Positions 1-64,000 of a stretch of DNA of 64,000 bases are shown one piece after another; the first letter of the stretch is position 1, and every line of letters begins with the position of its first letter. A model generated the notes under the pieces. That model worked only from the letters and a program-made list of their open reading frames with translations, did not search any database and was not told the DNA's origin. The position numbers and the translations under genes are program-made. The DNA comes from Desulfosarcina sp. BuS5 (GTDB taxonomy: Bacteria > Desulfobacterota > Desulfobacteria > Desulfobacterales > BuS5): positions 911,041 to 975,040 of the forward strand of contig NZ_CP087952.1 of assembly GCF_028752835.1 (NCBI RefSeq), written 5' to 3'.

Positions 1-327
1 ACCAGTACTTTGGAGTAATAAGTAACTACAAAGTGCTGGAAGTTGTGTTTGAATATACTGAGAAAGCATGGCGTCGATGGTTAAGCCGAAGAAGTCACAA
101 GGGCGAAGTAATGTTCGAGGACTTGCGCACAACATACCCACTGCCATTACCCAGAATAGTCCATAATATTTGATGCCGTAAGGGCTGCAAAGTTATACGC
201 CAAACGGGGTGTCGCCTGTTTGGTTGATAATCCGGTAAAAAGGATTTGAACCGAGGAACCGTATGAGGGAAATCTTCACGTACGGGTCTGTAGGGGGGGC
301 GTCGGGTAACCGATGCTCCTACCTGGA
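1..327 (+). mobile_element. Group II intron, 3' end (copy D)
   Basis: Identical in layout to the last 327 bases of the complete intron copy at 9103-11371. It holds the end of the reverse transcriptase gene, then a noncoding tail with a domain V-like hairpin around 256-290 and a domain VI-like hairpin around 291-322. The 3' boundary at 327 is set by comparison with the empty site in the IS66 transposase gene. The flank that follows is an attC half. The window cuts off the 5' part. Confidence 0.85.
3..173 (+). CDS. Group II intron reverse transcriptase/maturase, C-terminal fragment
   Basis: Last 56 codons of the intron-encoded protein seen complete at 9844-11217; the gene is cut by the window edge, not necessarily broken. 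The segment is the basic C-terminal maturase tail and ends in the family-like LPRIVHNI. The stop is TGA at 171-173, 154 bases before the intron end, as in every other copy. Confidence 0.8.
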   Translation, partial: QYFGVISNYKVLEVVFEYTEKAWRRWLSRRSHKGEVMFEDLRTTYPLPLPRIVHNI

Positions 328-432
328 ACCCGACCGCCAACAGCGGTGCTTTTTTGAAACGCTCTCTTCCGCATAAATGTTGTCGTTTGCGGAAGGTCTT
401 GCCCCGCATGTTGGCGGCCGGTGAGTTCATCG
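328..432 (+). other. attC recombination site, 3' portion (after intron D)
   Basis: The arms ACCCGACCGCCAAC (328-341) and GTTGGCGGCCGGTGAG (410-425) are complementary, as in the L''/L' arms of an integron attC; near-identical sequences follow introns A (23850) and E (52826). The 5' R'' part would lie upstream of the intron, outside the window. The site ends TTCATCG; in the sister sites the next bases are TT, but here the 200-bp hairpin module starts instead. Confidence 0.75.
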
Positions 433-632
433 ATAAGTGGACCGTGAGCTCCGCTGCGCTACGCACACGGTCCACTTATCGCGGCTGTCGAGTTCCTCCA
501 ACGTCCTTGATAGGTTCCCGCTCACGCTCCACCTATCAAGGACGTTGGAGCCGACTGCGATTCTCAGCACTGGCTGAAAAAAAAATGCCTTTTTCAGCCA
601 GTGCCTGCGATTCTCGCGGCTCAACAGCCGCG
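433..632 (+). repeat. 200-bp triple-hairpin module, copy 1
   Basis: Three near-perfect palindromes in a row: one with arms GATAAGTGGACCGTG (432-446), one with 19-20-bp arms around CCAACGTCCTTGATAGGT, and one with arms GCACTGGCTGAAAAA. A short stem CGCGGCT/AGCCGCG closes the module. It has no credible gene. It is the same length as the copy at 63004-63203 and differs there by a single base. It lies exactly between the G and TT of an attC crossover point, where a cassette would be inserted. Confidence 0.8.
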
Positions 633-682
633 TTCTGTACTTGCTACAAAATTTTGATAACAGAGAATTAATAAAAACAGCA

Positions 683-710
683 TTGCGTATTGCGCACCAT
701 GCTGTATAAT
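683..710 (+). promoter_or_regulatory. Probable promoter of the HigBA cassette
   Basis: TTGCGT at 683-688 and a perfect TATAAT at 705-710 are separated by 16 bases, and the TATAAT ends 6 bases before the higB ATG. The palindrome TGCGTATTGCGCA overlaps the spacer and could be a HigA operator. Such a short or absent leader is common for toxin-antitoxin cassettes; autoregulation is inferred. Confidence 0.6.
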
Positions 711-716
711 ATATCT

Positions 717-995
717 ATGATAAAAACTTTCAAGCACAAAGGACTGCGGAAATTCTTTGAAAATGGTAATTTGGCTGGCATTAAGCCCGGGCACCGGCAA
801 AAACTTAGACTTCGACTTATAGCTCTTGACACTGCTACCTGTATTGAAGATATGAATATTCCAGGATGGCGGCTTCACAGTTTGAAAGGTGATCACAAAG
901 GATTATGGGCGATTGATGTCAATCGAAACTGGCGTATCGTTTTTAAATTTAAAGATGGTAATGCCTATATTGTAGACTATGAGGATTATCACTAA
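717..995 (+). CDS. higB: HigB-family toxin (RelE/ParE superfamily mRNA interferase)
   Basis: 92 residues, the usual HigB size. The series KTFKHKGLRKFFE...GIKPGHRQKLRLRL...LHSLKGDHKGLWAIDVNRNWRIVFKF is the HigB fold signature, with the conserved Trp-Arg-Ile-Val-Phe strand. HigB toxins cleave mRNA on the ribosome. ATG 717 was chosen over an upstream in-frame ATG at 690 because the TATAAT at 705-710 lies between them and family members begin MIKTFKHKGL. The stop overlaps the higA start by one base (TAATG). As a cassette gene it is followed by an attC. Confidence 0.9.
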   Translation: MIKTFKHKGLRKFFENGNLAGIKPGHRQKLRLRLIALDTATCIEDMNIPGWRLHSLKGDHKGLWAIDVNRNWRIVFKFKDGNAYIVDYEDYH

Positions 996-1285
996 TGGCT
1001 ATGTATAACCCACCCCATCCAGGGGAATTTATCAAAGATGTATATTTGGAGCCGTTGGGAGTGACCCCAAGAGGTGTTGCATTACGGCTTAAAGTTGCAC
1101 CTTCGACTTTTTCCAGACTTATAAAAGGACAGAGTTCAATTAGCCCTGGCATGGCTCTGCGCCTATCCAAATGTTTGGGTCGCAGCCCGGAAAGCTGGCT
1201 TCTTATGCAGGATAGTTATGATTTATGGAAAGCTAAACAAAATGTTGATCTCTCAGACATAGAACCTTTGGCAATCCCAGCTTAG
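995..1285 (+). CDS. higA: HigA-family antitoxin (XRE helix-turn-helix)
   Basis: 96 residues. The N-terminal HPGEFIKDVYLEPLGV motif is the hallmark of HigA, and the HTH covers roughly residues 20-60 (GVALRLKVAPSTFSRLIKGQSSISPGMALRLSK). It should neutralise HigB and repress the shared promoter. It is co-transcribed with and overlaps higB. The attC site starts 17 bases after its stop. Confidence 0.92.
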   Translation: MAMYNPPHPGEFIKDVYLEPLGVTPRGVALRLKVAPSTFSRLIKGQSSISPGMALRLSKCLGRSPESWLLMQDSYDLWKAKQNVDLSDIEPLAIPA

Positions 1286-1301
1286 CCTCCAATTTAAAAT
1301 T

Positions 1302-1436
1302 GCACAGAACAAAACGCTGGAAGGGACTGGACAGGAGCTCGGCATTCCGGAAAAGCAATTTTTAACGGGATTTTACAATTTAATCAGCGCTGTTGGGTCG
1401 GCTCTGCCCAGCCCCTCAGCTCGGTCGTTATGTGCC
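1302..1436 (+). other. attC site downstream of the HigBA cassette
   Basis: The left arm AACAAAACGCTGG...GGGACTGG (1309-1330) pairs imperfectly with the right arm CCAGCCCCTCAGCTCGGTCGTT (1408-1429), followed by ATGTGCC. The inner segment contains further stem-forming sequence. The predicted crossover is between G1427 and TT. The site is plus-oriented, matching the cassette genes. Confidence 0.7.
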
Positions 1437-1473
1437 GAAACCATGACGCAACAATACAAAAAAGAAATTTATC

Positions 1474-1574
1474 ATGGATATTTCACCAATAATTAACCAG
1501 ATGTTCCATGTTTTCTGGTATTTAATTCCGCTGATAATTATAGGTGGAATCATTAAATCACCATGGTTTAAAGG
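1474..1574 (+). pseudogene. NERD-domain nuclease-related protein, N-terminal fragment
   Basis: The translation begins MDISPIINQMFHVFWYLIPL and continues to SPWFKG, which I recognise as the N-terminal membrane anchor that precedes the NERD domain in a common family. The gene starts 38 bases after the attC and is cut after 33 codons by the IS end at 1575; the rest is absent. The family call rests on the N-terminus alone. Confidence 0.55.
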
Positions 1575-2687
1575 TGGGGTGTCTAAATCCCCATAATTAG
1601 CTTGCTCAGGATTTGGCCCCCCCCCTTCAGAATATAAGTTATGTATGTCAATTTGCTCCATTTATAAACAAAGCATTAACATGTTGATAATACCCATTAT
1701 TTATATTTGAATGTGGTTAAACAAATGCTTATTAAGCTGCGGCACGGTTATTATATTCGGCATTATTGGGCGCATAAGGTTGTTTTGTAAACTTATTTAC
1801 GGGCCCACCTAATTGTTCAAAATTTGCTGTAATATCAGTTACATCTTTTGATTTTCATCATTTTTTGGCACCGGTAGAAGAGTTAAACCACAGTCAAACT
1901 CAGTTGACAAACTATCTGTAAGGCTTCCGGGGTTGGTAAAATTTTTCGGCGCTGCCGAGTTAAAGACAACAACTTATTTTCAACTTCCTGTTGTTCCTTT
2001 ACTGTAACGCCCATTGCCATCCGAACGGATTCTCTATTCACAGATCCGCAAAAAGCCGGTAAACGAAGTGCAATTCGGTTTGCATCTTTTACTTCTCCTG
2101 TACCATGTGTTTTACCAAGTCCAAACAGGGATTCAATATTATCAGAACAAATAGGCATTCCAGTATTGCCCATGCCCAATGATTCAGCGACTATTAATTG
2201 TTTTTCCATCCAGGTAATAAAACCGATACGTACTTGAGAGCTTTGAGGGATATTTTTTAAAAGTCCTTTGCACTCTTTGTAGGTTTTCATATTCAAGCCT
2301 TGAGCTTTAAGAATTTCCTGGCTTTTTAAAAGAGGAGATGCATCACGAAGAAATCGCTTGATAAACTGTTTATATTCAGGAAGTTTACCAAGATAATTCC
2401 TAAGTTTTGAAACTACAGAGTCCTTTGAAACTCGCCCCCGTGGTGAGTGCTTAAGAACCATTTCAGCCCATTTCACCATTCGATGAATATTCATGAATCG
2501 AGCTTTTGTCGAAACCTTTGGGGGTGCAAAAAATGCAAGTACTGTTTGCTTAAATTTTTTTGAGGCTTGTCCGCAAGCAGAGATAAAACAGTCATACGAA
2601 GGATGTTTTGTATATTCTTTTTTTAATAGATTGGCAACAACATGAGAAATATCATCAATGGAGAAACTTGAAAATCCTCTTTCATTT
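1575..2687 (-). mobile_element. Unclassified IS, truncated copy
   Basis: Matches the right half of the complete element at 44761-47066 in reverse. Its terminus at 1575 reads TGGGGTGTCTAAATCCCC, the same end found at 47066. The other side is cut at 2687 by the IS4-family element. The noncoding stretch 1575-1750 is the element's terminal sequence. Confidence 0.85.
1753..2687 (-). pseudogene. Transposase of the unclassified IS, C-terminal fragment
   Basis: Residues correspond to the last two thirds of the transposase at 45272-46911. Reading is intact down to KILPTP near 1925; a one-base loss relative to the complete copy then shifts the frame and gives an early stop at 1883. The N-terminus is removed by the IS4 insertion at 2688. 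It cannot be active. Confidence 0.85.
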
Positions 2688-3993
2688 CAGTAGTGTCCGG
2701 TTAGGTTTTTGCATGTTATATGGGATAAAAAAATTAGAAAAATGTTCATTTTTTACTTGACAAACCAAATAAAAATTTTTTATCGTTTTGTTATAAAATA
2801 TAATTATAACAAGGAGTTAAGACAAAAATGGACATATTCAATATCCCAAAAAAGAATTTTAATCCCCAATCTCATGCTCGATTTCTCAAACCTTTGCAAA
2901 AGATTTTTCCTGACACGCCACAGCTTAAATCCCGAGGTCACAGGCCATTGAAAATGACTTTTGAAGATCAGCTTCACGCACTGATATTTTTCCATCTACA
3001 AGAACATGAATCAGCTCGTGATCTTATTCAACACCTTAAAGAAGACGATTTTGCCAAAGAATGTGTCGCTCCAGATGGAGGGATCAGTCGTAGCAGTTTT
3101 TCCGAAATTATCAATTCTCGAGGGCTTGAACAGCTTGAATATGTTTTTCAAGCTCTTTGCAGCCAGGCACAAAATGCTTTACCATCAAATTATTCAGATC
3201 TCGGTGAACTCGTTTCCATTGATGGATCTTTAATTGATGCAGTTCTGTCCATGTACTGGGCTGATTACAGAAAAGGCGCTAAAAAAGCAAAAGGCCATTT
3301 CGGCTTTGATGTCAATCGCAAGATTCCTATAAAAATTCATCTGACAAATGGAAATGGCGCTGAACGCCCCTTTGTCAGGTCTATCCTTACAAAAGGCCAA
3401 ACAGGAATCATGGATCGGGGGTATCAATCACATAAGGATTTTGATCTTCTTCAGGATGAAAAAAACATTTTGTTTGCCGCATCAAAGCGAAAACAACAAG
3501 AACTATTATCAAAGAGCAGCCTGTTGATCCCGACAGCTATATTTTTTATGATGCTGTGGTTCTTCTTGGCACTCCTGGGGTAAACCAGACCAGAAAGCCG
3601 GTTCGACTGGTTGGTTATAAAATTGCCGGTGTCAAATATTTTGTGGCAACTGATCGTTATGATCTTACAGCCGAGCAGGTTGCAACCGTTTATAAGCTTA
3701 GATGGGATATCGAAACTTTTTCAAATGGTGGAAGAAACATTTAAAAGTGTACCACTTGATTGCTCACAGTAGATATGGCCTGATGGTTCAAATCCTTGCG
3801 GGGTTAATAACCTACCTGCTTATGGCCATATACTGCCATGAACAGTTTAATGAACCTGTATCAATAAAGAGGATTCGTCAGCTTAGAAATACCATCCAGA
3901 ACGAATTACGTACTGACGAAAAAAACGTATGGTCTAATAATCTGATTATCAAAGAGCAAATGCTATATGCAAAAACTTAACCGGACACTACTG
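2688..3993 (+). mobile_element. IS4-family element, copy 1 (decayed)
   Basis: Ends are CAGTAGTGTCCGGTTA in inverted orientation. It is 1306 bp against 1308 bp for the two intact copies (51211-52518, 58956-60263). The four bases ATTT occur on both sides (2684-2687, 3994-3997), but the flanks come from different genes, so they may not be a true target duplication. Confidence 0.9.
2828..3980 (+). pseudogene. IS4-family transposase, frameshifted
   Basis: Compared with the 384-residue intact protein, this copy lacks one A in the A-run at about 3462-3468 and one T in the T-run at about 3717-3721. Each shifts the frame, so the DDE glutamate region is separated from the N-terminus. Both losses are in homopolymers, so sequencing error is a possible alternative to real decay. 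Confidence 0.85.
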
Positions 3994-3994
3994 A

Positions 3995-5392
3995 TTTGGA
4001 ATAGAAATAAATAGAAGAATTTCACAGATAGCAAAGATAAAATTCTTAATTGAAACCAACTCAGAACCAAATATTATATGTGAAAATTCCCTAAAAGATT
4101 TAAGTGAGATAACTCTATTAAAAGGCAAAGCCGGGCTGGCAAACTCTTTCGATATTATTTTAACCAATCCTCCCTTTGGAAGTCAAGGTAAAATTACTCA
4201 TCGAAAGATATTGGAATATTATGATTTAGGCCATAAATGGAATAAGTATAAAGACGGTTATTCAAAATCAAATAAAATTTTAAAAGGACAAGTGCCGGAT
4301 GTATTGTTCATTGAACAATGCTTAAATCTTTTAAAACCGGGTGGTAGAATGGGTATAGTTTTACCCAATGGATTTTTTGAAAACCCTTCAATGGATTATG
4401 TAAGAGAGTATATTAAAAAAAGGGCATTTATAACAGGTATTGTATTACTACCTCACGAAACTTTCATTCCTTATGGAACTGGAGTCAAAGTTTCATTGCT
4501 ATTTTTGCAAAAGAAGAACGGGATGGCTATCAATAATAATCAAGTATTTTTTAGCAAAATAAATAAACTTGGTTATGTTGGAAATAAAAATGGCACACCT
4601 ATTTACAAAAAAGACAAACAAGGAAATATTATTATAAATAATGGTAAAAAAATAATTGACGAGGATTTTACTAAATCAATTAATGATTATAAAAAATTCA
4701 TAAAGTCTTTCTATATAAAAACTGAAAAATCGTTTTCGATAGAGGCTTCAAAATTAAATAACCGTTTAGATTACAATTACTACTTACCGGAACACAGAGA
4801 ATTAATTGAAAATTTGCGAAAACTCAAAGCTGTAAAACTTGGAGAGATCGTAACTATTGTACGAGAAAAATCTCCACTACTAAAGCAGAACACCATTGTT
4901 GAATATGTAGAATTATCCGATATTTATACAAAAACATTTGAGATAATTAATAGTACAACTCTTTTAACCACAGAATTACCAAGCAGAGCAAGTTATGAAA
5001 TAAAAACAGGTGATATTATCACGGCAGTTGCTGGCAATTCTATTGGTTCACGTAAACATGCTACAGCCTATGTTACAGAAGAATATAATAGCGCTATTTG
5101 TACAAATGGTTTTAGGATATTAAGAAATGTCAAAATTAATCATTATTATTTGCTGTATTACCTTCAAAGTGATTTATTTTTAAAACAAATACTTATGTAT
5201 AGAACAGGTGCTGCAATTCCAGCAATTTCTGATAAAGATTTTTTCAATATACTGGTTTATTTGCCACCACAAAAAGAAATGGATGATATAATTTTGCGTA
5301 TGGAGAAAAGCTTTAAATTAAGAAATGAAGCAAAAAGAATACTATCAAAAATAGAAGCAACAATAAATATAAATCACATAACAAAGCGCTCC
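3995..5392 (+). pseudogene. Type I-like N6-adenine DNA methylase with C-terminal specificity region, 5' truncated
   Basis: The open frame starts at the IS border with FGIEINRRISQIAK and reaches the catalytic motif NPPF at about 4166-4177 (FDIILTNPPFGSQ), diagnostic of adenine-specific methylases. LKPGGRMGIVLPNG follows. The C-terminal third (from about 4735) resembles a HsdS-type target-recognition segment with RLDYNYYLPEHRE and PPQKEMDDIILRME. The SAM-binding N-terminus has been replaced by IS4 copy 1. The 3' end runs into attC sequence and then the intron, which would add SSCQDKSESLG before a stop at 5425. It is probably a restriction-modification cassette gene and is probably inactive. Confidence 0.75.
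5375..5392 (+). other. attC site, 5' portion (before intron A)
   Basis: CACATAACAAAGCGCTCC has the R'' core (AAC) and the left spacer of an attC. Intron A starts at the next base. The matching 3' portion resumes at 23850, so the site is split by 18.4 kb of nested insertions. Confidence 0.65.
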
Positions 5393-5890
5393 TCGTGCCA
5401 AGATAAATCCGAATCGTTGGGATAAGACACAAGGTCTTTGAAACTCGATATTGTTACCAAGTGGGTGCTCGGGAAACGGTTTGTTTCCTTCATCTCTGCA
5501 GGGCTTGCTCTGGCATTGATGTTAAGATAGTCCCACCTGACTAAAGACTAACCAGCAGGTCAGTAGCGAAGTCCACAGGTAAACCCGGTAACGGGAGTCT
5601 GGAGCTGGACGGAGCAAGATTGCAGGCTCTGTATTGAGCCCCGAAAAATGTATGGTTGTGGTCATTGTGATAATCCTGCTTGCAGGAAAAAGCCGACGCT
5701 TTGGAGACAGCGGAAGGCAGCAGTCCTGAATATGCTAAGGCAAGTATTCAGGACACCACCGGGGTCTTAGACCAGGGCATGTACTCAAAGGGGTAGCTCG
5801 GGAACTTGGGAGACCCGGATGTTTCCTTGGGTAAAAAGAACGGTAACAGGAAATCCAGCGCAAGCGAAATCCCGGCGTTGCATAGGAATG
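5393..5890 (+). mobile_element. Group II intron copy A, 5' part (ribozyme domains)
   Basis: Identical to bases 1-498 of the intact intron at 9103. It is noncoding and structured, and is interrupted at AATG (5887-5890) by the IS3-family element. The intron continues at 22079. The two parts sum to 2269 bp, exactly the length of copy B. Confidence 0.9.
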
Positions 5891-5969
5891 TATAATACTC
5901 CCCAAAAACTGGACAGTTGTTTAAGGTGTAAAATGAGTATATCCTGATCAACAAAAAGGAGGCTCATTA

Positions 5970-6005
5970 ATGGGTAAAATTCGAAAAAATTACAGTGCAT
6001 CATTC
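5970..6005 (+). pseudogene. IS3 OrfA, first segment (split by IS66)
   Basis: ATG at 5970 follows a good AGGAGG at 5957-5962. The first twelve codons read MGKIRKNYSASF and the gene continues at 12907 after the IS66 cluster inserted with duplication CATCATTC. The joined protein is about 95 residues with the usual IS3 OrfA helix-turn-helix (SYGVH-type, NQINQWRKRLL) and a leucine-rich tail. Confidence 0.8.
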
Positions 6006-6097
6006 GTGTCCTTTCGGCAAGCGTGCATGAAAAACAAATTCAAATAAGGTAGTATCGGTCATTCAAATCACGTAATATTATATAAGGAGGATGACCG

Positions 6098-6484
6098 ATG
6101 AATCTTATGCAGCCTTCAGGCGAGTACAGTCTGGATGAAGTACGGGAAAAATTTAAACAATGGCGTAACAGCCGGGATAGAGGTAAAGCCATTCCGGAAG
6201 CATTATGGGAAGCCGCTGCCTCGTTATACCCTGCCTATTCTCTGCACCGTATATCAAAAGCCTTGAGCCTCAACCATACCAAGCTAAAGCATTACGTCCA
6301 GAATATATCACCAAATCCGTCCGTGCCGACGGCATCTTTCATCGAACTTGATGTAGCCCAAGCCCCTTTGCCTTTCAAGGGCATTATCGAGATGCAACAT
6401 CAGAACGGTGCCAGGATGACAATGCAAATTGCGGACAGTTCTGACTTGATCAATATAACCCAACAGTTTTGGAGTCAGCCATGA
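6098..6484 (+). CDS. tnpA: IS66 TnpA accessory protein (partial copy a)
   Basis: 128 residues, intact. The central segment SRDRGKAIPEALWEAAASLYPAYSLHRISKALSLNHTKLKHYV is the IS66 TnpA (IS66 Orf1) helix-turn-helix region. It is required with TnpB and TnpC for transposition in this group. An AGGAGG precedes the ATG, and the gene overlaps tnpB in an ATGA junction at 6481. Confidence 0.9.
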   Translation: MNLMQPSGEYSLDEVREKFKQWRNSRDRGKAIPEALWEAAASLYPAYSLHRISKALSLNHTKLKHYVQNISPNPSVPTASFIELDVAQAPLPFKGIIEMQHQNGARMTMQIADSSDLINITQQFWSQP

Positions 6485-6843
6485 TTCAGATAACTCCGCA
6501 AATGCGTATCCTGCTGGCCATAGACCCGGTGGATTTCAGAAAAGGTATCGACGGTCTAAATGCTGTTTGTCGGCAGGTGCTGCGCTCCGATCCATTTTCA
6601 GGGTATGTTTTTATTTTTCGTAATAAAAAGGCAACTGCCATAAAGATCATTATGTATGATGGCCAAGGATTCTGGATGTGTCAGAAAAGGCTGTCTAAGG
6701 GACGTTTCAACTGGTGGCCAAACAAATCCGGTGAGGCGGTCAGGCCTCTGGCCGTTCATGAACTGCAGCTTCTGATCTGGAACGGTAATCCTGTAAAGGC
6801 TCATGTTGCACCATTGTGGCGGCCAATTCCTGTAAAAAAATAA
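6481..6843 (+). CDS. tnpB: IS66 TnpB accessory protein (partial copy a)
   Basis: 120 residues with the IS66 Orf2 signature MRILLAIDPVDFRKGIDGL, GYVFIFRNKKATAIKIIMYDG and QKRLSKGRFNWW. ATG 6481 overlaps the tnpA stop. The gene is intact although the element copy is truncated downstream. Confidence 0.92.
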   Translation: MIQITPQMRILLAIDPVDFRKGIDGLNAVCRQVLRSDPFSGYVFIFRNKKATAIKIIMYDGQGFWMCQKRLSKGRFNWWPNKSGEAVRPLAVHELQLLIWNGNPVKAHVAPLWRPIPVKK

Positions 6844-6890
6844 AAAAAAATATTTAATGACTTGCGTTCCAGTAAAAAATGTGATATTTG

Positions 6891-7183
6891 ATGCCCATGT
6901 TTACGTATAGAGGCAGAGTCGTTACTGACAAAGATATTATTTTTATCAAGGAGCTTATTGCTCAAAATCCGGATGCCAGCCGCCGGGCGCTTTCCAGAAA
7001 ACTGTGCATAGCCTGGAATTGGGTCCAGGCCAATGGGGCATTGCGTGATATGGTCTGTCGGGGTATGATGTTAGAACTGCACCGTGCAGGATTCATACGT
7101 CTGCCGGACAAAAAATGTAATCCCCATAATCCATTTGTAGAACGTAGAAAACCTAAAAAAATTCAGATCAATCAAACTTTACT
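6891..7183 (+). pseudogene. DUF4338 passenger, N-terminal fragment (copy a)
   Basis: Same as residues 1-97 of the protein at 8069-8947 and then cut at 7183 by the left terminus of IS66 copy b. The reading frame runs on a few codons into that terminus. Confidence 0.88.
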
Positions 7184-7275
7184 GTGTCCTTTCGGCAAGC
7201 GTGCATGAAAAACAAATTCAAATAAGGTAGTATCGGTCATTCAAATCACGTAATATTATATAAGGAGGATGACCG

Positions 7276-7662
7276 ATGAATCTTATGCAGCCTTCAGGCG
7301 AGTACAGTCTGGATGAAGTACGGGAAAAATTTAAACAATGGCGTAACAGCCGGGATAGAGGTAAAGCCATTCCGGAAGCATTATGGGAAGCCGCTGCCTC
7401 GTTATACCCTGCCTATTCTCTGCACCGTATATCAAAAGCCTTGAGCCTCAACCATACCAAGCTAAAGCATTACGTCCAGAATATATCACCAAATCCGTCC
7501 GTGCCGACGGCATCTTTCATCGAACTTGATGTAGCCCAAGCCCCTTTGCCTTTCAAGGGCATTATCGAGATGCAACATCAGAACGGTGCCAGGATGACAA
7601 TGCAAATTGCGGACAGTTCTGACTTGATCAATATAACCCAACAGTTTTGGAGTCAGCCATGA
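7276..7662 (+). CDS. tnpA: IS66 TnpA (copy b)
   Basis: Identical protein to the one at 6098-6484 (128 residues, helix-turn-helix accessory factor). AGGAGG upstream; overlaps tnpB by four bases. Confidence 0.9.
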   Translation: MNLMQPSGEYSLDEVREKFKQWRNSRDRGKAIPEALWEAAASLYPAYSLHRISKALSLNHTKLKHYVQNISPNPSVPTASFIELDVAQAPLPFKGIIEMQHQNGARMTMQIADSSDLINITQQFWSQP

Positions 7663-8021
7663 TTCAGATAACTCCGCAAATGCGTATCCTGCTGGCCATA
7701 GACCCGGTGGATTTCAGAAAAGGTATCGACGGTCTAAATGCTGTTTGTCGGCAGGTGCTGCGCTCCGATCCATTTTCAGGGTATGTTTTTATTTTTCGTA
7801 ATAAAAAGGCAACTGCCATAAAGATCATTATGTATGATGGCCAAGGATTCTGGATGTGTCAGAAAAGGCTGTCTAAGGGACGTTTCAACTGGTGGCCAAA
7901 CAAATCCGGTGAGGCGGTCAGGCCTCTGGCCGTTCATGAACTGCAGCTTCTGATCTGGAACGGTAATCCTGTAAAGGCTCATGTTGCACCATTGTGGCGG
8001 CCAATTCCTGTAAAAAAATAG
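7659..8021 (+). CDS. tnpB: IS66 TnpB (copy b)
   Basis: Identical to the TnpB at 6481-6843. ATGA overlap with tnpA suggests translational coupling. One base differs in the A-rich tail just after the stop (TAG here, TAA in copy a). Confidence 0.92.
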   Translation: MIQITPQMRILLAIDPVDFRKGIDGLNAVCRQVLRSDPFSGYVFIFRNKKATAIKIIMYDGQGFWMCQKRLSKGRFNWWPNKSGEAVRPLAVHELQLLIWNGNPVKAHVAPLWRPIPVKK

Positions 8022-8068
8022 AAAAAAATATTTAATGACTTGCGTTCCAGTAAAAAATGTGATATTTG

Positions 8069-8947
8069 ATGCCCATGTTTACGTATAGAGGCAGAGTCGT
8101 TACTGACAAAGATATTATTTTTATCAAGGAGCTTATTGCTCAAAATCCGGATGCCAGCCGCCGGGCGCTTTCCAGAAAACTGTGCATAGCCTGGAATTGG
8201 GTCCAGGCCAATGGGGCATTGCGTGATATGGTCTGTCGGGGTATGATGTTAGAACTGCACCGTGCAGGATTCATACGTCTGCCGGACAAAAAATGTAATC
8301 CCCATAATCCATTTGTAGAACGTAGAAAACCTAAAAAAATTCAGATCAATCAAACTTTACTGGAAACAAAATTAGCCAAAATACGGCCGCTTGAATTTTG
8401 CCAGGTACGCAGAAGCCCGCATGAAAAAATGTTCAACAGCCTGATCGAGTATTACCATTATCTGGGTTACTGCCATCCAGTGGGCGAACAGCTGAAATAC
8501 ATCGTTTATACTGATGGGCGGCCAATAGCATGTTTTGCCTGGTCTTCTGCAGCGAGGCATATAGGCTGCAGGGACAGGTTTATCGGCTGGGATGCGAAGA
8601 CGCGTAAAAAAAATCTGCACCTTTTGGCGTATAATACACGATTTTTAATTCTACCATGGGTGCGCGTACCACATCTGGCCTCCCATCTTCTTGGTCACAT
8701 GATAAAAATCTTGGCCCTGGATTGGCGTAAAATCTACAATCATCCCATCTGGTACCTTGAAACTTTTGTGGACAAAACCCGTTTTGCCGGTACCTGTTAC
8801 AAGGCTGCGAACTGGAAGTATCTTGGAGACACCACCGGCAGGGGTAAAAATGATCAAACATTTAAACCGAACCGATCTATAAAGGCTGTTTGGGGATATC
8901 CATTAGCCAAAAATTTTCGCAGCCTTTTACGGGGGGACACACAGTGA
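8069..8947 (+). CDS. DUF4338 (DruA-like) passenger protein of IS66
   Basis: 292 residues. An N-terminal DNA-binding-like region (SRRALSRKLCIAWNWVQANGALRDMVCRGMM, about 27-57) precedes the DUF4338 core, with EYYHYLGYCHPVGEQLKYIVY near 130-150, RFIGWDAKTRKKNLHLLAYNTRFLILPW and HPIWYLETFVD...GTCYKAANWKYLGDTTGRGK. DUF4338 is the family of DruA of the Druantia defence system, and stand-alone members commonly accompany transposases. It lies between tnpB and tnpC, and its stop overlaps the tnpC GTG (GTGA), so it is translated as part of the transposition operon. ATG 8069 is preferred; ATG 8075 is possible. Whether it aids transposition or host defence is unknown. Confidence 0.8.
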   Translation: MPMFTYRGRVVTDKDIIFIKELIAQNPDASRRALSRKLCIAWNWVQANGALRDMVCRGMMLELHRAGFIRLPDKKCNPHNPFVERRKPKKIQINQTLLETKLAKIRPLEFCQVRRSPHEKMFNSLIEYYHYLGYCHPVGEQLKYIVYTDGRPIACFAWSSAARHIGCRDRFIGWDAKTRKKNLHLLAYNTRFLILPWVRVPHLASHLLGHMIKILALDWRKIYNHPIWYLETFVDKTRFAGTCYKAANWKYLGDTTGRGKNDQTFKPNRSIKAVWGYPLAKNFRSLLRGDTQ

Positions 8948-11900
8948 AGACCCCGGAACGTATAGACCTGGACGTCAAGCAGTTAGATGCTCTTTTAAAG
9001 CGTGTTAAAGAACTGTTGCCACCTGAGGACTATGAACTCATCAAGGCTATGGCTGACACTATCTACCTTTTAAGTCAGTGTGTGGACAATAAAGCCGCCT
9101 CCTCGTGCCAAGATAAATCCGAATCGTTGGGATAAGACACAAGGTCTTTGAAACTCGATATTGTTACCAAGTGGGTGCTCGGGAAACGGTTTGTTTCCTT
9201 CATCTCTGCAGGGCTTGCTCTGGCATTGATGTTAAGATAGTCCCACCTGACTAAAGACTAACCAGCAGGTCAGTAGCGAAGTCCACAGGTAAACCCGGTA
9301 ACGGGAGTCTGGAGCTGGACGGAGCAAGATTGCAGGCTCTGTATTGAGCCCCGAAAAATGTATGGTTGTGGTCATTGTGATAATCCTGCTTGCAGGAAAA
9401 AGCCGACGCTTTGGAGACAGCGGAAGGCAGCAGTCCTGAATATGCTAAGGCAAGTATTCAGGACACCACCGGGGTCTTAGACCAGGGCATGTACTCAAAG
9501 GGGTAGCTCGGGAACTTGGGAGACCCGGATGTTTCCTTGGGTAAAAAGAACGGTAACAGGAAATCCAGCGCAAGCGAAATCCCGGCGTTGCATAGGAATG
9601 TCCCGCCTTGCAACGAGTCTGCCATTGGCAGAAACACAAACATTAAAAGATGGGCGATACAAGGTATCAGGGGAGGATAGCGAAGAGCGAACGAACCTGA
9701 GATAAACATTCGGAAGTCTTAGCAGATCATAGTACCGATGATTAAGAATTGAACTATCTTGATCGGAAAGGTGGGGAAGTGATGCCCAAGCGACCCACTG
9801 CAGGGAAGGTGAAGCAGGGTATAACGTTTTTTTGGCAGGAATTATGGGAGATACACAGATGTCACAAACCATATCAACAAAAAGCCGAGAAATTGCAAGA
9901 ACGGTCGCTTGCAATTCCAGACCGATAGAATGGGGACAACCACCGGTGTTAACAGGTGGGTCATCCCTTATCAAAATCGAGCTGCTTGCTCAAAGTAATC
10001 CTGAACTGGTATTTACATCAGTAGTCCATCGGATAGACTTTGATTTACTGAAACAATCCTTTCGTAAAATTCGGAAAAGCAAATCTGCAGGAGTGGACAA
10101 GGTTACGGCAAAGGAGTATGCCGAAAATCTTGATCAAAACCTCTATAATCTGTATGAACGACTGCGGAGAGGACAGTACGTTGCGTCTCCTGTAAAGCGT
10201 ATCTGGATAGACAAGGAAGGAGGGAAAAAGCGTCCAATTGGCATACCTGTACTTGAGGATAAAATTGTCCAGAAAGCAGCAGCAGCCATATTGAATGTCA
10301 TATTTGACAGGAATTTTTACAATTTTTCCCATGCATTCAGAAAAGGTCGGAGCCAACACATGGCAATCAAAGATTTACGTGAGCAATGCTTGAAGCAGAA
10401 TATCAGCTGGATAGTAAGCGCAGATATTACAGGACTATTTGACAATATTAATCACGAGTTACTTAAAGACATGATACGTCGGAGAGTAAGTGACGGCGGA
10501 ATGATTCGCCTGATAGGGAAGTGGTTGAATGCAGGCGTAATGGAGGAAGGCAACCTGACGTACTCTGAAACGGGCACTCCACAGGGAGGAGTAATTTCCC
10601 CTGTGCTCAGTAATATCTTTCTTCATTATGTTTTAGATGACTGGTACGTGAAAGAAGTGATCCCCCGGATGAAAGGGAGATGCTCCATCATACGCTGGGC
10701 GGATGATTTCATCCTCGGGTTCGAGTATGAAAAAGACGCATTGCGTGTCATGGATGTATTACCCAGGCGGTTCGAACAGTTCGAGCTGTCACTTCACCCG
10801 GAAAAGACAAAACTGATTCGATTTTCCAAACGCATTAGCGGAAAGGGAAACGGGACGTTTGATTTTTTAGGGTTTACATTTTACTGGTCAAAATCATTAA
10901 AAGGGTACATGGTAATAAAGAAAAAGACGGCAAGAAAGCGTTCAAGCCGTTTTATGAAGAGAATATGGATATGGTGCAAGGATAACCGTCATAAGCCAAT
11001 GGCCGAGCAGTATGAGATTCTTTGCAGTAAACTGCGAGGTTTTTACCAGTACTTTGGAGTAATAAGTAACTACAAAGTGCTGGAAGTTGTGTTTGAATAT
11101 ACTGAGAAAGCATGGCGTCGATGGTTAAGCCGAAGAAGTCACAAGGGCGAAGTAATGTTCGAGGACTTGCGCACAACATACCCACTGCCATTACCCAGAA
11201 TAGTCCATAATATTTGATGCCGTAAGGGCTGCAAAGTTATACGCCAAACGGGGTGTCGCCTGTTTGGTTGATAATCCGGTAAAAAGGATTTGAACCGAGG
11301 AACCGTATGAGGGAAATCTTCACGTACGGGTCTGTAGGGGGGGCGTCGGGTAACCGATGCTCCTACCTGGAATACGACGGCTGTTGCGCATGCTGTTTGG
11401 TGCAACTACCGAAAAAACTGGAAAAACAAAGGCTCACCCAAAAAAGAAGAATTCTGTTAAAGCTAAAAAAGGTCATGGCCGCAAACCTGCTAAAAATTAT
11501 ACCGGGGCAAAAAAAGTCAGAGTCTTCCATGATACTCTTAAACCTGGAGACAACTGCCCTGAATGTTTAAAGGGCAAGGTATATGAATTAAAGGAGCCGC
11601 AGCGAATCATACGCATCACCGGAAACGCTCCATTAAGTGGAACTGTCTATGAAATGCAGCGTTTACGCTGTAATCTCTGTGGAGCAATTTTCACCGCATC
11701 GACACCTGAAAATGTGGGTGAAGACAAATATGATGCAAAAGCCAAGGCCATGATTGCTCTTTTGAAATATGGTACCGGTATGCCATTTAACAGACTTAAA
11801 GATCTTCAGCAAAGTCTTGGCATACCATTGCCTGCATCGACACAGTTCGAGATTGTCGATCAAATGGCAATGGAACTTACTCCGATTTATCAGGAATTTA

Positions 11901-12772
11901 TCCGTCAGGGCGCTCAGGGCGATATCATTCATAATGATGACACCACTATGAAGGTTTTGTCCCTGATGAAGGAAAACAAAGAAAATAACCCGGAACGTAA
12001 AGGTATATTTACCACGGGTATACTGTCAAAAACCGATGATCATAAAATTGCACTGTTTTTTACCGGCCGTCAGCATGCCGGAGAAAACTTGATGGATTTA
12101 CTTAAGCGTCGTATTGGTCTGAGCCCACCCATTCAGATGTGTGATGCTCTGTCCAGAAATGTTCCCAAAGAATTCGAAACTCTGCTGGCAAATTGTCTTA
12201 CACATGGACGAAGACAGTTTGTTGACGTACTGCAAAGCTTCCCGGAAGAGTGCAGTTATGTACTCGAAATCCTCGCAGAGGTATATAAAAATGATAAGAT
12301 TACCAAAGAACAGAACATGGAAGCTGAAGAACGGCTACGGTTTCATCAGGACAACAGCGGTCCGCTGATGAAAAAGCTCAACACCTGGTTTCACAAACAA
12401 ATAGACCAACATTTGGTGGAGCCCAACAGCGGGCTGGGCCAGGCTATTGGCTACATGCTCAAACATTGGGAGGCGTTGACCCTTTTTCTCAGGGAACCAG
12501 GTGTACCTTTGGACAACAATATTTGCGAACAGGCTTTGAAAAAGGTCGTTCTGCATCGCAAGAATGCTCTGTTTTATAAAACTGAGCATGGTGCCATGGT
12601 AGGTGATCTGTTCATGAGTCTGATTCATACCTGTAATTTATCCGGTACCAATCCTTTTGATTACCTGACAGCACTGCTGGAACATGCCTCTGAGTTGTCA
12701 GAATCCCCAGATAAATGGATGCCGTGGAATTATAAATCCGCACTGATTGAACCGGACAATCCTGAAGCATAA
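8944..12772 (+). CDS. tnpC: IS66 TnpC transposase (copy b), interrupted by a group II intron
   Basis: Exons 8944-9102 and 11372-12772 encode the same 519-residue protein as the uninterrupted copy at 15167-16726. The N-terminal exon ends NKAAS; the second exon resumes IRRLLRMLFG. The zinc-finger region is CPECL...CNLCG, and DDE residues lie in HNDDTTMKV, MCDALSRN and NNICEQALKK. The intron is in sense orientation, so splicing would restore the transposase. Without splicing the first exon reads into the intron and stops at 9135. GTG 8944 is used because it overlaps the upstream stop. Confidence 0.85.
9103..11371 (+). mobile_element. Group II intron, complete copy (B)
   Basis: Boundaries follow unambiguously from the empty sites in the two other tnpC copies: exon GCCGCCTCC, intron TCGTGCC...CCTGGA, exon ATACGAC. 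The length is 2269 bp. A 5' structured noncoding region of about 740 bp precedes the reverse transcriptase gene, and a 154-bp tail carries domain V and VI-like hairpins (about 11300-11365). The start differs from the usual GUGYG by two extra bases (TC before GTGCC), so the true splice sites may lie slightly inside the inserted segment. Confidence 0.9.
9844..11217 (+). CDS. ltrA: Group II intron reverse transcriptase/maturase (copy B)
   Basis: 457 residues. RT motifs are in order: PVKRIWIDKEGGKKRPIGIPVLEDKIVQKA (motifs 1-2, about 113-142), SHAFRKGRSQHMAI, SADITGLFDNINH (motif 3), GTPQGGVISPVLSNIFLHYVLD (motif 4), RWADDF at about 284-289 (motif 5, with Trp replacing the usual Tyr of YADD) and LHPEKTKLI. 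A maturase X region follows. No HNH endonuclease domain is seen, as in introns that use exposed single-stranded targets. ATG 9844 gives the family-like MGDTQMSQTIST; ATG 9859 has the better-spaced GGGAG. It promotes splicing and retrotransposition of its intron. Confidence 0.9.
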   Translation: MGDTQMSQTISTKSREIARTVACNSRPIEWGQPPVLTGGSSLIKIELLAQSNPELVFTSVVHRIDFDLLKQSFRKIRKSKSAGVDKVTAKEYAENLDQNLYNLYERLRRGQYVASPVKRIWIDKEGGKKRPIGIPVLEDKIVQKAAAAILNVIFDRNFYNFSHAFRKGRSQHMAIKDLREQCLKQNISWIVSADITGLFDNINHELLKDMIRRRVSDGGMIRLIGKWLNAGVMEEGNLTYSETGTPQGGVISPVLSNIFLHYVLDDWYVKEVIPRMKGRCSIIRWADDFILGFEYEKDALRVMDVLPRRFEQFELSLHPEKTKLIRFSKRISGKGNGTFDFLGFTFYWSKSLKGYMVIKKKTARKRSSRFMKRIWIWCKDNRHKPMAEQYEILCSKLRGFYQYFGVISNYKVLEVVFEYTEKAWRRWLSRRSHKGEVMFEDLRTTYPLPLPRIVHNI

Positions 12773-12810
12773 AATCACTTTTTAATATTTCCATCCTGAT
12801 TGATCAGCCG

Positions 12811-12833
12811 GGTGCCTGCAAAAAACAGGCACC
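12811..12833 (+). terminator. Hairpin at the IS66 3' end
   Basis: GGTGCCTG and CAGGCACC enclose an A-rich loop, 38 bases after the tnpC stop. The same hairpin occurs at every IS66 right end (for example near 14390, 15115 and 25560). It has no clear U-tract, so it may stop or process RNA, or block outside transcription. Confidence 0.5.
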
Positions 12834-12906
12834 TAACCGCTGACTGCTTACCTACGCCAAATTTTTTTTTGCGCTATGCACGCTTGCCGAAAGGACACCA
12901 TCATTC

Positions 12907-13161
12907 AAAGCTAAAGTAGCGCTTGAAACGGTTAAAAAGGAAAAGACGATTTCTCAACTATCTAGTGAATATGGAGTTCATTCAAATCAAATAAATCAAT
13001 GGCGAAAGCGTCTATTAGAAGAATTGCCCGATATATTTTCAAAAAAGCGTCAAAAAAAAGAAAAAGACGCTGAAGAATTCCAGGCGGAGCTTTACCAACA
13101 AATCGGCCAATTAAAGGTCGAATTGGACTGGCTAAAAAAAAAATCTAACCTTCTCAATTGA
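12907..13161 (+). pseudogene. IS3 OrfA, second segment
   Basis: Continues OrfA from 6005 in frame (KAKVALETVKKEKTISQLSSEYGVHSNQ... to ...LKVELDWLKKKSNLLN). The gene ends TGA at 13159-13161 just after a run of ten A (13134-13143). Loss of one A would fuse OrfA directly to OrfB, so transcriptional or ribosomal slippage could make the fused transposase in an unbroken copy. Confidence 0.8.
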
Positions 13162-13195
13162 TATAAAGCGTCAATACATTGAGCCGAATCATTCT

Positions 13196-13990
13196 TTGAT
13201 ACCGGTAATGCGCCAGTGTGATCTTTTGGGAATAAACAGATCAACCTATTACTATCAATCCTGCAAAGATGAGAGCTATAACCTGGCTCTCATGCGATTG
13301 ATAGACGAAGAATATACCCGATATCCGTTCTACGGTGTTGAAAAAATGACGGCCGTATTAAAGCGACAAGGGCACACTGTTAATCCTAAACGAATAAGAC
13401 GTTTGATGCGGCTTATGGGACTTGAAGCTATATATCCAAAACCAAATTTGAGCAAAGCATCAAAAGAGCATAAAATTTATCCATACTTGCTGCGAGGCGT
13501 TTCCATTGAGCAAGTTGACCAGGTGTGGTCAACGGATATTACCTATATCCGTTTGAATTCAGGTTTTATCTATCTTGTAGCAGTGATAGACTGGTTTAGT
13601 CGGTATGTCCTGAGCTACGAATTTTCAACCACATTGGATAAGGATTTTTGTATAAAAGCCTTACAGGGTGCCTTAAAAATTGCAAAACCTAAGATTTTTA
13701 ACACGGATCAAGGCAGTCAGTTTACCAGTGATGCCTTTACCGGCGTTTTAAAAAAAGCCGATGTGAAGATCAGCATGGACGGCCGGGGCCGTGCTCTGGA
13801 TAACATTTTCGTAGAGCGCCTTTGGCGTACCGTGAAATATGAACGTGTTTATCTTCACAATTATGAGACCGTCAGGGAGGCTATTCAAAACATTGGAGAA
13901 TATTTTGGCTTTTACAATAATGAACGACTCCATCAATCTTTGGATTACCAGACCCCGGCAGAGATATATTTTAAAACTTTTCCAGGGTAA
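13196..13990 (+). CDS. IS3 OrfB transposase
   Basis: 264 residues from the first usable start. The open frame actually begins near 13142 with NLTFSIDIKRQYIEPNHSL, consistent with production as an OrfA-OrfB fusion. The rve integrase core shows the DDE triad in WSTDITYI, FNTDQGSQF and ALDNIFVERLWRTVK. The HTH_21 region YPFYGVEKMTAVLKRQG...NPKRIRRLMR precedes it. OrfB is intact, but OrfA is broken by IS66, so the element is probably immobile now. Confidence 0.9.
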   Translation: MIPVMRQCDLLGINRSTYYYQSCKDESYNLALMRLIDEEYTRYPFYGVEKMTAVLKRQGHTVNPKRIRRLMRLMGLEAIYPKPNLSKASKEHKIYPYLLRGVSIEQVDQVWSTDITYIRLNSGFIYLVAVIDWFSRYVLSYEFSTTLDKDFCIKALQGALKIAKPKIFNTDQGSQFTSDAFTGVLKKADVKISMDGRGRALDNIFVERLWRTVKYERVYLHNYETVREAIQNIGEYFGFYNNERLHQSLDYQTPAEIYFKTFPG

Positions 13991-14224
13991 TTTCAGAACC
14001 ACTTTGTATAATTAATTAGAATACCATTAAGTCGTATTGATATTATAAAAAATGTTTCCTGCTGCAAACAAGATAAAAGCGTACTATCCAACACATAATC
14101 AGTTGGTAGTAGAGTTTGTTTGAATATTGCATAACGCTAATCAAATATATAGCGTATTTTTAGGATGATTTTTTGAATAGCGTTGCACTTAATTCAACAT
14201 ACTATATGTTTTGGAGGTAAAAAA
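13991..14224. other. IS3 passenger-region intergenic segment
   Basis: AT-rich, no gene. GCATAACGCTAATC and ATATATAGCG occur before a GGAGG at about 14212, which serves the small downstream gene. Confidence 0.4.
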
Positions 14225-14307
14225 ATGAGAGGAGGAAAACGTGCAGGGGCTGGTCGAAAAAAGAAACCAGACCATTTGAAACGAGAGCTTGTGACAATTA
14301 GATTACC
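14225..14307 (+). pseudogene. Ribbon-helix-helix-like passenger protein of IS3, first segment
   Basis: ATG after TTTTGGAGG. The reading is MRGGKRAGAGRKKKPDHLKR then ELVTIRLP, where an IS66 cluster interrupts at GATTACC; it continues at 21583. The joined 65-residue protein (…TIRLPQWMISQLKRNGQIG YLIESQLAKK…) has a basic GAGRK tail and a short strand plus two helices, as in ribbon-helix-helix DNA-binding proteins. The fold assignment is inferred from pattern only. Confidence 0.6.
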
Positions 14308-15040
14308 GTGTCCTTTCGGCAAGCGTGCATAGCGCAAAAAAAAATTTAGCGTAGGTAAGCAGTCAGCAGTTAGGTGCCTGTTTTTTTGCAGGCACCCGGC
14401 TGATTAATCAGGATGGAAATATTAAAAAGTGATTTTATGCTTCAGGATTGTCCGGTTCAATCAGTGCGGATTTATAATTCCACGGCATCCATTTGTCTGG
14501 GGATTCTGACAACTCAGAGGCATGTTCCAGCAGTGCTGTCAGGTAATCAAAAGGATTGGTACCGGATAAATTACAGGTATGAATCAGACTCATGAACAGA
14601 TCACCTACCATGGCACCATGCTCAGTTTTATAAAACAGAGCATTCTTGCGATGCAGAACGACCTTTTTCAAAGCCTGTTCGCAAATATTGTTGTCCAAAG
14701 GTACACCTGGTTCCCTGAGAAAAAGGGTCAACGCCTCCCAATGTTTGAGCATGTAGCCAATAGCCTGGCCCAGCCCGCTGTTGGGCTCCACCAAATGTTG
14801 GTCTATTTGTTTGTGAAACCAGGTGTTGAGCTTTTTCATCAGCGGACCGCTGTTGTCCTGATGAAACCGCAGCCGTTCTTCAGCTTCCATGTTCTGTTCT
14901 TTGGTAATCTTATCATTTTTATATACCTCTGCGAGGATTTCGAGTACATAACTGCACTCTTCCGGGAAGCTTTGCAGTACGTCAACAAACTGTCTTCGTC
15001 CATGTGTAAGACAATTTGCCAGCAGAGTTTCGAATTCTTT
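14308..15040 (-). mobile_element. IS66 fragment (d), bases 1-733 from the tnpC end
   Basis: Begins with the IS66 terminus at 14308 and is cut at 15040 by another IS66 left terminus. The 7-bp duplication GATTACC (14301-14307, 21576-21582) brackets the whole cluster 14308-21575. Confidence 0.88.
14435..15040 (-). pseudogene. tnpC: IS66 TnpC, C-terminal fragment (d)
   Basis: Encodes the last 201 residues of TnpC from KEFETLLANC to EPDNPEA, including the DDE glutamate segment NNICEQALKK. The N-terminus is displaced by the nested IS66 at 15041. Confidence 0.88.
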
Positions 15041-15166
15041 GTGTCCTTTCGGCAAGCGTGCATAGCGCAAAAAAAAATTTGGCGTAGGTAAGCAGTCAGC
15101 GGTTAGGTGCCTGTTTTTTGCAGGCACCCGGCTGATCAATCAGGATGGAAATATTAAAAAGTGATT

Positions 15167-16726
15167 TTATGCTTCAGGATTGTCCGGTTCAATCAGTGCG
15201 GATTTATAATTCCACGGCATCCATTTATCTGGGGATTCTGACAACTCAGAGGCATGTTCCAGCAGTGCTGTCAGGTAATCAAAAGGATTGGTACCGGATA
15301 AATTACAGGTATGAATCAGACTCATGAACAGATCACCTACCATGGCACCATGCTCAGTTTTATAAAACAGAGCATTCTTGCGATGCAGAACGACCTTTTT
15401 CAAAGCCTGTTCGCAAATATTGTTGTCCAAAGGTACACCTGGTTCCCTGAGAAAAAGGGTCAACGCCTCCCAATGTTTGAGCATGTAGCCAATAGCCTGG
15501 CCCAGCCCGCTGTTGGGCTCCACCAAATGTTGGTCTATTTGTTTGTGAAACCAGGTGTTGAGCTTTTTCATCAGCGGACCGCTGTTGTCCTGATGAAACC
15601 GTAGCCGTTCTTCAGCTTCCATGTTCTGTTCTTTGGTAATCTTATCATTTTTATATACCTCTGCGAGGATTTCGAGTACATAACTGCACTCTTCCGGGAA
15701 GCTTTGCAGTACGTCAACAAACTGTCTTCGTCCATGTGTAAGACAATTTGCCAGCAGAGTTTCGAATTCTTTGGGAACATTTCTGGACAGAGCATCACAC
15801 ATCTGAATGGGTGGGCTCAGACCAATACGACGCTTAAGTAAATCCATCAAGTTTTCTCCGGCATGCTGACGGCCGGTAAAAAACAGTGCAATTTTATGAT
15901 CATCGGTTTTTGACAGTATACCCGTGGTAAATATACCTTTACGTTCCGGGTTATTTTCTTTGTTTTCCTTCATCAGGGACAAAACCTTCATAGTGGTGTC
16001 ATCATTATGAATGATATCGCCCTGAGCGCCCTGACGGATAAATTCCTGATAAATCGGAGTAAGTTCCATTGCCATTTGATCGACAATCTCGAACTGTGTC
16101 GATGCAGGCAATGGTATGCCAAGACTTTGCTGAAGATCTTTAAGTCTGTTAAATGGCATACCGGTACCATATTTCAAAAGAGCAATCATGGCCTTGGCTT
16201 TTGCATCATATTTGTCTTCACCCACATTTTCAGGTGTCGATGCGGTGAAAATTGCTCCACAGAGATTACAGCGTAAACGCTGCATTTCATAGACAGTTCC
16301 ACTTAATGGAGCGTTTCCGGTGATGCGTATGATTCGCTGCGGCTCCTTTAATTCATATACCTTGCCCTTTAAACATTCAGGGCAGTTGTCTCCAGGTTTA
16401 AGAGTATCATGGAAGACTCTGACTTTTTTTGCCCCGGTATAATTTTTAGCAGGTTTGCGGCCATGACCTTTTTTAGCTTTAACAGAATTCTTCTTTTTTG
16501 GGTGAGCCTTTGTTTTTCCAGTTTTTTCGGTAGTTGCACCAAACAGCATGCGCAACAGCCGTCGTATGGAGGCGGCTTTATTGTCCACACACTGACTTAA
16601 AAGGTAGATAGTGTCAGCCATAGCCTTGATGAGTTCATAGTCCTCAGGTGGCAACAGTTCTTTAACACGCTTTAAAAGAGCATCTAACTGCTTGACGTCC
16701 AGGTCTATACGTTCCGGGGTCTTCAC
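15167..16726 (-). CDS. tnpC: IS66 TnpC transposase (copy e)
   Basis: 519 residues from a GTG that overlaps the DUF4338 stop. Leader coiled region (LDVKQLDALLKRVKELLPPEDYEL), basic linker (KAHPKKKNSVKAKKGHGRKPAK), zinc finger CPEC...CNLC, and the DDE core with HNDDTTMKV, MCDALSRN and a C-terminal NNICEQALKKVVLHRKN. This copy is uninterrupted and supplies the empty-site reference for intron B. Confidence 0.93.
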   Translation of the reverse strand: MKTPERIDLDVKQLDALLKRVKELLPPEDYELIKAMADTIYLLSQCVDNKAASIRRLLRMLFGATTEKTGKTKAHPKKKNSVKAKKGHGRKPAKNYTGAKKVRVFHDTLKPGDNCPECLKGKVYELKEPQRIIRITGNAPLSGTVYEMQRLRCNLCGAIFTASTPENVGEDKYDAKAKAMIALLKYGTGMPFNRLKDLQQSLGIPLPASTQFEIVDQMAMELTPIYQEFIRQGAQGDIIHNDDTTMKVLSLMKENKENNPERKGIFTTGILSKTDDHKIALFFTGRQHAGENLMDLLKRRIGLSPPIQMCDALSRNVPKEFETLLANCLTHGRRQFVDVLQSFPEECSYVLEILAEVYKNDKITKEQNMEAEERLRFHQDNSGPLMKKLNTWFHKQIDQHLVEPNSGLGQAIGYMLKHWEALTLFLREPGVPLDNNICEQALKKVVLHRKNALFYKTEHGAMVGDLFMSLIHTCNLSGTNPFDYLTALLEHASELSESPDKWMPWNYKSALIEPDNPEA

Positions 16727-17601
16727 TGTGTGTCCCCCCGTAAAAGGCTGCGAAAATTTTTGGCTAATGGATATCCCCAAACAGCCTTTATAGATCGGTT
16801 CGGTTTAAATGTTTGATCATTTTTACCCCTGCCGGTGGTGTCTCCAAGATACTTCCAGTTCGCAGCCTTGTAACAGGTACCGGCAAAACGGGTTTTGTCC
16901 ACAAAAGTTTCAAGGTACCAGATGGGATGATTGTAGATTTTACGCCAATCCAGGGCCAAGATTTTTATCATGTGACCAAGAAGATGGGAGGCCAGATGTG
17001 GTACGCGCACCCATGGTAGAATTAAAAATCGTGTATTATACGCCAAAAGGTGCAGATTTTTTTTACGCGTCTTCGCATCCCAGCCGATAAACCTGTCCCT
17101 GCAGCCTATATGCCTCGCTGCAGAAGACCAGGCAAAACATGCTATTGGCCGCCCATCAGTATAAACGATGTATTTCAGCTGTTCGCCCACTGAATGGCAG
17201 TAACCCAGATAATGGTAATACTCGATCAGGCTGTTGAACATTTTTTCATGCGGGCTTCTGCGTACCTGGCAAAATTCAAGCGGCCGTATTTTGGCTAATT
17301 TTGTTTCCAGTAAAGTTTGATTGATCTGAATTTTTTTAGGTTTTCTACGTTCTACAAATGGATTATGGGGATTACATTTTTTGTCCGGCAGACGTATGAA
17401 TCCTGCACGGTGCAGTTCTAACATCATACCCCGACAGACCATATCACGCAATGCCCCATTGGCCTGGACCCAATTCCAGGCTATGCACAGTTTTCTGGAA
17501 AGCGCCCGGCGGCTGGCATCCGGATTTTGAGCAATAAGCTCCTTGATAAAAATAATATCTTTGTCAGTAACGACTCTGCCTCTATACGTAAACATGGGCA
17601 T
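16723..17601 (-). CDS. DUF4338 (DruA-like) passenger (copy e)
   Basis: Same protein as at 8069-8947 except Ser for Pro in GYCHSVGEQ (about residue 139). Intact, between tnpB and tnpC. Confidence 0.8.
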   Translation of the reverse strand: MPMFTYRGRVVTDKDIIFIKELIAQNPDASRRALSRKLCIAWNWVQANGALRDMVCRGMMLELHRAGFIRLPDKKCNPHNPFVERRKPKKIQINQTLLETKLAKIRPLEFCQVRRSPHEKMFNSLIEYYHYLGYCHSVGEQLKYIVYTDGRPIACFAWSSAARHIGCRDRFIGWDAKTRKKNLHLLAYNTRFLILPWVRVPHLASHLLGHMIKILALDWRKIYNHPIWYLETFVDKTRFAGTCYKAANWKYLGDTTGRGKNDQTFKPNRSIKAVWGYPLAKNFRSLLRGDTQ

Positions 17602-17648
17602 CAAATATCACATTTTTTACTGGAACGCAAGTCATTAAATATTTTTTT

Positions 17649-18011
17649 CTATTTTTTTACAGGAATTGGCCGCCACAATGGTGCAACATGAGCCTTTACA
17701 GGATTACCGTTCCAGATCAGAAGCTGCAGTTCATGAACGGCCAGAGGCCTGACCGCCTCACCGGATTTGTTTGGCCACCAGTTGAAACGTCCCTTAGACA
17801 GCCTTTTCTGACACATCCAGAATCCTTGGCCATCATACATAATGATCTTTATGGCAGTTGCCTTTTTATTACGAAAAATAAAAACATACCCTGAAAATGG
17901 ATCGGAGCGCAGCACCTGCCGACAAACAGCATTTAGACCGTCGATACCTTTTCTGAAATCCACCGGGTCTATGGCCAGCAGGATACGCATTTGCGGAGTT
18001 ATCTGAATCAT
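17649..18011 (-). CDS. tnpB: IS66 TnpB (copy e)
   Basis: Intact 120-residue copy, identical to 7659-8021. Confidence 0.92.
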   Translation of the reverse strand: MIQITPQMRILLAIDPVDFRKGIDGLNAVCRQVLRSDPFSGYVFIFRNKKATAIKIIMYDGQGFWMCQKRLSKGRFNWWPNKSGEAVRPLAVHELQLLIWNGNPVKAHVAPLWRPIPVKK

Positions 18012-18394
18012 GGCTGACTCCAAAACTGTTGGGTTATATTGATCAAGTCAGAACTGTCCGCAATTTGCATTGTCATCCTGGCACCGTTCTGATGTTGCAT
18101 CTCGATAATGCCCTTGAAAGGCAAAGGGGCTTGGGCTACATCAAGTTCGATGAAAGATGCCGTCGGCACGGACGGATTTGGTGATATATTCTGGACGTAA
18201 TGCTTTAGCTTGGTATGGTTGAGGCTCAAGGCTTTTGATATACGGTGCAGAGAATAGGCAGGGTATAACGAGGCAGCGGCTTCCCATAATGCTTCCGGAA
18301 TGGCTTTACCTCTATCCCGGCTGTTACGCCATTGTTTAAATTTTTCCCGTACTTCATCCAGACTGTACTCGCCTGAAGGCTGCATAAGATTCAT
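18008..18394 (-). CDS. tnpA: IS66 TnpA (copy e)
   Basis: Intact 128-residue copy, identical to 7276-7662, with AGGAGG upstream. Confidence 0.9.
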   Translation of the reverse strand: MNLMQPSGEYSLDEVREKFKQWRNSRDRGKAIPEALWEAAASLYPAYSLHRISKALSLNHTKLKHYVQNISPNPSVPTASFIELDVAQAPLPFKGIIEMQHQNGARMTMQIADSSDLINITQQFWSQP

Positions 18395-18486
18395 CGGTCA
18401 TCCTCCTTATATAATATTACGTGATTTGAATGACCGATACTACCTTATTTGAATTTGTTTTTCATGCACGCTTGCCGAAAGGACAC

Positions 18487-19815
18487 TTTCAAAGCCTGTT
18501 CGCAAATATTGTTGTCCAAAGGTACACCTGGTTCCCTGAGAAAAAGGGTCAACGCCTCCCAATGTTTGAGCATGTAGCCAATAGCCTGGCCCAGCCCGCT
18601 GTTGGGCTCCACCAAATGTTGGTCTATTTGTTTGTGAAACCAGGTGTTGAGCTTTTTCATCAGCGGACCGCTGTTGTCCTGATGAAACCGCAGCCGTTCT
18701 TCAGCTTCCATGTTCTGTTCTTTGGTAATCTTATCATTTTTATATACCTCTGCGAGGATTTCGAGTACATAACTGCACTCTTCCGGGAAGCTTTGCAGTA
18801 CGTCAACAAACTGTCTTCGTCCATGTGTAAGACAATTTGCCAGCAGAGTTTCGAATTCTTTGGGAACATTTCTGGACAGAGCATCACACATCTGAATGGG
18901 TGGGCTCAGACCAATACGACGCTTAAGTAAATCCATCAAGTTTTCTCCGGCATGCTGACGGCCGGTAAAAAACAGTGCAATTTTATGATCATCGGTTTTT
19001 GACAGTATACCCGTGGTAAATATACCTTTACGTTCCGGGTTATTTTCTTTGTTTTCCTTCATCAGGGACAAAACCTTCATAGTGGTGTCATCATTATGAA
19101 TGATATCGCCCTGAGCGCCCTGACGGATAAATTCCTGATAAATCGGAGTAAGTTCCATTGCCATTTGATCGACAATCTCGAACTGTGTCGATGCAGGCAA
19201 TGGTATGCCAAGACTTTGCTGAAGATCTTTAAGTCTGTTAAATGGCATACCGGTACCATATTTCAAAAGAGCAATCATGGCCTTGGCTTTTGCATCATAT
19301 TTGTCTTCACCCACATTTTCAGGTGTCGATGCGGTGAAAATTGCTCCACAGAGATTACAGCGTAAACGCTGCATTTCATAGACAGTTCCACTTAATGGAG
19401 CGTTTCCGGTGATGCGTATGATTCGCTGCGGCTCCTTTAATTCATATACCTTGCCCTTTAAACATTCAGGGCAGTTGTCTCCAGGTTTAAGAGTATCATG
19501 GAAGACTCTGACTTTTTTTGCCCCGGTATAATTTTTAGCAGGTTTGCGGCCATGACCTTTTTTAGCTTTAACAGAATTCTTCTTTTTTGGGTGAGCCTTT
19601 GTTTTTCCAGTTTTTTCGGTAGTTGCACCAAACAGCATGCGCAACAGCCGTCGTATGGAGGCGGCTTTATTGTCCACACACTGACTTAAAAGGTAGATAG
19701 TGTCAGCCATAGCCTTGATGAGTTCATAGTCCTCAGGTGGCAACAGTTCTTTAACACGCTTTAAAAGAGCATCTAACTGCTTGACGTCCAGGTCTATACG
19801 TTCCGGGGTCTTCAC
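18487..19815 (-). pseudogene. tnpC: IS66 TnpC, N-terminal part (d')
   Basis: Residues 1 to about 443 (ending NNICEQALK) are present. The C-terminus is replaced by the terminus of copy e, adding a few foreign codons. Confidence 0.88.
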
Positions 19816-20690
19816 TGTGTGTCCCCCCGTAAAAGGCTGCGAAAATTTTTGGCTAATGGATATCCCCAAACAGCCTTTATAGATCGGTTCGGTTTAAATG
19901 TCTGATCATTTTTACCCCTGCCGGTGGTGTCTCCAAGATACTTCCAGTTCGCAGCCTTGTAACAGGTACCGGCAAAACGGGTTTTGTCCACAAAAGTTTC
20001 AAGGTACCAGATGGGATGATTGTAGATTTTACGCCAATCCAGGGCCAAGATTTTTATCATGTGACCAAGAAGATGGGAGGCCAGATGTGGTACGCGCACC
20101 CATGGTAGAATTAAAAATCGTGTATTATACGCCAAAAGGTGCAGATTTTTTTTACGCGTCTTCGCATCCCAGCCGATAAACCTGTCCCTGCAGCCTATAT
20201 GCCTCGCTGCAGAAGACCAGGCAAAACATGCTATTGGCCGCCCATCAGTATAAACGATGTATTTCAGCTGTTCGCCCACTGGATGGCAGTAACCCAGATA
20301 ATGGTAATACTCGATCAGGCTGTTGAACATTTTTTCATGCGGGCTTCTGCGTACCTGGCAAAATTCAAGCGGCCGTATTTTGGCTAATTTTGTTTCCAGT
20401 AAAGTTTGATTGATCTGAATTTTTTTAGGTTTTCTACGTTCTACAAATGGATTATGGGGATTACATTTTTTGTCCGGCAGACGTATGAATCCTGCACGGT
20501 GCAGTTCTAACATCATACCCCGACAGACCATATCACGCAATGCCCCATTGGCCTGGACCCAATTCCAGGCTATGCACAGTTTTCTGGAAAGCGCCCGGCG
20601 GCTGGCATCCGGATTTTGAGCAATAAGCTCCTTGATAAAAATAATATCTTTGTCAGTAACGACTCTGCCTCTATACGTAAACATGGGCAT
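19812..20690 (-). CDS. DUF4338 (DruA-like) passenger (copy d')
   Basis: Intact; has the Pro form GYCHPVGEQ, as in copy b. Confidence 0.8.
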   Translation of the reverse strand: MPMFTYRGRVVTDKDIIFIKELIAQNPDASRRALSRKLCIAWNWVQANGALRDMVCRGMMLELHRAGFIRLPDKKCNPHNPFVERRKPKKIQINQTLLETKLAKIRPLEFCQVRRSPHEKMFNSLIEYYHYLGYCHPVGEQLKYIVYTDGRPIACFAWSSAARHIGCRDRFIGWDAKTRKKNLHLLAYNTRFLILPWVRVPHLASHLLGHMIKILALDWRKIYNHPIWYLETFVDKTRFAGTCYKAANWKYLGDTTGRGKNDQTFKPNRSIKAVWGYPLAKNFRSLLRGDTQ

Positions 20691-20737
20691 CAAATATCAC
20701 ATTTTTTACTGGAACGCAAGTCATTAAATATTTTTTT

Positions 20738-21100
20738 CTATTTTTTTACAGGAATTGGCCGCCACAATGGTGCAACATGAGCCTTTACAGGATTACCGTT
20801 CCAGATCAGAAGCTGCAGTTCATGAACGGCCAGAGGCCTGACCGCCTCACCGGATTTGTTTGGCCACCAGTTGAAACGTCCCTTAGACAGCCTTTTCTGA
20901 CACATCCAGAATCCTTGGCCATCATACATAATGATCTTTATGGCAGTTGCCTTTTTATTACGAAAAATAAAAACATACCCTGAAAATGGATCGGAGCGCA
21001 GCACCTGCCGACAAACAGCATTTAGACCGTCGATACCTTTTCTGAAATCCACCGGGTCTATGGCCAGCAGGATACGCATTTGCGGAGTTATCTGAATCAT
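20738..21100 (-). CDS. tnpB: IS66 TnpB (copy d')
   Basis: Intact, identical to the other TnpB copies. Confidence 0.92.
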   Translation of the reverse strand: MIQITPQMRILLAIDPVDFRKGIDGLNAVCRQVLRSDPFSGYVFIFRNKKATAIKIIMYDGQGFWMCQKRLSKGRFNWWPNKSGEAVRPLAVHELQLLIWNGNPVKAHVAPLWRPIPVKK

Positions 21101-21483
21101 GGCTGACTCCAAAACTGTTGGGTTATATTGATCAAGTCAGAACTGTCCGCAATTTGCATTGTCATCCTGGCACCGTTCTGATGTTGCATCTCGATAATGC
21201 CCTTGAAAGGCAAAGGGGCTTGGGCTACATCAAGTTCGATGAAAGATGCCGTCGGCACGGACGGATTTGGTGATATATTCTGGACGTAATGCTTTAGCTT
21301 GGTATGGTTGAGGCTCAAGGCTTTTGATATACGGTGCAGAGAATAGGCAGGGTATAACGAGGCAGCGGCTTCCCATAATGCTTCCGGAATGGCTTTACCT
21401 CTATCCCGGCTGTTACGCCATTGTTTAAATTTTTCCCGTACTTCATCCAGACTGTACTCGCCTGAAGGCTGCATAAGATTCAT
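21097..21483 (-). CDS. tnpA: IS66 TnpA (copy d')
   Basis: Intact, identical to the other TnpA copies. Confidence 0.9.
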   Translation of the reverse strand: MNLMQPSGEYSLDEVREKFKQWRNSRDRGKAIPEALWEAAASLYPAYSLHRISKALSLNHTKLKHYVQNISPNPSVPTASFIELDVAQAPLPFKGIIEMQHQNGARMTMQIADSSDLINITQQFWSQP

Positions 21484-21582
21484 CGGTCATCCTCCTTATA
21501 TAATATTACGTGATTTGAATGACCGATACTACCTTATTTGAATTTGTTTTTCATGCACGCTTGCCGAAAGGACACGATTACC

Positions 21583-21697
21583 ACAGTGGATGATTTCACA
21601 GCTCAAGAGGAATGGTCAAATTGGTTATTTAATTGAGAGTCAATTGGCGAAAAAAGATTTTTTGAATTTGCCGGATGATTACGAAATTGATAGTTAA
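21583..21697 (+). pseudogene. Ribbon-helix-helix-like passenger protein of IS3, second segment
   Basis: Continues the frame from 14307 after removal of one GATTACC: QWMISQLKRNGQIGYLIESQ then LAKKDFLNLPDDYEIDS and TAA at 21695. The clean rejoining of the frame supports a real small gene that was split recently. Confidence 0.6.
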
Positions 21698-21806
21698 GAT
21701 CGGACAAATTAAAGGAAGTAACAGGCAAGATTTATCAGCAATGGTGATCAATGTGAGGTTGTAAAAATAATATATTTTGGTGAATGCCCTATTCAACGTG
21801 CGGCAT

Positions 21807-21953
21807 AAGTTATAAACATATTAATATTGAATTTTAACAGTATGTTAATGAGATACAAAAAAGTTATAAACATTTTATCAATAAGTTATGAACATTTTAG
21901 AATGGTATTATTATTTATTAAATCAATTAGTTAAGTTGTTTATGAACATTTTT
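21807..21953 (+). repeat. Four iteron-like direct repeats
   Basis: AAGTTATAAACATA (21807), AAGTTATAAACATTTT (21861), AAGTTATGAACATTTT (21883) and a variant AAGTTGTTTATGAACATTTT (21933). They sit between the small ribbon-helix-helix-like gene and the IS3 right end in a very AT-rich stretch (21698-22074) with no gene. They could be binding sites for that protein or for the transposase. Confidence 0.6.
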
Positions 21954-22078
21954 ATGATAAACAGAAACATATTTTTTTTATTTACTATTATTTTTTTAAT
22001 TTTCAGGATTATTTATAGCTCAAAAGCGCACCTTAAAAAACCTTGTTTTTTGTCTTGACAATGGGGAGTACCTTAATG

Positions 22079-23849
22079 TCCCGCCTTGCAACGAGTCTGC
22101 CATTGGCAGAAACACAAACATTAAAAGATGGGCGATACAAGGTATCAGGGGAGGATAGCGAAGAGCGAACGAACCTGAGATAAACATTCGGAAGTCTTAG
22201 CAGATCATAGTACCGATGATTAAGAATTGAACTATCTTGATCGGAAAGGTGGGGAAGTGATGCCCAAGCGACCCACTGCAGGGAAGGTGAAGCAGGGTAT
22301 AACGTTTTTTTGGCAGGAATTATGGGAGATACACAGATGTCACAAACCATATCAACAAAAAGCCGAGAAATTGCAAGAACGGTCGCTTGCAATTCCAGAC
22401 CGATAGAATGGGGACAACCACCGGTGTTAACAGGTGGGTCATCCCTTATCAAAATCGAGCTGCTTGCTCAAAGTAATCCTGAACTGGTATTTACATCAGT
22501 AGTCCATCGGATAGACTTTGATTTACTGAAACAATCCTTTCGTAAAATTCGGAAAAGCAAATCTGCAGGAGTGGACAAGGTTACGGCAAAGGAGTATGCC
22601 GAAAATCTTGATCAAAACCTCTATAATCTGTATGAACGACTGCGGAGAGGACAGTACGTTGCGTCTCCTGTAAAGCGTATCTGGATAGACAAGGAAGGAG
22701 GGAAAAAGCGTCCAATTGGCATACCTGTACTTGAGGATAAAATTGTCCAGAAAGCAGCAGCAGCCATATTGAATGTCATATTTGACAGGAATTTTTACAA
22801 TTTTTCCCATGCATTCAGAAAAGGTCGGAGCCAACACATGGCAATCAAAGATTTACGTGAGCAATGCTTGAAGCAGAATATCAGCTGGATAGTAAGCGCA
22901 GATATTACAGGACTATTTGACAATATTAATCACGAGTTACTTAAAGACATGATACGTCGGAGAGTAAGTGACGGCGGAATGATTCGCCTGATAGGGAAGT
23001 GGTTGAATGCAGGCGTAATGGAGGAAGGCAACCTGACGTACTCTGAAACGGGCACTCCACAGGGAGGAGTAATTTCCCCTGTGCTCAGTAATATCTTTCT
23101 TCATTATGTTTTAGATGACTGGTACGTGAAAGAAGTGATCCCCCGGATGAAAGGGAGATGCTCCATCATACGCTGGGCGGATGATTTCATCCTCGGGTTC
23201 GAGTATGAAAAAGACGCATTGCGTGTCATGGATGTATTACCCAGGCGGTTCGAACAGTTCGAGCTGTCACTTCACCCGGAAAAGACAAAACTGATTCGAT
23301 TTTCCAAACGCATTAGCGGAAAGGGAAACGGGACGTTTGATTTTTTAGGGTTTACATTTTACTGGTCAAAATCATTAAAAGGGTACATGGTAATAAAGAA
23401 AAAGACGGCAAGAAAGCGTTCAAGCCGTTTTATGAAGAGAATATGGATATGGTGCAAGGATAACCGTCATAAGCCAATGGCCGAGCAGTATGAGATTCTT
23501 TGCAGTAAACTGCGAGGTTTTTACCAGTACTTTGGAGTAATAAGTAACTACAAAGTGCTGGAAGTTGTGTTTGAATATACTGAGAAAGCATGGCGTCGAT
23601 GGTTAAGCCGAAGAAGTCACAAGGGCGAAGTAATGTTCGAGGACTTGCGCACAACATACCCACTGCCATTACCCAGAATAGTCCATAATATTTGATGCCG
23701 TAAGGGCTGCAAAGTTATACGCCAAACGGGGTGTCGCCTGTTTGGTTGATAATCCGGTAAAAAGGATTTGAACCGAGGAACCGTATGAGGGAAATCTTCA
23801 CGTACGGGTCTGTAGGGGGGGCGTCGGGTAACCGATGCTCCTACCTGGA
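22079..23849 (+). mobile_element. Group II intron copy A, 3' part
   Basis: Bases 499-2269 of the intron, resuming after the IS3 element. The 3' end at 23849 is followed by the attC 3' portion. Confidence 0.9.
22322..23695 (+). CDS. ltrA: Group II intron reverse transcriptase/maturase (copy A)
   Basis: Identical to the protein at 9844-11217 (457 residues, RWADDF active site, no HNH domain). The gene is intact, but its host intron is interrupted upstream in the ribozyme, so this copy can only act in trans. Confidence 0.9.
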   Translation: MGDTQMSQTISTKSREIARTVACNSRPIEWGQPPVLTGGSSLIKIELLAQSNPELVFTSVVHRIDFDLLKQSFRKIRKSKSAGVDKVTAKEYAENLDQNLYNLYERLRRGQYVASPVKRIWIDKEGGKKRPIGIPVLEDKIVQKAAAAILNVIFDRNFYNFSHAFRKGRSQHMAIKDLREQCLKQNISWIVSADITGLFDNINHELLKDMIRRRVSDGGMIRLIGKWLNAGVMEEGNLTYSETGTPQGGVISPVLSNIFLHYVLDDWYVKEVIPRMKGRCSIIRWADDFILGFEYEKDALRVMDVLPRRFEQFELSLHPEKTKLIRFSKRISGKGNGTFDFLGFTFYWSKSLKGYMVIKKKTARKRSSRFMKRIWIWCKDNRHKPMAEQYEILCSKLRGFYQYFGVISNYKVLEVVFEYTEKAWRRWLSRRSHKGEVMFEDLRTTYPLPLPRIVHNI

Positions 23850-23961
23850 ACCCGACCGCCAACCGCGGTGCTTTTTTTGAAACGCTCTCTTCCGCATAAA
23901 TGTTGTCGTTTGCGGAAGGTCTTGCCCCGCATGTTGGCGGCCGGTGAGTTCATCGTTAGTG
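23850..23961 (+). other. attC site, 3' portion (after intron A)
   Basis: ACCCGACCGCCAACCGCGG pairs with GTTGGCGGCCGG near 23931-23942; the inner arms CTTCCGC/GCGGAAG and the end CATCGTTAGTG complete the site. Nearly identical to 328-432 and 52826-52937, as expected for one sedentary integron. The crossover G is at 23955. Confidence 0.75.
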
Positions 23962-24000
23962 ATCAAATATAATAAGTAATCATAGAGTTGGAGTAAATAT

Positions 24001-24663
24001 ATGGCGTATGTTAATGAAAGACCTAATATCCCCGCAGAAATCCGAAGATCCGTAGAAGTTGAGGCTGGTCATACTTGTTCTGTTAAAAATTGTATAGAAC
24101 ATAGTTACTTAGAAATACATCACATCAATGAGAATCGAAAAGACAATAGAAGAGAGAACCTTATATTACTTTGTGATAAACATCATAAAATGGCGCATAA
24201 GGGTATTATTGATAGAAAAGCTCTTAAGGAATACAAAAAACTTTTATCTGAAAATAATATCTCAACAGCTGTAAATGTTGACTTAGAGGAAATTAAAAGG
24301 GTTAAAGAATTTATCACAGAGTATCAGTATTTGTTCTCATGCTTATTTCAAAATGGTAGAGAGAACGCTTATTTCTTCGACTCACAAGCCTTTTCCCTTC
24401 TTGATTGTTTATTCAATATTGCTTGGATTGCAAATCCATTAAGGTCCTTTAACTCAAGAGCCCAAAAACTACAAGACGAAATTATTCACAATCTTCAACA
24501 GATTTATCATTCGTTTGATTTAGATAAGTATCAAGACATCGGGAAATCCTTAAAATATATGGCTCCTTATAATTTACCTAACCGAGATGAAGATATAGAG
24601 AATCGTAGGGAAAATATGGAAAAATGGATTCGTAAAATTTATGAATGTTCAGACGAAATCTGA
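24001..24663 (+). CDS. HNH endonuclease-domain cassette protein
   Basis: 220 residues. The N-terminal HNH domain (about 20-70) has Cys-x4-Cys (TCSVKNC), EIHHINENRKDNRRENLILLCDKHHKMAHKG, with the HH, N and H residues of the nuclease fold. The remaining 140 residues are helical with no recognised domain. An AGTTGGAG-type ribosome site precedes the ATG. It starts 45 bases after the attC crossover, so it is a cassette gene; its own attC is missing because a transposase fragment begins within 30 bp of the stop. A defence or restriction role is plausible but unproven. Confidence 0.8.
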   Translation: MAYVNERPNIPAEIRRSVEVEAGHTCSVKNCIEHSYLEIHHINENRKDNRRENLILLCDKHHKMAHKGIIDRKALKEYKKLLSENNISTAVNVDLEEIKRVKEFITEYQYLFSCLFQNGRENAYFFDSQAFSLLDCLFNIAWIANPLRSFNSRAQKLQDEIIHNLQQIYHSFDLDKYQDIGKSLKYMAPYNLPNRDEDIENRRENMEKWIRKIYECSDEI

Positions 24664-24692
24664 GCTGTATGGTGGACATTTTGTCGACGACT

Positions 24693-25488
24693 TTATTGGA
24701 CACTTTTTAAAAAATCGTACTGATTTTTAGCGCGCAGAAAAACACTACGATTATTCCACCACAAGGTTTTATTTTTACCTTTTTCTTTTAAGGATAAAAG
24801 CATTTTTGAGACATGATCTTCAATAGTCCCTTTTTTTTGCCAGTCCAAAAGAGTCAATATTAAGTTGCCGGAATGATCCTGCTCAATTTTACAGTTTCTT
24901 TTTTCAAATAGAAGCGTACGCATTTTTTGGAGGGTACATTTATTGCCATCAACTTTATTATAATACTGCCCCCCTAATTCTTTTAAAAAATACTCATAAG
25001 CAAGCCTGGCTACCATAACACAATAAAATTCAAATTCAACTTTTACTGGATCAAGACCAAAAATCTCATCTATAAAATAACTGGAAACAAGATCCTTGAT
25101 CCCATTTTCAATAACCCAACGAAAACGATATTTACGGAGAATGTCTTTTGAATGAAGTTGCAGGTTGGTAGAACTAAAACACCGTATGTTTTCAGTTTTT
25201 TTTTCTCGATCTCTAAGAATAACAATTTTCATTTCAAGCCCTGTTTTGGGTAATTTGACTTGTATTGCCTTGAATTCGTCATCCTTGTTAAAGGGTTCCC
25301 ATTCTTCATCGCTGTCTGTAGCAGGTTTGATTAATTTAAGAATTTGTTTATTTTTTTTTAGACAAATAAAAATATCACCATTTTTAAAAACAACCTTCTT
25401 ATAATAATGGAAGTCTTTTTCTTTGGTATATTCTGAATCAATATAAAGTTCTTGTACGGCTAAGGGATCTAAAATTGGAAGAATATTT
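24693..25488 (-). pseudogene. DDE transposase, N-terminally truncated (IS4-like)
   Basis: About 265 residues. RKYRFRWVIENGIKDLVSSYF carries the glutamate of the DDE triad in an R-W-IE context typical of IS4-type transposases, and a second acidic motif is IDSEYTKE near the start. The N-terminus is removed by the IS66 terminus at 25489. The element's outer end probably lies at 24665-24692, where TGGTGGACATTTTG begins; no matching partner end is in the window. Confidence 0.65.
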
Positions 25489-25614
25489 GTGTCCTTTCGG
25501 CAAGCGTGCATAGCGCAAAAAAAAATTTGGCGTAGGTAAGCAGTCAGCGGTTAGGTGCCTGTTTTTTGCAGGCACCCGGCTGATCAATCAGGATGGAAAT
25601 ATTAAAAAGTGATT

Positions 25615-27174
25615 TTATGCTTCAGGATTGTCCGGTTCAATCAGTGCGGATTTATAATTCCACGGCATCCATTTATCTGGGGATTCTGACAACTCAGAGG
25701 CATGTTCCAGCAGTGCTGTCAGGTAATCAAAAGGATTGGTACCGGATAAATTACAGGTATGAATCAGACTCATGAACAGATCACCTACCATGGCACCATG
25801 CTCAGTTTTATAAAACAGAGCATTCTTGCGATGCAGAACGACCTTTTTCAAAGCCTGTTCGCAAATATTGTTGTCCAAAGGTACACCTGGTTCCCTGAGA
25901 AAAAGGGTCAACGCCTCCCAATGTTTGAGCATGTAGCCAATAGCCTGGCCCAGCCCGCTGTTGGGCTCCACCAAATGTTGGTCTATTTGTTTGTGAAACC
26001 AGGTGTTGAGCTTTTTCATCAGCGGACCGCTGTTGTCCTGATGAAACCGTAGCCGTTCTTCAGCTTCCATGTTCTGTTCTTTGGTAATCTTATCATTTTT
26101 ATATACCTCTGCGAGGATTTCGAGTACATAACTGCACTCTTCCGGGAAGCTTTGCAGTACGTCAACAAACTGTCTTCGTCCATGTGTAAGACAATTTGCC
26201 AGCAGAGTTTCGAATTCTTTGGGAACATTTCTGGACAGAGCATCACACATCTGAATGGGTGGGCTCAGACCAATACGACGCTTAAGTAAATCCATCAAGT
26301 TTTCTCCGGCATGCTGACGGCCGGTAAAAAACAGTGCAATTTTATGATCATCGGTTTTTGACAGTATACCCGTGGTAAATATACCTTTACGTTCCGGGTT
26401 ATTTTCTTTGTTTTCCTTCATCAGGGACAAAACCTTCATAGTGGTGTCATCATTATGAATGATATCGCCCTGAGCGCCCTGACGGATAAATTCCTGATAA
26501 ATCGGAGTAAGTTCCATTGCCATTTGATCGACAATCTCGAACTGTGTCGATGCAGGCAATGGTATGCCAAGACTTTGCTGAAGATCTTTAAGTCTGTTAA
26601 ATGGCATACCGGTACCATATTTCAAAAGAGCAATCATGGCCTTGGCTTTTGCATCATATTTGTCTTCACCCACATTTTCAGGTGTCGATGCGGTGAAAAT
26701 TGCTCCACAGAGATTACAGCGTAAACGCTGCATTTCATAGACAGTTCCACTTAATGGAGCGTTTCCGGTGATGCGTATGATTCGCTGCGGCTCCTTTAAT
26801 TCATATACCTTGCCCTTTAAACATTCAGGGCAGTTGTCTCCAGGTTTAAGAGTATCATGGAAGACTCTGACTTTTTTTGCCCCGGTATAATTTTTAGCAG
26901 GTTTGCGGCCATGACCTTTTTTAGCTTTAACAGAATTCTTCTTTTTTGGGTGAGCCTTTGTTTTTCCAGTTTTTTCGGTAGTTGCACCAAACAGCATGCG
27001 CAACAGCCGTCGTATGGAGGCGGCTTTATTGTCCACACACTGACTTAAAAGGTAGATAGTGTCAGCCATAGCCTTGATGAGTTCATAGTCCTCAGGTGGC
27101 AACAGTTCTTTAACACGCTTTAAAAGAGCATCTAACTGCTTGACGTCCAGGTCTATACGTTCCGGGGTCTTCAC
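25615..27174 (-). CDS. tnpC: IS66 TnpC transposase (copy h)
   Basis: Intact 519-residue copy with GTG start overlapping the DUF4338 stop; same motifs as copy e. Confidence 0.93.
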   Translation of the reverse strand: MKTPERIDLDVKQLDALLKRVKELLPPEDYELIKAMADTIYLLSQCVDNKAASIRRLLRMLFGATTEKTGKTKAHPKKKNSVKAKKGHGRKPAKNYTGAKKVRVFHDTLKPGDNCPECLKGKVYELKEPQRIIRITGNAPLSGTVYEMQRLRCNLCGAIFTASTPENVGEDKYDAKAKAMIALLKYGTGMPFNRLKDLQQSLGIPLPASTQFEIVDQMAMELTPIYQEFIRQGAQGDIIHNDDTTMKVLSLMKENKENNPERKGIFTTGILSKTDDHKIALFFTGRQHAGENLMDLLKRRIGLSPPIQMCDALSRNVPKEFETLLANCLTHGRRQFVDVLQSFPEECSYVLEILAEVYKNDKITKEQNMEAEERLRFHQDNSGPLMKKLNTWFHKQIDQHLVEPNSGLGQAIGYMLKHWEALTLFLREPGVPLDNNICEQALKKVVLHRKNALFYKTEHGAMVGDLFMSLIHTCNLSGTNPFDYLTALLEHASELSESPDKWMPWNYKSALIEPDNPEA

Positions 27175-28049
27175 TGTGTGTCCCCCCGTAAAAGGCTGCG
27201 AAAATTTTTGGCTAATGGATATCCCCAAACAGCCTTTATAGATCGGTTCGGTTTAAATGTCTGATCATTTTTACCCCTGCCGGTGGTGTCTCCAAGATAC
27301 TTCCAGTTCGCAGCCTTGTAACAGGTACCGGCAAAACGGGTTTTGTCCACAAAAGTTTCAAGGTACCAGATGGGATGATTGTAGATTTTACGCCAATCCA
27401 GGGCCAAGATTTTTATCATGTGACCAAGAAGATGGGAGGCCAGATGTGGTACGCGCACCCATGGTAGAATTAAAAATCGTGTATTATACGCCAAAAGGTG
27501 CAGATTTTTTTTACGCGTCTTCGCATCCCAGCCGATAAACCTGTCCCTGCAGCCTATATGCCTCGCTGCAGAAGACCAGGCAAAACATGCTATTGGCCGC
27601 CCATCAGTATAAACGATGTATTTCAGCTGTTCGCCCACTGAATGGCAGTAACCCAGATAATGGTAATACTCGATCAGGCTGTTGAACATTTTTTCATGCG
27701 GGCTTCTGCGTACCTGGCAAAATTCAAGCGGCCGTATTTTGGCTAATTTTGTTTCCAGTAAAGTTTGATTGATCTGAATTTTTTTAGGTTTTCTACGTTC
27801 TACAAATGGATTATGGGGATTACATTTTTTGTCCGGCAGACGTATGAATCCTGCACGGTGCAGTTCTAACATCATACCCCGACAGACCATATCACGCAAT
27901 GCCCCATTGGCCTGGACCCAATTCCAGGCTATGCACAGTTTTCTGGAAAGCGCCCGGCGGCTGGCATCCGGATTTTGAGCAATAAGCTCCTTGATAAAAA
28001 TAATATCTTTGTCAGTAACGACTCTGCCTCTATACGTAAACATGGGCAT
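27171..28049 (-). CDS. DUF4338 (DruA-like) passenger (copy h)
   Basis: Intact; the Ser form (GYCHSVGEQ), as in copy e, which suggests these two copies are closest relatives. Confidence 0.8.
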   Translation of the reverse strand: MPMFTYRGRVVTDKDIIFIKELIAQNPDASRRALSRKLCIAWNWVQANGALRDMVCRGMMLELHRAGFIRLPDKKCNPHNPFVERRKPKKIQINQTLLETKLAKIRPLEFCQVRRSPHEKMFNSLIEYYHYLGYCHSVGEQLKYIVYTDGRPIACFAWSSAARHIGCRDRFIGWDAKTRKKNLHLLAYNTRFLILPWVRVPHLASHLLGHMIKILALDWRKIYNHPIWYLETFVDKTRFAGTCYKAANWKYLGDTTGRGKNDQTFKPNRSIKAVWGYPLAKNFRSLLRGDTQ

Positions 28050-28096
28050 CAAATATCACATTTTTTACTGGAACGCAAGTCATTAAATATTTTTTT

Positions 28097-28459
28097 CTAT
28101 TTTTTTACAGGAATTGGCCGCCACAATGGTGCAACATGAGCCTTTACAGGATTACCGTTCCAGATCAGAAGCTGCAGTTCATGAACGGCCAGAGGCCTGA
28201 CCGCCTCACCGGATTTGTTTGGCCACCAGTTGAAACGTCCCTTAGACAGCCTTTTCTGACACATCCAGAATCCTTGGCCATCATACATAATGATCTTTAT
28301 GGCAGTTGCCTTTTTATTACGAAAAATAAAAACATACCCTGAAAATGGATCGGAGCGCAGCACCTGCCGACAAACAGCATTTAGACCGTCGATACCTTTT
28401 CTGAAATCCACCGGGTCTATGGCCAGCAGGATACGCATTTGCGGAGTTATCTGAATCAT
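28097..28459 (-). CDS. tnpB: IS66 TnpB (copy h)
   Basis: Intact copy, identical to the others. Confidence 0.92.
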   Translation of the reverse strand: MIQITPQMRILLAIDPVDFRKGIDGLNAVCRQVLRSDPFSGYVFIFRNKKATAIKIIMYDGQGFWMCQKRLSKGRFNWWPNKSGEAVRPLAVHELQLLIWNGNPVKAHVAPLWRPIPVKK

Positions 28460-28842
28460 GGCTGACTCCAAAACTGTTGGGTTATATTGATCAAGTCAGA
28501 ACTGTCCGCAATTTGCATTGTCATCCTGGCACCGTTCTGATGTTGCATCTCGATAATGCCCTTGAAAGGCAAAGGGGCTTGGGCTACATCAAGTTCGATG
28601 AAAGATGCCGTCGGCACGGACGGATTTGGTGATATATTCTGGACGTAATGCTTTAGCTTGGTATGGTTGAGGCTCAAGGCTTTTGATATACGGTGCAGAG
28701 AATAGGCAGGGTATAACGAGGCAGCGGCTTCCCATAATGCTTCCGGAATGGCTTTACCTCTATCCCGGCTGTTACGCCATTGTTTAAATTTTTCCCGTAC
28801 TTCATCCAGACTGTACTCGCCTGAAGGCTGCATAAGATTCAT
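28456..28842 (-). CDS. tnpA: IS66 TnpA (copy h)
   Basis: Intact copy, identical to the others. Confidence 0.9.
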   Translation of the reverse strand: MNLMQPSGEYSLDEVREKFKQWRNSRDRGKAIPEALWEAAASLYPAYSLHRISKALSLNHTKLKHYVQNISPNPSVPTASFIELDVAQAPLPFKGIIEMQHQNGARMTMQIADSSDLINITQQFWSQP

Positions 28843-28934
28843 CGGTCATCCTCCTTATATAATATTACGTGATTTGAATGACCGATACTACCTTATTTGA
28901 ATTTGTTTTTCATGCACGCTTGCCGAAAGGACAC

Positions 28935-29842
28935 CAACTTTTTCAAAACAGGTACAAGTCAATTTTATGCCAGGAAGATATATATCTAAAGGAATTGGTG
29001 CGTTATATCCACTTAAACCCGTTGAGGGCGGGTCTTGTGGAAGATATGAAAAGCCTGGATAAATATAAGTGGTGCGGTCACAGTGTTCTTATAAATAAAG
29101 CCAGTGAGGAATGGCAGAATATCGATTATGTTTATAAACTGTTTTCCGGCAATAAAAGGGTATCGAGCGTTTGTGGAAAAAGGTATAAGCGCAGGTAAAA
29201 GGCAGGATCTTACCGGTGGTGGATTATTAAGGAGTATAGGCGGCTGGTCGGTTCTCAAAGATTTTCGCAAAGCAGGCATACGTGTTAAGGGAGATGAACG
29301 CATTTTAGGTGACAGTGATTTTGTTGAAAATGTTTTAAAGGCCGCCGAAGAAGAATTTGAGCAGAAATATGAATTACAGACCTCGGTATTTGAATTCGAC
29401 AATGTTTTTATAAACTTTATTTCTAACTTATTGGATTAATTTAAACAACATGATGGCATAAAAATTGCCGTGTCCAATTTTTATGCAGCTTTACACTATA
29501 GTTTTAATTATAAATATATTCAGATTATTAGATGTCATAGCGTCTAATTAATATTGCTAAAAGTACGAGGTCTAAATTAAGAGCCAAAGGTTATGATTTC
29601 AATCGGGTAATACAGCGGGTTGCCGAAGTGATGGGCATGGAGATTGAGCAGGTAACGGCTTTCGGGAAATCACCGCCAACAGTGAAAGCGCGAAGTCTTT
29701 TATGTTTTTGGGCTCGTCGAAAGCTCGGCATGACAACCATTGAAATTGGAAAAAAGCTGAATATATGCCAATCAGCGGTAAGTCGTTCATCCATAAGAGG
29801 TGAAAAAATTGAAAGAGAAAACAGATTTGAGTTGATAGCGTA
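28935..29842 (+). pseudogene. REP-associated tyrosine transposase (RAYT), broken copy
   Basis: Nearly identical to the intact RAYT at 38390-39394 from its codon 95 onward. It lacks the N-terminus with the catalytic HxH region (replaced by IS66), has a 14-base deletion near 29150 (after FSG) that shifts the frame, and is split at 29377 by a 198-bp MITE. It ends with the same REP sequence AGACGTCCCCAT at 29860. Confidence 0.9.
29377..29574 (+). mobile_element. 198-bp MITE
   Basis: Inserted in the RAYT gene with the 5-bp duplication AATTA (29372-29376, 29575-29579). The ends CAGACCTCG and CGAGGTCTA match the termini of the 2360-bp element at 32487-34846, which also makes 5-bp duplications. It is noncoding and is probably mobilised by that element's transposase. 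Confidence 0.85.
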
Positions 29843-29875
29843 AAAACGCATAATATCATAGACGTCCCCATTGCT

Positions 29876-30199
29876 TTACTGGGGCCACGTCTTTTGGAAT
29901 CGGTATACCAGAAATGCATGGCGATTGAACTGTCAGATATGGGTATGAAGGTTGAGACTGAAGTGGAAATTCCAGTTGTCTATTCCGGCAGAAAAATTAC
30001 TGACATTGGGTTTCGGATTGATTTACTTGTTGAATCAACAGTTATAGTGGAATTGAAATCAGTTGAGGCAGTAAAGGCTGTTCATAAAAAGCAACTCCTT
30101 ACTTACTTGAAATTGACAGAGAAACCACTTGGACTTTTGATAAATTTTAACGAAGTTTTGCTCAAGAATGGAATAACAAGAATCATCAACACACCATAA
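29876..30199 (+). CDS. GxxExxY protein (PD-(D/E)XK-like), 5' truncated
   Basis: The reading LGPRLLESVYQKCMAIELSDMG, VEIPVVYSGRKITDIGFRIDLLVESTVIVELKSVE and QLLTYLKLTEKPLGLLINFN is the GxxExxY family, with the D and E-x-K nuclease-like residues (FRIDLLV, VELKS). The family normally has about 25 more N-terminal residues; they are missing at the REP junction near 29870. A short form from TTG 29894 is possible. Molecular function is not established for the family. Confidence 0.75.
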   Translation, partial: LLGPRLLESVYQKCMAIELSDMGMKVETEVEIPVVYSGRKITDIGFRIDLLVESTVIVELKSVEAVKAVHKKQLLTYLKLTEKPLGLLINFNEVLLKNGITRIINTP

Positions 30200-30376
30200 G
30201 GATAAAAAAACTCTCGCAGAGTCCGCAGAGGGGAACGCTCTTTTTTTTTAAATAATATTTTTTCTCTGTGTCCTCTGAGAGCTCTGTGAGAGATAAGCTT
30301 TTGGTTATTTTCTTGATTACGGCTATAAAGATGGCTATAATGGATAAAAAGATAATATATCAAGGAGGTGATAATA

Positions 30377-30658
30377 ATGCAAAAGCAATTTTCCATAGCT
30401 GAAGCAAAAAACAGACTTCCCACCATTGTTCATTATGTCGAAAAGGGGCCATATGTCGAGTTGACCAGACGAGGAAAACCGGTTGCAATATTGCTGTCGA
30501 TTCAAGAATATGAACGGCTCAGTCGCAAATATACGGGTTTTTGGAATGCCATTTCGGAATTTCGGCGAAAAACTGAGGATGAAGGGATTGAGATTTCTGA
30601 CAGGGATTTCAACGGGCTTCGAGATCTGTCTTCCGGAAGAGGAATTGAGTTAAGATGA
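30377..30658 (+). CDS. Phd/YefM-family antitoxin
   Basis: 93 residues. FSIAEAKNRLPTIVHYVEKGPYVELTRRGKPVAILLSIQEYERL is the Phd/YefM DNA-binding and dimerisation domain; the C-terminal tail would bind the toxin. ATG 30377 has AAGGAGGTG at 30362-30370. Its stop overlaps the downstream PIN toxin start by four bases (ATGA), a standard toxin-antitoxin operon arrangement. Confidence 0.92.
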   Translation: MQKQFSIAEAKNRLPTIVHYVEKGPYVELTRRGKPVAILLSIQEYERLSRKYTGFWNAISEFRRKTEDEGIEISDRDFNGLRDLSSGRGIELR

Positions 30659-31074
30659 TGAAATATCTCATTGATACAAACGTACTTTCAGAGGCCGTGA
30701 AAACAGTCCCTGATAAATCGGTCATGAATATGCTTGAAAGACGCCAGCACGAAATAGTCACTGCTGCTCCGGTTTGGCATGAACTTCAATTTGGTTATCA
30801 GCGCCTTCCGCAGTCCCGTAAACGTGAAATTATTGCTTCATTTCTTAATGACATCGTTAAACGCACGATGCTTATTCTTCCTTATGACGACAGGGCAGCA
30901 GAGTGGCATGCCGGGGAACGTGCCAGATTATCCTCAAAAGGCTTAACTCCGCCATTTGTTGATGGACAGATTGCGGCAATATCCATGGTGAATGGTCTGA
31001 TTCTGGTAACACGGAACATTGATGATTTTAAACAGTTTTTAAGGCTGAAAATTGAAAACTGGCATAATGCATGA
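30655..31074 (+). CDS. vapC: VapC-type PIN-domain toxin
   Basis: 139 residues. The PIN acidic residues lie in YLIDTNVLSE (D7-N9), PVWHELQFG (E), TPPFVDGQIAAIS (D) and LVTRNIDDFKQF (N/D). PIN toxins are Mg-dependent RNases, often cleaving tRNA or rRNA. It pairs with the Phd-type antitoxin directly upstream. Confidence 0.93.
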   Translation: MMKYLIDTNVLSEAVKTVPDKSVMNMLERRQHEIVTAAPVWHELQFGYQRLPQSRKREIIASFLNDIVKRTMLILPYDDRAAEWHAGERARLSSKGLTPPFVDGQIAAISMVNGLILVTRNIDDFKQFLRLKIENWHNA

Positions 31075-31170
31075 AAAGGGCACAGACGGAATAGTTGATC
31101 TGGTCAAGCAAAACCGGGCTGTAAAACCTATTGTAACAGCGTTAATTCTCGCAGAGAATCCAAAAATACT

Positions 31171-31260
31171 ATGCCACGCCAAGCCAGACTCGACGCCCCA
31201 GGTGTACTGCAGCACGTAATGGCCAAAGGCCGGAAATCAGGGAAAAGCATTTGGATATAA
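31171..31260 (+). pseudogene. RAYT transposase, N-terminal remnant
   Basis: The reading MPRQARLDAPGVLQHVMAKG matches the conserved RAYT start (compare MARKARIDAPGALHHIIVRG at 38390) and then diverges to a stop at 31260. A C-terminal piece of a similar gene follows at 31731-31970. The middle, with the catalytic residues, is missing and an IVS-protein gene lies there. Confidence 0.7.
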
Positions 31261-31270
31261 TAGCCTGCAT

Positions 31271-31648
31271 ATGCTCATAAATTCAGCAAAAGATCTTAAG
31301 GTGTATAAGGCTGCCTATGAACTGGCCATGGAGATATTTGAATTCAGCAAAGCATGGCCATTTGAAGAAAAATATTCTCTGACAGATCAAATCAGGAGAT
31401 CATCACGATCGGTATGCAGCAACCTCAGAGAAGCTTGGGCAAAACGTAGATACGAGGCTCATTTTATAAGCAAATTAACCGATGTTGATGGTGAAAACAG
31501 CGAAACTGATACATGGTTAAATTTCGCCAGAGATTGTGGATATTTAAGTATAGCGGATCATGATCGTTTAACGGAAAGATGTAGATCAGTAGGCAAAATG
31601 CTCGGTTCAATGTTAAAAAATCCCGGTCCATTCATCCTGAAATCCTGA
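31271..31648 (+). CDS. Four-helix-bundle protein (23S rRNA IVS-protein family)
   Basis: 125 residues. The signatures DLKVYKAAYELAMEIFEFSKAWPFEEKYSLTDQIRRSSRSVCSNLREAWAKR and HFISKLTDVDGENSETDTWLNFARDCGY are diagnostic of the IVS/S23 ribosomal-protein-like family found in rRNA intervening sequences and at scattered loci. Function is unknown. It sits in the middle of a RAYT remnant and is followed directly by heptanucleotide repeats. Confidence 0.9.
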   Translation: MLINSAKDLKVYKAAYELAMEIFEFSKAWPFEEKYSLTDQIRRSSRSVCSNLREAWAKRRYEAHFISKLTDVDGENSETDTWLNFARDCGYLSIADHDRLTERCRSVGKMLGSMLKNPGPFILKS

Positions 31649-31724
31649 CCTCCGACCTCCGACCTCCGACCTCCGACCTCTGATCTCTGATCTCCGACCT
31701 CTGATCTCTGATCTCCGACCTCTT
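31646..31724 (+). repeat. Heptanucleotide tandem repeat
   Basis: About eleven 7-bp units, first CCTCCGA-type and then CTCTGAT/CTCCGAC variants, starting at the IVS-protein stop codon. It is noncoding. The variation in blocks (CCGACCT then CTGATCT) points to slippage or unit exchange. Confidence 0.85.
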
Positions 31725-31730
31725 TCAAGG

Positions 31731-31970
31731 GTCTGTGCCAAACGTAAGATTAAAATTAAGGATTTGATTTCCAAAAGCCGGAAGCGCTACCTCAGCCAGG
31801 CAAGGGCAGAAGTCTGTTACCTTGCTGTGGACAAACTGGATTATCGTGGTGATGACGTGGCGCGCATCCTGCGAATAAGTGGCAGAGGTGTGAGCGACTG
31901 CCGGCAGAGAGGAAGGAAAATTCTTGACAATACAAAAATTATAGACAATTATCTGAGTAACATACTGTAA
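31731..31970 (+). pseudogene. RAYT transposase, C-terminal remnant
   Basis: KIKDLISKSRKRYLSQARAEVCYLAVDKLDYRGDDVARILRISGRGVSDCRQRGRKIL is the helix-turn-helix tail seen in REP-associated transposases. The N-terminal remnant is at 31171. The following CAATGTCCCCAATTCTCACC may be a REP sequence; a related CAGCGTTCCCAATTCCTC is at about 34943. Confidence 0.65.
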
Positions 31971-32002
31971 CAATGTCCCCAATTCTCACCAGGAGGAGCG
32001 AG

Positions 32003-32191
32003 ATGGCACAAGTAAGCATTAACATTCCATTAGAAAACATAGCAGATATAATTAACAGCATGGATGTAAAAGAGATAGAGACTCTTTGCCTTTTGCTTAA
32101 TGATGAAGGGCTGGAATTGATAAAACGAAAAAAAGAAGTGGAAGCAGATGGTTTCAAATTCCTGTCAAGGGATGGAGTGTTCGATGTATAA
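32003..32191 (+). CDS. Putative antitoxin of a RelE/ParE-type pair
   Basis: 62 residues, no clear DNA-binding signature (MAQVSINIPLENIADIINSM...IETLCLLLNDEGLELIKRKKEVEADG). ATG 32003 follows AGGAGG (31991-31996). It overlaps the next gene, a RelE-like toxin, by eight bases. Assignment as antitoxin is from context and size. Confidence 0.65.
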   Translation: MAQVSINIPLENIADIINSMDVKEIETLCLLLNDEGLELIKRKKEVEADGFKFLSRDGVFDV

Positions 32192-32471
32192 GGAGCAATA
32201 TCATCCAGTAGTTAAAAAAGATCTGAGAAAAATTGATATAGGTGTACGAAAAAAAATAAAGAATATATGGCTCCCAAAGCTATTATCGGAACCACATGAC
32301 GGAAAAGAACTGACTGGGCCGTTGTCTGGCATTCGTTCGTACCATGTTAAAATTGGAAAAGTGCAATATCGAATCGCATATCTGCTTGAAGAAAACGATT
32401 TTATTATTAATGTGCTAATGATCGCTAAAAGGGAAAGTTTTTATAAAATCCTCAGAGATCGTATAAAGTAA
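32184..32471 (+). CDS. RelE/ParE-family toxin
   Basis: 95 residues. KKDLRKIDIGVRKKIKNIWLPKLL...GKELTGPLSGIRSYHVKIGKVQYRIAYLLEENDFIINVLMIAKRESFYKIL has the RelE fold order, with the strand G-x-x-x-Y-H-V and a terminal R-x-x-x-Y. It likely acts on ribosome-bound mRNA or gyrase; the sequence does not decide. Confidence 0.82.
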   Translation: MYKEQYHPVVKKDLRKIDIGVRKKIKNIWLPKLLSEPHDGKELTGPLSGIRSYHVKIGKVQYRIAYLLEENDFIINVLMIAKRESFYKILRDRIK

Positions 32472-32486
32472 GTTATATTGGTAATA

Positions 32487-34846
32487 CAGACCTCGGAACG
32501 TACAAAGTGAATAGAAATGCGTAAAGCCTTATTATTCAGGTAGTTAGACTATTCTCCAGTAATTTATTGGACAAGCATAATGTTGGACATTCATATGTTT
32601 AACCTATTTTATTTTAACTATTTCTTTTATTTAATGTAAATTTATTTTGTAAAAAATATTTTTTTGTGATACCTTATTAAAAATTCACATTGCGTACACC
32701 ACATTAAGGTATCAATTATGCAAAAACAACTATTTCCAGATATACCAAAGAAAAAAAACGATAACACCAAAATGATTGGCGCAAATTTGTCGTTGGTTTT
32801 TAACAGAAGAAATAAGCACATGATTACCCTTAAAAACCGCGATATCATTGTTAAAAAGGTTGATATTTCTGACAAGCCGGCAAAAAAAATATTTGTTGTT
32901 GATGCCGTTGAATTGGGTGCGAATAAATCTTTATTGGCTGGTGCCCTTAATATTAGCAGACAAACGATACACAATTACATTGAGAGCAAAAAAAAATTTG
33001 GGACAGAAGGCTTATTGGGTGGATATAATCCCAAAATGGGCAAAAATCTTGAACAACATCGCAAGAGCACGCAGCACAAACGCATACAGGGCACCAAGGC
33101 TGTCATTCTCGCTAAAGAGAGAAAAGCTAAACGATTAGAAAATCAAAAAAAACAGCAGGAGCTTGATTTTGAATTCGGCGAACAACTTGTTTCAAAAGAC
33201 GAACAACCATTTAAGAGCCTTCATGATTGGAAATTCACTCGTTTTGCAGGGATATTCCCTTATCTAATTGTTTTAATTAGTACAAATCAATGGCTTAAGC
33301 TGATAATGGGTTATTTTGGTTCTGCCTATAAAATATTTTTAGTTTTCTTGTTGATGGTCGCCAATAATATCAAATCCATAGAACAACTGAAAAATATTAA
33401 CCAGAAAGAAGCGGGGCTTATTTTGGGCCTCAATAAATTGCCTCCAAAAAGAGATGTTTGGCAATGGTTCTATGCAGCTTGTAATTTACGATTTTCCACA
33501 TCTCTTTGTAAATTATTTTTTAAGCAACAGCTTTTAGGCGGATTGGTCAGTACCTGTATATGGTTTGCAGATGGGCATCTGCTTCCATACACAGGCAGAC
33601 GAAAAATTCATCTTGCCTTTAATACACAGCGCAAAATGATGATGCCGGGACAAACAAATATAGTTACATGCGATGAAAGTGGTCGTATTGTTGATTTTCA
33701 GATTCAAGAAGGAAAAGGCGATCTTAAAACTCATATTGTCGAACTGAAAAAAAAATGGGCCAAGGAACTTACAGAGCCTCCCATCATGGTCTTTGACAGA
33801 GAAGGGTATGGCGCTCCATTTTTTAACTCTCTTATTGAAGATAAAATTCCCTTTGTTACTTGGGAAAAACACGTTGATTCAAAAAAACTCAAGGAGTTAG
33901 ATGATGATTGTTTTAACGAATCCTTTGAGATGAACAACAAAAAATACCGCATTTTCGAGGGTGAAAAGACCTTCACCCTGGAGGAAAATGGTAAAACTAA
34001 AACCTTTGAACTCAGGAAAATTTATCTTTGGAATCAGACCAGCAACCGTCGGACATGCTGTCTTGCATGGGATGACGGCAGACCTATAACTACTCTTCAA
34101 TGCGCACAAGCTATATTGAACCGCTGGGGTGCCTCTGAAAATACATTTAAACACCTCCATGACAGGCATCCTTTTCATTATCACCCCGGCTTTAAAACAT
34201 TAGATAGCGATAAACAGCTTATAGCAAATCCTGCTATCAAATCCATTGAGAAAGAAATTAAGACCGTACGTAAAAAGCTTGATAAAAAGCATAAAAAAAA
34301 TTCAAGGACTAAGGAAGTTTTAAACAAAGATGGCTCAAGGCGCGAAAACAGCTTGAAAGCCTGTTTAGAATCAGGAATAAGCCAGTTAGAGGCAGAGCTC
34401 ACAAAGCTCCTCAATGAGAAAAAACAACTGCCTGAAAAGGTGGATGTTTCTACTCTTGAGGATTATAATTCCTTTAAGAAGATTGATAATGAAGGAAAAA
34501 ATCTTTTTGATTTTGTTACAGCTTCATTATGGAATGCGCGTAAGGATATGACTGACTGGTTATTGTGTCATTACCCGAATGAAAATGAATATGTGGACTT
34601 GTTTTATGCCATCACTCAGTCTCATGGATGGATCAAATCTGAAGCAGACAGAGTGGTTGTCCGATTGGAGCCTCTTCAACAACCAAGCCGCCGAAAAGCG
34701 CAGGAACAATTTTGTAAAAGATTGAATGCATTAAGCGCCTATATTCCGATTGGAAAAATATTACAGATTGAAGTTGGTTCGTCACCTATTTAAAAGGAAA
34801 GTGTCCAAAAAATTATGCTTAAAATGCTATTTTTTTCCGAGGTCTG
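32487..34846 (+). mobile_element. 2360-bp unclassified IS with CAGACCTCGG ends
   Basis: Inverted ends CAGACCTCGGAA/TTCCGAGGTCTG and a 5-bp duplication TAATA (32482-32486, 34847-34851). A single gene fills it. Parent of the MITE at 29377. Confidence 0.88.
32718..34793 (+). CDS. Transposase of the 2360-bp IS (family not assigned)
   Basis: 691 residues, unusually long. An N-terminal helix-turn-helix (about 72-97: ANKSLLAGALNISRQTIHNYIESKK), a basic coiled stretch, then a DDE-like core: CIWFADGHLLPYTG, IMVFDREGYGAPF and ILNRWGASENTFKHLH. A C-terminal coiled coil (about 520-590, KEIKTVRKKLDKKHKKN and LEAELTKLLNEKKQL) follows. I recognise the architecture as a long putative transposase family but cannot name it. 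The DDE assignment is by pattern. Confidence 0.7.
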   Translation: MQKQLFPDIPKKKNDNTKMIGANLSLVFNRRNKHMITLKNRDIIVKKVDISDKPAKKIFVVDAVELGANKSLLAGALNISRQTIHNYIESKKKFGTEGLLGGYNPKMGKNLEQHRKSTQHKRIQGTKAVILAKERKAKRLENQKKQQELDFEFGEQLVSKDEQPFKSLHDWKFTRFAGIFPYLIVLISTNQWLKLIMGYFGSAYKIFLVFLLMVANNIKSIEQLKNINQKEAGLILGLNKLPPKRDVWQWFYAACNLRFSTSLCKLFFKQQLLGGLVSTCIWFADGHLLPYTGRRKIHLAFNTQRKMMMPGQTNIVTCDESGRIVDFQIQEGKGDLKTHIVELKKKWAKELTEPPIMVFDREGYGAPFFNSLIEDKIPFVTWEKHVDSKKLKELDDDCFNESFEMNNKKYRIFEGEKTFTLEENGKTKTFELRKIYLWNQTSNRRTCCLAWDDGRPITTLQCAQAILNRWGASENTFKHLHDRHPFHYHPGFKTLDSDKQLIANPAIKSIEKEIKTVRKKLDKKHKKNSRTKEVLNKDGSRRENSLKACLESGISQLEAELTKLLNEKKQLPEKVDVSTLEDYNSFKKIDNEGKNLFDFVTASLWNARKDMTDWLLCHYPNENEYVDLFYAITQSHGWIKSEADRVVVRLEPLQQPSRRKAQEQFCKRLNALSAYIPIGKILQIEVGSSPI

Positions 34847-35365
34847 TAATAGCGTATTCATCTCTGATTTTACAGCCTGTTCCACTTTAAGTGGGTAACT
34901 CTGAAATTATAGACGATTATCTGCCATAACTTCACAATGTAACAGCGTTCCCAATTCCTCATAAAATCAGTGTTCATCCGCGTAAATCCGTGTCCAAAAA
35001 TATTATTAGCCCATCTTTTTGAGTTTTATGGGCAAATGCTCAAAATAAGCCTCATTTTAGAATTTTCAAAAATTTAATTTGAATGATTTTAATAGGTTAA
35101 AAATAATTTGCTCTGGCTTTACCAATGTAGTGCCATAAAATAAAAAATAACTTGACTTTTTATTGATATCCGCCTATATTGGGCAACATGTATATTGGCA
35201 CTACAGCGACACGTAAGATGATGGACAAGATGATTTCCTTCTGATATATTTGACTCCACTCAAAAATGTGGAGGAAATTATTGTACACTCAAGTTGAACT
35301 ATATGCCCATAAAAAATTAAGCATTTTATCTGCAACTTAAGCGGGTCAGACCCCGATGAAAGACC
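34847..35365. other. Intergenic repeat-rich stretch, no gene
   Basis: Contains a short RAYT 3' remnant (ATTATAGACGATTATCTG near 34905), a REP-like GCGTTCCCAATTCCTC, the widely occurring CGTAAATCCGTGTCC motif near 34980, and GGGTCAGACCCC at 35343-35354, whose reverse match is at 57306-57317. No credible coding sequence. Confidence 0.5.
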
Positions 35366-36763
35366 ATGAAATATGAATATCCAAAGGTGTATCTGAAAGT
35401 GAAAGATCTTCAAATTCTCATAAACCAAGGCGAATCCGAACAACTTGAGTTCAAGACGTCTTTTGGAAAAGAGACCATAGAAGCCTTATCCGCTTTTGCC
35501 AACAGCCTGGGTGGAACAGTCTTGATAGGCATCAGCGACAAAGGTGAAGTTATTGGGGCAAAAACGACACAGGAAAGTATCCAGAAATGGGTCAATCAGA
35601 TAAAACACTCGACTTCCCCCGCTATTGTTCCTGATGTTGAACAGTTAACACAAGACGGCAAGACAATCGTCAGCTTATCTGTCATTTCATATCCGATTAA
35701 GCCAATCAGCTTTAGAGGAAAATATTATAAAAGGGTTCACAATTCGAATCATCTTATGGATTTGAGTGAAATTGCCAATGAACATCTGAAGACAATTAAT
35801 CTCAGCTGGGATTTTGCAAAAGATTCAAATCATGGCATTAGTGATATCTCATTGGATAAAGTGAATCGATTTATCGATATTTCAAATCGTTATCGAGATT
35901 ATCCTATTACTGATGATCCTTTGATCGTGCTCAAAAAATTTGAATTATTGCGTGAAAATTCAATTTCTTTTGGCTGTTTCCTTTTATTTTGTAAACACTC
36001 ATCCCTGATCTCCACTATTGATGCCGGACGTTTTGATTCGGAAACAATTATTCGGGATAATCTGACAATTCGAGATGATCTTTTTTCAGAGATGGAAACA
36101 TGTATGACCTTTGTGAAGAAGCACATCAGCAAACGATTTGTCATATCAGGGAAGCCTGAAAGAGATGAGGTCTGGGAATATCCACTTGAAGCCGTCAGAG
36201 AAATCCTCGTCAACATGATTGTCCACCGGGATTACCGAGCGCAAGGTGACTCCACCATAAAAATATTTCAAAACCGAATCGAATTTTTTAACCCCGGCCC
36301 TTTGCCCAAGGGCATTAATATGCAGGATATCCTTTCAGGAAAAATGGCATCCAATCCCAGGAACAAGCAGATTGCCGCCATCTTCAAAGAAGCGGGAATA
36401 ATTGAAAAATATGGATCAGGCATCAAACGGGTGCGCCAGGCAATGGCGGATATCGGGTCATCTGAGCCGATATTTGAAATATTGGGTGATAATTTTAAAG
36501 TGACGTTGTTTCCAATCAGAGAAACAAAAAGTGGCGGAGTAAGTGGCGGAGTAAGTGGCGGAGTAAGTGGCGGAATAAGTGGCGGAGTAAGCGAATTGTT
36601 TGATTTCATCAGAGCCAATCCCGGGCTGAAAACAAAAGATATTAAAGCCGCTATGGACCTACCCCAGAGAACCATGGAGCGATGGCTCGGAGAGCTTCGG
36701 AAACAGCACAAGATTAGATTTCAAGGTGCCCCAAAGACAGGTGGATATTATCCAATTGAATAA
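35366..36763 (+). CDS. AlbA_2/Schlafen-type transcriptional regulator with HATPase_c_4 and winged helix
   Basis: 465 residues. Residues 14-120 form the AlbA_2 domain (GESEQLEFKTSFGKETIEALSAFANSLGGTVLIGISDKGEVIGA). Residues about 270-390 hold the HATPase_c_4 region (LEAVREILVNMIVHRDYR, NRIEFFNPGPLPKG, IIEKYGSGIKRVRQAM). A linker of five SGGV/I units precedes a C-terminal winged helix. Related proteins are often annotated as RecG-like or DNA-binding regulators; the target is unknown. The SGGV linker is encoded by a 12-bp tandem repeat. Confidence 0.85.
   Translation: MKYEYPKVYLKVKDLQILINQGESEQLEFKTSFGKETIEALSAFANSLGGTVLIGISDKGEVIGAKTTQESIQKWVNQIKHSTSPAIVPDVEQLTQDGKTIVSLSVISYPIKPISFRGKYYKRVHNSNHLMDLSEIANEHLKTINLSWDFAKDSNHGISDISLDKVNRFIDISNRYRDYPITDDPLIVLKKFELLRENSISFGCFLLFCKHSSLISTIDAGRFDSETIIRDNLTIRDDLFSEMETCMTFVKKHISKRFVISGKPERDEVWEYPLEAVREILVNMIVHRDYRAQGDSTIKIFQNRIEFFNPGPLPKGINMQDILSGKMASNPRNKQIAAIFKEAGIIEKYGSGIKRVRQAMADIGSSEPIFEILGDNFKVTLFPIRETKSGGVSGGVSGGVSGGISGGVSELFDFIRANPGLKTKDIKAAMDLPQRTMERWLGELRKQHKIRFQGAPKTGGYYPIE
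36531..36590 (+). repeat. 12-bp coding tandem repeat
   Basis: Five units of AGTGGCGGAGTA inside the regulator gene, encoding SGGV repeated. Copy number may vary by slippage without a frameshift. Confidence 0.9.
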
Positions 36764-36810
36764 AGTGGAGATGGGGGATTTCACCACCCAGGGAGTATGG
36801 GGACGAGGGA

Positions 36811-36840
36811 GTATGGGGACGTCTATGATATTATGCTTTA
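36811..36840 (+). repeat. REP-type inverted repeat, left arm
   Basis: GTATGGGGACGTCTATGATA and following bases are the reverse complement of 39393-39423, immediately 3' of the RAYT gene. A shorter GTATGGGGACG precedes it at 36795. The pair probably marks the RAYT unit. Confidence 0.8.
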
Positions 36841-36867
36841 CTTAGAAATTATTATATGATACATTTT

Positions 36868-38379
36868 CTCAAGTTTTCGAAAAATAGTTCCTGTAAAAAT
36901 TGACATCTGGCATATTTTTTGCTATGCGGCCTTTTTCATAGGAGCAGCAACATCCCCATTAATAACAACTAACTCTTTGTATTTCTTACGATTGCGGTTC
37001 ATGTTAGCCCTGCTGAATTCAACCAGTTTGTTAACGAAATCCTCATCGGATTGTACTCGCAAGACAAACGCTTCCAAATTTTCGTTTTGCGCTCGGCGAA
37101 CTATTGAAGGAATCGTTAATGGTTCCTTTGGCAGTTTTCCAACAGTGCATTGCTTGTAATTCTCCAAATGGAGGAGGAAGTCAATCCAGGACACCAGGTA
37201 CAACGCTAGTGTTGCGCCTTGTTCACTCCTGATAGTGGCTCCCTCCATATCGGACAACTGCTTTGCATTCTTGAAAAACTCCTCAATAACCCAGCGGTGG
37301 CTATAAACAGAAATGATTTTGGTGGCTTCCCAGGTGAGACAATTGGTGAGGAGATACTTGATGGTTTGAGTGGCAGGGTCGTGACTTTCAACTATTCGAT
37401 GTTTGCCAGGTATGGCATTCAAGCGAACTGTTGAAGCCTTGGTTATGTAAAGTGCTTTTTCCTTTTGACCTGTTTCCGGGTCGGCAGGAAATCCACAACG
37501 AACAAAGGTTGTTATTTTTTCAAAATATTTTGCTAATCCAACAAGATCGTATTGATATTTTGCTAATCGTCCCTTTGGAGTTAACTTTGGTTCTTTGCAT
37601 GATTCTCTTATCTTGAGATTAGCTTTTATCTCAAGCACATAGTCAAGATTAAGCCGATTAAGCTCCTTGATAAATGGCGATATTCCAAACCAGGAGTCGG
37701 CAAGAACAATACACTTTGGAAACCCTTTTAATATGGCCCACTCCATCATTTCTACTGCAAGATCATATTTGGTTATGCAGTCACACCGTTTACCGCGTTG
37801 CCAAGGCATAAGAGTACCGGTTCCCTTGTGATATACTCGAAAAGCAATGGGGAATTTGATAAGTGCCCCATCACTATAATAGAGGAAAACAATGCAAGTT
37901 GCTTTTAAATTGGTTCCAAGTGCATGATCGAACAATATGAAAACACCATGAATCCATTTACAAAATTTGGTATGATGTTTCATGGTATCATCTATGATGA
38001 AATAGCCATGAGAAATTTTGTATGTGTTGAGTGTCTGAAGCAAATAGAGCATTTGCAATTCATCTGTACAAATTTTTGCATTCGAAAAAAGATAGGAAAG
38101 TGTGCTCACTGCTTTCTCTTTCAGCAACATACAGCTAATTTCAGTAAGATGTAGACGTGACCCTAATATTAATGCTGTAGCAACCAAGGTAAAGTCATAC
38201 ATCTGGGCATTCGTCAGTGCGGGTTGAAGAAAAGAGAGACCACTTACAACAAAACCAAGCCGTTTGGCACATGGAATTTTCATTTGTTCTCCTTGATGTA
38301 TATGTGAGAAAAAAAATGAACCAAACTATTTTGACACGTTTTGTTAATTTTGTCTACTATTATTTTTCGAAAACTTGAG
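36868..38379 (-). mobile_element. IS4-like element with CTCAAGTTTTCGAAAAATA ends
   Basis: 1512 bp between inverted ends, with the 6-bp duplication CATTTT (36862-36867, 38380-38385). It is inserted a few bases upstream of the RAYT start codon. A truncated copy is at 61255-62004. Confidence 0.9.
36922..38283 (-). CDS. IS4-family DDE transposase
   Basis: 453 residues. DDE residues in YFIIDDTMKHH, KCIVLADSWFG and the Y-(2)-R-(3)-E-(6)-K signature YSHRWVIEEFFKNAK (about 330-345), which defines IS4-type transposases. The DDT motif is also shared with IS701-like proteins, so the subgroup is uncertain. Intact. Confidence 0.85.
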   Translation of the reverse strand: MKIPCAKRLGFVVSGLSFLQPALTNAQMYDFTLVATALILGSRLHLTEISCMLLKEKAVSTLSYLFSNAKICTDELQMLYLLQTLNTYKISHGYFIIDDTMKHHTKFCKWIHGVFILFDHALGTNLKATCIVFLYYSDGALIKFPIAFRVYHKGTGTLMPWQRGKRCDCITKYDLAVEMMEWAILKGFPKCIVLADSWFGISPFIKELNRLNLDYVLEIKANLKIRESCKEPKLTPKGRLAKYQYDLVGLAKYFEKITTFVRCGFPADPETGQKEKALYITKASTVRLNAIPGKHRIVESHDPATQTIKYLLTNCLTWEATKIISVYSHRWVIEEFFKNAKQLSDMEGATIRSEQGATLALYLVSWIDFLLHLENYKQCTVGKLPKEPLTIPSIVRRAQNENLEAFVLRVQSDEDFVNKLVEFSRANMNRNRKKYKELVVINGDVAAPMKKAA

Positions 38380-38389
38380 CATTTTAAAC

Positions 38390-39394
38390 ATGGCACGAAA
38401 AGCGAGAATAGATGCACCTGGAGCATTGCATCATATAATTGTCAGGGGGATAGAACGTAAGAAAATTTTCAGATCAGATTATGATCGGAAAAACTTTTTA
38501 AATCGGCTCAATAATTTGATTCCTGAAACACAAACCGAGTGTTTTGCATGGGTATTGATTCCAAATCACGTCCACTTATTATTAAAAACCGGATTGATTC
38601 CGGTTTCTGTGTTAATGAGTCGTTTGCTCACCGGATACGCGGTATGTTTCAATAAGAAATACCGTCGCCACGGTCAACTTTTTCAAAACAGGTACAAGTC
38701 AATTTTATGCCAGGAAGATATATATCTAAAGGAATTGGTGCGTTATATCCACTTAAACCCGTTGAGGGCGGGTCTTGTGGAAGATATGAAAAGCCTGGAT
38801 AAATATAAGTGGTGCGGTCACAGTGTTCTGATGAATAAAGCCAGTGAGGAATGGCAGAATATCGATTATGTTTATAAACTGTTTTCCGGCAAAAAAAGAT
38901 TGGCAATAAAAGGGTATCGAGCGTTTGTGGAAAAAGGTATAAGCGCAGGTAAACGGCAGGATCTTACCGGTGGTGGATTATTAAGGAGTATAGGCGGCTG
39001 GTCGGTTCTCAAAGATTTTCGCAAAGCAGGCATACGTGTTAAGGGAGATGAACGCATTTTAGGTGACAGTGATTTTGTTGAAAATGTTTTAAAGGCCGCC
39101 GAAGAAGAATTTGAGCAGAAATATGAATTAAGAGCCAAAGGTTATGATTTCAATCGGGTAATACAGCGGGTTGCCGAAGTGATGGGCATGGAGATTGAGC
39201 AGGTAACGGCTTTCGGGAAATCACCGCCAACAGTTAAAGCGCGAAGTCTTTTATGTTTTTGGGCTCATCGAAAGCTCGGCATGACAACCATTGAAATTGG
39301 AAAAAAGCTGAATATATGCCAATCAGCGGTAAGTCGTTCATCCATAAGAGGTGAAAAAATTGAAAGAGAAAACAGATTTGAGTTGATAGGGTAA
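38390..39394 (+). CDS. REP-associated tyrosine transposase (RAYT), intact
   Basis: 334 residues. Y1-transposase core at 1-130: ARKARIDAPGALHHIIVRGIERKKIF, FAWVLIPNHVHLLLKTG (catalytic HxH), RYKSILCQEDIYLKELVRYIHLNPLRAGLV (with the tyrosine helix). The C-terminal region has a DnaA-like helix-turn-helix (KLGMTTIEIGKKLNICQSAVSRSS). ATG 38390 gives the family start MARKARI. RAYTs move or copy REP sequences; matching inverted REP arms lie at 36811 and 39393. The IS inserted just upstream may have cut it off from its promoter. Confidence 0.93.
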   Translation: MARKARIDAPGALHHIIVRGIERKKIFRSDYDRKNFLNRLNNLIPETQTECFAWVLIPNHVHLLLKTGLIPVSVLMSRLLTGYAVCFNKKYRRHGQLFQNRYKSILCQEDIYLKELVRYIHLNPLRAGLVEDMKSLDKYKWCGHSVLMNKASEEWQNIDYVYKLFSGKKRLAIKGYRAFVEKGISAGKRQDLTGGGLLRSIGGWSVLKDFRKAGIRVKGDERILGDSDFVENVLKAAEEEFEQKYELRAKGYDFNRVIQRVAEVMGMEIEQVTAFGKSPPTVKARSLLCFWAHRKLGMTTIEIGKKLNICQSAVSRSSIRGEKIERENRFELIG

Positions 39395-39423
39395 AAACGC
39401 ATAATATCATAGACGTCCCCATA
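39393..39423 (+). repeat. REP-type inverted repeat, right arm
   Basis: CATAATATCATAGACGTCCC plus CATAC, starting at the RAYT stop. Complement of 36811-36840. Another copy ends the broken RAYT at 29848-29871. Confidence 0.8.
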
Positions 39424-39438
39424 CCTGCCCCGTAGATA

Positions 39439-39670
39439 CGGCCCAGATCAATATTGCGGGCGATGAAGTTTCTTGTTTCGCATATCAGCGTGGCGTTTGA
39501 ATTTGATGGCAGCCTGCCGCGCAGGGAGCGATTTGCCTATCCTTTGCCCGCACTGCGCGAAGCCTTGTTGAATGCTGTTGTGCATCGGGATTACGCTAAC
39601 TCTTCTGATATCCAAATCAAGATTTTTGATGACCGGATCACTATTTTTAGCCCGGGGAAACTCTTGAACA
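39439..39670 (+). pseudogene. AlbA/RecG-like regulator fragment (HATPase_c_4 part)
   Basis: AMKFLVSHISVAFEFDGSLPRRERFAYPLPALREALLNAVVHRDYANSSDIQIKIFDDRITIFSPGKLL is the same domain as residues 255-330 of the regulator at 35366. Both ends are missing. A (CTATT)n run at about 39677-39700 follows. Confidence 0.75.
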
Positions 39671-39763
39671 GGATTCCTCTATTCTATTCTATTCTATTCT
39701 TTAGCCATCCCTTAACTGGGCGCCTTTGCGTGAGGAATATAAAATATGAACATACCGTATCCT

Positions 39764-39833
39764 GGAGCTATCAGGCCTGTGGTTATACCGACATACAAAG
39801 AAGTGTTTCAAGGTTCAAAAAATTTGAATATTA
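39764..39833 (+). pseudogene. HAD-family hydrolase, first segment (split by IS66-type element)
   Basis: CGYTDIQRSVSRFKKFEY continues in frame, after removal of one GAATATTA duplication, with YYKKILQKPINKNILEALG at 42660. The gene's N-terminus with the first DxD motif is also missing. Confidence 0.65.
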
Positions 39834-40221
39834 GTAACCGTTCACGGGTATAAATGCCCCCTTTAAATATTGGAATGGCAGGAAATGGTTGGGCCTATGA
39901 ATAAACGGTATATAGTATCGCTGTCTTCAAGGATGAAAAAATTTTAGGGATATACTACTACGCCTACCGATTCATCTTTGATGAGGATGTTGGATTATAA
40001 AGAGACAAAAAAAGAAATTCTTGCATTTGATCACTACTTAGGAAATCTCGTTCTCATTTCATGATCAGTGTAAGAATAAGCGCATCACCTATGATTGTCC
40101 TCTGCGAAATATACACGGAATATTCGAAATCAGTGGCCAGTCGATCACGCAGTGGCGGAATGTCAAATCAACTCCAGGTTTTTTAATAGACTGATTCCGA
40201 GGGATTCCTATCGTAAATTCA

Positions 40222-41673
40222 CTATGAGGTATCAGGTATAAGGGATGGGGCGGGATCATTCTTGAAGTACGCCTTAACTGCTTCCAATATAAAATTGAAT
40301 GCTGATCGGCCTTGTAATGCGCATGTTGCAATTACAGTCCATAACCGTTCGCAACTTTTTCGTCCTTTGATACTGCGTGTACCGTGAGTTACGTAACGAT
40401 CTATTACGATAAATCGGATTGCCTGTTCTGCCACATTGTTGGTAGGGCCTATTTCGGGAGTTGTGATAAATTCAAAATATTCTTTACCATGCTTGCGGAA
40501 TCGGTTGGCCATATTTTTGGCTTCCCGTTTTTCTTCTTTACCGTCTTTATTCAGTCGACTCGGAACATCCTCCAAGGCTGCTGTAATAATTCTTGCCTTA
40601 GCCTTTTCAAGAGCATTGGTGAAGTCTTCCGGGATTATATTGTCACGATCATGAATAACCTTGAACATATTTCGGACTTCATCCAGAAGTTTTTCGCCAT
40701 ATGCTTTTGTTTCTTTATCTGGCAAAGTTGTTAAAAACCGGATGTCCCGAATCAAGTGGGCGATACAAAACTGTATAGTAACGTTAAAATCCTTCATATA
40801 CTTGCGATACGCCGAAAAATAATCACAACCCAGTACTCCGTTGAACTCTTTACCCAAAACATCAATTAAAATTTTTGATCCACGGGACTTGTCGATTTTG
40901 AACAGCACATACATTTCAGCCTTGAAAACCCATGTCCAAAACTTGTCTTTGTTTTCCTTATGGCCGGTTTCATCGACATTTACTGCTTCCTCGAAAGGTA
41001 AACGATTGAGCAATTCACTGTATGGCGCTTCCAGGGACTGACTTACTTTTTCAATTACTTTTCGCAGATATCCACGGGAAACATTTTCTCCAAGGACGTC
41101 TCGGATAAATTTTCTGATTGTGGAAAACGATGCATGACAGACATTTTTCATATAGGCAACCAAGGCTGTCAAGCGCTCTTTGAAGAGCCCTTCCTTGACT
41201 ATATTAGCAGGAAAAGGCATGTAATGAATTTGCTGACATTTCTCGCACCATACCGGATACGAACGATGTTCTTCTTTGATTATCGGCAGCTCCGGCAGTT
41301 CCATTTGTTGGATAATACGAGGAGGCGCATCAATTATATGAACTTCCCCATCGCATACAGGGCAAACAGTTAGTATGTATGGATGAGTTTTGTTTATCTC
41401 ATCCTCGGTGAAGGGAGTACGAAGATGCCTCTCATGTCCGGGTTGGCCTCCGATCTTACGATTTCCTTCTTTTTGATTTTTTGGCTTTGTGATCTCATCA
41501 GAAGAAGGGCGTTTGCTGGAATTAGATGAGTTTTTTGAAAGCTTGGCAACCTTGACCTCCAAAGCCTTTATCTGCTCTTCCTGAAATTCAATAGTATTGC
41601 TTAAATCACACAGGATTTTGACCGTAACTTTCAGCCCGGCATTATACAAAGCCAATGCTTCATCATGCGTCAT
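40222..41673 (-). CDS. IS66-family transposase (ISBst12-like)
   Basis: 483 residues. Leader coiled coil with KVAKLSKNSSNSSKRPSSDEITKP and the GGQPGHERHLRTP motif, zinc finger CPVC...CEKC, DDE core in VNVDETGHKENKDKFWTWVF, LGCDYFSAYRKYM and PTNNVAEQAIRFIVIDRYVTHGTRS. Only distantly like the TnpC at 15167. Overlaps the upstream DUF4338 stop by 11 bases. Confidence 0.92.
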   Translation of the reverse strand: MTHDEALALYNAGLKVTVKILCDLSNTIEFQEEQIKALEVKVAKLSKNSSNSSKRPSSDEITKPKNQKEGNRKIGGQPGHERHLRTPFTEDEINKTHPYILTVCPVCDGEVHIIDAPPRIIQQMELPELPIIKEEHRSYPVWCEKCQQIHYMPFPANIVKEGLFKERLTALVAYMKNVCHASFSTIRKFIRDVLGENVSRGYLRKVIEKVSQSLEAPYSELLNRLPFEEAVNVDETGHKENKDKFWTWVFKAEMYVLFKIDKSRGSKILIDVLGKEFNGVLGCDYFSAYRKYMKDFNVTIQFCIAHLIRDIRFLTTLPDKETKAYGEKLLDEVRNMFKVIHDRDNIIPEDFTNALEKAKARIITAALEDVPSRLNKDGKEEKREAKNMANRFRKHGKEYFEFITTPEIGPTNNVAEQAIRFIVIDRYVTHGTRSIKGRKSCERLWTVIATCALQGRSAFNFILEAVKAYFKNDPAPSLIPDTS

Positions 41674-42541
41674 GACATAACTCCCTGCGAAAGTTTTTAG
41701 TCAAGGGATAAACATAAACAGCCTTTTTGGAAAGTAGTGGTTGCTTTGATTTGCTGAGCTTGCCCTGACCGGTTGTCTGCCCCACACAGATCCAATTATC
41801 CGCTTTATAACAGGTACCGCGGTAGCGCTCTGTGTCAACAAAGGTTTCAAGCAGATAAACCGGATGATGATATAAAGTTTTCCAATCTTGTAACAAGCGA
41901 TGACGGTTCAATGCCAATAAATATGATGCCAAACAAGGGACTTGAACCCATGGCAGGATCAAAAAACGGAGATTGTTGGCGATTAGATGAAGATTGTTCT
42001 CTCTAATCTTTTTGCTCCAGCCAATGAAACGATCTCGTGCTCCAATATACCATGGCGCTGACCCCCATGCCAAACACGCAATAGGGCGATTATGAGAAAA
42101 TGCAATATATTTGAGATGCTCCCCAACTGGTTGAGTATAACCAAGATAATGGTACTCACTTACAAGACCATTGAATATCTTCTCAAAAGAAGTTCTGCGA
42201 ACCTGGTCAAGTTTTATAGGAAACAGGTCTTCGACAGAACAATGAACAGGAGTTTTATCGACTATTACCCAGGATGTTTTTTTTCGCTTTGCAAGAGGGT
42301 TGGGAGGGGTACATTTTCGGGCAGGCAGTTTAATAAAACCCTTTGATTCCAAAAGAAGCAGCAGGCTTCGGCAGATCATATCTTTAAGAACACCATTAGA
42401 CTGTCTCCAGTTCCATTCCCTGCAGACTTCTTGAGAAATGAAGCGTCTGCTTTTGTCAGGATGTGATTCAATAATCCGCCTGACGGTCGCTATATTTTGC
42501 CTGGTGACTGATCGCCTCCGATATGTTATGACTGATTCCAT
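41663..42541 (-). CDS. DUF4338 (DruA-like) passenger of the second IS66-type element
   Basis: 292 residues from ATG 42541 (a GTG at 42550 is possible). Same architecture as the passenger at 8069 but clearly diverged: SRRFISQEVCREWNWRQSNGVLKDMICRSLLLLLESKGFIKLPARKC, VSEYHYLGYTQPVGEHLKYIAF, RFIGWSKKIRENNLHLIANNLRFLILPWVQVP, ETFVDTERYRGTCYKADNWICVGQTTGQGK. It is placed directly before and overlapping the transposase gene, as in the other IS66. Confidence 0.82.
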   Translation of the reverse strand: MESVITYRRRSVTRQNIATVRRIIESHPDKSRRFISQEVCREWNWRQSNGVLKDMICRSLLLLLESKGFIKLPARKCTPPNPLAKRKKTSWVIVDKTPVHCSVEDLFPIKLDQVRRTSFEKIFNGLVSEYHYLGYTQPVGEHLKYIAFSHNRPIACLAWGSAPWYIGARDRFIGWSKKIRENNLHLIANNLRFLILPWVQVPCLASYLLALNRHRLLQDWKTLYHHPVYLLETFVDTERYRGTCYKADNWICVGQTTGQGKLSKSKQPLLSKKAVYVYPLTKNFRRELCHDA

Positions 42542-42659
42542 TCCTGACACTATAAACCATCAGGCACTGGAACGCAAAATTTTTCTTAAAAAAATTTGCG
42601 GTTAGATATTAAATTTTAAACTCAAAACGATTATTGCCCGTGAACGGTTACGAATATTA

Positions 42660-43092
42660 TTACAAAAAAATTTTGCAAAAACCTATTAATAAAAATATAT
42701 TGGAAGCTCTTGGTAGAGAATTCAACCAGCTTGCCATAGAAGGCGTGTTGGCCGCTCCGTTCGTTGATGGTGCATTGGAAACTTTGGAACAGCTCAGAAA
42801 ACAGTGTATTCCGGCTTTTGTTGTATCGGGCACGCCGGATGAGGAAATCAAAGTTATCGCGAAAAAGAGAAATATAGCCCTTTACTTTCTGGAGGTACAC
42901 GGTTCTCCGAGAAAAAAAGAGGGGATTGTTAAGGATATCGCAGGACGTTATGGGTATAAGCTGGGAGATTGCTTGTTCGTTGGTGATGCCATAACGGATT
43001 TTGATGCGGCTCAAGATTGTGGAACTAAATTTCTTAGGGTTGTTAATGATGAAGAACGATCACCATTTCCGCCTGGGACGGAGATCAGTTAA
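42660..43092 (+). pseudogene. HAD-family hydrolase, second segment
   Basis: Contains HAD motif II-III-IV regions: FVVSGTPDEEIKVIAKKRNIALYF, GSPRKKEGIVKDIAGRYGYK and LFVGDAITDFDAAQDCGTKFLRV. Probably a phosphatase-like enzyme before disruption. The 3' end overlaps a convergent ORF6N remnant. Confidence 0.75.
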
Positions 43093-43235
43093 AGAATCTT
43101 GATATTGTGAGACAGTTTTCGTATTTTGGAAAAGGTTTCAATTATCGCCAAGGTAGCCTGAATCGCTTGCGGGCTTTTGAGGATGGTGGCCAGCATGTAT
43201 AAGCATTTTTCTGTGAATGCCTTTGAATTTTTATG
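43089..43235 (-). pseudogene. ORF6N-domain protein, C-terminal remnant
   Basis: The reading KNSKAFTEKCLYMLATILKS then PQAIQATLAIIETFSKIRKL matches the C-terminus I know from ORF6N-domain proteins. About 48 codons remain; the N-terminal ORF6N domain is absent. Confidence 0.6.
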
Positions 43236-43728
43236 TTTTCAGCCTGTTATTATGGCGAGATCCCATGACCTTTAACCTTTTTTTGTTCTGCATTACAAGA
43301 TTCGTCTATCCTTCAATATGTTGAGACATCTCACAACAAATTCCTCAATTTCCAATTTCTCTTTAGTAAGTACATGGAGGGCAGGATAAACGTGAGCAAC
43401 AATCCTTGATGCTGAAAAGTGAAGAACTTATCGCTGAACTCCTTGATGACGATCTGCAAATAACCGACACAGAAACAAACATAGATAGAACTGAATTTTG
43501 CCGTTTCAAAGTTTAAGCACAAAATAAAAAAGAAAAATAAATGAGAAAAACATGCATTGTCATTTAATATAACTCATTGAATTTATTGCACGTAAATTTG
43601 ATCTAAAATTTTCACTTTCAATAAAATTCAGGAAGTTATGACATGATCTGCTCAATGTCAGTTATTATGAAAATTTTGCAAAAACCGGGACCCTTCAGAT
43701 TTAGTAAATACTAAAGTTGATTTTAAAT
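43236..43728. other. Degenerate intergenic DNA
   Basis: No gene seen. Short open frames lack ribosome sites and recognisable motifs. AT-rich near 43530-43720 just before the IS4 end. Confidence 0.4.
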
Positions 43729-44170
43729 CAGTAGTGTCCGGTTAAGTTTTTGCATATAGCATTTGCTCTTTGATAATCAGATTATTAGACCATACGTTTT
43801 TTTCGTCAGTACGTAATTCGTTCTGGATGGTATTTCTAAGCTGACGAATCCTCTTTATTGATACAGGTTCATTAAACTGTTCATGGCAGTATATGGCCAT
43901 AAGCAGGTAGGTTATTAACCCCGCAAGGATTTGAACCATCAGGCCATATCTACTGTGAGCAATCAAGTGGTACACTTTTAAATGTTTCTTCCACCATTTG
44001 AAAAAAGTTTCGATATCCCATCTAAGCTTATAAACGGTTGCAACCTGCTCGGCTGTAAGATCATAACGATCAGTTGCCACAAAATATTTGACACCGGCAA
44101 TTTTATAACCAACCAGTCGAACCGGCTTTCTGGTCTGGTTTACCCCAGGAGTGCCAAGAAGAACCACAGC
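43729..44170 (-). mobile_element. IS4-family element, 3' fragment (copy 4)
   Basis: 442 bp of the right end of the 1308-bp IS4 element in reverse, from terminus CAGTAGTGTCCGGTTAAG to the point where the unclassified IS begins. Encodes the C-terminal 146 residues of the transposase, including YKLRWDIETFFKWWK. Confidence 0.9.
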
Positions 44171-44760
44171 TGGGGTGTCCAAAAACTCAGTTTTGTGGCT
44201 ACTTTTTTTGCTCAACTTTTGGCCCTATCATGAGTGCGATTAATATCTTGGCACATTGTTGGGGTCATGAAATGCAGCATTAAAATTATCTTCCCCAACC
44301 AAATCCCGGCATTCTTTGCACTCCTGCCATATCCCTGAATGGCTGTTATTGTAATGAAAATGGCAGAGACCCTCGTGCTCGTGATGATATTGGCAATAAT
44401 CTCCACCTTTTATAGATGCAAAAGAAGTGTCACAGCAAATCCATTGGTCACAACATTTTGTTTTTATTAAAGGAACAGAATCGTTTCCACAAAAGCTACA
44501 ATGTTTGCCAGGGATTATTTTTACTTGCAATCTATCATATGTCATTCAGGCACCTTCAATATTTTCAGTAAAATTTGCGTAGACCATAACAAAATGCCGT
44601 CAATAATTCAAAATTGCTGATTGAAAAAAATTATTATTCCCTATATATTCAAATATTTTAACCAAAAAGATGGTTATTGCTATGAGTAAAGTTTCAAAAT
44701 TAAAAAAAGTAGAACTGCCTGGAAAGACAAAGCAGTTGATCGTACTCGTATAATTAAGTA
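44171..44760 (+). mobile_element. Unclassified IS, left-end tandem duplicate
   Basis: 590 bp, differing by about one base from 44761-45350. Starts with the terminus TGGGGTGTCCAAAAACTCAG and stops exactly where the complete element begins, so two left ends lie in tandem. Confidence 0.9.
44240..44545 (-). CDS. Cys/His-rich passenger protein (copy 1)
   Basis: 101 residues, intact although its element copy is truncated. Differs from the copy at 44830 by Val for Ala at residue 8. See that entry. Confidence 0.55.
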   Translation of the reverse strand: MTYDRLQVKIIPGKHCSFCGNDSVPLIKTKCCDQWICCDTSFASIKGGDYCQYHHEHEGLCHFHYNNSHSGIWQECKECRDLVGEDNFNAAFHDPNNVPRY

Positions 44761-44829
44761 TGGGGTGTCCAAAAACTCAGTTTTGTGGCTACTTTTTTTG
44801 CTCAACTTTTGGCCCTATCATGAGTGCGA

Positions 44830-45135
44830 TTAATATCTTGGCACATTGTTGGGGTCATGAAATGCAGCATTAAAATTATCTTCCCCAACCAAATCCCGGC
44901 ATTCTTTGCACTCCTGCCATATCCCTGAATGGCTGTTATTGTAATGAAAATGGCAGAGACCCTCGTGCTCGTGATGATATTGGCAATAATCTCCACCTTT
45001 TATAGATGCAAAAGAAGTGTCACAGCAAATCCATTGGTCACAACATTTTGTTTTTATTAAAGGAACAGAATCGTTTCCACAAAAGCTACAATGTTTGCCA
45101 GGGATTATTTTTGCTTGCAATCTATCATATGTCAT
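44830..45135 (-). CDS. Cys/His-rich passenger protein (copy 2), probable zinc-binding
   Basis: 101 residues with pairs CSFC, KCC, ICC, then YCQYHHEHEGLCHFHYNN and ECKEC. Eleven cysteines and several histidines suggest one or more zinc sites. I do not recognise the family. It lies inside the IS between the left terminus and the divergent transposase gene, so it moves with the element. A regulator of transposition or an unrelated cargo are both possible. Confidence 0.6.
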   Translation of the reverse strand: MTYDRLQAKIIPGKHCSFCGNDSVPLIKTKCCDQWICCDTSFASIKGGDYCQYHHEHEGLCHFHYNNSHSGIWQECKECRDLVGEDNFNAAFHDPNNVPRY

Positions 45136-45271
45136 TCAGGCACCTTCAATATTTTCAGTAAAATTTGCGTAGACCATAACAAAATGCCGTCAATAATTCA
45201 AAATTGCTGATTGAAAAAAATTATTATTCCCTATATATTCAAATATTTTAACCAAAAAGATGGTTATTGCT

Positions 45272-46911
45272 ATGAGTAAAGTTTCAAAATTAAAAAAAGT
45301 AGAACTGCCTGGAAAGACAAAGCAGTTGATCGTACTCGTATAATTAAGTATCAGAAAGCTGAGCTGAAACGTACTAAAAATGAACGAAATAAATACAAGT
45401 CTGAACTCCGGAAAAATAGACAAGAATTAGAACAAGAACGTAAAAAGAACACATTGTCGGTTAATAGTAAGGAGGAATTGATTTTTATTTCTTTACGCCT
45501 ATTTTTGGTCGGACACGTTGGATTCAGAGCAATATCAAGAATGTTTGGCATTTTACAAGCATACCTTGGGATAACCAAAATACCGTGCCCTCAAACGATC
45601 ATTAACTGGGTCACCAGATATTCACTATCAAAAATCTGGAACTATAAAGGGCTTTCTTCTGTTTCTTTTGATATGGATAAGATTGTAAATGGTGCTATTT
45701 GGATGATAGATACCTCAATAGCATTGGGAGCTGGTAAAATTCTTGCTATTTTGGAGCTTAGAACTGATCATTTTAAAAATCATGAAGGTGCTCCAACTCT
45801 TGAAAACATCAATTGTGTAGCAATTTCAGTGGCGAAATCATGGACTGGAGAATCCATTGCAAATTTTTTACAAAAGGTGATTCTCATCACCGGAAAACCT
45901 GCTGCATATTTGAAAGACGGAGGAATGGACCTCATGAAAGGTGTCAGACTCCTAAATGAAAGAGGATTTTCAAGTTTCTCCATTGATGATATTTCTCATG
46001 TTGTTGCCAATCTATTAAAAAAAGAATATACAAAACATCCTTCGTATGACTGTTTTATCTCTGCTTGCGGACAAGCCTCAAAAAAATTTAAGCAAACAGT
46101 ACTTGCATTTTTTGCACCCCCAAAGGTTTCGACAAAAGCTCGATTCATGAATATTCATCGAATGGTGAAATGGGCTGAAATGGTTCTTAAGCACTCACCA
46201 CGGGGGCGAGTTTCAAAGGACTCTGTAGTTTCAAAACTTAGGAATTATCTTGGTAAACTTCCTGAATATAAACAGTTTATCAAGCGATTTCTTCGTGATG
46301 CATCTCCTCTTTTAAAAAGCCAGGAAATTCTTAAAGCTCAAGGCTTGAATATGAAAACCTACAAAGAGTGCAAAGAACTTTTAAAAAATATCCCTCAAAG
46401 CTCTCAAGTACGTATCGGTTTTATTACCTGGATGGAAAAACAATTAATAGTCGCTGAATCATTGGGCATGGGCAATACTGGAATGCCTATTTGTTCTGAT
46501 AATATTGAATCCCTGTTTGGACTTGGTAAAACACATGGTACAGGAGAAGTAAAAGATGCAAACCGAATTGCACTTCGTTTACCGGCTTTTTGCGGATCTG
46601 TGAATAGAGAATCCGTTCGGATGGCAATGGGCGTTACAGTAAAGGAACAACAGGAAGTTGAAAATAAGTTGTTGTCTTTAACTCGGCAGCGCCGAAAAAT
46701 TTTACCAACCCCCGGAAGCCTTACAGATAGTTTGTCAACTGAGTTTGACTGTGGTTTAACTCTTCTACCGGTGCCAAAAAATGATGAAAAATCAAAAGAT
46801 GTAACTGATATTACAGCAAATTTTGAACAATTAGGTGGGCCCGTAAATAAGTTTACAAAACAACCTTATGCGCCCAATAATGCTGAATATAATAACCGTG
46901 CCGCAGCTTAA
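45272..46911 (+). CDS. Transposase of the unclassified IS, possibly made by -1 frameshifting
   Basis: From TTG 45454 the open frame gives 485 residues. The same frame is open from about 45282 and upstream encodes a coiled coil (WKDKAVDRTRIIKYQKAELKRTKNERNKYKSELRKNRQELEQERKK). The natural ATG (45260 or 45272) is in the 0 frame, which ends TAA at 45343. A run of seven A (45292-45298, codons TTA AAA AAA) would allow a -1 slip that joins them. Candidate DDE residues lie in WMIDTSIALG, YLKDGGMDLM and SDNIESLFGLGK. The family is not assigned. Confidence 0.7.
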
Positions 46912-47066
46912 TAAGCATTTGTTTGACCACATTCAAATATAAATAATGGGTATTATCAACATGTTAATGCTTTGTTTATAAATGGAGCAAATTGACATAC
47001 ATAACTTATATTCTGAAGGGGGGGCCAAATCCTGAGCAAGCTAATTATGGGGATTTAGACACCCCA

Positions 47067-47314
47067 GACCAACATATCAGTATTGTTCCTATAACGATAG
47101 CTGTAGGATATGCAAGAAAGGCTGCAAAATAAAATGGGCCAAACAGTAGTCCAATGATTAAATCTTGAGATTTGGAAAAGGTAGTGTCGTTGTCAAAAAT
47201 GACTGATCCAATAAGCGTTATTAAAAAATACCATAATGCACCAATAGCAGCACTCCGCAAATAATTCATATGTAACATTCTATTGCCCAAAAAAAGGGTT
47301 AAATTTCTTTTCAA
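47067..47314 (-). pseudogene. Small membrane protein cassette gene, 3' truncated
   Basis: About 82 residues with two to three hydrophobic segments (SAAIGALWYFLITLIGSVIF, LIIGLLFGPFYFAAFLAYPTAIVIGTILICW). The end is supplied by the IS at 47066. It begins 29 bases after the crossover of the attC at 47343. Function unknown. Confidence 0.6.
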
Positions 47315-47342
47315 GTTGCTTTATACACTTTTCTTGCTTTAA

Positions 47343-47421
47343 GGCATAACGACTGGCATAACCTGCTGGGTTTGAGCGCCAGCGAAAACCCAGTCAAGGT
47401 TCATGCCCTGGTTATAAGGCC
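47343..47421 (-). other. attC site (minus orientation)
   Basis: On the minus strand it reads TTATAACCAGGGCATGAACC...GGTTATGCCAGTCGTTATGCC, with complementary arms and one-base offsets as in attC. Inner arms ACTGGGTTT/AAACCCAG. It separates the membrane-protein and RelBE cassettes. Confidence 0.8.
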
Positions 47422-47523
47422 TTATATTTCGATTAAAGTTTTCTATTGACAACAAAGATTTCATGGCGTACCATATGAACATATAGCACCATTTGTACAT
47501 ATCATTCATTTGAGGTGATTACC

Positions 47524-47775
47524 ATGCTTAAAAAAATTACAACCGCTGATGCAAGAAAAAAATTTGCCAATATTATTAACCAGGTTGCATTTGGAAATGA
47601 GTCCTTTGTCTTGACCCGACGGGGCGAACCTATTGCCGCCATTGTGTCCATGAAAGAGCTTAAATTGCTGCAAGATTTAGAGGACCGAATTGATATAGAA
47701 GATGCATGGAAATCTAAAAATGAACCCGGTGAACCGATCCCCTGGGAAGTGCTGAAAAAGGAACTCGAAATTTGA
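47524..47775 (+). CDS. Phd/YefM-type antitoxin (RelB partner)
   Basis: 83 residues: ITTADARKKFANIINQVAFGNESFVLTRRGEPIAAIVSMKELKLL is the Phd/YefM DNA-binding domain. ATG 47524 with TGAGGTGA upstream. Overlaps the RelE gene. It is on the strand opposite to the cassette orientation, which toxin-antitoxin cassettes can tolerate because they carry their own promoter. Confidence 0.88.
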   Translation: MLKKITTADARKKFANIINQVAFGNESFVLTRRGEPIAAIVSMKELKLLQDLEDRIDIEDAWKSKNEPGEPIPWEVLKKELEI

Positions 47776-48038
47776 AATATAGGATAGAAGTCAAGAGATC
47801 TGCGGCAAAAGCGCTCAAGAAGATTTCTAAACCTGACCAAAAACGTATAAGCAAGGCTATTGACAATCTCGCTGAAAACCTTCCGAACCCGGATACAACC
47901 AAGATGAAGGGAAACAACCCCTTTCACAAAATCCGAGTCGGAGATTATCGGATTGTTTATGAGATTCAAGATGATGTCCTATTGATTCTGATTGTCAAAA
48001 TTGGCCACCGTAAAGATATATACAGAAACCTCACCTAA
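47772..48038 (+). CDS. relE: RelE-family toxin
   Basis: 88 residues. YRIEVKRSAAKALKKISKPDQKRISKAIDNLAENLPNP...MKGNNPFHKIRVGDYRIVYEIQDDVLLILIVKIGHRKDIYRNL is a textbook RelE sequence with RVGDYRIVYEI and the terminal GHRKDIY. TTG start overlapping the antitoxin stop (TTGA). Confidence 0.93.
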   Translation: MKYRIEVKRSAAKALKKISKPDQKRISKAIDNLAENLPNPDTTKMKGNNPFHKIRVGDYRIVYEIQDDVLLILIVKIGHRKDIYRNLT

Positions 48039-48060
48039 AATTATTTCCTTATATTTTGAG

Positions 48061-48150
48061 CCTTATAACGACAAGGGTCACTTGCCGACATGAAGCAAGG
48101 CCGAAGGCCGCAGCGGAATGGCGGTCAAGTGCACCCAATTGTTAAGTGCC
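48061..48150 (-). other. attC site (minus orientation)
   Basis: On the minus strand: CTTAACAATTGGGTGCACTTGACCGCC ... GGCAAGTGACCCTTGTCGTTATAAGG. The arms pair with an unpaired extra base, the hallmark of attC. R'' core ACTTAAC fits RYYYAAC. It ends the DUF2971 cassette. Confidence 0.88.
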
Positions 48151-48158
48151 TTATTTTA

Positions 48159-49124
48159 CTAACTTATGTATGGGATATCTGAACACATTATTTCAATTTT
48201 TGTTTTTCGTAACATAACCTCTAATGTTTTAGCTCTTAATTCTTTTTCTCTATGGGGACCTACGATAATCTTTTCTATTGGTAGTATTATTTCATCAGAG
48301 TCAAATAACTCTATATATGGCACATTTAATCCATTTTTTGATTTAAATAATATAGTTTTGTCTTTTTTGCTAGAATTGTTGTTTGTATCTAATGATAAAT
48401 TATTACTTGGTAGAGCAACTATTCTTACTTCGTTTTCCTCTTTGAAACCACGATGTTTATAACGTGTAATACAGCGCAAAAAAGAGTAGTATCCCTTCAA
48501 AATAGTTTCTTCAGTTTCCCCTTTCCATAAATCAGGATTGAACATTTTTATTGCATCCATTGCTAATACGCCTAAATCATCAGATAGCTCTTTTTCTAAT
48601 TTATCTTTATCATCACTATAGATTAAATCTGATATATGTATATGATTATATTGATAATTCGCGAATTCATATTTACATAATTCTTCAATTTCTTTTGTAT
48701 CAAACACCAAAGCACAACCACCATCAACACCATACGCTCGCCATTGACTTAATAACCCATTATCATTGATATACTTTTCTTTATGCTCTCCACAAAAAGA
48801 AAGAATATAAATTTCATCACCCGTTGCTGAATATTGAGCAGTGACAAATGCATCTGTATCATGCTTGGCATTCTGATGTATTCCTCCAGTAGTTTTAATG
48901 TCTGCTAAAATATGTGGATATTGGCTAACAACTCTTTCATATGATTGTAATACATATGGATAAAGAAAAGAAATTAGTGGTTTTTTGAACAAGATGATTT
49001 CACTAAAATCATTAAGAAATTTATAGTGTGTGGACCAAAGACGCTGAGATTTAATTATTTCTAACACGCCATTCCAAGTCGTATAATGATATATCTTTTT
49101 ATAGACTTCAGATGTTTTTCTCAT
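48159..49124 (-). CDS. DUF2971 cassette protein
   Basis: 321 residues. IYHYTTWNGVLEIIKSQRLWSTHYKFLNDFSEI at the start, ILSFCGEHKEKYINDNGLLSQWRAYGVDGGCALVFD in the middle and ENEVRIVALP near the end are typical of DUF2971. Function unknown; members are common on mobile DNA and in defence neighbourhoods. ATG 49124 is preferred because a TTG at 49148 lies within the attC. The stop is 8 bases before the next attC, the usual cassette layout. Confidence 0.85.
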   Translation of the reverse strand: MRKTSEVYKKIYHYTTWNGVLEIIKSQRLWSTHYKFLNDFSEIILFKKPLISFLYPYVLQSYERVVSQYPHILADIKTTGGIHQNAKHDTDAFVTAQYSATGDEIYILSFCGEHKEKYINDNGLLSQWRAYGVDGGCALVFDTKEIEELCKYEFANYQYNHIHISDLIYSDDKDKLEKELSDDLGVLAMDAIKMFNPDLWKGETEETILKGYYSFLRCITRYKHRGFKEENEVRIVALPSNNLSLDTNNNSSKKDKTILFKSKNGLNVPYIELFDSDEIILPIEKIIVGPHREKELRAKTLEVMLRKTKIEIMCSDIPYIS

Positions 49125-49134
49125 TTTATTAAAA

Positions 49135-49210
49135 GCACTTAACGACAAGGGTCACTTGCCGACATGAGCGCAGCGAAATGTCGGTCAAGTGGACCCGATT
49201 GTTATACGCC
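49135..49210 (-). other. attC site (minus orientation)
   Basis: Minus strand: TATAACAATCGGGTCCACTTGACCGACATT ... ATGTCGGCAAGTGACCCTTGTCGTTAAGTGC. R' GTTAAGT matches GTTRRRY perfectly. Same type as the site at 48061. It ends the exported-protein cassette. Confidence 0.9.
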
Positions 49211-49213
49211 TCC

Positions 49214-49918
49214 TTACTTTCCATATGCTTGCATTTCTTGATTTGCCGGATAGTCTGGAATAATATGGATCCCATTAGTATATATTTTCAAATGTGCCAC
49301 AATCATGTTTTTGGAAGCCAATGGAATGTACCATGCACTTTCCGGCGCTCTATATTCGGCACCATTCAAAATTTTAAGGCTACTGACGATGGTTGCTATA
49401 TTACGCTTTATATTTTCAATAATTTGTGGAGACACTCCTGTCTCTACAACATGAATGCCAAGCGGTAATATAGAACCGGAAGATGGGTTGAAATGTAAAA
49501 CAGCTACCGCTGTTCCGTCATAAACAATAGCTGCTTTAACTTCAACTTCACCCCGAAGGCCGGTCATACTCCAAACCTTCCCAGCCGATAAATATGCCTT
49601 TGCTTTTTGGGCAGTAGCAACTGCAAGCGAAGCGTTATTTATTATATCCTGATAGACTCCAGTTGAAGGACTACCTGGTTGGGGAGGTGGTGGGGGAGGC
49701 GGTGTCAATCCGGGAGCAGGTGGTGGAGATTGCACCACTCCTTGCGGTGGTGGAGGTGGAACTTGTCCCGGAGGTGGAGGAGGAGGTACTAACGTGTGGC
49801 CATATCCAGAAACAGTTGGCCTATCAAGTAATGGCGGCTTATCTTGTGCGTTTACCATAGTTATACCTCCTATCAAAAACAATGCTAATAGAATTACAAT
49901 CTGTCGAGATTTATTCAT
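49214..49918 (-). CDS. Exported proline-rich protein (cassette)
   Basis: 234 residues. Signal peptide IVILLALFLIGGITMVNA with cleavage before Q25. Residues 45-80 are polyproline runs (PPPPPPGQVPPPPP). A C-terminal domain of about 150 residues (YQDIINNASLAVATAQKAKAYLSAGKVWS...AAIVYDGTAVAVLHFNP...LGIHVVETGVSPQIIENIKRNIATIVSSL) has no recognised family. Overlaps the upstream lipoprotein gene by 8 bases and is likely co-translated. Envelope role inferred. Confidence 0.75.
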   Translation of the reverse strand: MNKSRQIVILLALFLIGGITMVNAQDKPPLLDRPTVSGYGHTLVPPPPPPGQVPPPPPQGVVQSPPPAPGLTPPPPPPPQPGSPSTGVYQDIINNASLAVATAQKAKAYLSAGKVWSMTGLRGEVEVKAAIVYDGTAVAVLHFNPSSGSILPLGIHVVETGVSPQIIENIKRNIATIVSSLKILNGAEYRAPESAWYIPLASKNMIVAHLKIYTNGIHIIPDYPANQEMQAYGK

Positions 49919-50159
49919 GATCTTCTCCTTTACTTCTATTTTTTAGACTTTGTACATCTTTTTCCAATGATTCAAGCCTTGTACTGATAACAGTAAGCTT
50001 ATGCCAGATAAAATAGCCAACAGCAGCGACCATAACAAATAACAATATACCAGTACCGCCTGGACCGAACATGGGTGGCATTGGGCCACTTGGAGCGCAT
50101 CCAGTTAAGAATCCGGCGCCTGCCGCTCCGACGAAGATGAGTTTTGGTAAATTTCTCAT
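49911..50159 (-). CDS. Small lipoprotein (cassette)
   Basis: 82 residues. Start ATG 50159 follows AGGAGG. Signal with lipobox LTGC (MRNLPKLIFVGAAGAGFLTGC), a second hydrophobic segment (GILLFVMVAAVGYFIWHKL) and a short C-terminal coiled coil (LTVISTRLESLEKDVQSLKN). Partner of the exported proline-rich protein in the same cassette. Confidence 0.75.
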   Translation of the reverse strand: MRNLPKLIFVGAAGAGFLTGCAPSGPMPPMFGPGGTGILLFVMVAAVGYFIWHKLTVISTRLESLEKDVQSLKNRSKGEDHE

Positions 50160-50175
50160 AAGACCTCCTGTTTTC

Positions 50176-50309
50176 ACGTATAACGCTTGAGTTCAGGGGC
50201 AAGCGGGATTTACAGCTATGAATTTTGAATAAATTGGGATTTGGCCAGCAAGACTGAATTTCAAAAAACCACGCTGCCCGCTTGTCCCTTGAAACGATTT
50301 GTTATGTGA
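50176..50309 (-). other. attC site, long form (minus orientation)
   Basis: Minus strand: ACATAACAAATCGTTTCAAGGGACAAGCGGGCAG ... CCCGCTTGCCCCTGAACTCAAGCGTTATACGTG, with long imperfectly paired arms. Ends the HsdR-N-like cassette. Confidence 0.85.
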
Positions 50310-50319
50310 AATTAAATAC

Positions 50320-51210
50320 TTATTGTGTCAGCAACTCTTTAAATATATCGTAATCGTGATCTGTTAAAGAAAACTTTTCTAAAAGTTTGTTTAGTATTTT
50401 GTCAGAATTAAACCAAGATATAAATTCATCAACACTATCAGCAAAGCCTCTTCTGCATTTGTCTGAAATAGTTTCATAATCTTGAACTTCAGGAAATAAT
50501 CTATGTGTTTGGTGAATTGCCGAAGGGTAATCAAGACCTTGTTTCATAAAATACAAAACGCCATATATATGCCTTAATCTAGTTTCCAAGTGACTTTCAA
50601 ATGGAATATTTGCGATTTTTGCTGAAGGTGAAGCCCCTCCAAAGGATTGGTAATTTGGTCTTTGATTTTGAGGGCGGATTATTTTTCTTTTGGGCGTTCT
50701 TTTTTGTTTCTCAGTTGTAACAATTTGTTGTTTTATTTCTCCTTTTCTTGAAATTTCAATTTTTACTTGCTGAAGTGCATCCGAGAATGTCTCATCATCC
50801 GTGTCTGGGAACTCATTTCTCAGGTAACCTATTACTTTCTGTTTTATTTCGAATCCAATTAACTGCTGAACTAATGAATTCACTTCTCTTTTTTTGTTAA
50901 ATTTATGGAGCTTGTTTTTTAAATATTCATCATGCCTATTTTCCGCCAAACTACCTTTATTAAAAAATTTTACAAAAGTTATTCCTTTCTCTGATTGTTT
51001 TTCAAAATCAATTCTTTCTAACAATATTGGATCAGAGTGAGGATTTAATGGGCCATCATAAAAAACTCTCAGATCTGAGCCAATTAAAAATCCGAAATCG
51101 GATTTCATTTGCCTCATGTAAGACCTCAATTGCCCTATTACATAGTCCTTCGTTATATCCTCTGCAGGACGCTTGACTTCCACAACAATCAAAGATTTTC
51201 TATTATTGTC
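50320..51210 (-). pseudogene. HsdR N-terminal-like (PD-(D/E)XK) cassette protein, 5' truncated
   Basis: About 296 residues remain. KSLIVVEVKRPAED contains the E-x-K of a type I restriction endonuclease-like nuclease; DYVIGQLRSYMRQMKSDFGFLIGSDLRVFYDG follows as in the HSDR_N family. The rest (basic linker KRTPKRKIIRPQNQRP, then a helical C-terminus) is unrecognised. The N-terminus with the first catalytic Asp is removed by IS4 copy 2. Confidence 0.7.
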
Positions 51211-52518
51211 CAGTAGTGTCCGGTTAGGTTTTTGCATGTTATATGGGATAAAAAAATTAGAAAAATGTTCATTTTTTACTTGACAAACCAAATAAAAATT
51301 TTTTATCGTTTTGTTATAAAATATAATTATAACAAGGAGTTAAGACAAAAATGGACATATTCAATATCCCAAAAAAGAATTTTAATCCCCAATCTCATGC
51401 TCGATTTCTCAAACCTTTGCAAAAGATTTTTCCTGACACGCCACAGCTTAAATCCCGAGGTCACAGGCCATTGAAAATGACTTTTGAAGATCAGCTTCAC
51501 GCACTGATATTTTTCCATCTACAAGAACATGAATCAGCTCGTGATCTTATTCAACACCTTAAAGAAGACGATTTTGCCAAAGAATGTGTCGCTCCAGATG
51601 GAGGGATCAGTCGTAGCAGTTTTTCCGAAATTATCAATTCTCGAGGGCTTGAACAGCTTGAATATGTTTTTCAAGCTCTTTGCAGCCAGGCACAAAATGC
51701 TTTACCATCAAATTATTCAGATCTCGGTGAACTCGTTTCCATTGATGGATCTTTAATTGATGCAGTTCTGTCCATGTACTGGGCTGATTACAGAAAAGGC
51801 GCTAAAAAAGCAAAAGGCCATTTCGGCTTTGATGTCAATCGCAAGATTCCTATAAAAATTCATCTGACAAATGGAAATGGCGCTGAACGCCCCTTTGTCA
51901 GGTCTATCCTTACAAAAGGCCAAACAGGAATCATGGATCGGGGGTATCAATCACATAAGGATTTTGATCTTCTTCAGGATGAAAAAAAACATTTTGTTTG
52001 CCGCATCAAAGCGAAAACAACAAGAACTATTATCAAAGAGCAGCCTGTTGATCCCGACAGCTATATTTTTTATGATGCTGTGGTTCTTCTTGGCACTCCT
52101 GGGGTAAACCAGACCAGAAAGCCGGTTCGACTGGTTGGTTATAAAATTGCCGGTGTCAAATATTTTGTGGCAACTGATCGTTATGATCTTACAGCCGAGC
52201 AGGTTGCAACCGTTTATAAGCTTAGATGGGATATCGAAACTTTTTTCAAATGGTGGAAGAAACATTTAAAAGTGTACCACTTGATTGCTCACAGTAGATA
52301 TGGCCTGATGGTTCAAATCCTTGCGGGGTTAATAACCTACCTGCTTATGGCCATATACTGCCATGAACAGTTTAATGAACCTGTATCAATAAAGAGGATT
52401 CGTCAGCTTAGAAATACCATCCAGAACGAATTACGTACTGACGAAAAAAACGTATGGTCTAATAATCTGATTATCAAAGAGCAAATGCTATATGCAAAAA
52501 CTTAACCGGACACTACTG
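51211..52518 (+). mobile_element. IS4-family element, intact copy 2
   Basis: 1308 bp between CAGTAGTGTCCGGTTA ends. Flanks differ (ATTGTC versus ATTTTC), so no duplication. It joins the minus-oriented cassette array to an intron 3' end, which suggests recombination between IS4 copies. Confidence 0.93.
51351..52505 (+). CDS. IS4-family transposase (copy 2)
   Basis: 384 residues. N-terminal DUF4372-like region (FNPQSHARFLKPLQKIFPD), DDE residues in LVSIDGSLID, TGIMDRGYQSH and YKLRWDIETFFKWWKKHLKV (Y-2-R-3-E-6-K signature). AAGGAG upstream of ATG 51351 and a TTGACA at 51280 as possible -35. Confidence 0.93.
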   Translation: MDIFNIPKKNFNPQSHARFLKPLQKIFPDTPQLKSRGHRPLKMTFEDQLHALIFFHLQEHESARDLIQHLKEDDFAKECVAPDGGISRSSFSEIINSRGLEQLEYVFQALCSQAQNALPSNYSDLGELVSIDGSLIDAVLSMYWADYRKGAKKAKGHFGFDVNRKIPIKIHLTNGNGAERPFVRSILTKGQTGIMDRGYQSHKDFDLLQDEKKHFVCRIKAKTTRTIIKEQPVDPDSYIFYDAVVLLGTPGVNQTRKPVRLVGYKIAGVKYFVATDRYDLTAEQVATVYKLRWDIETFFKWWKKHLKVYHLIAHSRYGLMVQILAGLITYLLMAIYCHEQFNEPVSIKRIRQLRNTIQNELRTDEKNVWSNNLIIKEQMLYAKT

Positions 52519-52567
52519 ATTTTCAGAGACACTTTTTAATCACCTGCATTGTTTTGTAGGGACTACC

Positions 52568-52825
52568 GGCGTCGATGGTTAAGCCGAAGAAGTCACAAGG
52601 GCGAAGTAATGTTCGAGGACTTGCGCACAACATACCCACTGCCATTACCCAGAATAGTCCATAATATTTGATGCCGTAAGGGCTGCAAAGTTATACGCCA
52701 AACGGGGTGTCGCCTGTTTGGTTGATAATCCGGTAAAAAGGATTTGAACCGAGGAACCGTATGAGGGAAATCTTCACGTACGGGTCTGTAGGGGGGGCGT
52801 CGGGTAACCGATGCTCCTACCTGGA
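52568..52825 (+). mobile_element. Group II intron 3' fragment (copy E)
   Basis: Last 258 bases of the intron, including 34 codons of the RT tail (stop at 52669-52671) and domains V-VI. The 5' part is lost; 49 unassigned bases separate it from the IS4 end. Confidence 0.88.
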
Positions 52826-52937
52826 ACCCGACCGCCAACCGCGGCGCTTTTTTTTAAACGCTCTCTTCCGCATAAATGTTGTCGTTTGCGGAAGGTCTTG
52901 CCCCGCATGTTGGCGGCCGGTGAGTTCATCGTTGGGC
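52826..52937 (+). other. attC site, 3' portion (after intron E)
   Basis: ACCCGACCGCCAACCGCGG...GTTGGCGGCCGGTGAG...CATCGTTGGGC; R' GTTGGGC matches GTTRRRY. Same site type as 328-432 and 23850-23961. Confidence 0.8.
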
Positions 52938-53029
52938 ATCATCCACACCTACTTGCTCTATATTCCTTCTTGCAGAAAAAATATAAAAAAAGCTTTACCT
53001 AACAGGTTAAATGAATTATCATCTTGATA

Positions 53030-53368
53030 ATGCATATAATTTTTAAAACGAAACGATTAGAAAAAGAACTTAATTTTTCTAAAAAATTAATTAAAAAATA
53101 TGGCTCGAAAACTACTCGTTTCATTATGAGACGTATGAAAGTTCTTGCGGCGGCAAATTCTTTAGCAGATGTTCCTCATCAGCCCCCAGAAAGATGCCAT
53201 CAATTATCAGGGGGTCGTGATGAACAGTTTGCTGTAGTAATTAGAGATCAATGGAGGCTAATTTTTGTCCCAAACCATGAAACAATCCCCCGAAAAAGGG
53301 ACGGCGGGATAGAATTATCCCAAATAACAGCAATCGAAATAATATGGATTGGAGACTATCATGAATAA
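53030..53368 (+). CDS. HigB-like toxin (RelE superfamily)
   Basis: 112 residues. LEKELNFSKKLIKKYGSKTTRFIMRRMKVLAAANSLADVP...HQLSGGRDEQFAVVIRDQWRLIFVPNHE...ITAIEIIWIGDYHE is the HigB-type toxin paired with HigA-peptidase proteins. ATG 53030; stop overlaps the downstream start. The gene follows the attC at 52826 as a cassette. Confidence 0.88.
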   Translation: MHIIFKTKRLEKELNFSKKLIKKYGSKTTRFIMRRMKVLAAANSLADVPHQPPERCHQLSGGRDEQFAVVIRDQWRLIFVPNHETIPRKRDGGIELSQITAIEIIWIGDYHE

Positions 53369-54470
53369 TATAGAAACAAATGCTTACCAGCCAGATTATA
53401 CTATACATCCTGGTGAAATTTTAGAAGAAACCTTGGAGGCAAGAGGCATAAAAAAAACTGCTTTAGCAGAGAGATGTGGCATTACATTAAAAACAGTCAG
53501 CCAAATTATTAATGGTAAGGCTTCAATTTCCCCGTCAATAGCGATCAGGCTTGAAAGAGCTATTGGTGTTTCAGCTTCTTTATGGAGCAATCTTAACACT
53601 GACTACGAACTATTTGTTGCAAGGGAGAAGGATCACGCTTCCCTATATAAACAAAAACAATGGGTGAAAAAATTTCCCCTTCAGCAGCTATCAAATTTAG
53701 GTATTCTTCCTCGCAAAAAAAATCTAACAGAAAATCTTTCAAACCTGTTATCTTTTTTTGGAGTAAGCACTATCTCTGCATGGAATAATTTCTACTTAGC
53801 TCCAAATGTCGCTTATCGTCGTTCTGTAGCTTATAAAAGCCAACCAGAATCTATCGCTACATGGCTCAGAATTGGTGAACTAATGTCTGAATCTGTCGAA
53901 TGTGCTCCATTTAATAAAAAAAAGTTCAAAGTAGCTCTTTCGGAAATTAGAAAAGTAACTAATGAGCCAGTTGAAATATTTCAAAAAATCATGATTGAAA
54001 GTTGTCGTAAATCAGGGGTTTCATTAGTTTTTGTGCCAGAACTGTCAAAAACGCATGTAAGCGGCGCTACTAAATGGCTAAATACTAATAAAGCTATGAT
54101 TATTTTAAGCTTAAGACATAAAATGGATGATCACTTTTGGTTTAATTTTTTCCATGAAGCTGGTCATATCTTACTGCATGGCAAAACTGAAGTTTTTATC
54201 GAAGCAAACAATCACATTGAAAAAAGTGAAAAGGAAGTCGAAGCAGATGTTTTTGCCTCTAACATTCTAATCTCAAAATCTAATTATAAAAAGTTAACCT
54301 CATTGACTAAATTTTCAAGACAATCAATTTCAGCGTTTGCAAAAGAATTAGACTTGTCTCCAGGCATTATTGTTGGAAGACTTCAACATGACGGTTTAAT
54401 ACCATATAGTTGGCTTAATAAACTTAAAAGAAAATTTGCTTTCAGTGCCCAACAATCGCATACACTCTGA
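53361..54470 (+). CDS. HigA-like antitoxin fused to ImmA/IrrE-type peptidase domain
   Basis: 369 residues. The XRE domain with the HigA signature HPGEILEETLEARGIKKTALAERCGITLKTVSQIINGKASISPSIAIRLE occupies 15-75. The C-terminal domain has the zinc motif NFFHEAGHILLHGK (HExxH-like, about 265-278) with downstream EADVFASNIL, as in ImmA/IrrE (M78). ATG 53361 has GGAG at 53351. It would bind HigB and repress the operon; proteolysis is inferred from the motif. Confidence 0.9.
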   Translation: MNNIETNAYQPDYTIHPGEILEETLEARGIKKTALAERCGITLKTVSQIINGKASISPSIAIRLERAIGVSASLWSNLNTDYELFVAREKDHASLYKQKQWVKKFPLQQLSNLGILPRKKNLTENLSNLLSFFGVSTISAWNNFYLAPNVAYRRSVAYKSQPESIATWLRIGELMSESVECAPFNKKKFKVALSEIRKVTNEPVEIFQKIMIESCRKSGVSLVFVPELSKTHVSGATKWLNTNKAMIILSLRHKMDDHFWFNFFHEAGHILLHGKTEVFIEANNHIEKSEKEVEADVFASNILISKSNYKKLTSLTKFSRQSISAFAKELDLSPGIIVGRLQHDGLIPYSWLNKLKRKFAFSAQQSHTL

Positions 54471-54575
54471 CACCCAAAGCCGAGCCATTTTTTCCATTTG
54501 TGTAATACATCATAAAAAGTACCATTTATCAACTCCTCATTGGCTTTGGGTGCAGGTGATGCGTACGTTAGCACA
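54445..54575 (+). other. attC site after the HigB/HigA-peptidase cassette
   Basis: R'' GCCCAAC fits RYYYAAC exactly. Arms AACAATCGCATAC/GTGATGCGTACGTT and ACCCAAAGCC/GGCTTTGGGT pair with offset bases. It overlaps the end of the antitoxin gene. Confidence 0.9.
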
Positions 54576-54901
54576 AACATACCATCTCATGGAATGGTAA
54601 AGGTAGTAAGGAAAGTAAACGTCGGCAGTGGGGGTCTACTTTCTATCAACTGAATGTTGGAGATCAGATCGAAACTAAGAAGATGGTTTTAATCCGGTAA
54701 ACAGGAGGCTGAGCTGTGGGATAACAGACCCGGATGAATTCAGAAAATATTATCAAGATTTAATAATGCTCGGGGCTCGGGGAAAAAGGCTTGGGGTGTG
54801 AGGCTTGAGGTTAGAGGAGTAAGGCAGGTTCGGGTGAAATAAACGGCAACGGCATTTCACCGGGCAGGCAGCAGGCAGCAGGCGGGGGGATGGGAGATAA
54901 C
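54576..54901. other. Intergenic, no gene
   Basis: The next cassette start is present, but no coding sequence is seen. G-rich short direct repeats (GGCAGCAGGCAGCAGGC, 54867-54883; GGCTCGGGG/GGCTTGGGG near 54773) precede the next gene. Confidence 0.4.
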
Positions 54902-55954
54902 ATGATGGAAAATCGTCGTTTTCAGATTAAAGTTGAGGGATCTGCTGTTCAGGAAGGGCAGATTTCCTTTGCGCTGTTGGGGCAGATATTAAAAGGCATC
55001 CAGGATACTGTATACTATCTGGCTCTTGCTGAGTTGCAGCATGATTATCGTCAACGGATTCGGGTTCCTCTGGAAGTTAAAAAAGCCTGCGCTATTTACA
55101 GAGTCTTGGAAGAAAAAGGGAGCTACTGTCTAACTGCTGAAATCGCACCGGCACAGCGGATTGGCGAGATTGAGGATATTGGATTGTCGGTGAAGGAAAA
55201 ATATCTTGAGGTCGTGAACTGTCTGAAGGAATCCAGCTTGGAAGGATTGAAAAACTTGATTCCGGACAGTAATTACCGGCGGAAGGTTTTGCGGACCATC
55301 GTTTCCTATTGTCCAAAGAATGGTGCAAAATGGCATGTCGGCATCGGAGCTATAGGGCAAATCATGACAATCTTGCGGCCTGAACTCGCTAGGTCGATCC
55401 GAGATATTCTGGTACCTCCGGCCTCCGAGCAAAAGACGATATCCGGTGAACTGGTTCAGATACATCTTGATGAGAATACGTTGGGACTTTTTTATGCCCC
55501 TGCTCAAAAAGTGATCCGTTGTACGTACGACCCGGAGTTGGAAGATTTTATCGTATCCAATGTGCGCGAGATCATCCAGGTTCATGGGAAAGTTCAGATG
55601 GACAGTAGAGGTATTCCTGAGAAAATAGTCGATGTGCTGGAAATCGAGGAAATTGACGTGAGCCCCCTTGAGGTTTCGGAAATCCATGCCGACGGGCATG
55701 TGCTGATGCTTCATGAAGAGCTCAGCGTCCCTGTTGTCTTTGATCCGGAGAGCCAGGAATTTACATTGGATTATCAAGATGTGGGTATTGTTCTCGGAGC
55801 TGAAAATCGAGAAGATCTTCTGGCTGAGTTTTGTGCTGATTTCTATTGGGTTTGGCAGGAATATGGCAAAGATGTTGAAGGAAAGATGAGCAAAAGTGCC
55901 GAGAAGCTCAGGTCGAAGATACGTGATCTGGTCAAAGAGGAAAAATCATTATGA
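54902..55954 (+). CDS. Unrecognised 350-residue protein paired with a HicA-like toxin
   Basis: Begins MMENRRFQIKVEGSAVQEGQ. Mixed alpha/beta, acidic, soluble; no membrane segment. Residues 120-160 are basic-aromatic (NYRRKVLRTIVSYCPKNGAKWHVG). The C-terminal 90 residues (IHADGHVLMLHEELSVPVVFDPESQEFTLDYQDVGIVLGAENREDLLAEFCADFYWVWQEYG) look like a separate domain that could serve as the antitoxin part. GGGAG at 54892 supports ATG 54902 or 54905. The stop overlaps the HicA-like start by four bases. No known family recognised. Confidence 0.7.
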   Translation: MMENRRFQIKVEGSAVQEGQISFALLGQILKGIQDTVYYLALAELQHDYRQRIRVPLEVKKACAIYRVLEEKGSYCLTAEIAPAQRIGEIEDIGLSVKEKYLEVVNCLKESSLEGLKNLIPDSNYRRKVLRTIVSYCPKNGAKWHVGIGAIGQIMTILRPELARSIRDILVPPASEQKTISGELVQIHLDENTLGLFYAPAQKVIRCTYDPELEDFIVSNVREIIQVHGKVQMDSRGIPEKIVDVLEIEEIDVSPLEVSEIHADGHVLMLHEELSVPVVFDPESQEFTLDYQDVGIVLGAENREDLLAEFCADFYWVWQEYGKDVEGKMSKSAEKLRSKIRDLVKEEKSL

Positions 55955-56238
55955 ATCCAAGAAACCGGAAAGACGTGGAGAAGGCACTTGAGCGGAAAGG
56001 GTTTACCAAAAACCAGGGGGACCACCGAAAATTTATATATCATCTGTTGACGGGCGAAAAAACCGCTGTCTGGACCAAGACAAGTCATGGTAGCAGTCAT
56101 AGTGAGATTTCTTCATCCAACCAACGGAAAATGGCCAAGCAATGCAAGCTCCCGAACAAAGACTTCGACCTATTGATGGATTGTCCCCTGAGCCGGGAAG
56201 AGTATCAGAAAAAATTGGATGAATGTGGGTGGTTGTAG
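55951..56238 (+). CDS. HicA-like toxin
   Basis: 95 residues. RNRKDVEKALERKGFTKNQGDHRKFIYHLLTGEKTAVWTKTSHGSSHSEISSSNQRKMAKQCKL matches the HicA double-stranded-RNA-binding-like fold, with the GDHRKFIY histidine region that is catalytic in HicA. HicA usually pairs with a HicB antitoxin; here the ATGA-overlapping partner upstream is not HicB. Confidence 0.75.
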   Translation: MNPRNRKDVEKALERKGFTKNQGDHRKFIYHLLTGEKTAVWTKTSHGSSHSEISSSNQRKMAKQCKLPNKDFDLLMDCPLSREEYQKKLDECGWL

Positions 56239-56453
56239 AAGGAGAAAGAAAGGGAGACACCTTAGTCCTACGGGAGATTATTTCTGTGCCTGCAATTGTG
56301 TTAGGTTGATTTTAGAGCTGAAGAGTCTGAAAATCATTGATTTCAGACATATGAGTTTAATAGAGGGCATGAGCGGAAAAAAGCGGCAGCTAATAAATTA
56401 TCCTGGCGCTGATTTTCATAAACTAAAGATGCAACGCTAAGGGATATTGTCAT
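56239..56453. other. Intergenic remnant DNA
   Basis: No gene assigned; includes a short palindrome CTGAAAATCATTGATTTCAG (56328-56347). Confidence 0.4.
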
Positions 56454-56546
56454 ATGGAAACATTAATTGATGATAGAAAAATTAAGGTTCTCTTCAAGCA
56501 GGCGATTATCGAAGTTATTGAAGAGAAAAAGGAAGTTGTCCACTAA
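56454..56546 (+). CDS. Very small ORF, possibly a truncated antitoxin
   Basis: 30 residues: METLIDDRKIKVLFKQAIIE then VIEEKKEVVH. It resembles the first helices of small antitoxin-like proteins (LFKQAIIEVIEEKKE). It may be a remnant. No partner gene follows. Confidence 0.35.
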   Translation: METLIDDRKIKVLFKQAIIEVIEEKKEVVH

Positions 56547-56663
56547 TGAAGGGCGGATGGTTAATCTGGATGAGTCCGTTTAAAAATTCCTTGAATATGA
56601 CAAACGCATATTTGTTGAAAAAACAATCTGCCACATAACCATTTTGTTTTAAAGGAGCACACT

Positions 56664-56903
56664 ATGAAAGCAAAAACCGTTAAAATTGGTAACAATCTTG
56701 CATTCATGATACCCCAGTCAATCGCGGCAAAATGCAGGTTAGAAGAGAATGATTCATTCGATTTTTCGTTAAGAAAAGATGAGATTGTGATCAGATCAAT
56801 AAATAAACGGTATAATCTGTCTGATTTGCTGGCTGGAATCACGCAGGAAAACCTGCATGAAGAAGTTGGCAGGGACGAGCCTGTAGGCAAGGAGATTCTC
56901 TGA
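56664..56903 (+). CDS. mazE: MazE-family antitoxin (AbrB-type)
   Basis: 79 residues. KTVKIGNNLAFMIPQSIAAKCRLEENDSFDFSLRKDEIVIRSI is a swapped-hairpin AbrB/MazE DNA-binding domain; the C-terminus is the toxin-binding tail. AAGGAG precedes the ATG. Overlaps mazF by one base. Confidence 0.9.
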   Translation: MKAKTVKIGNNLAFMIPQSIAAKCRLEENDSFDFSLRKDEIVIRSINKRYNLSDLLAGITQENLHEEVGRDEPVGKEIL

Positions 56904-57241
56904 TGTACGTACCGGATCGCTGTCATGTCGTATGGCTGCAATTCAATCCTCAAACTGGGCACGAACAGGCTGGTCATCGTCCTGCATTGGTAATCTCTCC
57001 CGCAACATATAACGGCAAAACCGGACTTGCATTGTTTTGTCCGATCACGAACCAGATAAAAGGCTACCCTTTTGAGGTCAAGATCAAAGATAATCCAACA
57101 ATCTCTGGTGTTGTTTTGGCTGATCAGGTCAAAAACCTTGATTGGCGGGTTCGTGGTGTTAAATTTGTGACTATGGTGGATGAAACGCTGCTTGAAGAAG
57201 TGCTCTCAAAGTTTGAAGCATTAATACGGATGAATGAGTAA
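56903..57241 (+). CDS. mazF: MazF-family endoribonuclease toxin
   Basis: 112 residues. VPDRCHVVWLQFNPQTGHEQAGHRPALVISPATYNGKTGLALFCPITNQIKGYPFEV...LADQVKNLDWRVRGVKFV has the MazF hallmarks: GHEQAGHRPALVIS with the catalytic Arg, the CPITNQ strand, and the Asp-Gln-Val-Lys segment. Cleaves single-stranded RNA at specific sequences. Confidence 0.95.
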   Translation: MYVPDRCHVVWLQFNPQTGHEQAGHRPALVISPATYNGKTGLALFCPITNQIKGYPFEVKIKDNPTISGVVLADQVKNLDWRVRGVKFVTMVDETLLEEVLSKFEALIRMNE

Positions 57242-57274
57242 GTTTCAAAATTATTATCAATTTTTTAACTTATT

Positions 57275-57296
57275 AGGCCCTTCCTGGGCTTTTTTT
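57275..57296 (+). terminator. Rho-independent terminator of mazEF
   Basis: Short GCCC/GGGC stem (57277-57289) followed by seven T, 34 bases after the mazF stop. Confidence 0.7.
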
Positions 57297-57337
57297 CAAT
57301 ATTGGGGGTCTGACCCAGTTAAGTTCTACGGGAGTAT

Positions 57338-57484
57338 GGCGGCGCATCGGTTTTGGTGGGAAACCAGGTGGATAAAATTCGAAAAGCATATCGGGAAACA
57401 TTGACATTGAAACGAAAACCCAACCGTCCGGAATTGTGGGATGGGAAAACAGCAGGGCGGATTGTAGCGGCGTTGAGCGGTTAA
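57338..57484 (+). pseudogene. UDP-GlcNAc 2-epimerase (WecB-like), C-terminal remnant
   Basis: The reading GGASVLVGNQVDKIRKAYRE then TLTLKRKPNRPELWDGKTAG ends RIVAALSG. VLVGN...ELWDGKTAGRIV is the conserved C-terminus of WecB/MnaA epimerases. The rest of the gene is absent. The fragment begins next to a GGGTCTGACCC repeat (57306). Confidence 0.65.
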
Positions 57485-58304
57485 GTGATGGCACAAATGT
57501 CGAATCAGAAAGGAAAGAAGCATTCTTCCCGGACATTTTATGCAAAATATGGCAAGCAGGCTGGGTGCAGGTGAACGAGCGGGTTATAGGTAGTTTGACT
57601 CCGTTAAGTTGTAAAAAAGAACACCTTTTGAAATCTGAAACTCGACTATCAAGTTTTTAAAACTTGACTCTATAAATACAATATTTTCAAAGAGTTAAAA
57701 ACTTGATGCAAATATTTTGTTTTTACACCTCCAAAAGGTAACTTGTTGAATTTATTGATAGGGGGTTAAAATCGCAGTTTAAAAATATCCAATAAATTCA
57801 GTCAACTGAAAAAAACTTGATAGTCGAGTGAAAAGAATCGTTTTTATACCACTGCCATTGAAAATGGCGAGCACCTTACTGCCCTTATCTATTCTTGGGA
57901 ATTTCAGTTAAAAATACTTATTCCCCATAGTTCTAACCGAGGCTCTCCGACCGTCTGAAAACTGGGCTTTAATGGATGAAAATACAATTTTTTGGAACGA
58001 CTTCCCCTTTAAGAACGGATACTTGATGCTTTTTGCTAAGGAGTTACTCAGGAAAAGTTAAAAAAATTATCAGTCAAATATCATTCAGATTTGCATGATA
58101 TGCGGCTATCTATTAACACTCTGCATGATATGCGGAACCTTACAATTACTTGTTAGCCGTTTGTCTGTCATCGCATCTATGATAGAAAAATAGCTTTGAA
58201 CTTTTGGTAGACTAAAGTACAATCATCGTAGAAAATTTTATTGGATCAAAATTCTGACTATTTTCAGAGCTGTTAGCTCATAATCTGGAAAGTAGAGGGT
58301 AAAT
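57485..58304. other. Intergenic region with a MITE and paired direct repeats, no gene
   Basis: Besides the MITE at 57641-57828, the only structure seen is TGCATGATATGCGG at 58092-58105 and again at 58122-58135, exactly 30 bp apart. Confidence 0.5.
57641..57828 (+). mobile_element. 188-bp MITE with CTCGACTATCAAGTTTTT ends
   Basis: Perfect 18-bp inverted ends (57641-57658, 57811-57828) and 5-bp duplication TGAAA (57636-57640, 57829-57833). Noncoding. A related single end (AAAAACTTGATCATCGAG) is at 62127-62144. Confidence 0.85.
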
Positions 58305-58610
58305 ATGAATAAAAAGAATTTAAGCCTTGATGAGGCGTTGAAAGTTCTTAAAAAAAAGAAATTAGCTTTTGAAAAGAAATTTGGAGTTACTTCCATTGGC
58401 GTTTTCGGCTCTCTTGCCAGGAATGATCGAAGACCGAGTAGTGATGTAGATATTGTCGTAAGAATGAGCAAGCCTGATCTCTTTAATATGGTACACATAA
58501 AGGAAGAACTTGAGGCAGATTATCATACAAAAGTGGATATTGTTCATTATCGAGAAAAAATGAATACATTTTTGAAAAAACGCATCGACACTGAGGCCGT
58601 GTATGTTTGA
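58305..58610 (+). CDS. MntA-type nucleotidyltransferase antitoxin
   Basis: 101 residues. GVFGSLARNDRRPSSDVDIVVRM contains the GSx10DxD active site of minimal nucleotidyltransferases. In MntA-HepT systems this enzyme AMPylates the HEPN toxin. Overlaps the HEPN gene by eight bases. Confidence 0.92.
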   Translation: MNKKNLSLDEALKVLKKKKLAFEKKFGVTSIGVFGSLARNDRRPSSDVDIVVRMSKPDLFNMVHIKEELEADYHTKVDIVHYREKMNTFLKKRIDTEAVYV

Positions 58611-58955
58611 CAGGGAGCTTGCAAAGGAAATACTCAGGCAAATTCTGGCTGCTGCAAATCGTATCGAACGAAGATTCAAAGATGTTCGCAGTCCCGATGA
58701 TTTTCTCCTATCCGATGCCGGAATAGATAAGTTGGACGCCGTATGCATGATGTTGATTGTTATCGGTGAAAATTTGAAAAATTTGGACAAGGTAACCGGT
58801 GGAAAGTTGCTTGCTCAATACCCTGAAGTTGACTGGAAAGGGGCAAAAGGAATGCGTGACATTATTAGCCATCACTATTTTGATTTGAATGCCGAAGTGG
58901 TATTTTTCGTATGTAAAGATCGCATTCCAGGTTTGATAGAAACTGTAGTTCAAAT
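58603..58955 (+). CDS. HEPN-domain (HepT-type, DUF86) toxin, 3' end cut by IS4
   Basis: 118 residues remain of a normal 115-140. FLLSDAGIDKLDAVCMMLIVIGENLKNLDK and GAKGMRDIISHHYFDLNAEVVFFV carry the RNase motif R-x4-H (RDIISH) followed by Tyr, the residue AMPylated in HepT. Only a few C-terminal residues are replaced by IS sequence, so it may still fold. Confidence 0.85.
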
Positions 58956-60263
58956 CAGTAGTGTCCGGTTAGGTTTTTGCATGTTATATGGGATAAAAAA
59001 ATTAGAAAAATGTTCATTTTTTACTTGACAAACCAAATAAAAATTTTTTATCGTTTTGTTATAAAATATAATTATAACAAGGAGTTAAGACAAAAATGGA
59101 CATATTCAATATCCCAAAAAAGAATTTTAATCCCCAATCTCATGCTCGATTTCTCAAACCTTTGCAAAAGATTTTTCCTGACACGCCACAGCTTAAATCC
59201 CGAGGTCACAGGCCATTGAAAATGACTTTTGAAGATCAGCTTCACGCACTGATATTTTTCCATCTACAAGAACATGAATCAGCTCGTGATCTTATTCAAC
59301 ACCTTAAAGAAGACGATTTTGCCAAAGAATGTGTCGCTCCAGATGGAGGGATCAGTCGTAGCAGTTTTTCCGAAATTATCAATTCTCGAGGGCTTGAACA
59401 GCTTGAATATGTTTTTCAAGCTCTTTGCAGCCAGGCACAAAATGCTTTACCATCAAATTATTCAGATCTCGGTGAACTCGTTTCCATTGATGGATCTTTA
59501 ATTGATGCAGTTCTGTCCATGTACTGGGCTGATTACAGAAAAGGCGCTAAAAAAGCAAAAGGCCATTTCGGCTTTGATGTCAATCGCAAGATTCCTATAA
59601 AAATTCATCTGACAAATGGAAATGGCGCTGAACGCCCCTTTGTCAGGTCTATCCTTACAAAAGGCCAAACAGGAATCATGGATCGGGGGTATCAATCACA
59701 TAAGGATTTTGATCTTCTTCAGGATGAAAAAAAACATTTTGTTTGCCGCATCAAAGCGAAAACAACAAGAACTATTATCAAAGAGCAGCCTGTTGATCCC
59801 GACAGCTATATTTTTTATGATGCTGTGGTTCTTCTTGGCACTCCTGGGGTAAACCAGACCAGAAAGCCGGTTCGACTGGTTGGTTATAAAATTGCCGGTG
59901 TCAAATATTTTGTGGCAACTGATCGTTATGATCTTACAGCCGAGCAGGTTGCAACCGTTTATAAGCTTAGATGGGATATCGAAACTTTTTTCAAATGGTG
60001 GAAGAAACATTTAAAAGTGTACCACTTGATTGCTCACAGTAGATATGGCCTGATGGTTCAAATCCTTGCGGGGTTAATAACCTACCTGCTTATGGCCATA
60101 TACTGCCATGAACAGTTTAATGAACCTGTATCAATAAAGAGGATTCGTCAGCTTAGAAATACCATCCAGAACGAATTACGTACTGACGAAAAAAACGTAT
60201 GGTCTAATAATCTGATTATCAAAGAGCAAATGCTATATGCAAAAACTTAACCGGACACTACTG
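58956..60263 (+). mobile_element. IS4-family element, intact copy 3
   Basis: 1308 bp, apparently identical to copy 2. No target duplication (TCAAAT versus TCTGAA). Confidence 0.93.
59096..60250 (+). CDS. IS4-family transposase (copy 3)
   Basis: 384 residues, identical to the protein at 51351-52505. Confidence 0.93.
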   Translation: MDIFNIPKKNFNPQSHARFLKPLQKIFPDTPQLKSRGHRPLKMTFEDQLHALIFFHLQEHESARDLIQHLKEDDFAKECVAPDGGISRSSFSEIINSRGLEQLEYVFQALCSQAQNALPSNYSDLGELVSIDGSLIDAVLSMYWADYRKGAKKAKGHFGFDVNRKIPIKIHLTNGNGAERPFVRSILTKGQTGIMDRGYQSHKDFDLLQDEKKHFVCRIKAKTTRTIIKEQPVDPDSYIFYDAVVLLGTPGVNQTRKPVRLVGYKIAGVKYFVATDRYDLTAEQVATVYKLRWDIETFFKWWKKHLKVYHLIAHSRYGLMVQILAGLITYLLMAIYCHEQFNEPVSIKRIRQLRNTIQNELRTDEKNVWSNNLIIKEQMLYAKT

Positions 60264-60372
60264 TCTGAAAATATGAATAAAAAAAAATTTTACTAAAAAT
60301 TAAAATTGCTATAGACTAAAAGCAATATATTTTGTAGAGCACGGTTAAAACTCTATTCAAAGGATCGCAACC

Positions 60373-61254
60373 ATGCAAAATACAGCAAATACAGCCCTAA
60401 CACTTTTTTGTCCCAGGAAAAGCTGCAAATGTTATCAATCAACCGAGAACAAAATCACCAAGGATGGAGTTTACATAACAAAATCCGATTTTGAGCCAAG
60501 ACAAATGTTTTACTGCAATGGTGGCAAACATAGATTCTCAGAAACAGGATATTCCGATCTTTTTGGAAAGCATGGCAGCTTTAAAGAGTATGAGCAAACG
60601 GCAAAGCTAAACTCTTACGGCCTTGGCACTGATGCAATTGCCGATGTACTTCAAAAAGATCGAAGGACAATTGAACAATGGCAAAAAGCTATTGGGCAAA
60701 AAGGCCAGCAATTTCACCTATTTCTTTGTTTTACTATCGGACTTACCATTGTATTTCTCCAGATGGATGAACTATGGTCTTACCTTAAAAATAAAAGTCA
60801 ACAATTATGGGTTTTTATCGCTCTTGAATCAACAACAAAATTCTGGATCGGTTTCGAGTTGGGTTCAAGAACAACTTACACTGCAAACCGTTTAGTAAAG
60901 GGCGTTAAAAAGTTGGGCAAATGGGGAAAAGATAATATATTAAAGGTCGCTGCAGATAAATTAGCGGCTTACAAAAATACGCTCGAAAACATTATGTCTG
61001 AAATTCCTTATGCTTACCTGCAAATTGTTAAGCGCCGAATAAAGCGTCGGCTTGTAACAGTTAAAAAATATTTTGTAAAAGGTACTGTAAAAGATTTCCC
61101 CGGAAAAAGCCAAAACACCTCATTTATTAAGAGACTGAACCTTACCCTGAGGCAACATATCTCCTATCTTCAGAGAAAAACTCTGGGGTATTGCAAGAAC
61201 AAGTTGAATTTTAGTAATGTAATGTGGATCAACTTATTCAACTATAATTACATA
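60373..61254 (+). pseudogene. IS1-family transposase, C-terminally truncated
   Basis: About 294 residues before the IS4-like terminus. N-terminal zinc-binding CPRKSCKCYQ, helix-turn-helix GLGTDAIADVLQKDRRTIEQW, DDE region QMDELWSYLKNKSQQLWVFIALE and SFIKRLNLTLRQHISYLQRKTLGY, diagnostic of single-ORF IS1 relatives. The end is replaced by an IS inserted at 61255. 60264-60372 holds its probable left end and leader. Confidence 0.85.
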
Positions 61255-62004
61255 CTCAAGTTTTCGAAAAATAGTTCCTGTAAAAATTGGCATCTGGCAT
61301 ATTTTTTGCTATGCGGCCTTTTTCATAGGAGCAGCAATATCCCCATTAATAACAACTAACTCTTTGTATTTCTTACGATTGCGGTTCATGTTAGCCCTGC
61401 TGAATTCAACCAGTTTGTTAACGAAATCCTCATCGGATTGTACTCGCAAGACAAACGCTTCCAAATTTTCGTTTTGCGCTCGGCGAACTATTGAAGGAAT
61501 CGTTAATGGTTCCTTTGGCAGTTTTCCAACAGTGCATTGCTTGTAATTCTCCAAATGGAGGAGGAAGTCAATCCAGGACACCAGGTACAACGCTAGTGTT
61601 GCGCCTTGTTCACTCCTGATAGTGGCTCCCTCCATATCGGACAACTGCTTTGCATTCTTGAAAAACTCCTCAATAACCCAGCGGTGGCTATAAACAGAAA
61701 TGATTTTGGTGGCTTCCCAGGTGAGACAATTGGTGAGGAGATACTTGATGGTTTGAGTGGCAGGGTCGTGACTTTCAACTATTCGATGTTTGCCAGGTAT
61801 GGCATTCAAGCGAACTGTTGAAGCCTTGGTTATGTAAAGTGCTTTTTCCTTTTGACCTGTTTCCGGGTCGGCAGGAAATCCACAACAAACAAAGGTTGTT
61901 ATTTTTTCAAAATATTTTGCTAATCCAACAAAATCGTATTGATATTTTGCTAATCGTCCCTTTGGAGTTAACTTTGGTTCTTTGCATGATTCTCTTATCT
62001 TGAG
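61255..62004 (-). mobile_element. IS4-like element, truncated copy
   Basis: First 750 bp of the element seen complete at 36868-38379, cut at 62004. A few substitutions (for example Cys for Arg in FVCCGF). Confidence 0.9.
61309..62004 (-). pseudogene. IS4-like transposase, C-terminal fragment
   Basis: About 230 residues, including YSHRWVIEEFFKNAK. N-terminus with the first two acidic residues is missing. Confidence 0.9.
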
Positions 62005-62144
62005 CAATGTACTGTTTGATAAATGGTGCAGATTCAGTTAATAGCATTATGAATGGACTCTTTCAAAATTATTAATATTTTTCAATGGCCGTGATTATAC
62101 TCTCAAGCTTAAAATTTAGCTAATCATAAAAACTTGATCATCGA

Positions 62145-62270
62145 GTGATAGGTTCCCGCTCACGCTCCACCTATCAAGGACGTTGGAGCCGACTGCGATT
62201 CTCAGCACTGGCTGAAAAAAAAATGCCTTTTTCAGCCAGTGCCTGCGATTCTCGCGGCTCAACAGCCGCG
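62145..62270 (+). repeat. Triple-hairpin module, truncated copy 2
   Basis: Bases 75-200 of the 200-bp module; hairpin 1 and half of hairpin 2 are missing. It is cut by the MITE-like end at 62144. The module end is directly followed by TTATGTGC, the start of the next cassette. Confidence 0.8.
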
Positions 62271-62300
62271 TTATGTGCTAACTAAGAGATGAGGTGCAAA

Positions 62301-62534
62301 ATGTATGAAAAATTTATTCAATCTGAACCATCAGTAATGATGGGGAAACCAGTAATTACAGGAACACGAATTTCAGTTGAACTCATTTTAGAAAAGTTAG
62401 CTGCTGGTGAAACATTTGAGCAGATTATAGATGCTCATCCTCGGTTAACTAAGGATGCTATTCAAGCAGCCCTCGGTTTTGCGGCAAAAGCTTTAAAAGC
62501 TGATGTGATTTACCCTATATCGAGAGTTGCGTAA
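62301..62534 (+). CDS. DUF433 antitoxin
   Basis: 77 residues. PSVMMGKPVITGTRISVELILEKLAAGETFEQIIDAHPRLTKDAIQAALGFAA is the DUF433 winged-helix signature. ATG 62301 with GAGGTG upstream. TAATG junction with the toxin. Confidence 0.92.
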   Translation: MYEKFIQSEPSVMMGKPVITGTRISVELILEKLAAGETFEQIIDAHPRLTKDAIQAALGFAAKALKADVIYPISRVA

Positions 62535-62890
62535 TGAATATAATGGCTGATGAATGTGTTGATAGACAGGTTGTTGAAATTCTCAGAGAAGAAGGTCATG
62601 ATGTGCTTTATATAGCGGAGATAGATCCAAGTATTTCCGATGACATTGTATTTGAAAGGGCAAATCAACAAAATGCTTTATTGTTAACAGCTGACAAAGA
62701 TTTTGGAGAGTTAGTTTTTCGTCAGAATAAAATTTTAAACGGAGTATTGTTTTTTCGTTTGGCTGGATTATCTCAACTTGCAAAAGCTAAAATTATTTCA
62801 TCTGTTGTACAAGAACACTCAGATAAGCTTTATCAATCTTTTACGGTGGTTTCTCCTGGAATTGTACGTATTCGTAAAGGAATCAGATAA
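62534..62890 (+). CDS. DUF5615 PIN-like toxin
   Basis: 118 residues. IMADECVDRQVVEILREEGHDVLYIAE...ALLLTADKDFGELVF...GVLFFRLAG is the Mut7-C/DUF5615 PIN-like family, with acidic residues D6, D81 and D84 of a nuclease site. Standard partner of DUF433. Confidence 0.92.
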   Translation: MNIMADECVDRQVVEILREEGHDVLYIAEIDPSISDDIVFERANQQNALLLTADKDFGELVFRQNKILNGVLFFRLAGLSQLAKAKIISSVVQEHSDKLYQSFTVVSPGIVRIRKGIR

Positions 62891-62906
62891 TCACTTACAT
62901 CTGACC

Positions 62907-63003
62907 GCACATAACAAAAAAATGGAGCTGACCACAAAAGCCGAGCCGATTTTTCGTTAAATCCAAATATTTCAGCGGCTTTTGTGTCAGCTCATTTTAG
63001 TCG
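62907..63003 (+). other. attC site after the DUF433/DUF5615 cassette
   Basis: R'' ACATAAC; arms AATGGAGCTGAC/GTCAGCTCATTT and ACAAAAGCCG/CGGCTTTTGT. It ends AGTCG, where GTT would be expected; the hairpin module starts at the next base. Confidence 0.88.
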
Positions 63004-63203
63004 ATAAGTGGACCGTGAGCTCCGCTGCGCTACGCACACGGTCCACTTATCGCGGCTGTCGAGTTCCTCCAACGTCCTTGATAGGTTCCCGCTCACGCTC
63101 CACCTATCAAGGACGTTGGAGCCGACTGCGATTCTCAGCACTGGCTGAAAAAAAATTGCCTTTTTCAGCCAGTGCCTGCGATTCTCGCGGCTCAACAGCC
63201 GCG
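63004..63203 (+). repeat. 200-bp triple-hairpin module, copy 3
   Basis: Same length as copy 1 at 433-632, one substitution (A to T in the loop of hairpin 3). Sits between an attC G and the TT that starts the next cassette. Confidence 0.85.
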
Positions 63204-63707
63204 TTGTAAACCTAATCGCAGGCTTAATTTTGAGTTTTATTTTTCACTGTCTGTTTTGCTAACAGCCGTTGCCGGTATTTGCCGGTTATCGCTTTTGCCG
63301 GCGTTTCTTGTTGCTTTTTTGAACGTCAGCTTCGGCAAGCATTTTACATTTTTCACTGTTTCAGCACTCGGTGACATCTCGCCTTGCTTTTTGTGGCTTT
63401 TTTGGTAAAGTCAGCATCGCATCAACAATCATTGTTGCAAAATGCCGCAAACAGCGGTTTACGCTTTGGCAACCGTTTTTTTATTTTCATTATTCCAGCA
63501 TCCGGTTGCATCTCGTCTCGTTTTCTGCAACTATTTCTCAAGGCGTTGCTTATTGTTTTAACTGGTTATGTTGCAAGCGCCACCAAACAACGGTGAGTTA
63601 GCCAACTTTGTATTATTTGCAAACGTTTAATTACGCTTTCGCAAATCCAGCTGCTTTACAAAAAGCAGGTTGTCGCAACCAGGCAGGGGTTTACAACAAA
63701 ACACTAC
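63204..63707 (+). other. ORF-less cassette
   Basis: Begins TTGTAAAC and ends with an attC-like 5' half TTACAACAAAACACTAC (63691-63707), where intron C is inserted. No credible gene on either strand. T-rich runs and repeated GCCGTTGCCGG/TTTGCCGG and GCAAGC elements suggest a structured RNA or decayed DNA. Confidence 0.5.
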
Positions 63708-64000
63708 TCGTGCCAAGATAAATCCGAATCGTTGGGATAAGACACAAGGTCTTTGAAACTCGATATTGTTACCAAGTGGGTGCTCGGGAAACGGTTTGTT
63801 TCCTTCATCTCTGCAGGGCTTGCTCTGGCATTGATGTTAAGATAGTCCCACCTGACTAAAGACTAACCAGCAGGTCAGTAGCGAAGTCCACAGGTAAACC
63901 CGGTAACGGGAGTCTGGAGCTGGACGGAGCAAGATTGCAGGCTCTGTATTGAGCCCCGAAAAATGTATGGTTGTGGTCATTGTGATAATCCTGCTTGCAG
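63708..64000 (+). mobile_element. Group II intron copy C, 5' part
   Basis: Identical to the first 293 bases of intron B; continues beyond the window. Inserted in an attC half at ACTAC. Confidence 0.9.

Follow-up and report, generated by a model that had tools for sequence, protein, structure and literature searches.

A probable Class 8-type HicBA pair in Desulfosarcina sp. BuS5 and relatives of its antitoxin front end in other two-gene modules

The locus studied here raises the question of what kind of system is formed when a short HicA-like gene overlaps a gene for a 350-residue protein of no obvious family. We examined this pair within a 64,000-nucleotide stretch of the Desulfosarcina sp. 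BuS5 genome (hereafter, the window). The initial annotation had offered two readings, a variant toxin-antitoxin or a defense pair with a separate sensor domain, and had held that the large partner is not HicB. We consider it very probable that the pair is a HicBA module, a type II toxin-antitoxin that belongs to Class 8 of Gerdes. The small gene probably encodes an RNA-cutting HicA toxin and the large gene its antitoxin.

The overlapping pair and its occurrence

Both open reading frames, and the ATGA through which they were said to overlap, are present in the window (Table 1). An in-frame ATG at 54890 is an alternative to the large-gene start at 54902 and would lengthen the protein from 350 to 354 residues. 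We scanned 84,980 genomes, one per species, with a pattern-based profile search and identified 11 relatives of the large protein, with 23 to 60% identity, in Desulfobacteraceae, Desulfatibacillum, and Betaproteobacteria. Contigs that duplicated one another, as judged from their length and identical scores, were counted once (L010 is the L002 contig and L014 the L003 contig; L-numbers are our locus identifiers). The small gene lies directly downstream in 11/11 relatives, and the two genes overlap by 4, 8, 11, or 20 nucleotides in all of them; in one (L019), the large frame is broken. A fragment of the large protein at a contig end (L004), where the neighbor is not visible, stands outside this count. 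The concern that the large protein might usually be found without a HicA-like gene was not borne out (0/11 genome relatives found). The reading as a variant toxin-antitoxin is supported.

The nearest relative, from a Desulfobacteraceae MAG of the same order (G295), is 56% identical, and that of Desulfatibacillum alkenivorans (G036), also of the same order, is 24 to 25% identical. The MAG also holds a broken second copy of the pair (L006, 281-1256), in which only the end of the large gene remains and the small-gene frame runs on into other sequence. In its own genome, the large protein occurs as a single copy. The same pair is carried by the Geminocystis plasmid pGM3709_06 and, with a 5-nt gap between the genes, by an IMG/VR viral contig (L101). 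The profile of the large protein did not retrieve any viral contig, and two queries of 50,697 phage records gave no match. A single-sequence query gave any match in 5 of the 297 genomes of the phylum and a full-length match in 3, own genome included. With the family profile, 1/369 genomes in the class of Tepidimonas matched, this being the Tepidimonas genome itself. The spread of the pair is patchy.

In the window, the pair sits in a cluster of four toxin-antitoxin-like modules within 6.4 kb (52519-58955). The cluster is flanked by two direct copies of a 1308-bp IS, identical to each other (51211-52518 and 58956-60263), and a third copy, 99.8% identical, lies at about 2688-3997. The cluster between the direct IS copies could be mobile as a composite unit. 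Elsewhere in the window (15038-28934), large repeats at 15038-18486, 18487-21575, and 25486-28934 are near-identical (99.9% over 3.1 to 3.4 kb), and parts of them recur in inverted orientation between about 6004 and 12898.

Table 1. Features of the gene pair, its neighbors in the cluster, and the head-domain pair (positions are those of the window unless a locus is named)
Feature	Position	Strand	Remarks
Large gene, probable Class 8-type HicB antitoxin	54902..55954	+	350 aa; three domains
N-terminal alpha/beta domain, residues about 1-171	54902..55414	+	AF2 model; homologous to front of PDC-M32A, PIN-partner, and L005-type proteins
OB-fold domain, residues 173-253	55418..55660	+	VIA-align, best 50 rows Z 7.7-9.0
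C-terminal HicB-like domain, residues 255-350	55664..55951	+	predicted HicA-binding antitoxin part; profile-profile comparison; AF2 strands then helices
Probable HicA-like toxin gene	55951..56238	+	95 aa; conserved G-D-H histidine (H25); two further C-terminal helices
ATGA gene overlap	55951..55954	+	translational coupling expected
HigB-like + HTH-M78 module			HigB-like 23.1 bits, under cut-off 27
MazE-like + PemK module			MazE-like 19.9 bits, under cut-off 24.7
Nucleotidyltransferase (MNT) + HepT module			same cluster
Uncharacterized overlapping pair, upstream ORF + head-domain partner	L005 1147-2864; L103 1480-2702; L105 1959-2881; L106 2226-2842		candidate module

HicA-like and HicB-like parts

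The top-scoring Pfam family for the small protein was PF07927 (HicA), at 21.3 bits against a cut-off of 27 that was not reached, and PHROG 353 ("toxin") matched with an E value of 1.4e-4. The PDC-M32B model did not match it in the PADLOC scan. The AF2 model (pLDDT 80.3) has a helix, two clear strands (the only two of at least 3 residues), and a helix, followed by two helices after the core at residues 69-77 and 82-91; the canonical third strand is not clear. The best solved folds were 1whz (Z 7.6, rmsd 2.2, 67 aligned) and 5yrz_B (Z 5.5, rmsd 2.1, 54 aligned), the latter a chain from an S. pneumoniae toxin-antitoxin complex, while the next row had a Z of 3.0. We take both chains to be HicA. 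As modeled, the small protein has the dsRBD-like HicA fold. D24-H25 is invariant in 12/12 aligned small proteins, as is the TKTSHG motif, and H25 aligned with the G-x-H of 11 HicAs from its own genome in a profile comparison (E 1.7e-7; 11 of the 12 fetched, with L055 left out). The Pfam shortfall counts against a strict HicA label; the fold, the histidine, and the profile comparison support membership in the wider HicA family. At E values up to 0.1, the genome (4.2 Mb) holds 18 HicA-like places, including that of the window, and 14 of these are over the Pfam cut-off.

The AF2 model of the large protein (pLDDT 85.1, pTM 0.53) has three domains. The protein had no Pfam match up to an E value of 1, no PADLOC or PHROGs match, and a single chance-level match in NCBIfam (E 0.062). 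Curated HicB models from Pfam and NCBIfam did not match it up to an E value of 1, nor did the Pfam HicB models match any of the 11 family members. Foldseek with the whole model returned nothing at an E value of 0.001; OB folds filled the matches listed, and HicB chains were absent among them. Because one domain filled this list, the missing HicB chains are uninformative. The best 50 rows for the OB domain include PriB, SSB, RPA, and aminoacyl-tRNA synthetase OB folds. A sequence search of solved structures with the family profiles gave nothing useful. For the N-terminal domain, DUF7946 matched one of the 11 members (E 0.0024, below the cut-off) and was dropped; we found no paper on DUF7946 in open-licence PubMed Central.

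The connection to HicB ran through a family of short proteins. Relatives of the small protein were found at 21 places in 16/297 genomes of the phylum. Setting aside the known pairs and the broken copy leaves 17 places, and 12 of the 17 have a plausible short upstream partner. Among the remaining five, L031 and L040 have no small ORF, L027 is cut by the contig end, L025 has no partner, and L032 has an unrelated short frame only. From the 12 loci, we aligned 10 partners of 112 to 150 aa, leaving out L035 and L024 (near-identical to L023). The C-terminal domain of the large protein matched this alignment with an hhalign E value of 4.6e-7 and a score of 43.1, compared to 17.6 for the best of 100 shuffles. 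The short partners in turn matched a set of 32 HicBs of the PF15919 type with a score of 46.2 (best shuffle, 18.4). This set came from 36 fetched loci; L041, L046, L078, and L080 were left out, and L047 and L048 were kept despite scores below the Pfam cut-off. Compared directly to HicB, the C-terminal domain scored 24.1 (probability 33.8%, E 4e-4; best shuffle, 15.3), while the unrelated N-terminal part scored 17.0 and the OB part 12.3. Since this direct match is only moderate, the HicB link rests mainly on the intermediate family. One short partner itself matched PHROG 497 ("HicB-like," E 0.0017) and, weakly, PF15919 (E 0.051). Small proteins also gave weak matches to Penicillinase_R and MecI, which we dropped.

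Taken together, these comparisons, mostly through intermediate sequences, indicate that the C-terminal third of the large protein would be a diverged HicB-like domain. The claim that the large partner is not HicB did not hold: its C-terminal ~90 residues are assigned to such a domain, and the arrangement is that of Class 8 hicBA as set out in the passages on this class by Gerdes (PMC10865869).

The short HicB-like partners precede HicA relatives at L023, L026, L028-L030, L033, L034, and L037-L039. At 112 to 150 aa, they fall between Gerdes Classes 2 and 7 in size and possibly form an unlisted HicBA class.

Relatives of the probable antitoxin's front end in other two-gene modules

The remaining two thirds of the large protein, the N-terminal domain (N-module) and the OB fold, have relatives outside HicBA. 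In the Class 8 protein of the viral contig, the OB part was matched by the PADLOC model PDC-M32A (E 2.2e-7), and of the Class 8 relatives tested this protein alone is hit; the window protein was unmatched in PADLOC, and its genome has no PDC-M32A match at an E value of 0.001. A search with PDC-M32A gave a match in 6/297 phylum genomes and in 0/14 control genomes. L107 matched the full model; in L108, L109, and L110 the match spanned the first 250 positions, in one genome (two places) only the tail, and in L112 positions 6-106. L108-L110 encode proteins of 303 to 307 aa, and the overlapping downstream ORF in each is a PIN-domain protein (PF01850, 35.4 to 40.0 bits against a cut-off of 23.6). 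A search of plasmids with the tail of one PIN-partner protein gave no match. The weaker relative L112 overlaps a DUF6932 gene (121.5 bits) and is tentative, with 30.0 over 85 columns and 23.8 against the M32 set. Four plasmid records hold further PDC-M32A relatives. The three that were opened (Limnohabitans, one Rhodococcus, and Rhizobium) each have an overlapping partner gene of 139 to 143 codons, and the products are homologous to one another and to the L107 partner (30 to 42% identity). The labels TPR-like, coiled, and VapC-like are presumptive, given in part by eye.

A combined profile of four M32A and three PIN-partner proteins matched the Class 8 N-module and OB fold with a probability of 96.2% and an E value of 2.3e-9. 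The score was 69.4 over 236 columns, compared to 22.1 for the best of 30 shuffles and 25.3 for the best of 146 decoys, each scored on its own. As decoys, we took open frames of at least 250 codons at these loci and in the window, some of which may not be genuine genes. Taken by itself, the PIN-partner set scored 47.3 (best of 40 shuffles, 25.5), and the M32A set reached 45.8 (best shuffle, 18.8). Among single members, L109 (31.3), L110 (31.0), L116 (30.2), L114 (38.8), L103 (41.6, from an incomplete copy), and L005 (60.9) were above the best decoy, while three of the ten tested were at or near it (L107, 25.6; L108, 24.6; L115, 26.0). Since these three do not singly beat the decoys clearly, the claim of a portable module rests on the combined profiles.

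A further arrangement was found at L005 and L103, where a head domain of ~110 residues is followed by the N-module (plus the OB fold in L005) and an upstream ORF of 191 or 178 aa overlaps the gene. The Class 8 profile matched the L005 module with 32.8 bits (best of 2000 shuffles, 6.4), and L005 and L103 aligned with an hhalign score of 66.8 (best of 60 shuffles, 19.7). Five plasmid records matched L005 in the head only, and in the two that were opened (Anabaena and Leptolyngbya) the gene ends after the head. Thus, one two-gene module occurs with and without the N-module and OB fold. The plasmid heads are homologous to those of L005 and L103 at 46 to 54% identity, and the upstream genes at 41 to 56% identity, the Leptolyngbya gene being annotated shorter. 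The 191-aa L005 protein had no Pfam match, and the L005, L103, and L105 proteins had no PADLOC or NCBIfam match. We regard the head-domain pair as a candidate new two-gene module of plasmids and chromosomes. Its upstream ORFs, of 178 to 191 aa (annotated shorter in L106), share a RLEVSGI stretch.

Our model for the window pair is as follows. The small protein would be a HicA-fold RNase that is toxic by cutting mRNA with the invariant H25 of its G-x-H motif, and the HicB-like C-terminal domain of the large protein would neutralize HicA by capping it. The N-terminal domain and OB fold would replace the HTH/RHH domain with which classical HicB binds DNA, and their most likely roles would be to keep the antitoxin oligomeric and to bind nucleic acid. 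Such binding could repress the operon, or it could sense an invader and release HicA. The separate sensor domain that the initial annotation offered as a possibility has become more plausible, because proteins paired with other genes also carry the N-module and OB fold.

The reuse of this front end beside different partner genes is most simply explained by a trigger or regulatory role in common, and it points to a portable regulator or sensor whose toxin-binding tails would be interchangeable. Tentatively, this unit could respond to a single trigger in all cases, perhaps single-stranded nucleic acid from phage, by releasing whichever toxin is bound to it. On that reading, the front end of ~250 residues may be joined to a HicB-like tail where the toxin is HicA, to a short tail where it is a PIN (VapC-like) protein, and to a different tail in PDC-M32A, an assignment we treat as a working idea. 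Other attachments are conceivable at a similar level of confidence, namely, a separate head with a partner of 178 to 191 aa and, possibly, a coiled head with a DUF6932 nucleotidyltransferase. Within the open-licence literature, the kinship of the Class 8 N-module and OB fold with the fronts of PIN-partner, PDC-M32A, and L005-type proteins appears to be new; we found no description of their sharing among toxin modules in open-licence PubMed Central papers (no preprints). If one module serves several unrelated toxins, its trigger could be studied once and tested in all, and it would also be a search handle for toxin-antitoxin or defense pairs missed by current models. The window protein and the three PIN-partner proteins match no Pfam family.

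Other readings and comparison with known systems

The pair could instead be a defense system in which the large protein mainly senses invading nucleic acid through its OB fold and N-module, silencing HicA until infection in the manner of a two-gene abortive-infection switch. Its occurrence on a viral contig and a plasmid fits this reading, as does the front end held in common with PDC-M32A, a PADLOC phage-defense candidate, and with PIN-toxin partners. Its place among other toxin-antitoxin genes flanked by two IS copies also fits, but such genes cluster near IS elements without needing a phage-sensor role, and the large protein of the pair is unmatched in PADLOC. We regard a dedicated defense role as a possibility somewhat short of probable.

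A narrower reading, about which we are rather doubtful, makes the N-module and OB fold only the DNA-binding autorepressor of the operon, in place of the classical HicB HTH/RHH. The passages on Class 8 in PMC10865869 report no recognizable DNA-binding domain, in line with the missing Pfam match here. An OB fold is capable of nucleic-acid binding, and an 8-bp inverted repeat (GGTGAAAT/ATTTCACC) lies 29 to 57 bp before the ATG at 54890. However, the usual ligands of OB folds are single strands or RNA, and the four upstream regions tested share no inverted repeat, two having none and the other two differing.

That the pair is a decayed relic with an inactive toxin is very improbable. In favor of decay, the small-protein Pfam score is below the cut-off, a related genome has a broken second copy (L006), and the large frame is broken in 1/11 relatives (L019). 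Against it, neither frame is interrupted in the window, the D-H and TKTSHG motifs are invariant in 12/12 small proteins, and a large protein 56% identical is kept with its small gene in another genus. The reading as a HicBA toxin-antitoxin module is the preferred one.

Among known systems, Panacea offers a likeness in promiscuous arrangement alone, with no relationship to the N-module and OB fold implied. In the parts of Ernits 2023 that concern it (PMC10440598), PanA is one antitoxin-side domain found with unrelated toxins and can be a platform for further neutralizing domains; HicBA escaped the toxin-antitoxin network described there. PDC-M32, which is mentioned in PMC12429752, resembles the window pair in the N-module and OB fold of its large protein and in its overlapping small downstream partner. 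Unlike that of the window protein, the PDC-M32A tail is not HicB-like (hhalign 11.5 and 11.0), and the PDC-M32 partner of L107 has no resemblance to HicA by eye and no Pfam match. The terms "OB-fold" and "OB fold" are absent from the available text of PMC11980606 and PMC2701414. Classical HicAB (Classes 3 and 4 in the class descriptions of PMC10865869) shares the HicA fold and histidine and the HicB-like antitoxin domain. Its gene order is reversed relative to the window pair, and in the window the HicB domain lies at the C terminus of a 350-aa protein with no HTH/RHH recognized.

The closest likeness is to Class 8 hicBA, known in Gerdes 2024 (mBio, PMC10865869) from sequence and models; we found no experiments on a Class 8 member in open-licence PubMed Central papers (no preprints). 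As printed there, Class 8 HicB has 331 to 356 codons (figure legend) or 342 to 356 aa (text), with domains at 1-171, 175-253, and 255-342 (HicB fold), and HicA has about 95 aa and two extra C-terminal helices. In the window, hicB lies upstream of and overlaps hicA, HicB has 350 or 354 aa with domains at ~1-171, 173-253, and 255-350, and HicA has 95 aa. We differ on two points from the Class 8 passages of that paper: the middle domain, lysyl-tRNA-synthetase-like there, is a general OB fold here, and the N-terminal domain, which there lacks significant similarity to any functionally known domain, has relatives in other two-gene modules here. Nothing in the window pair contradicts Class 8 hicBA as printed. 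Since sizes, order, and domain borders are the same, we assign the pair to the described class. The locus itself is then one more Class 8 HicBA pair, and the wider point is the unexplained front of Class 8 HicB.
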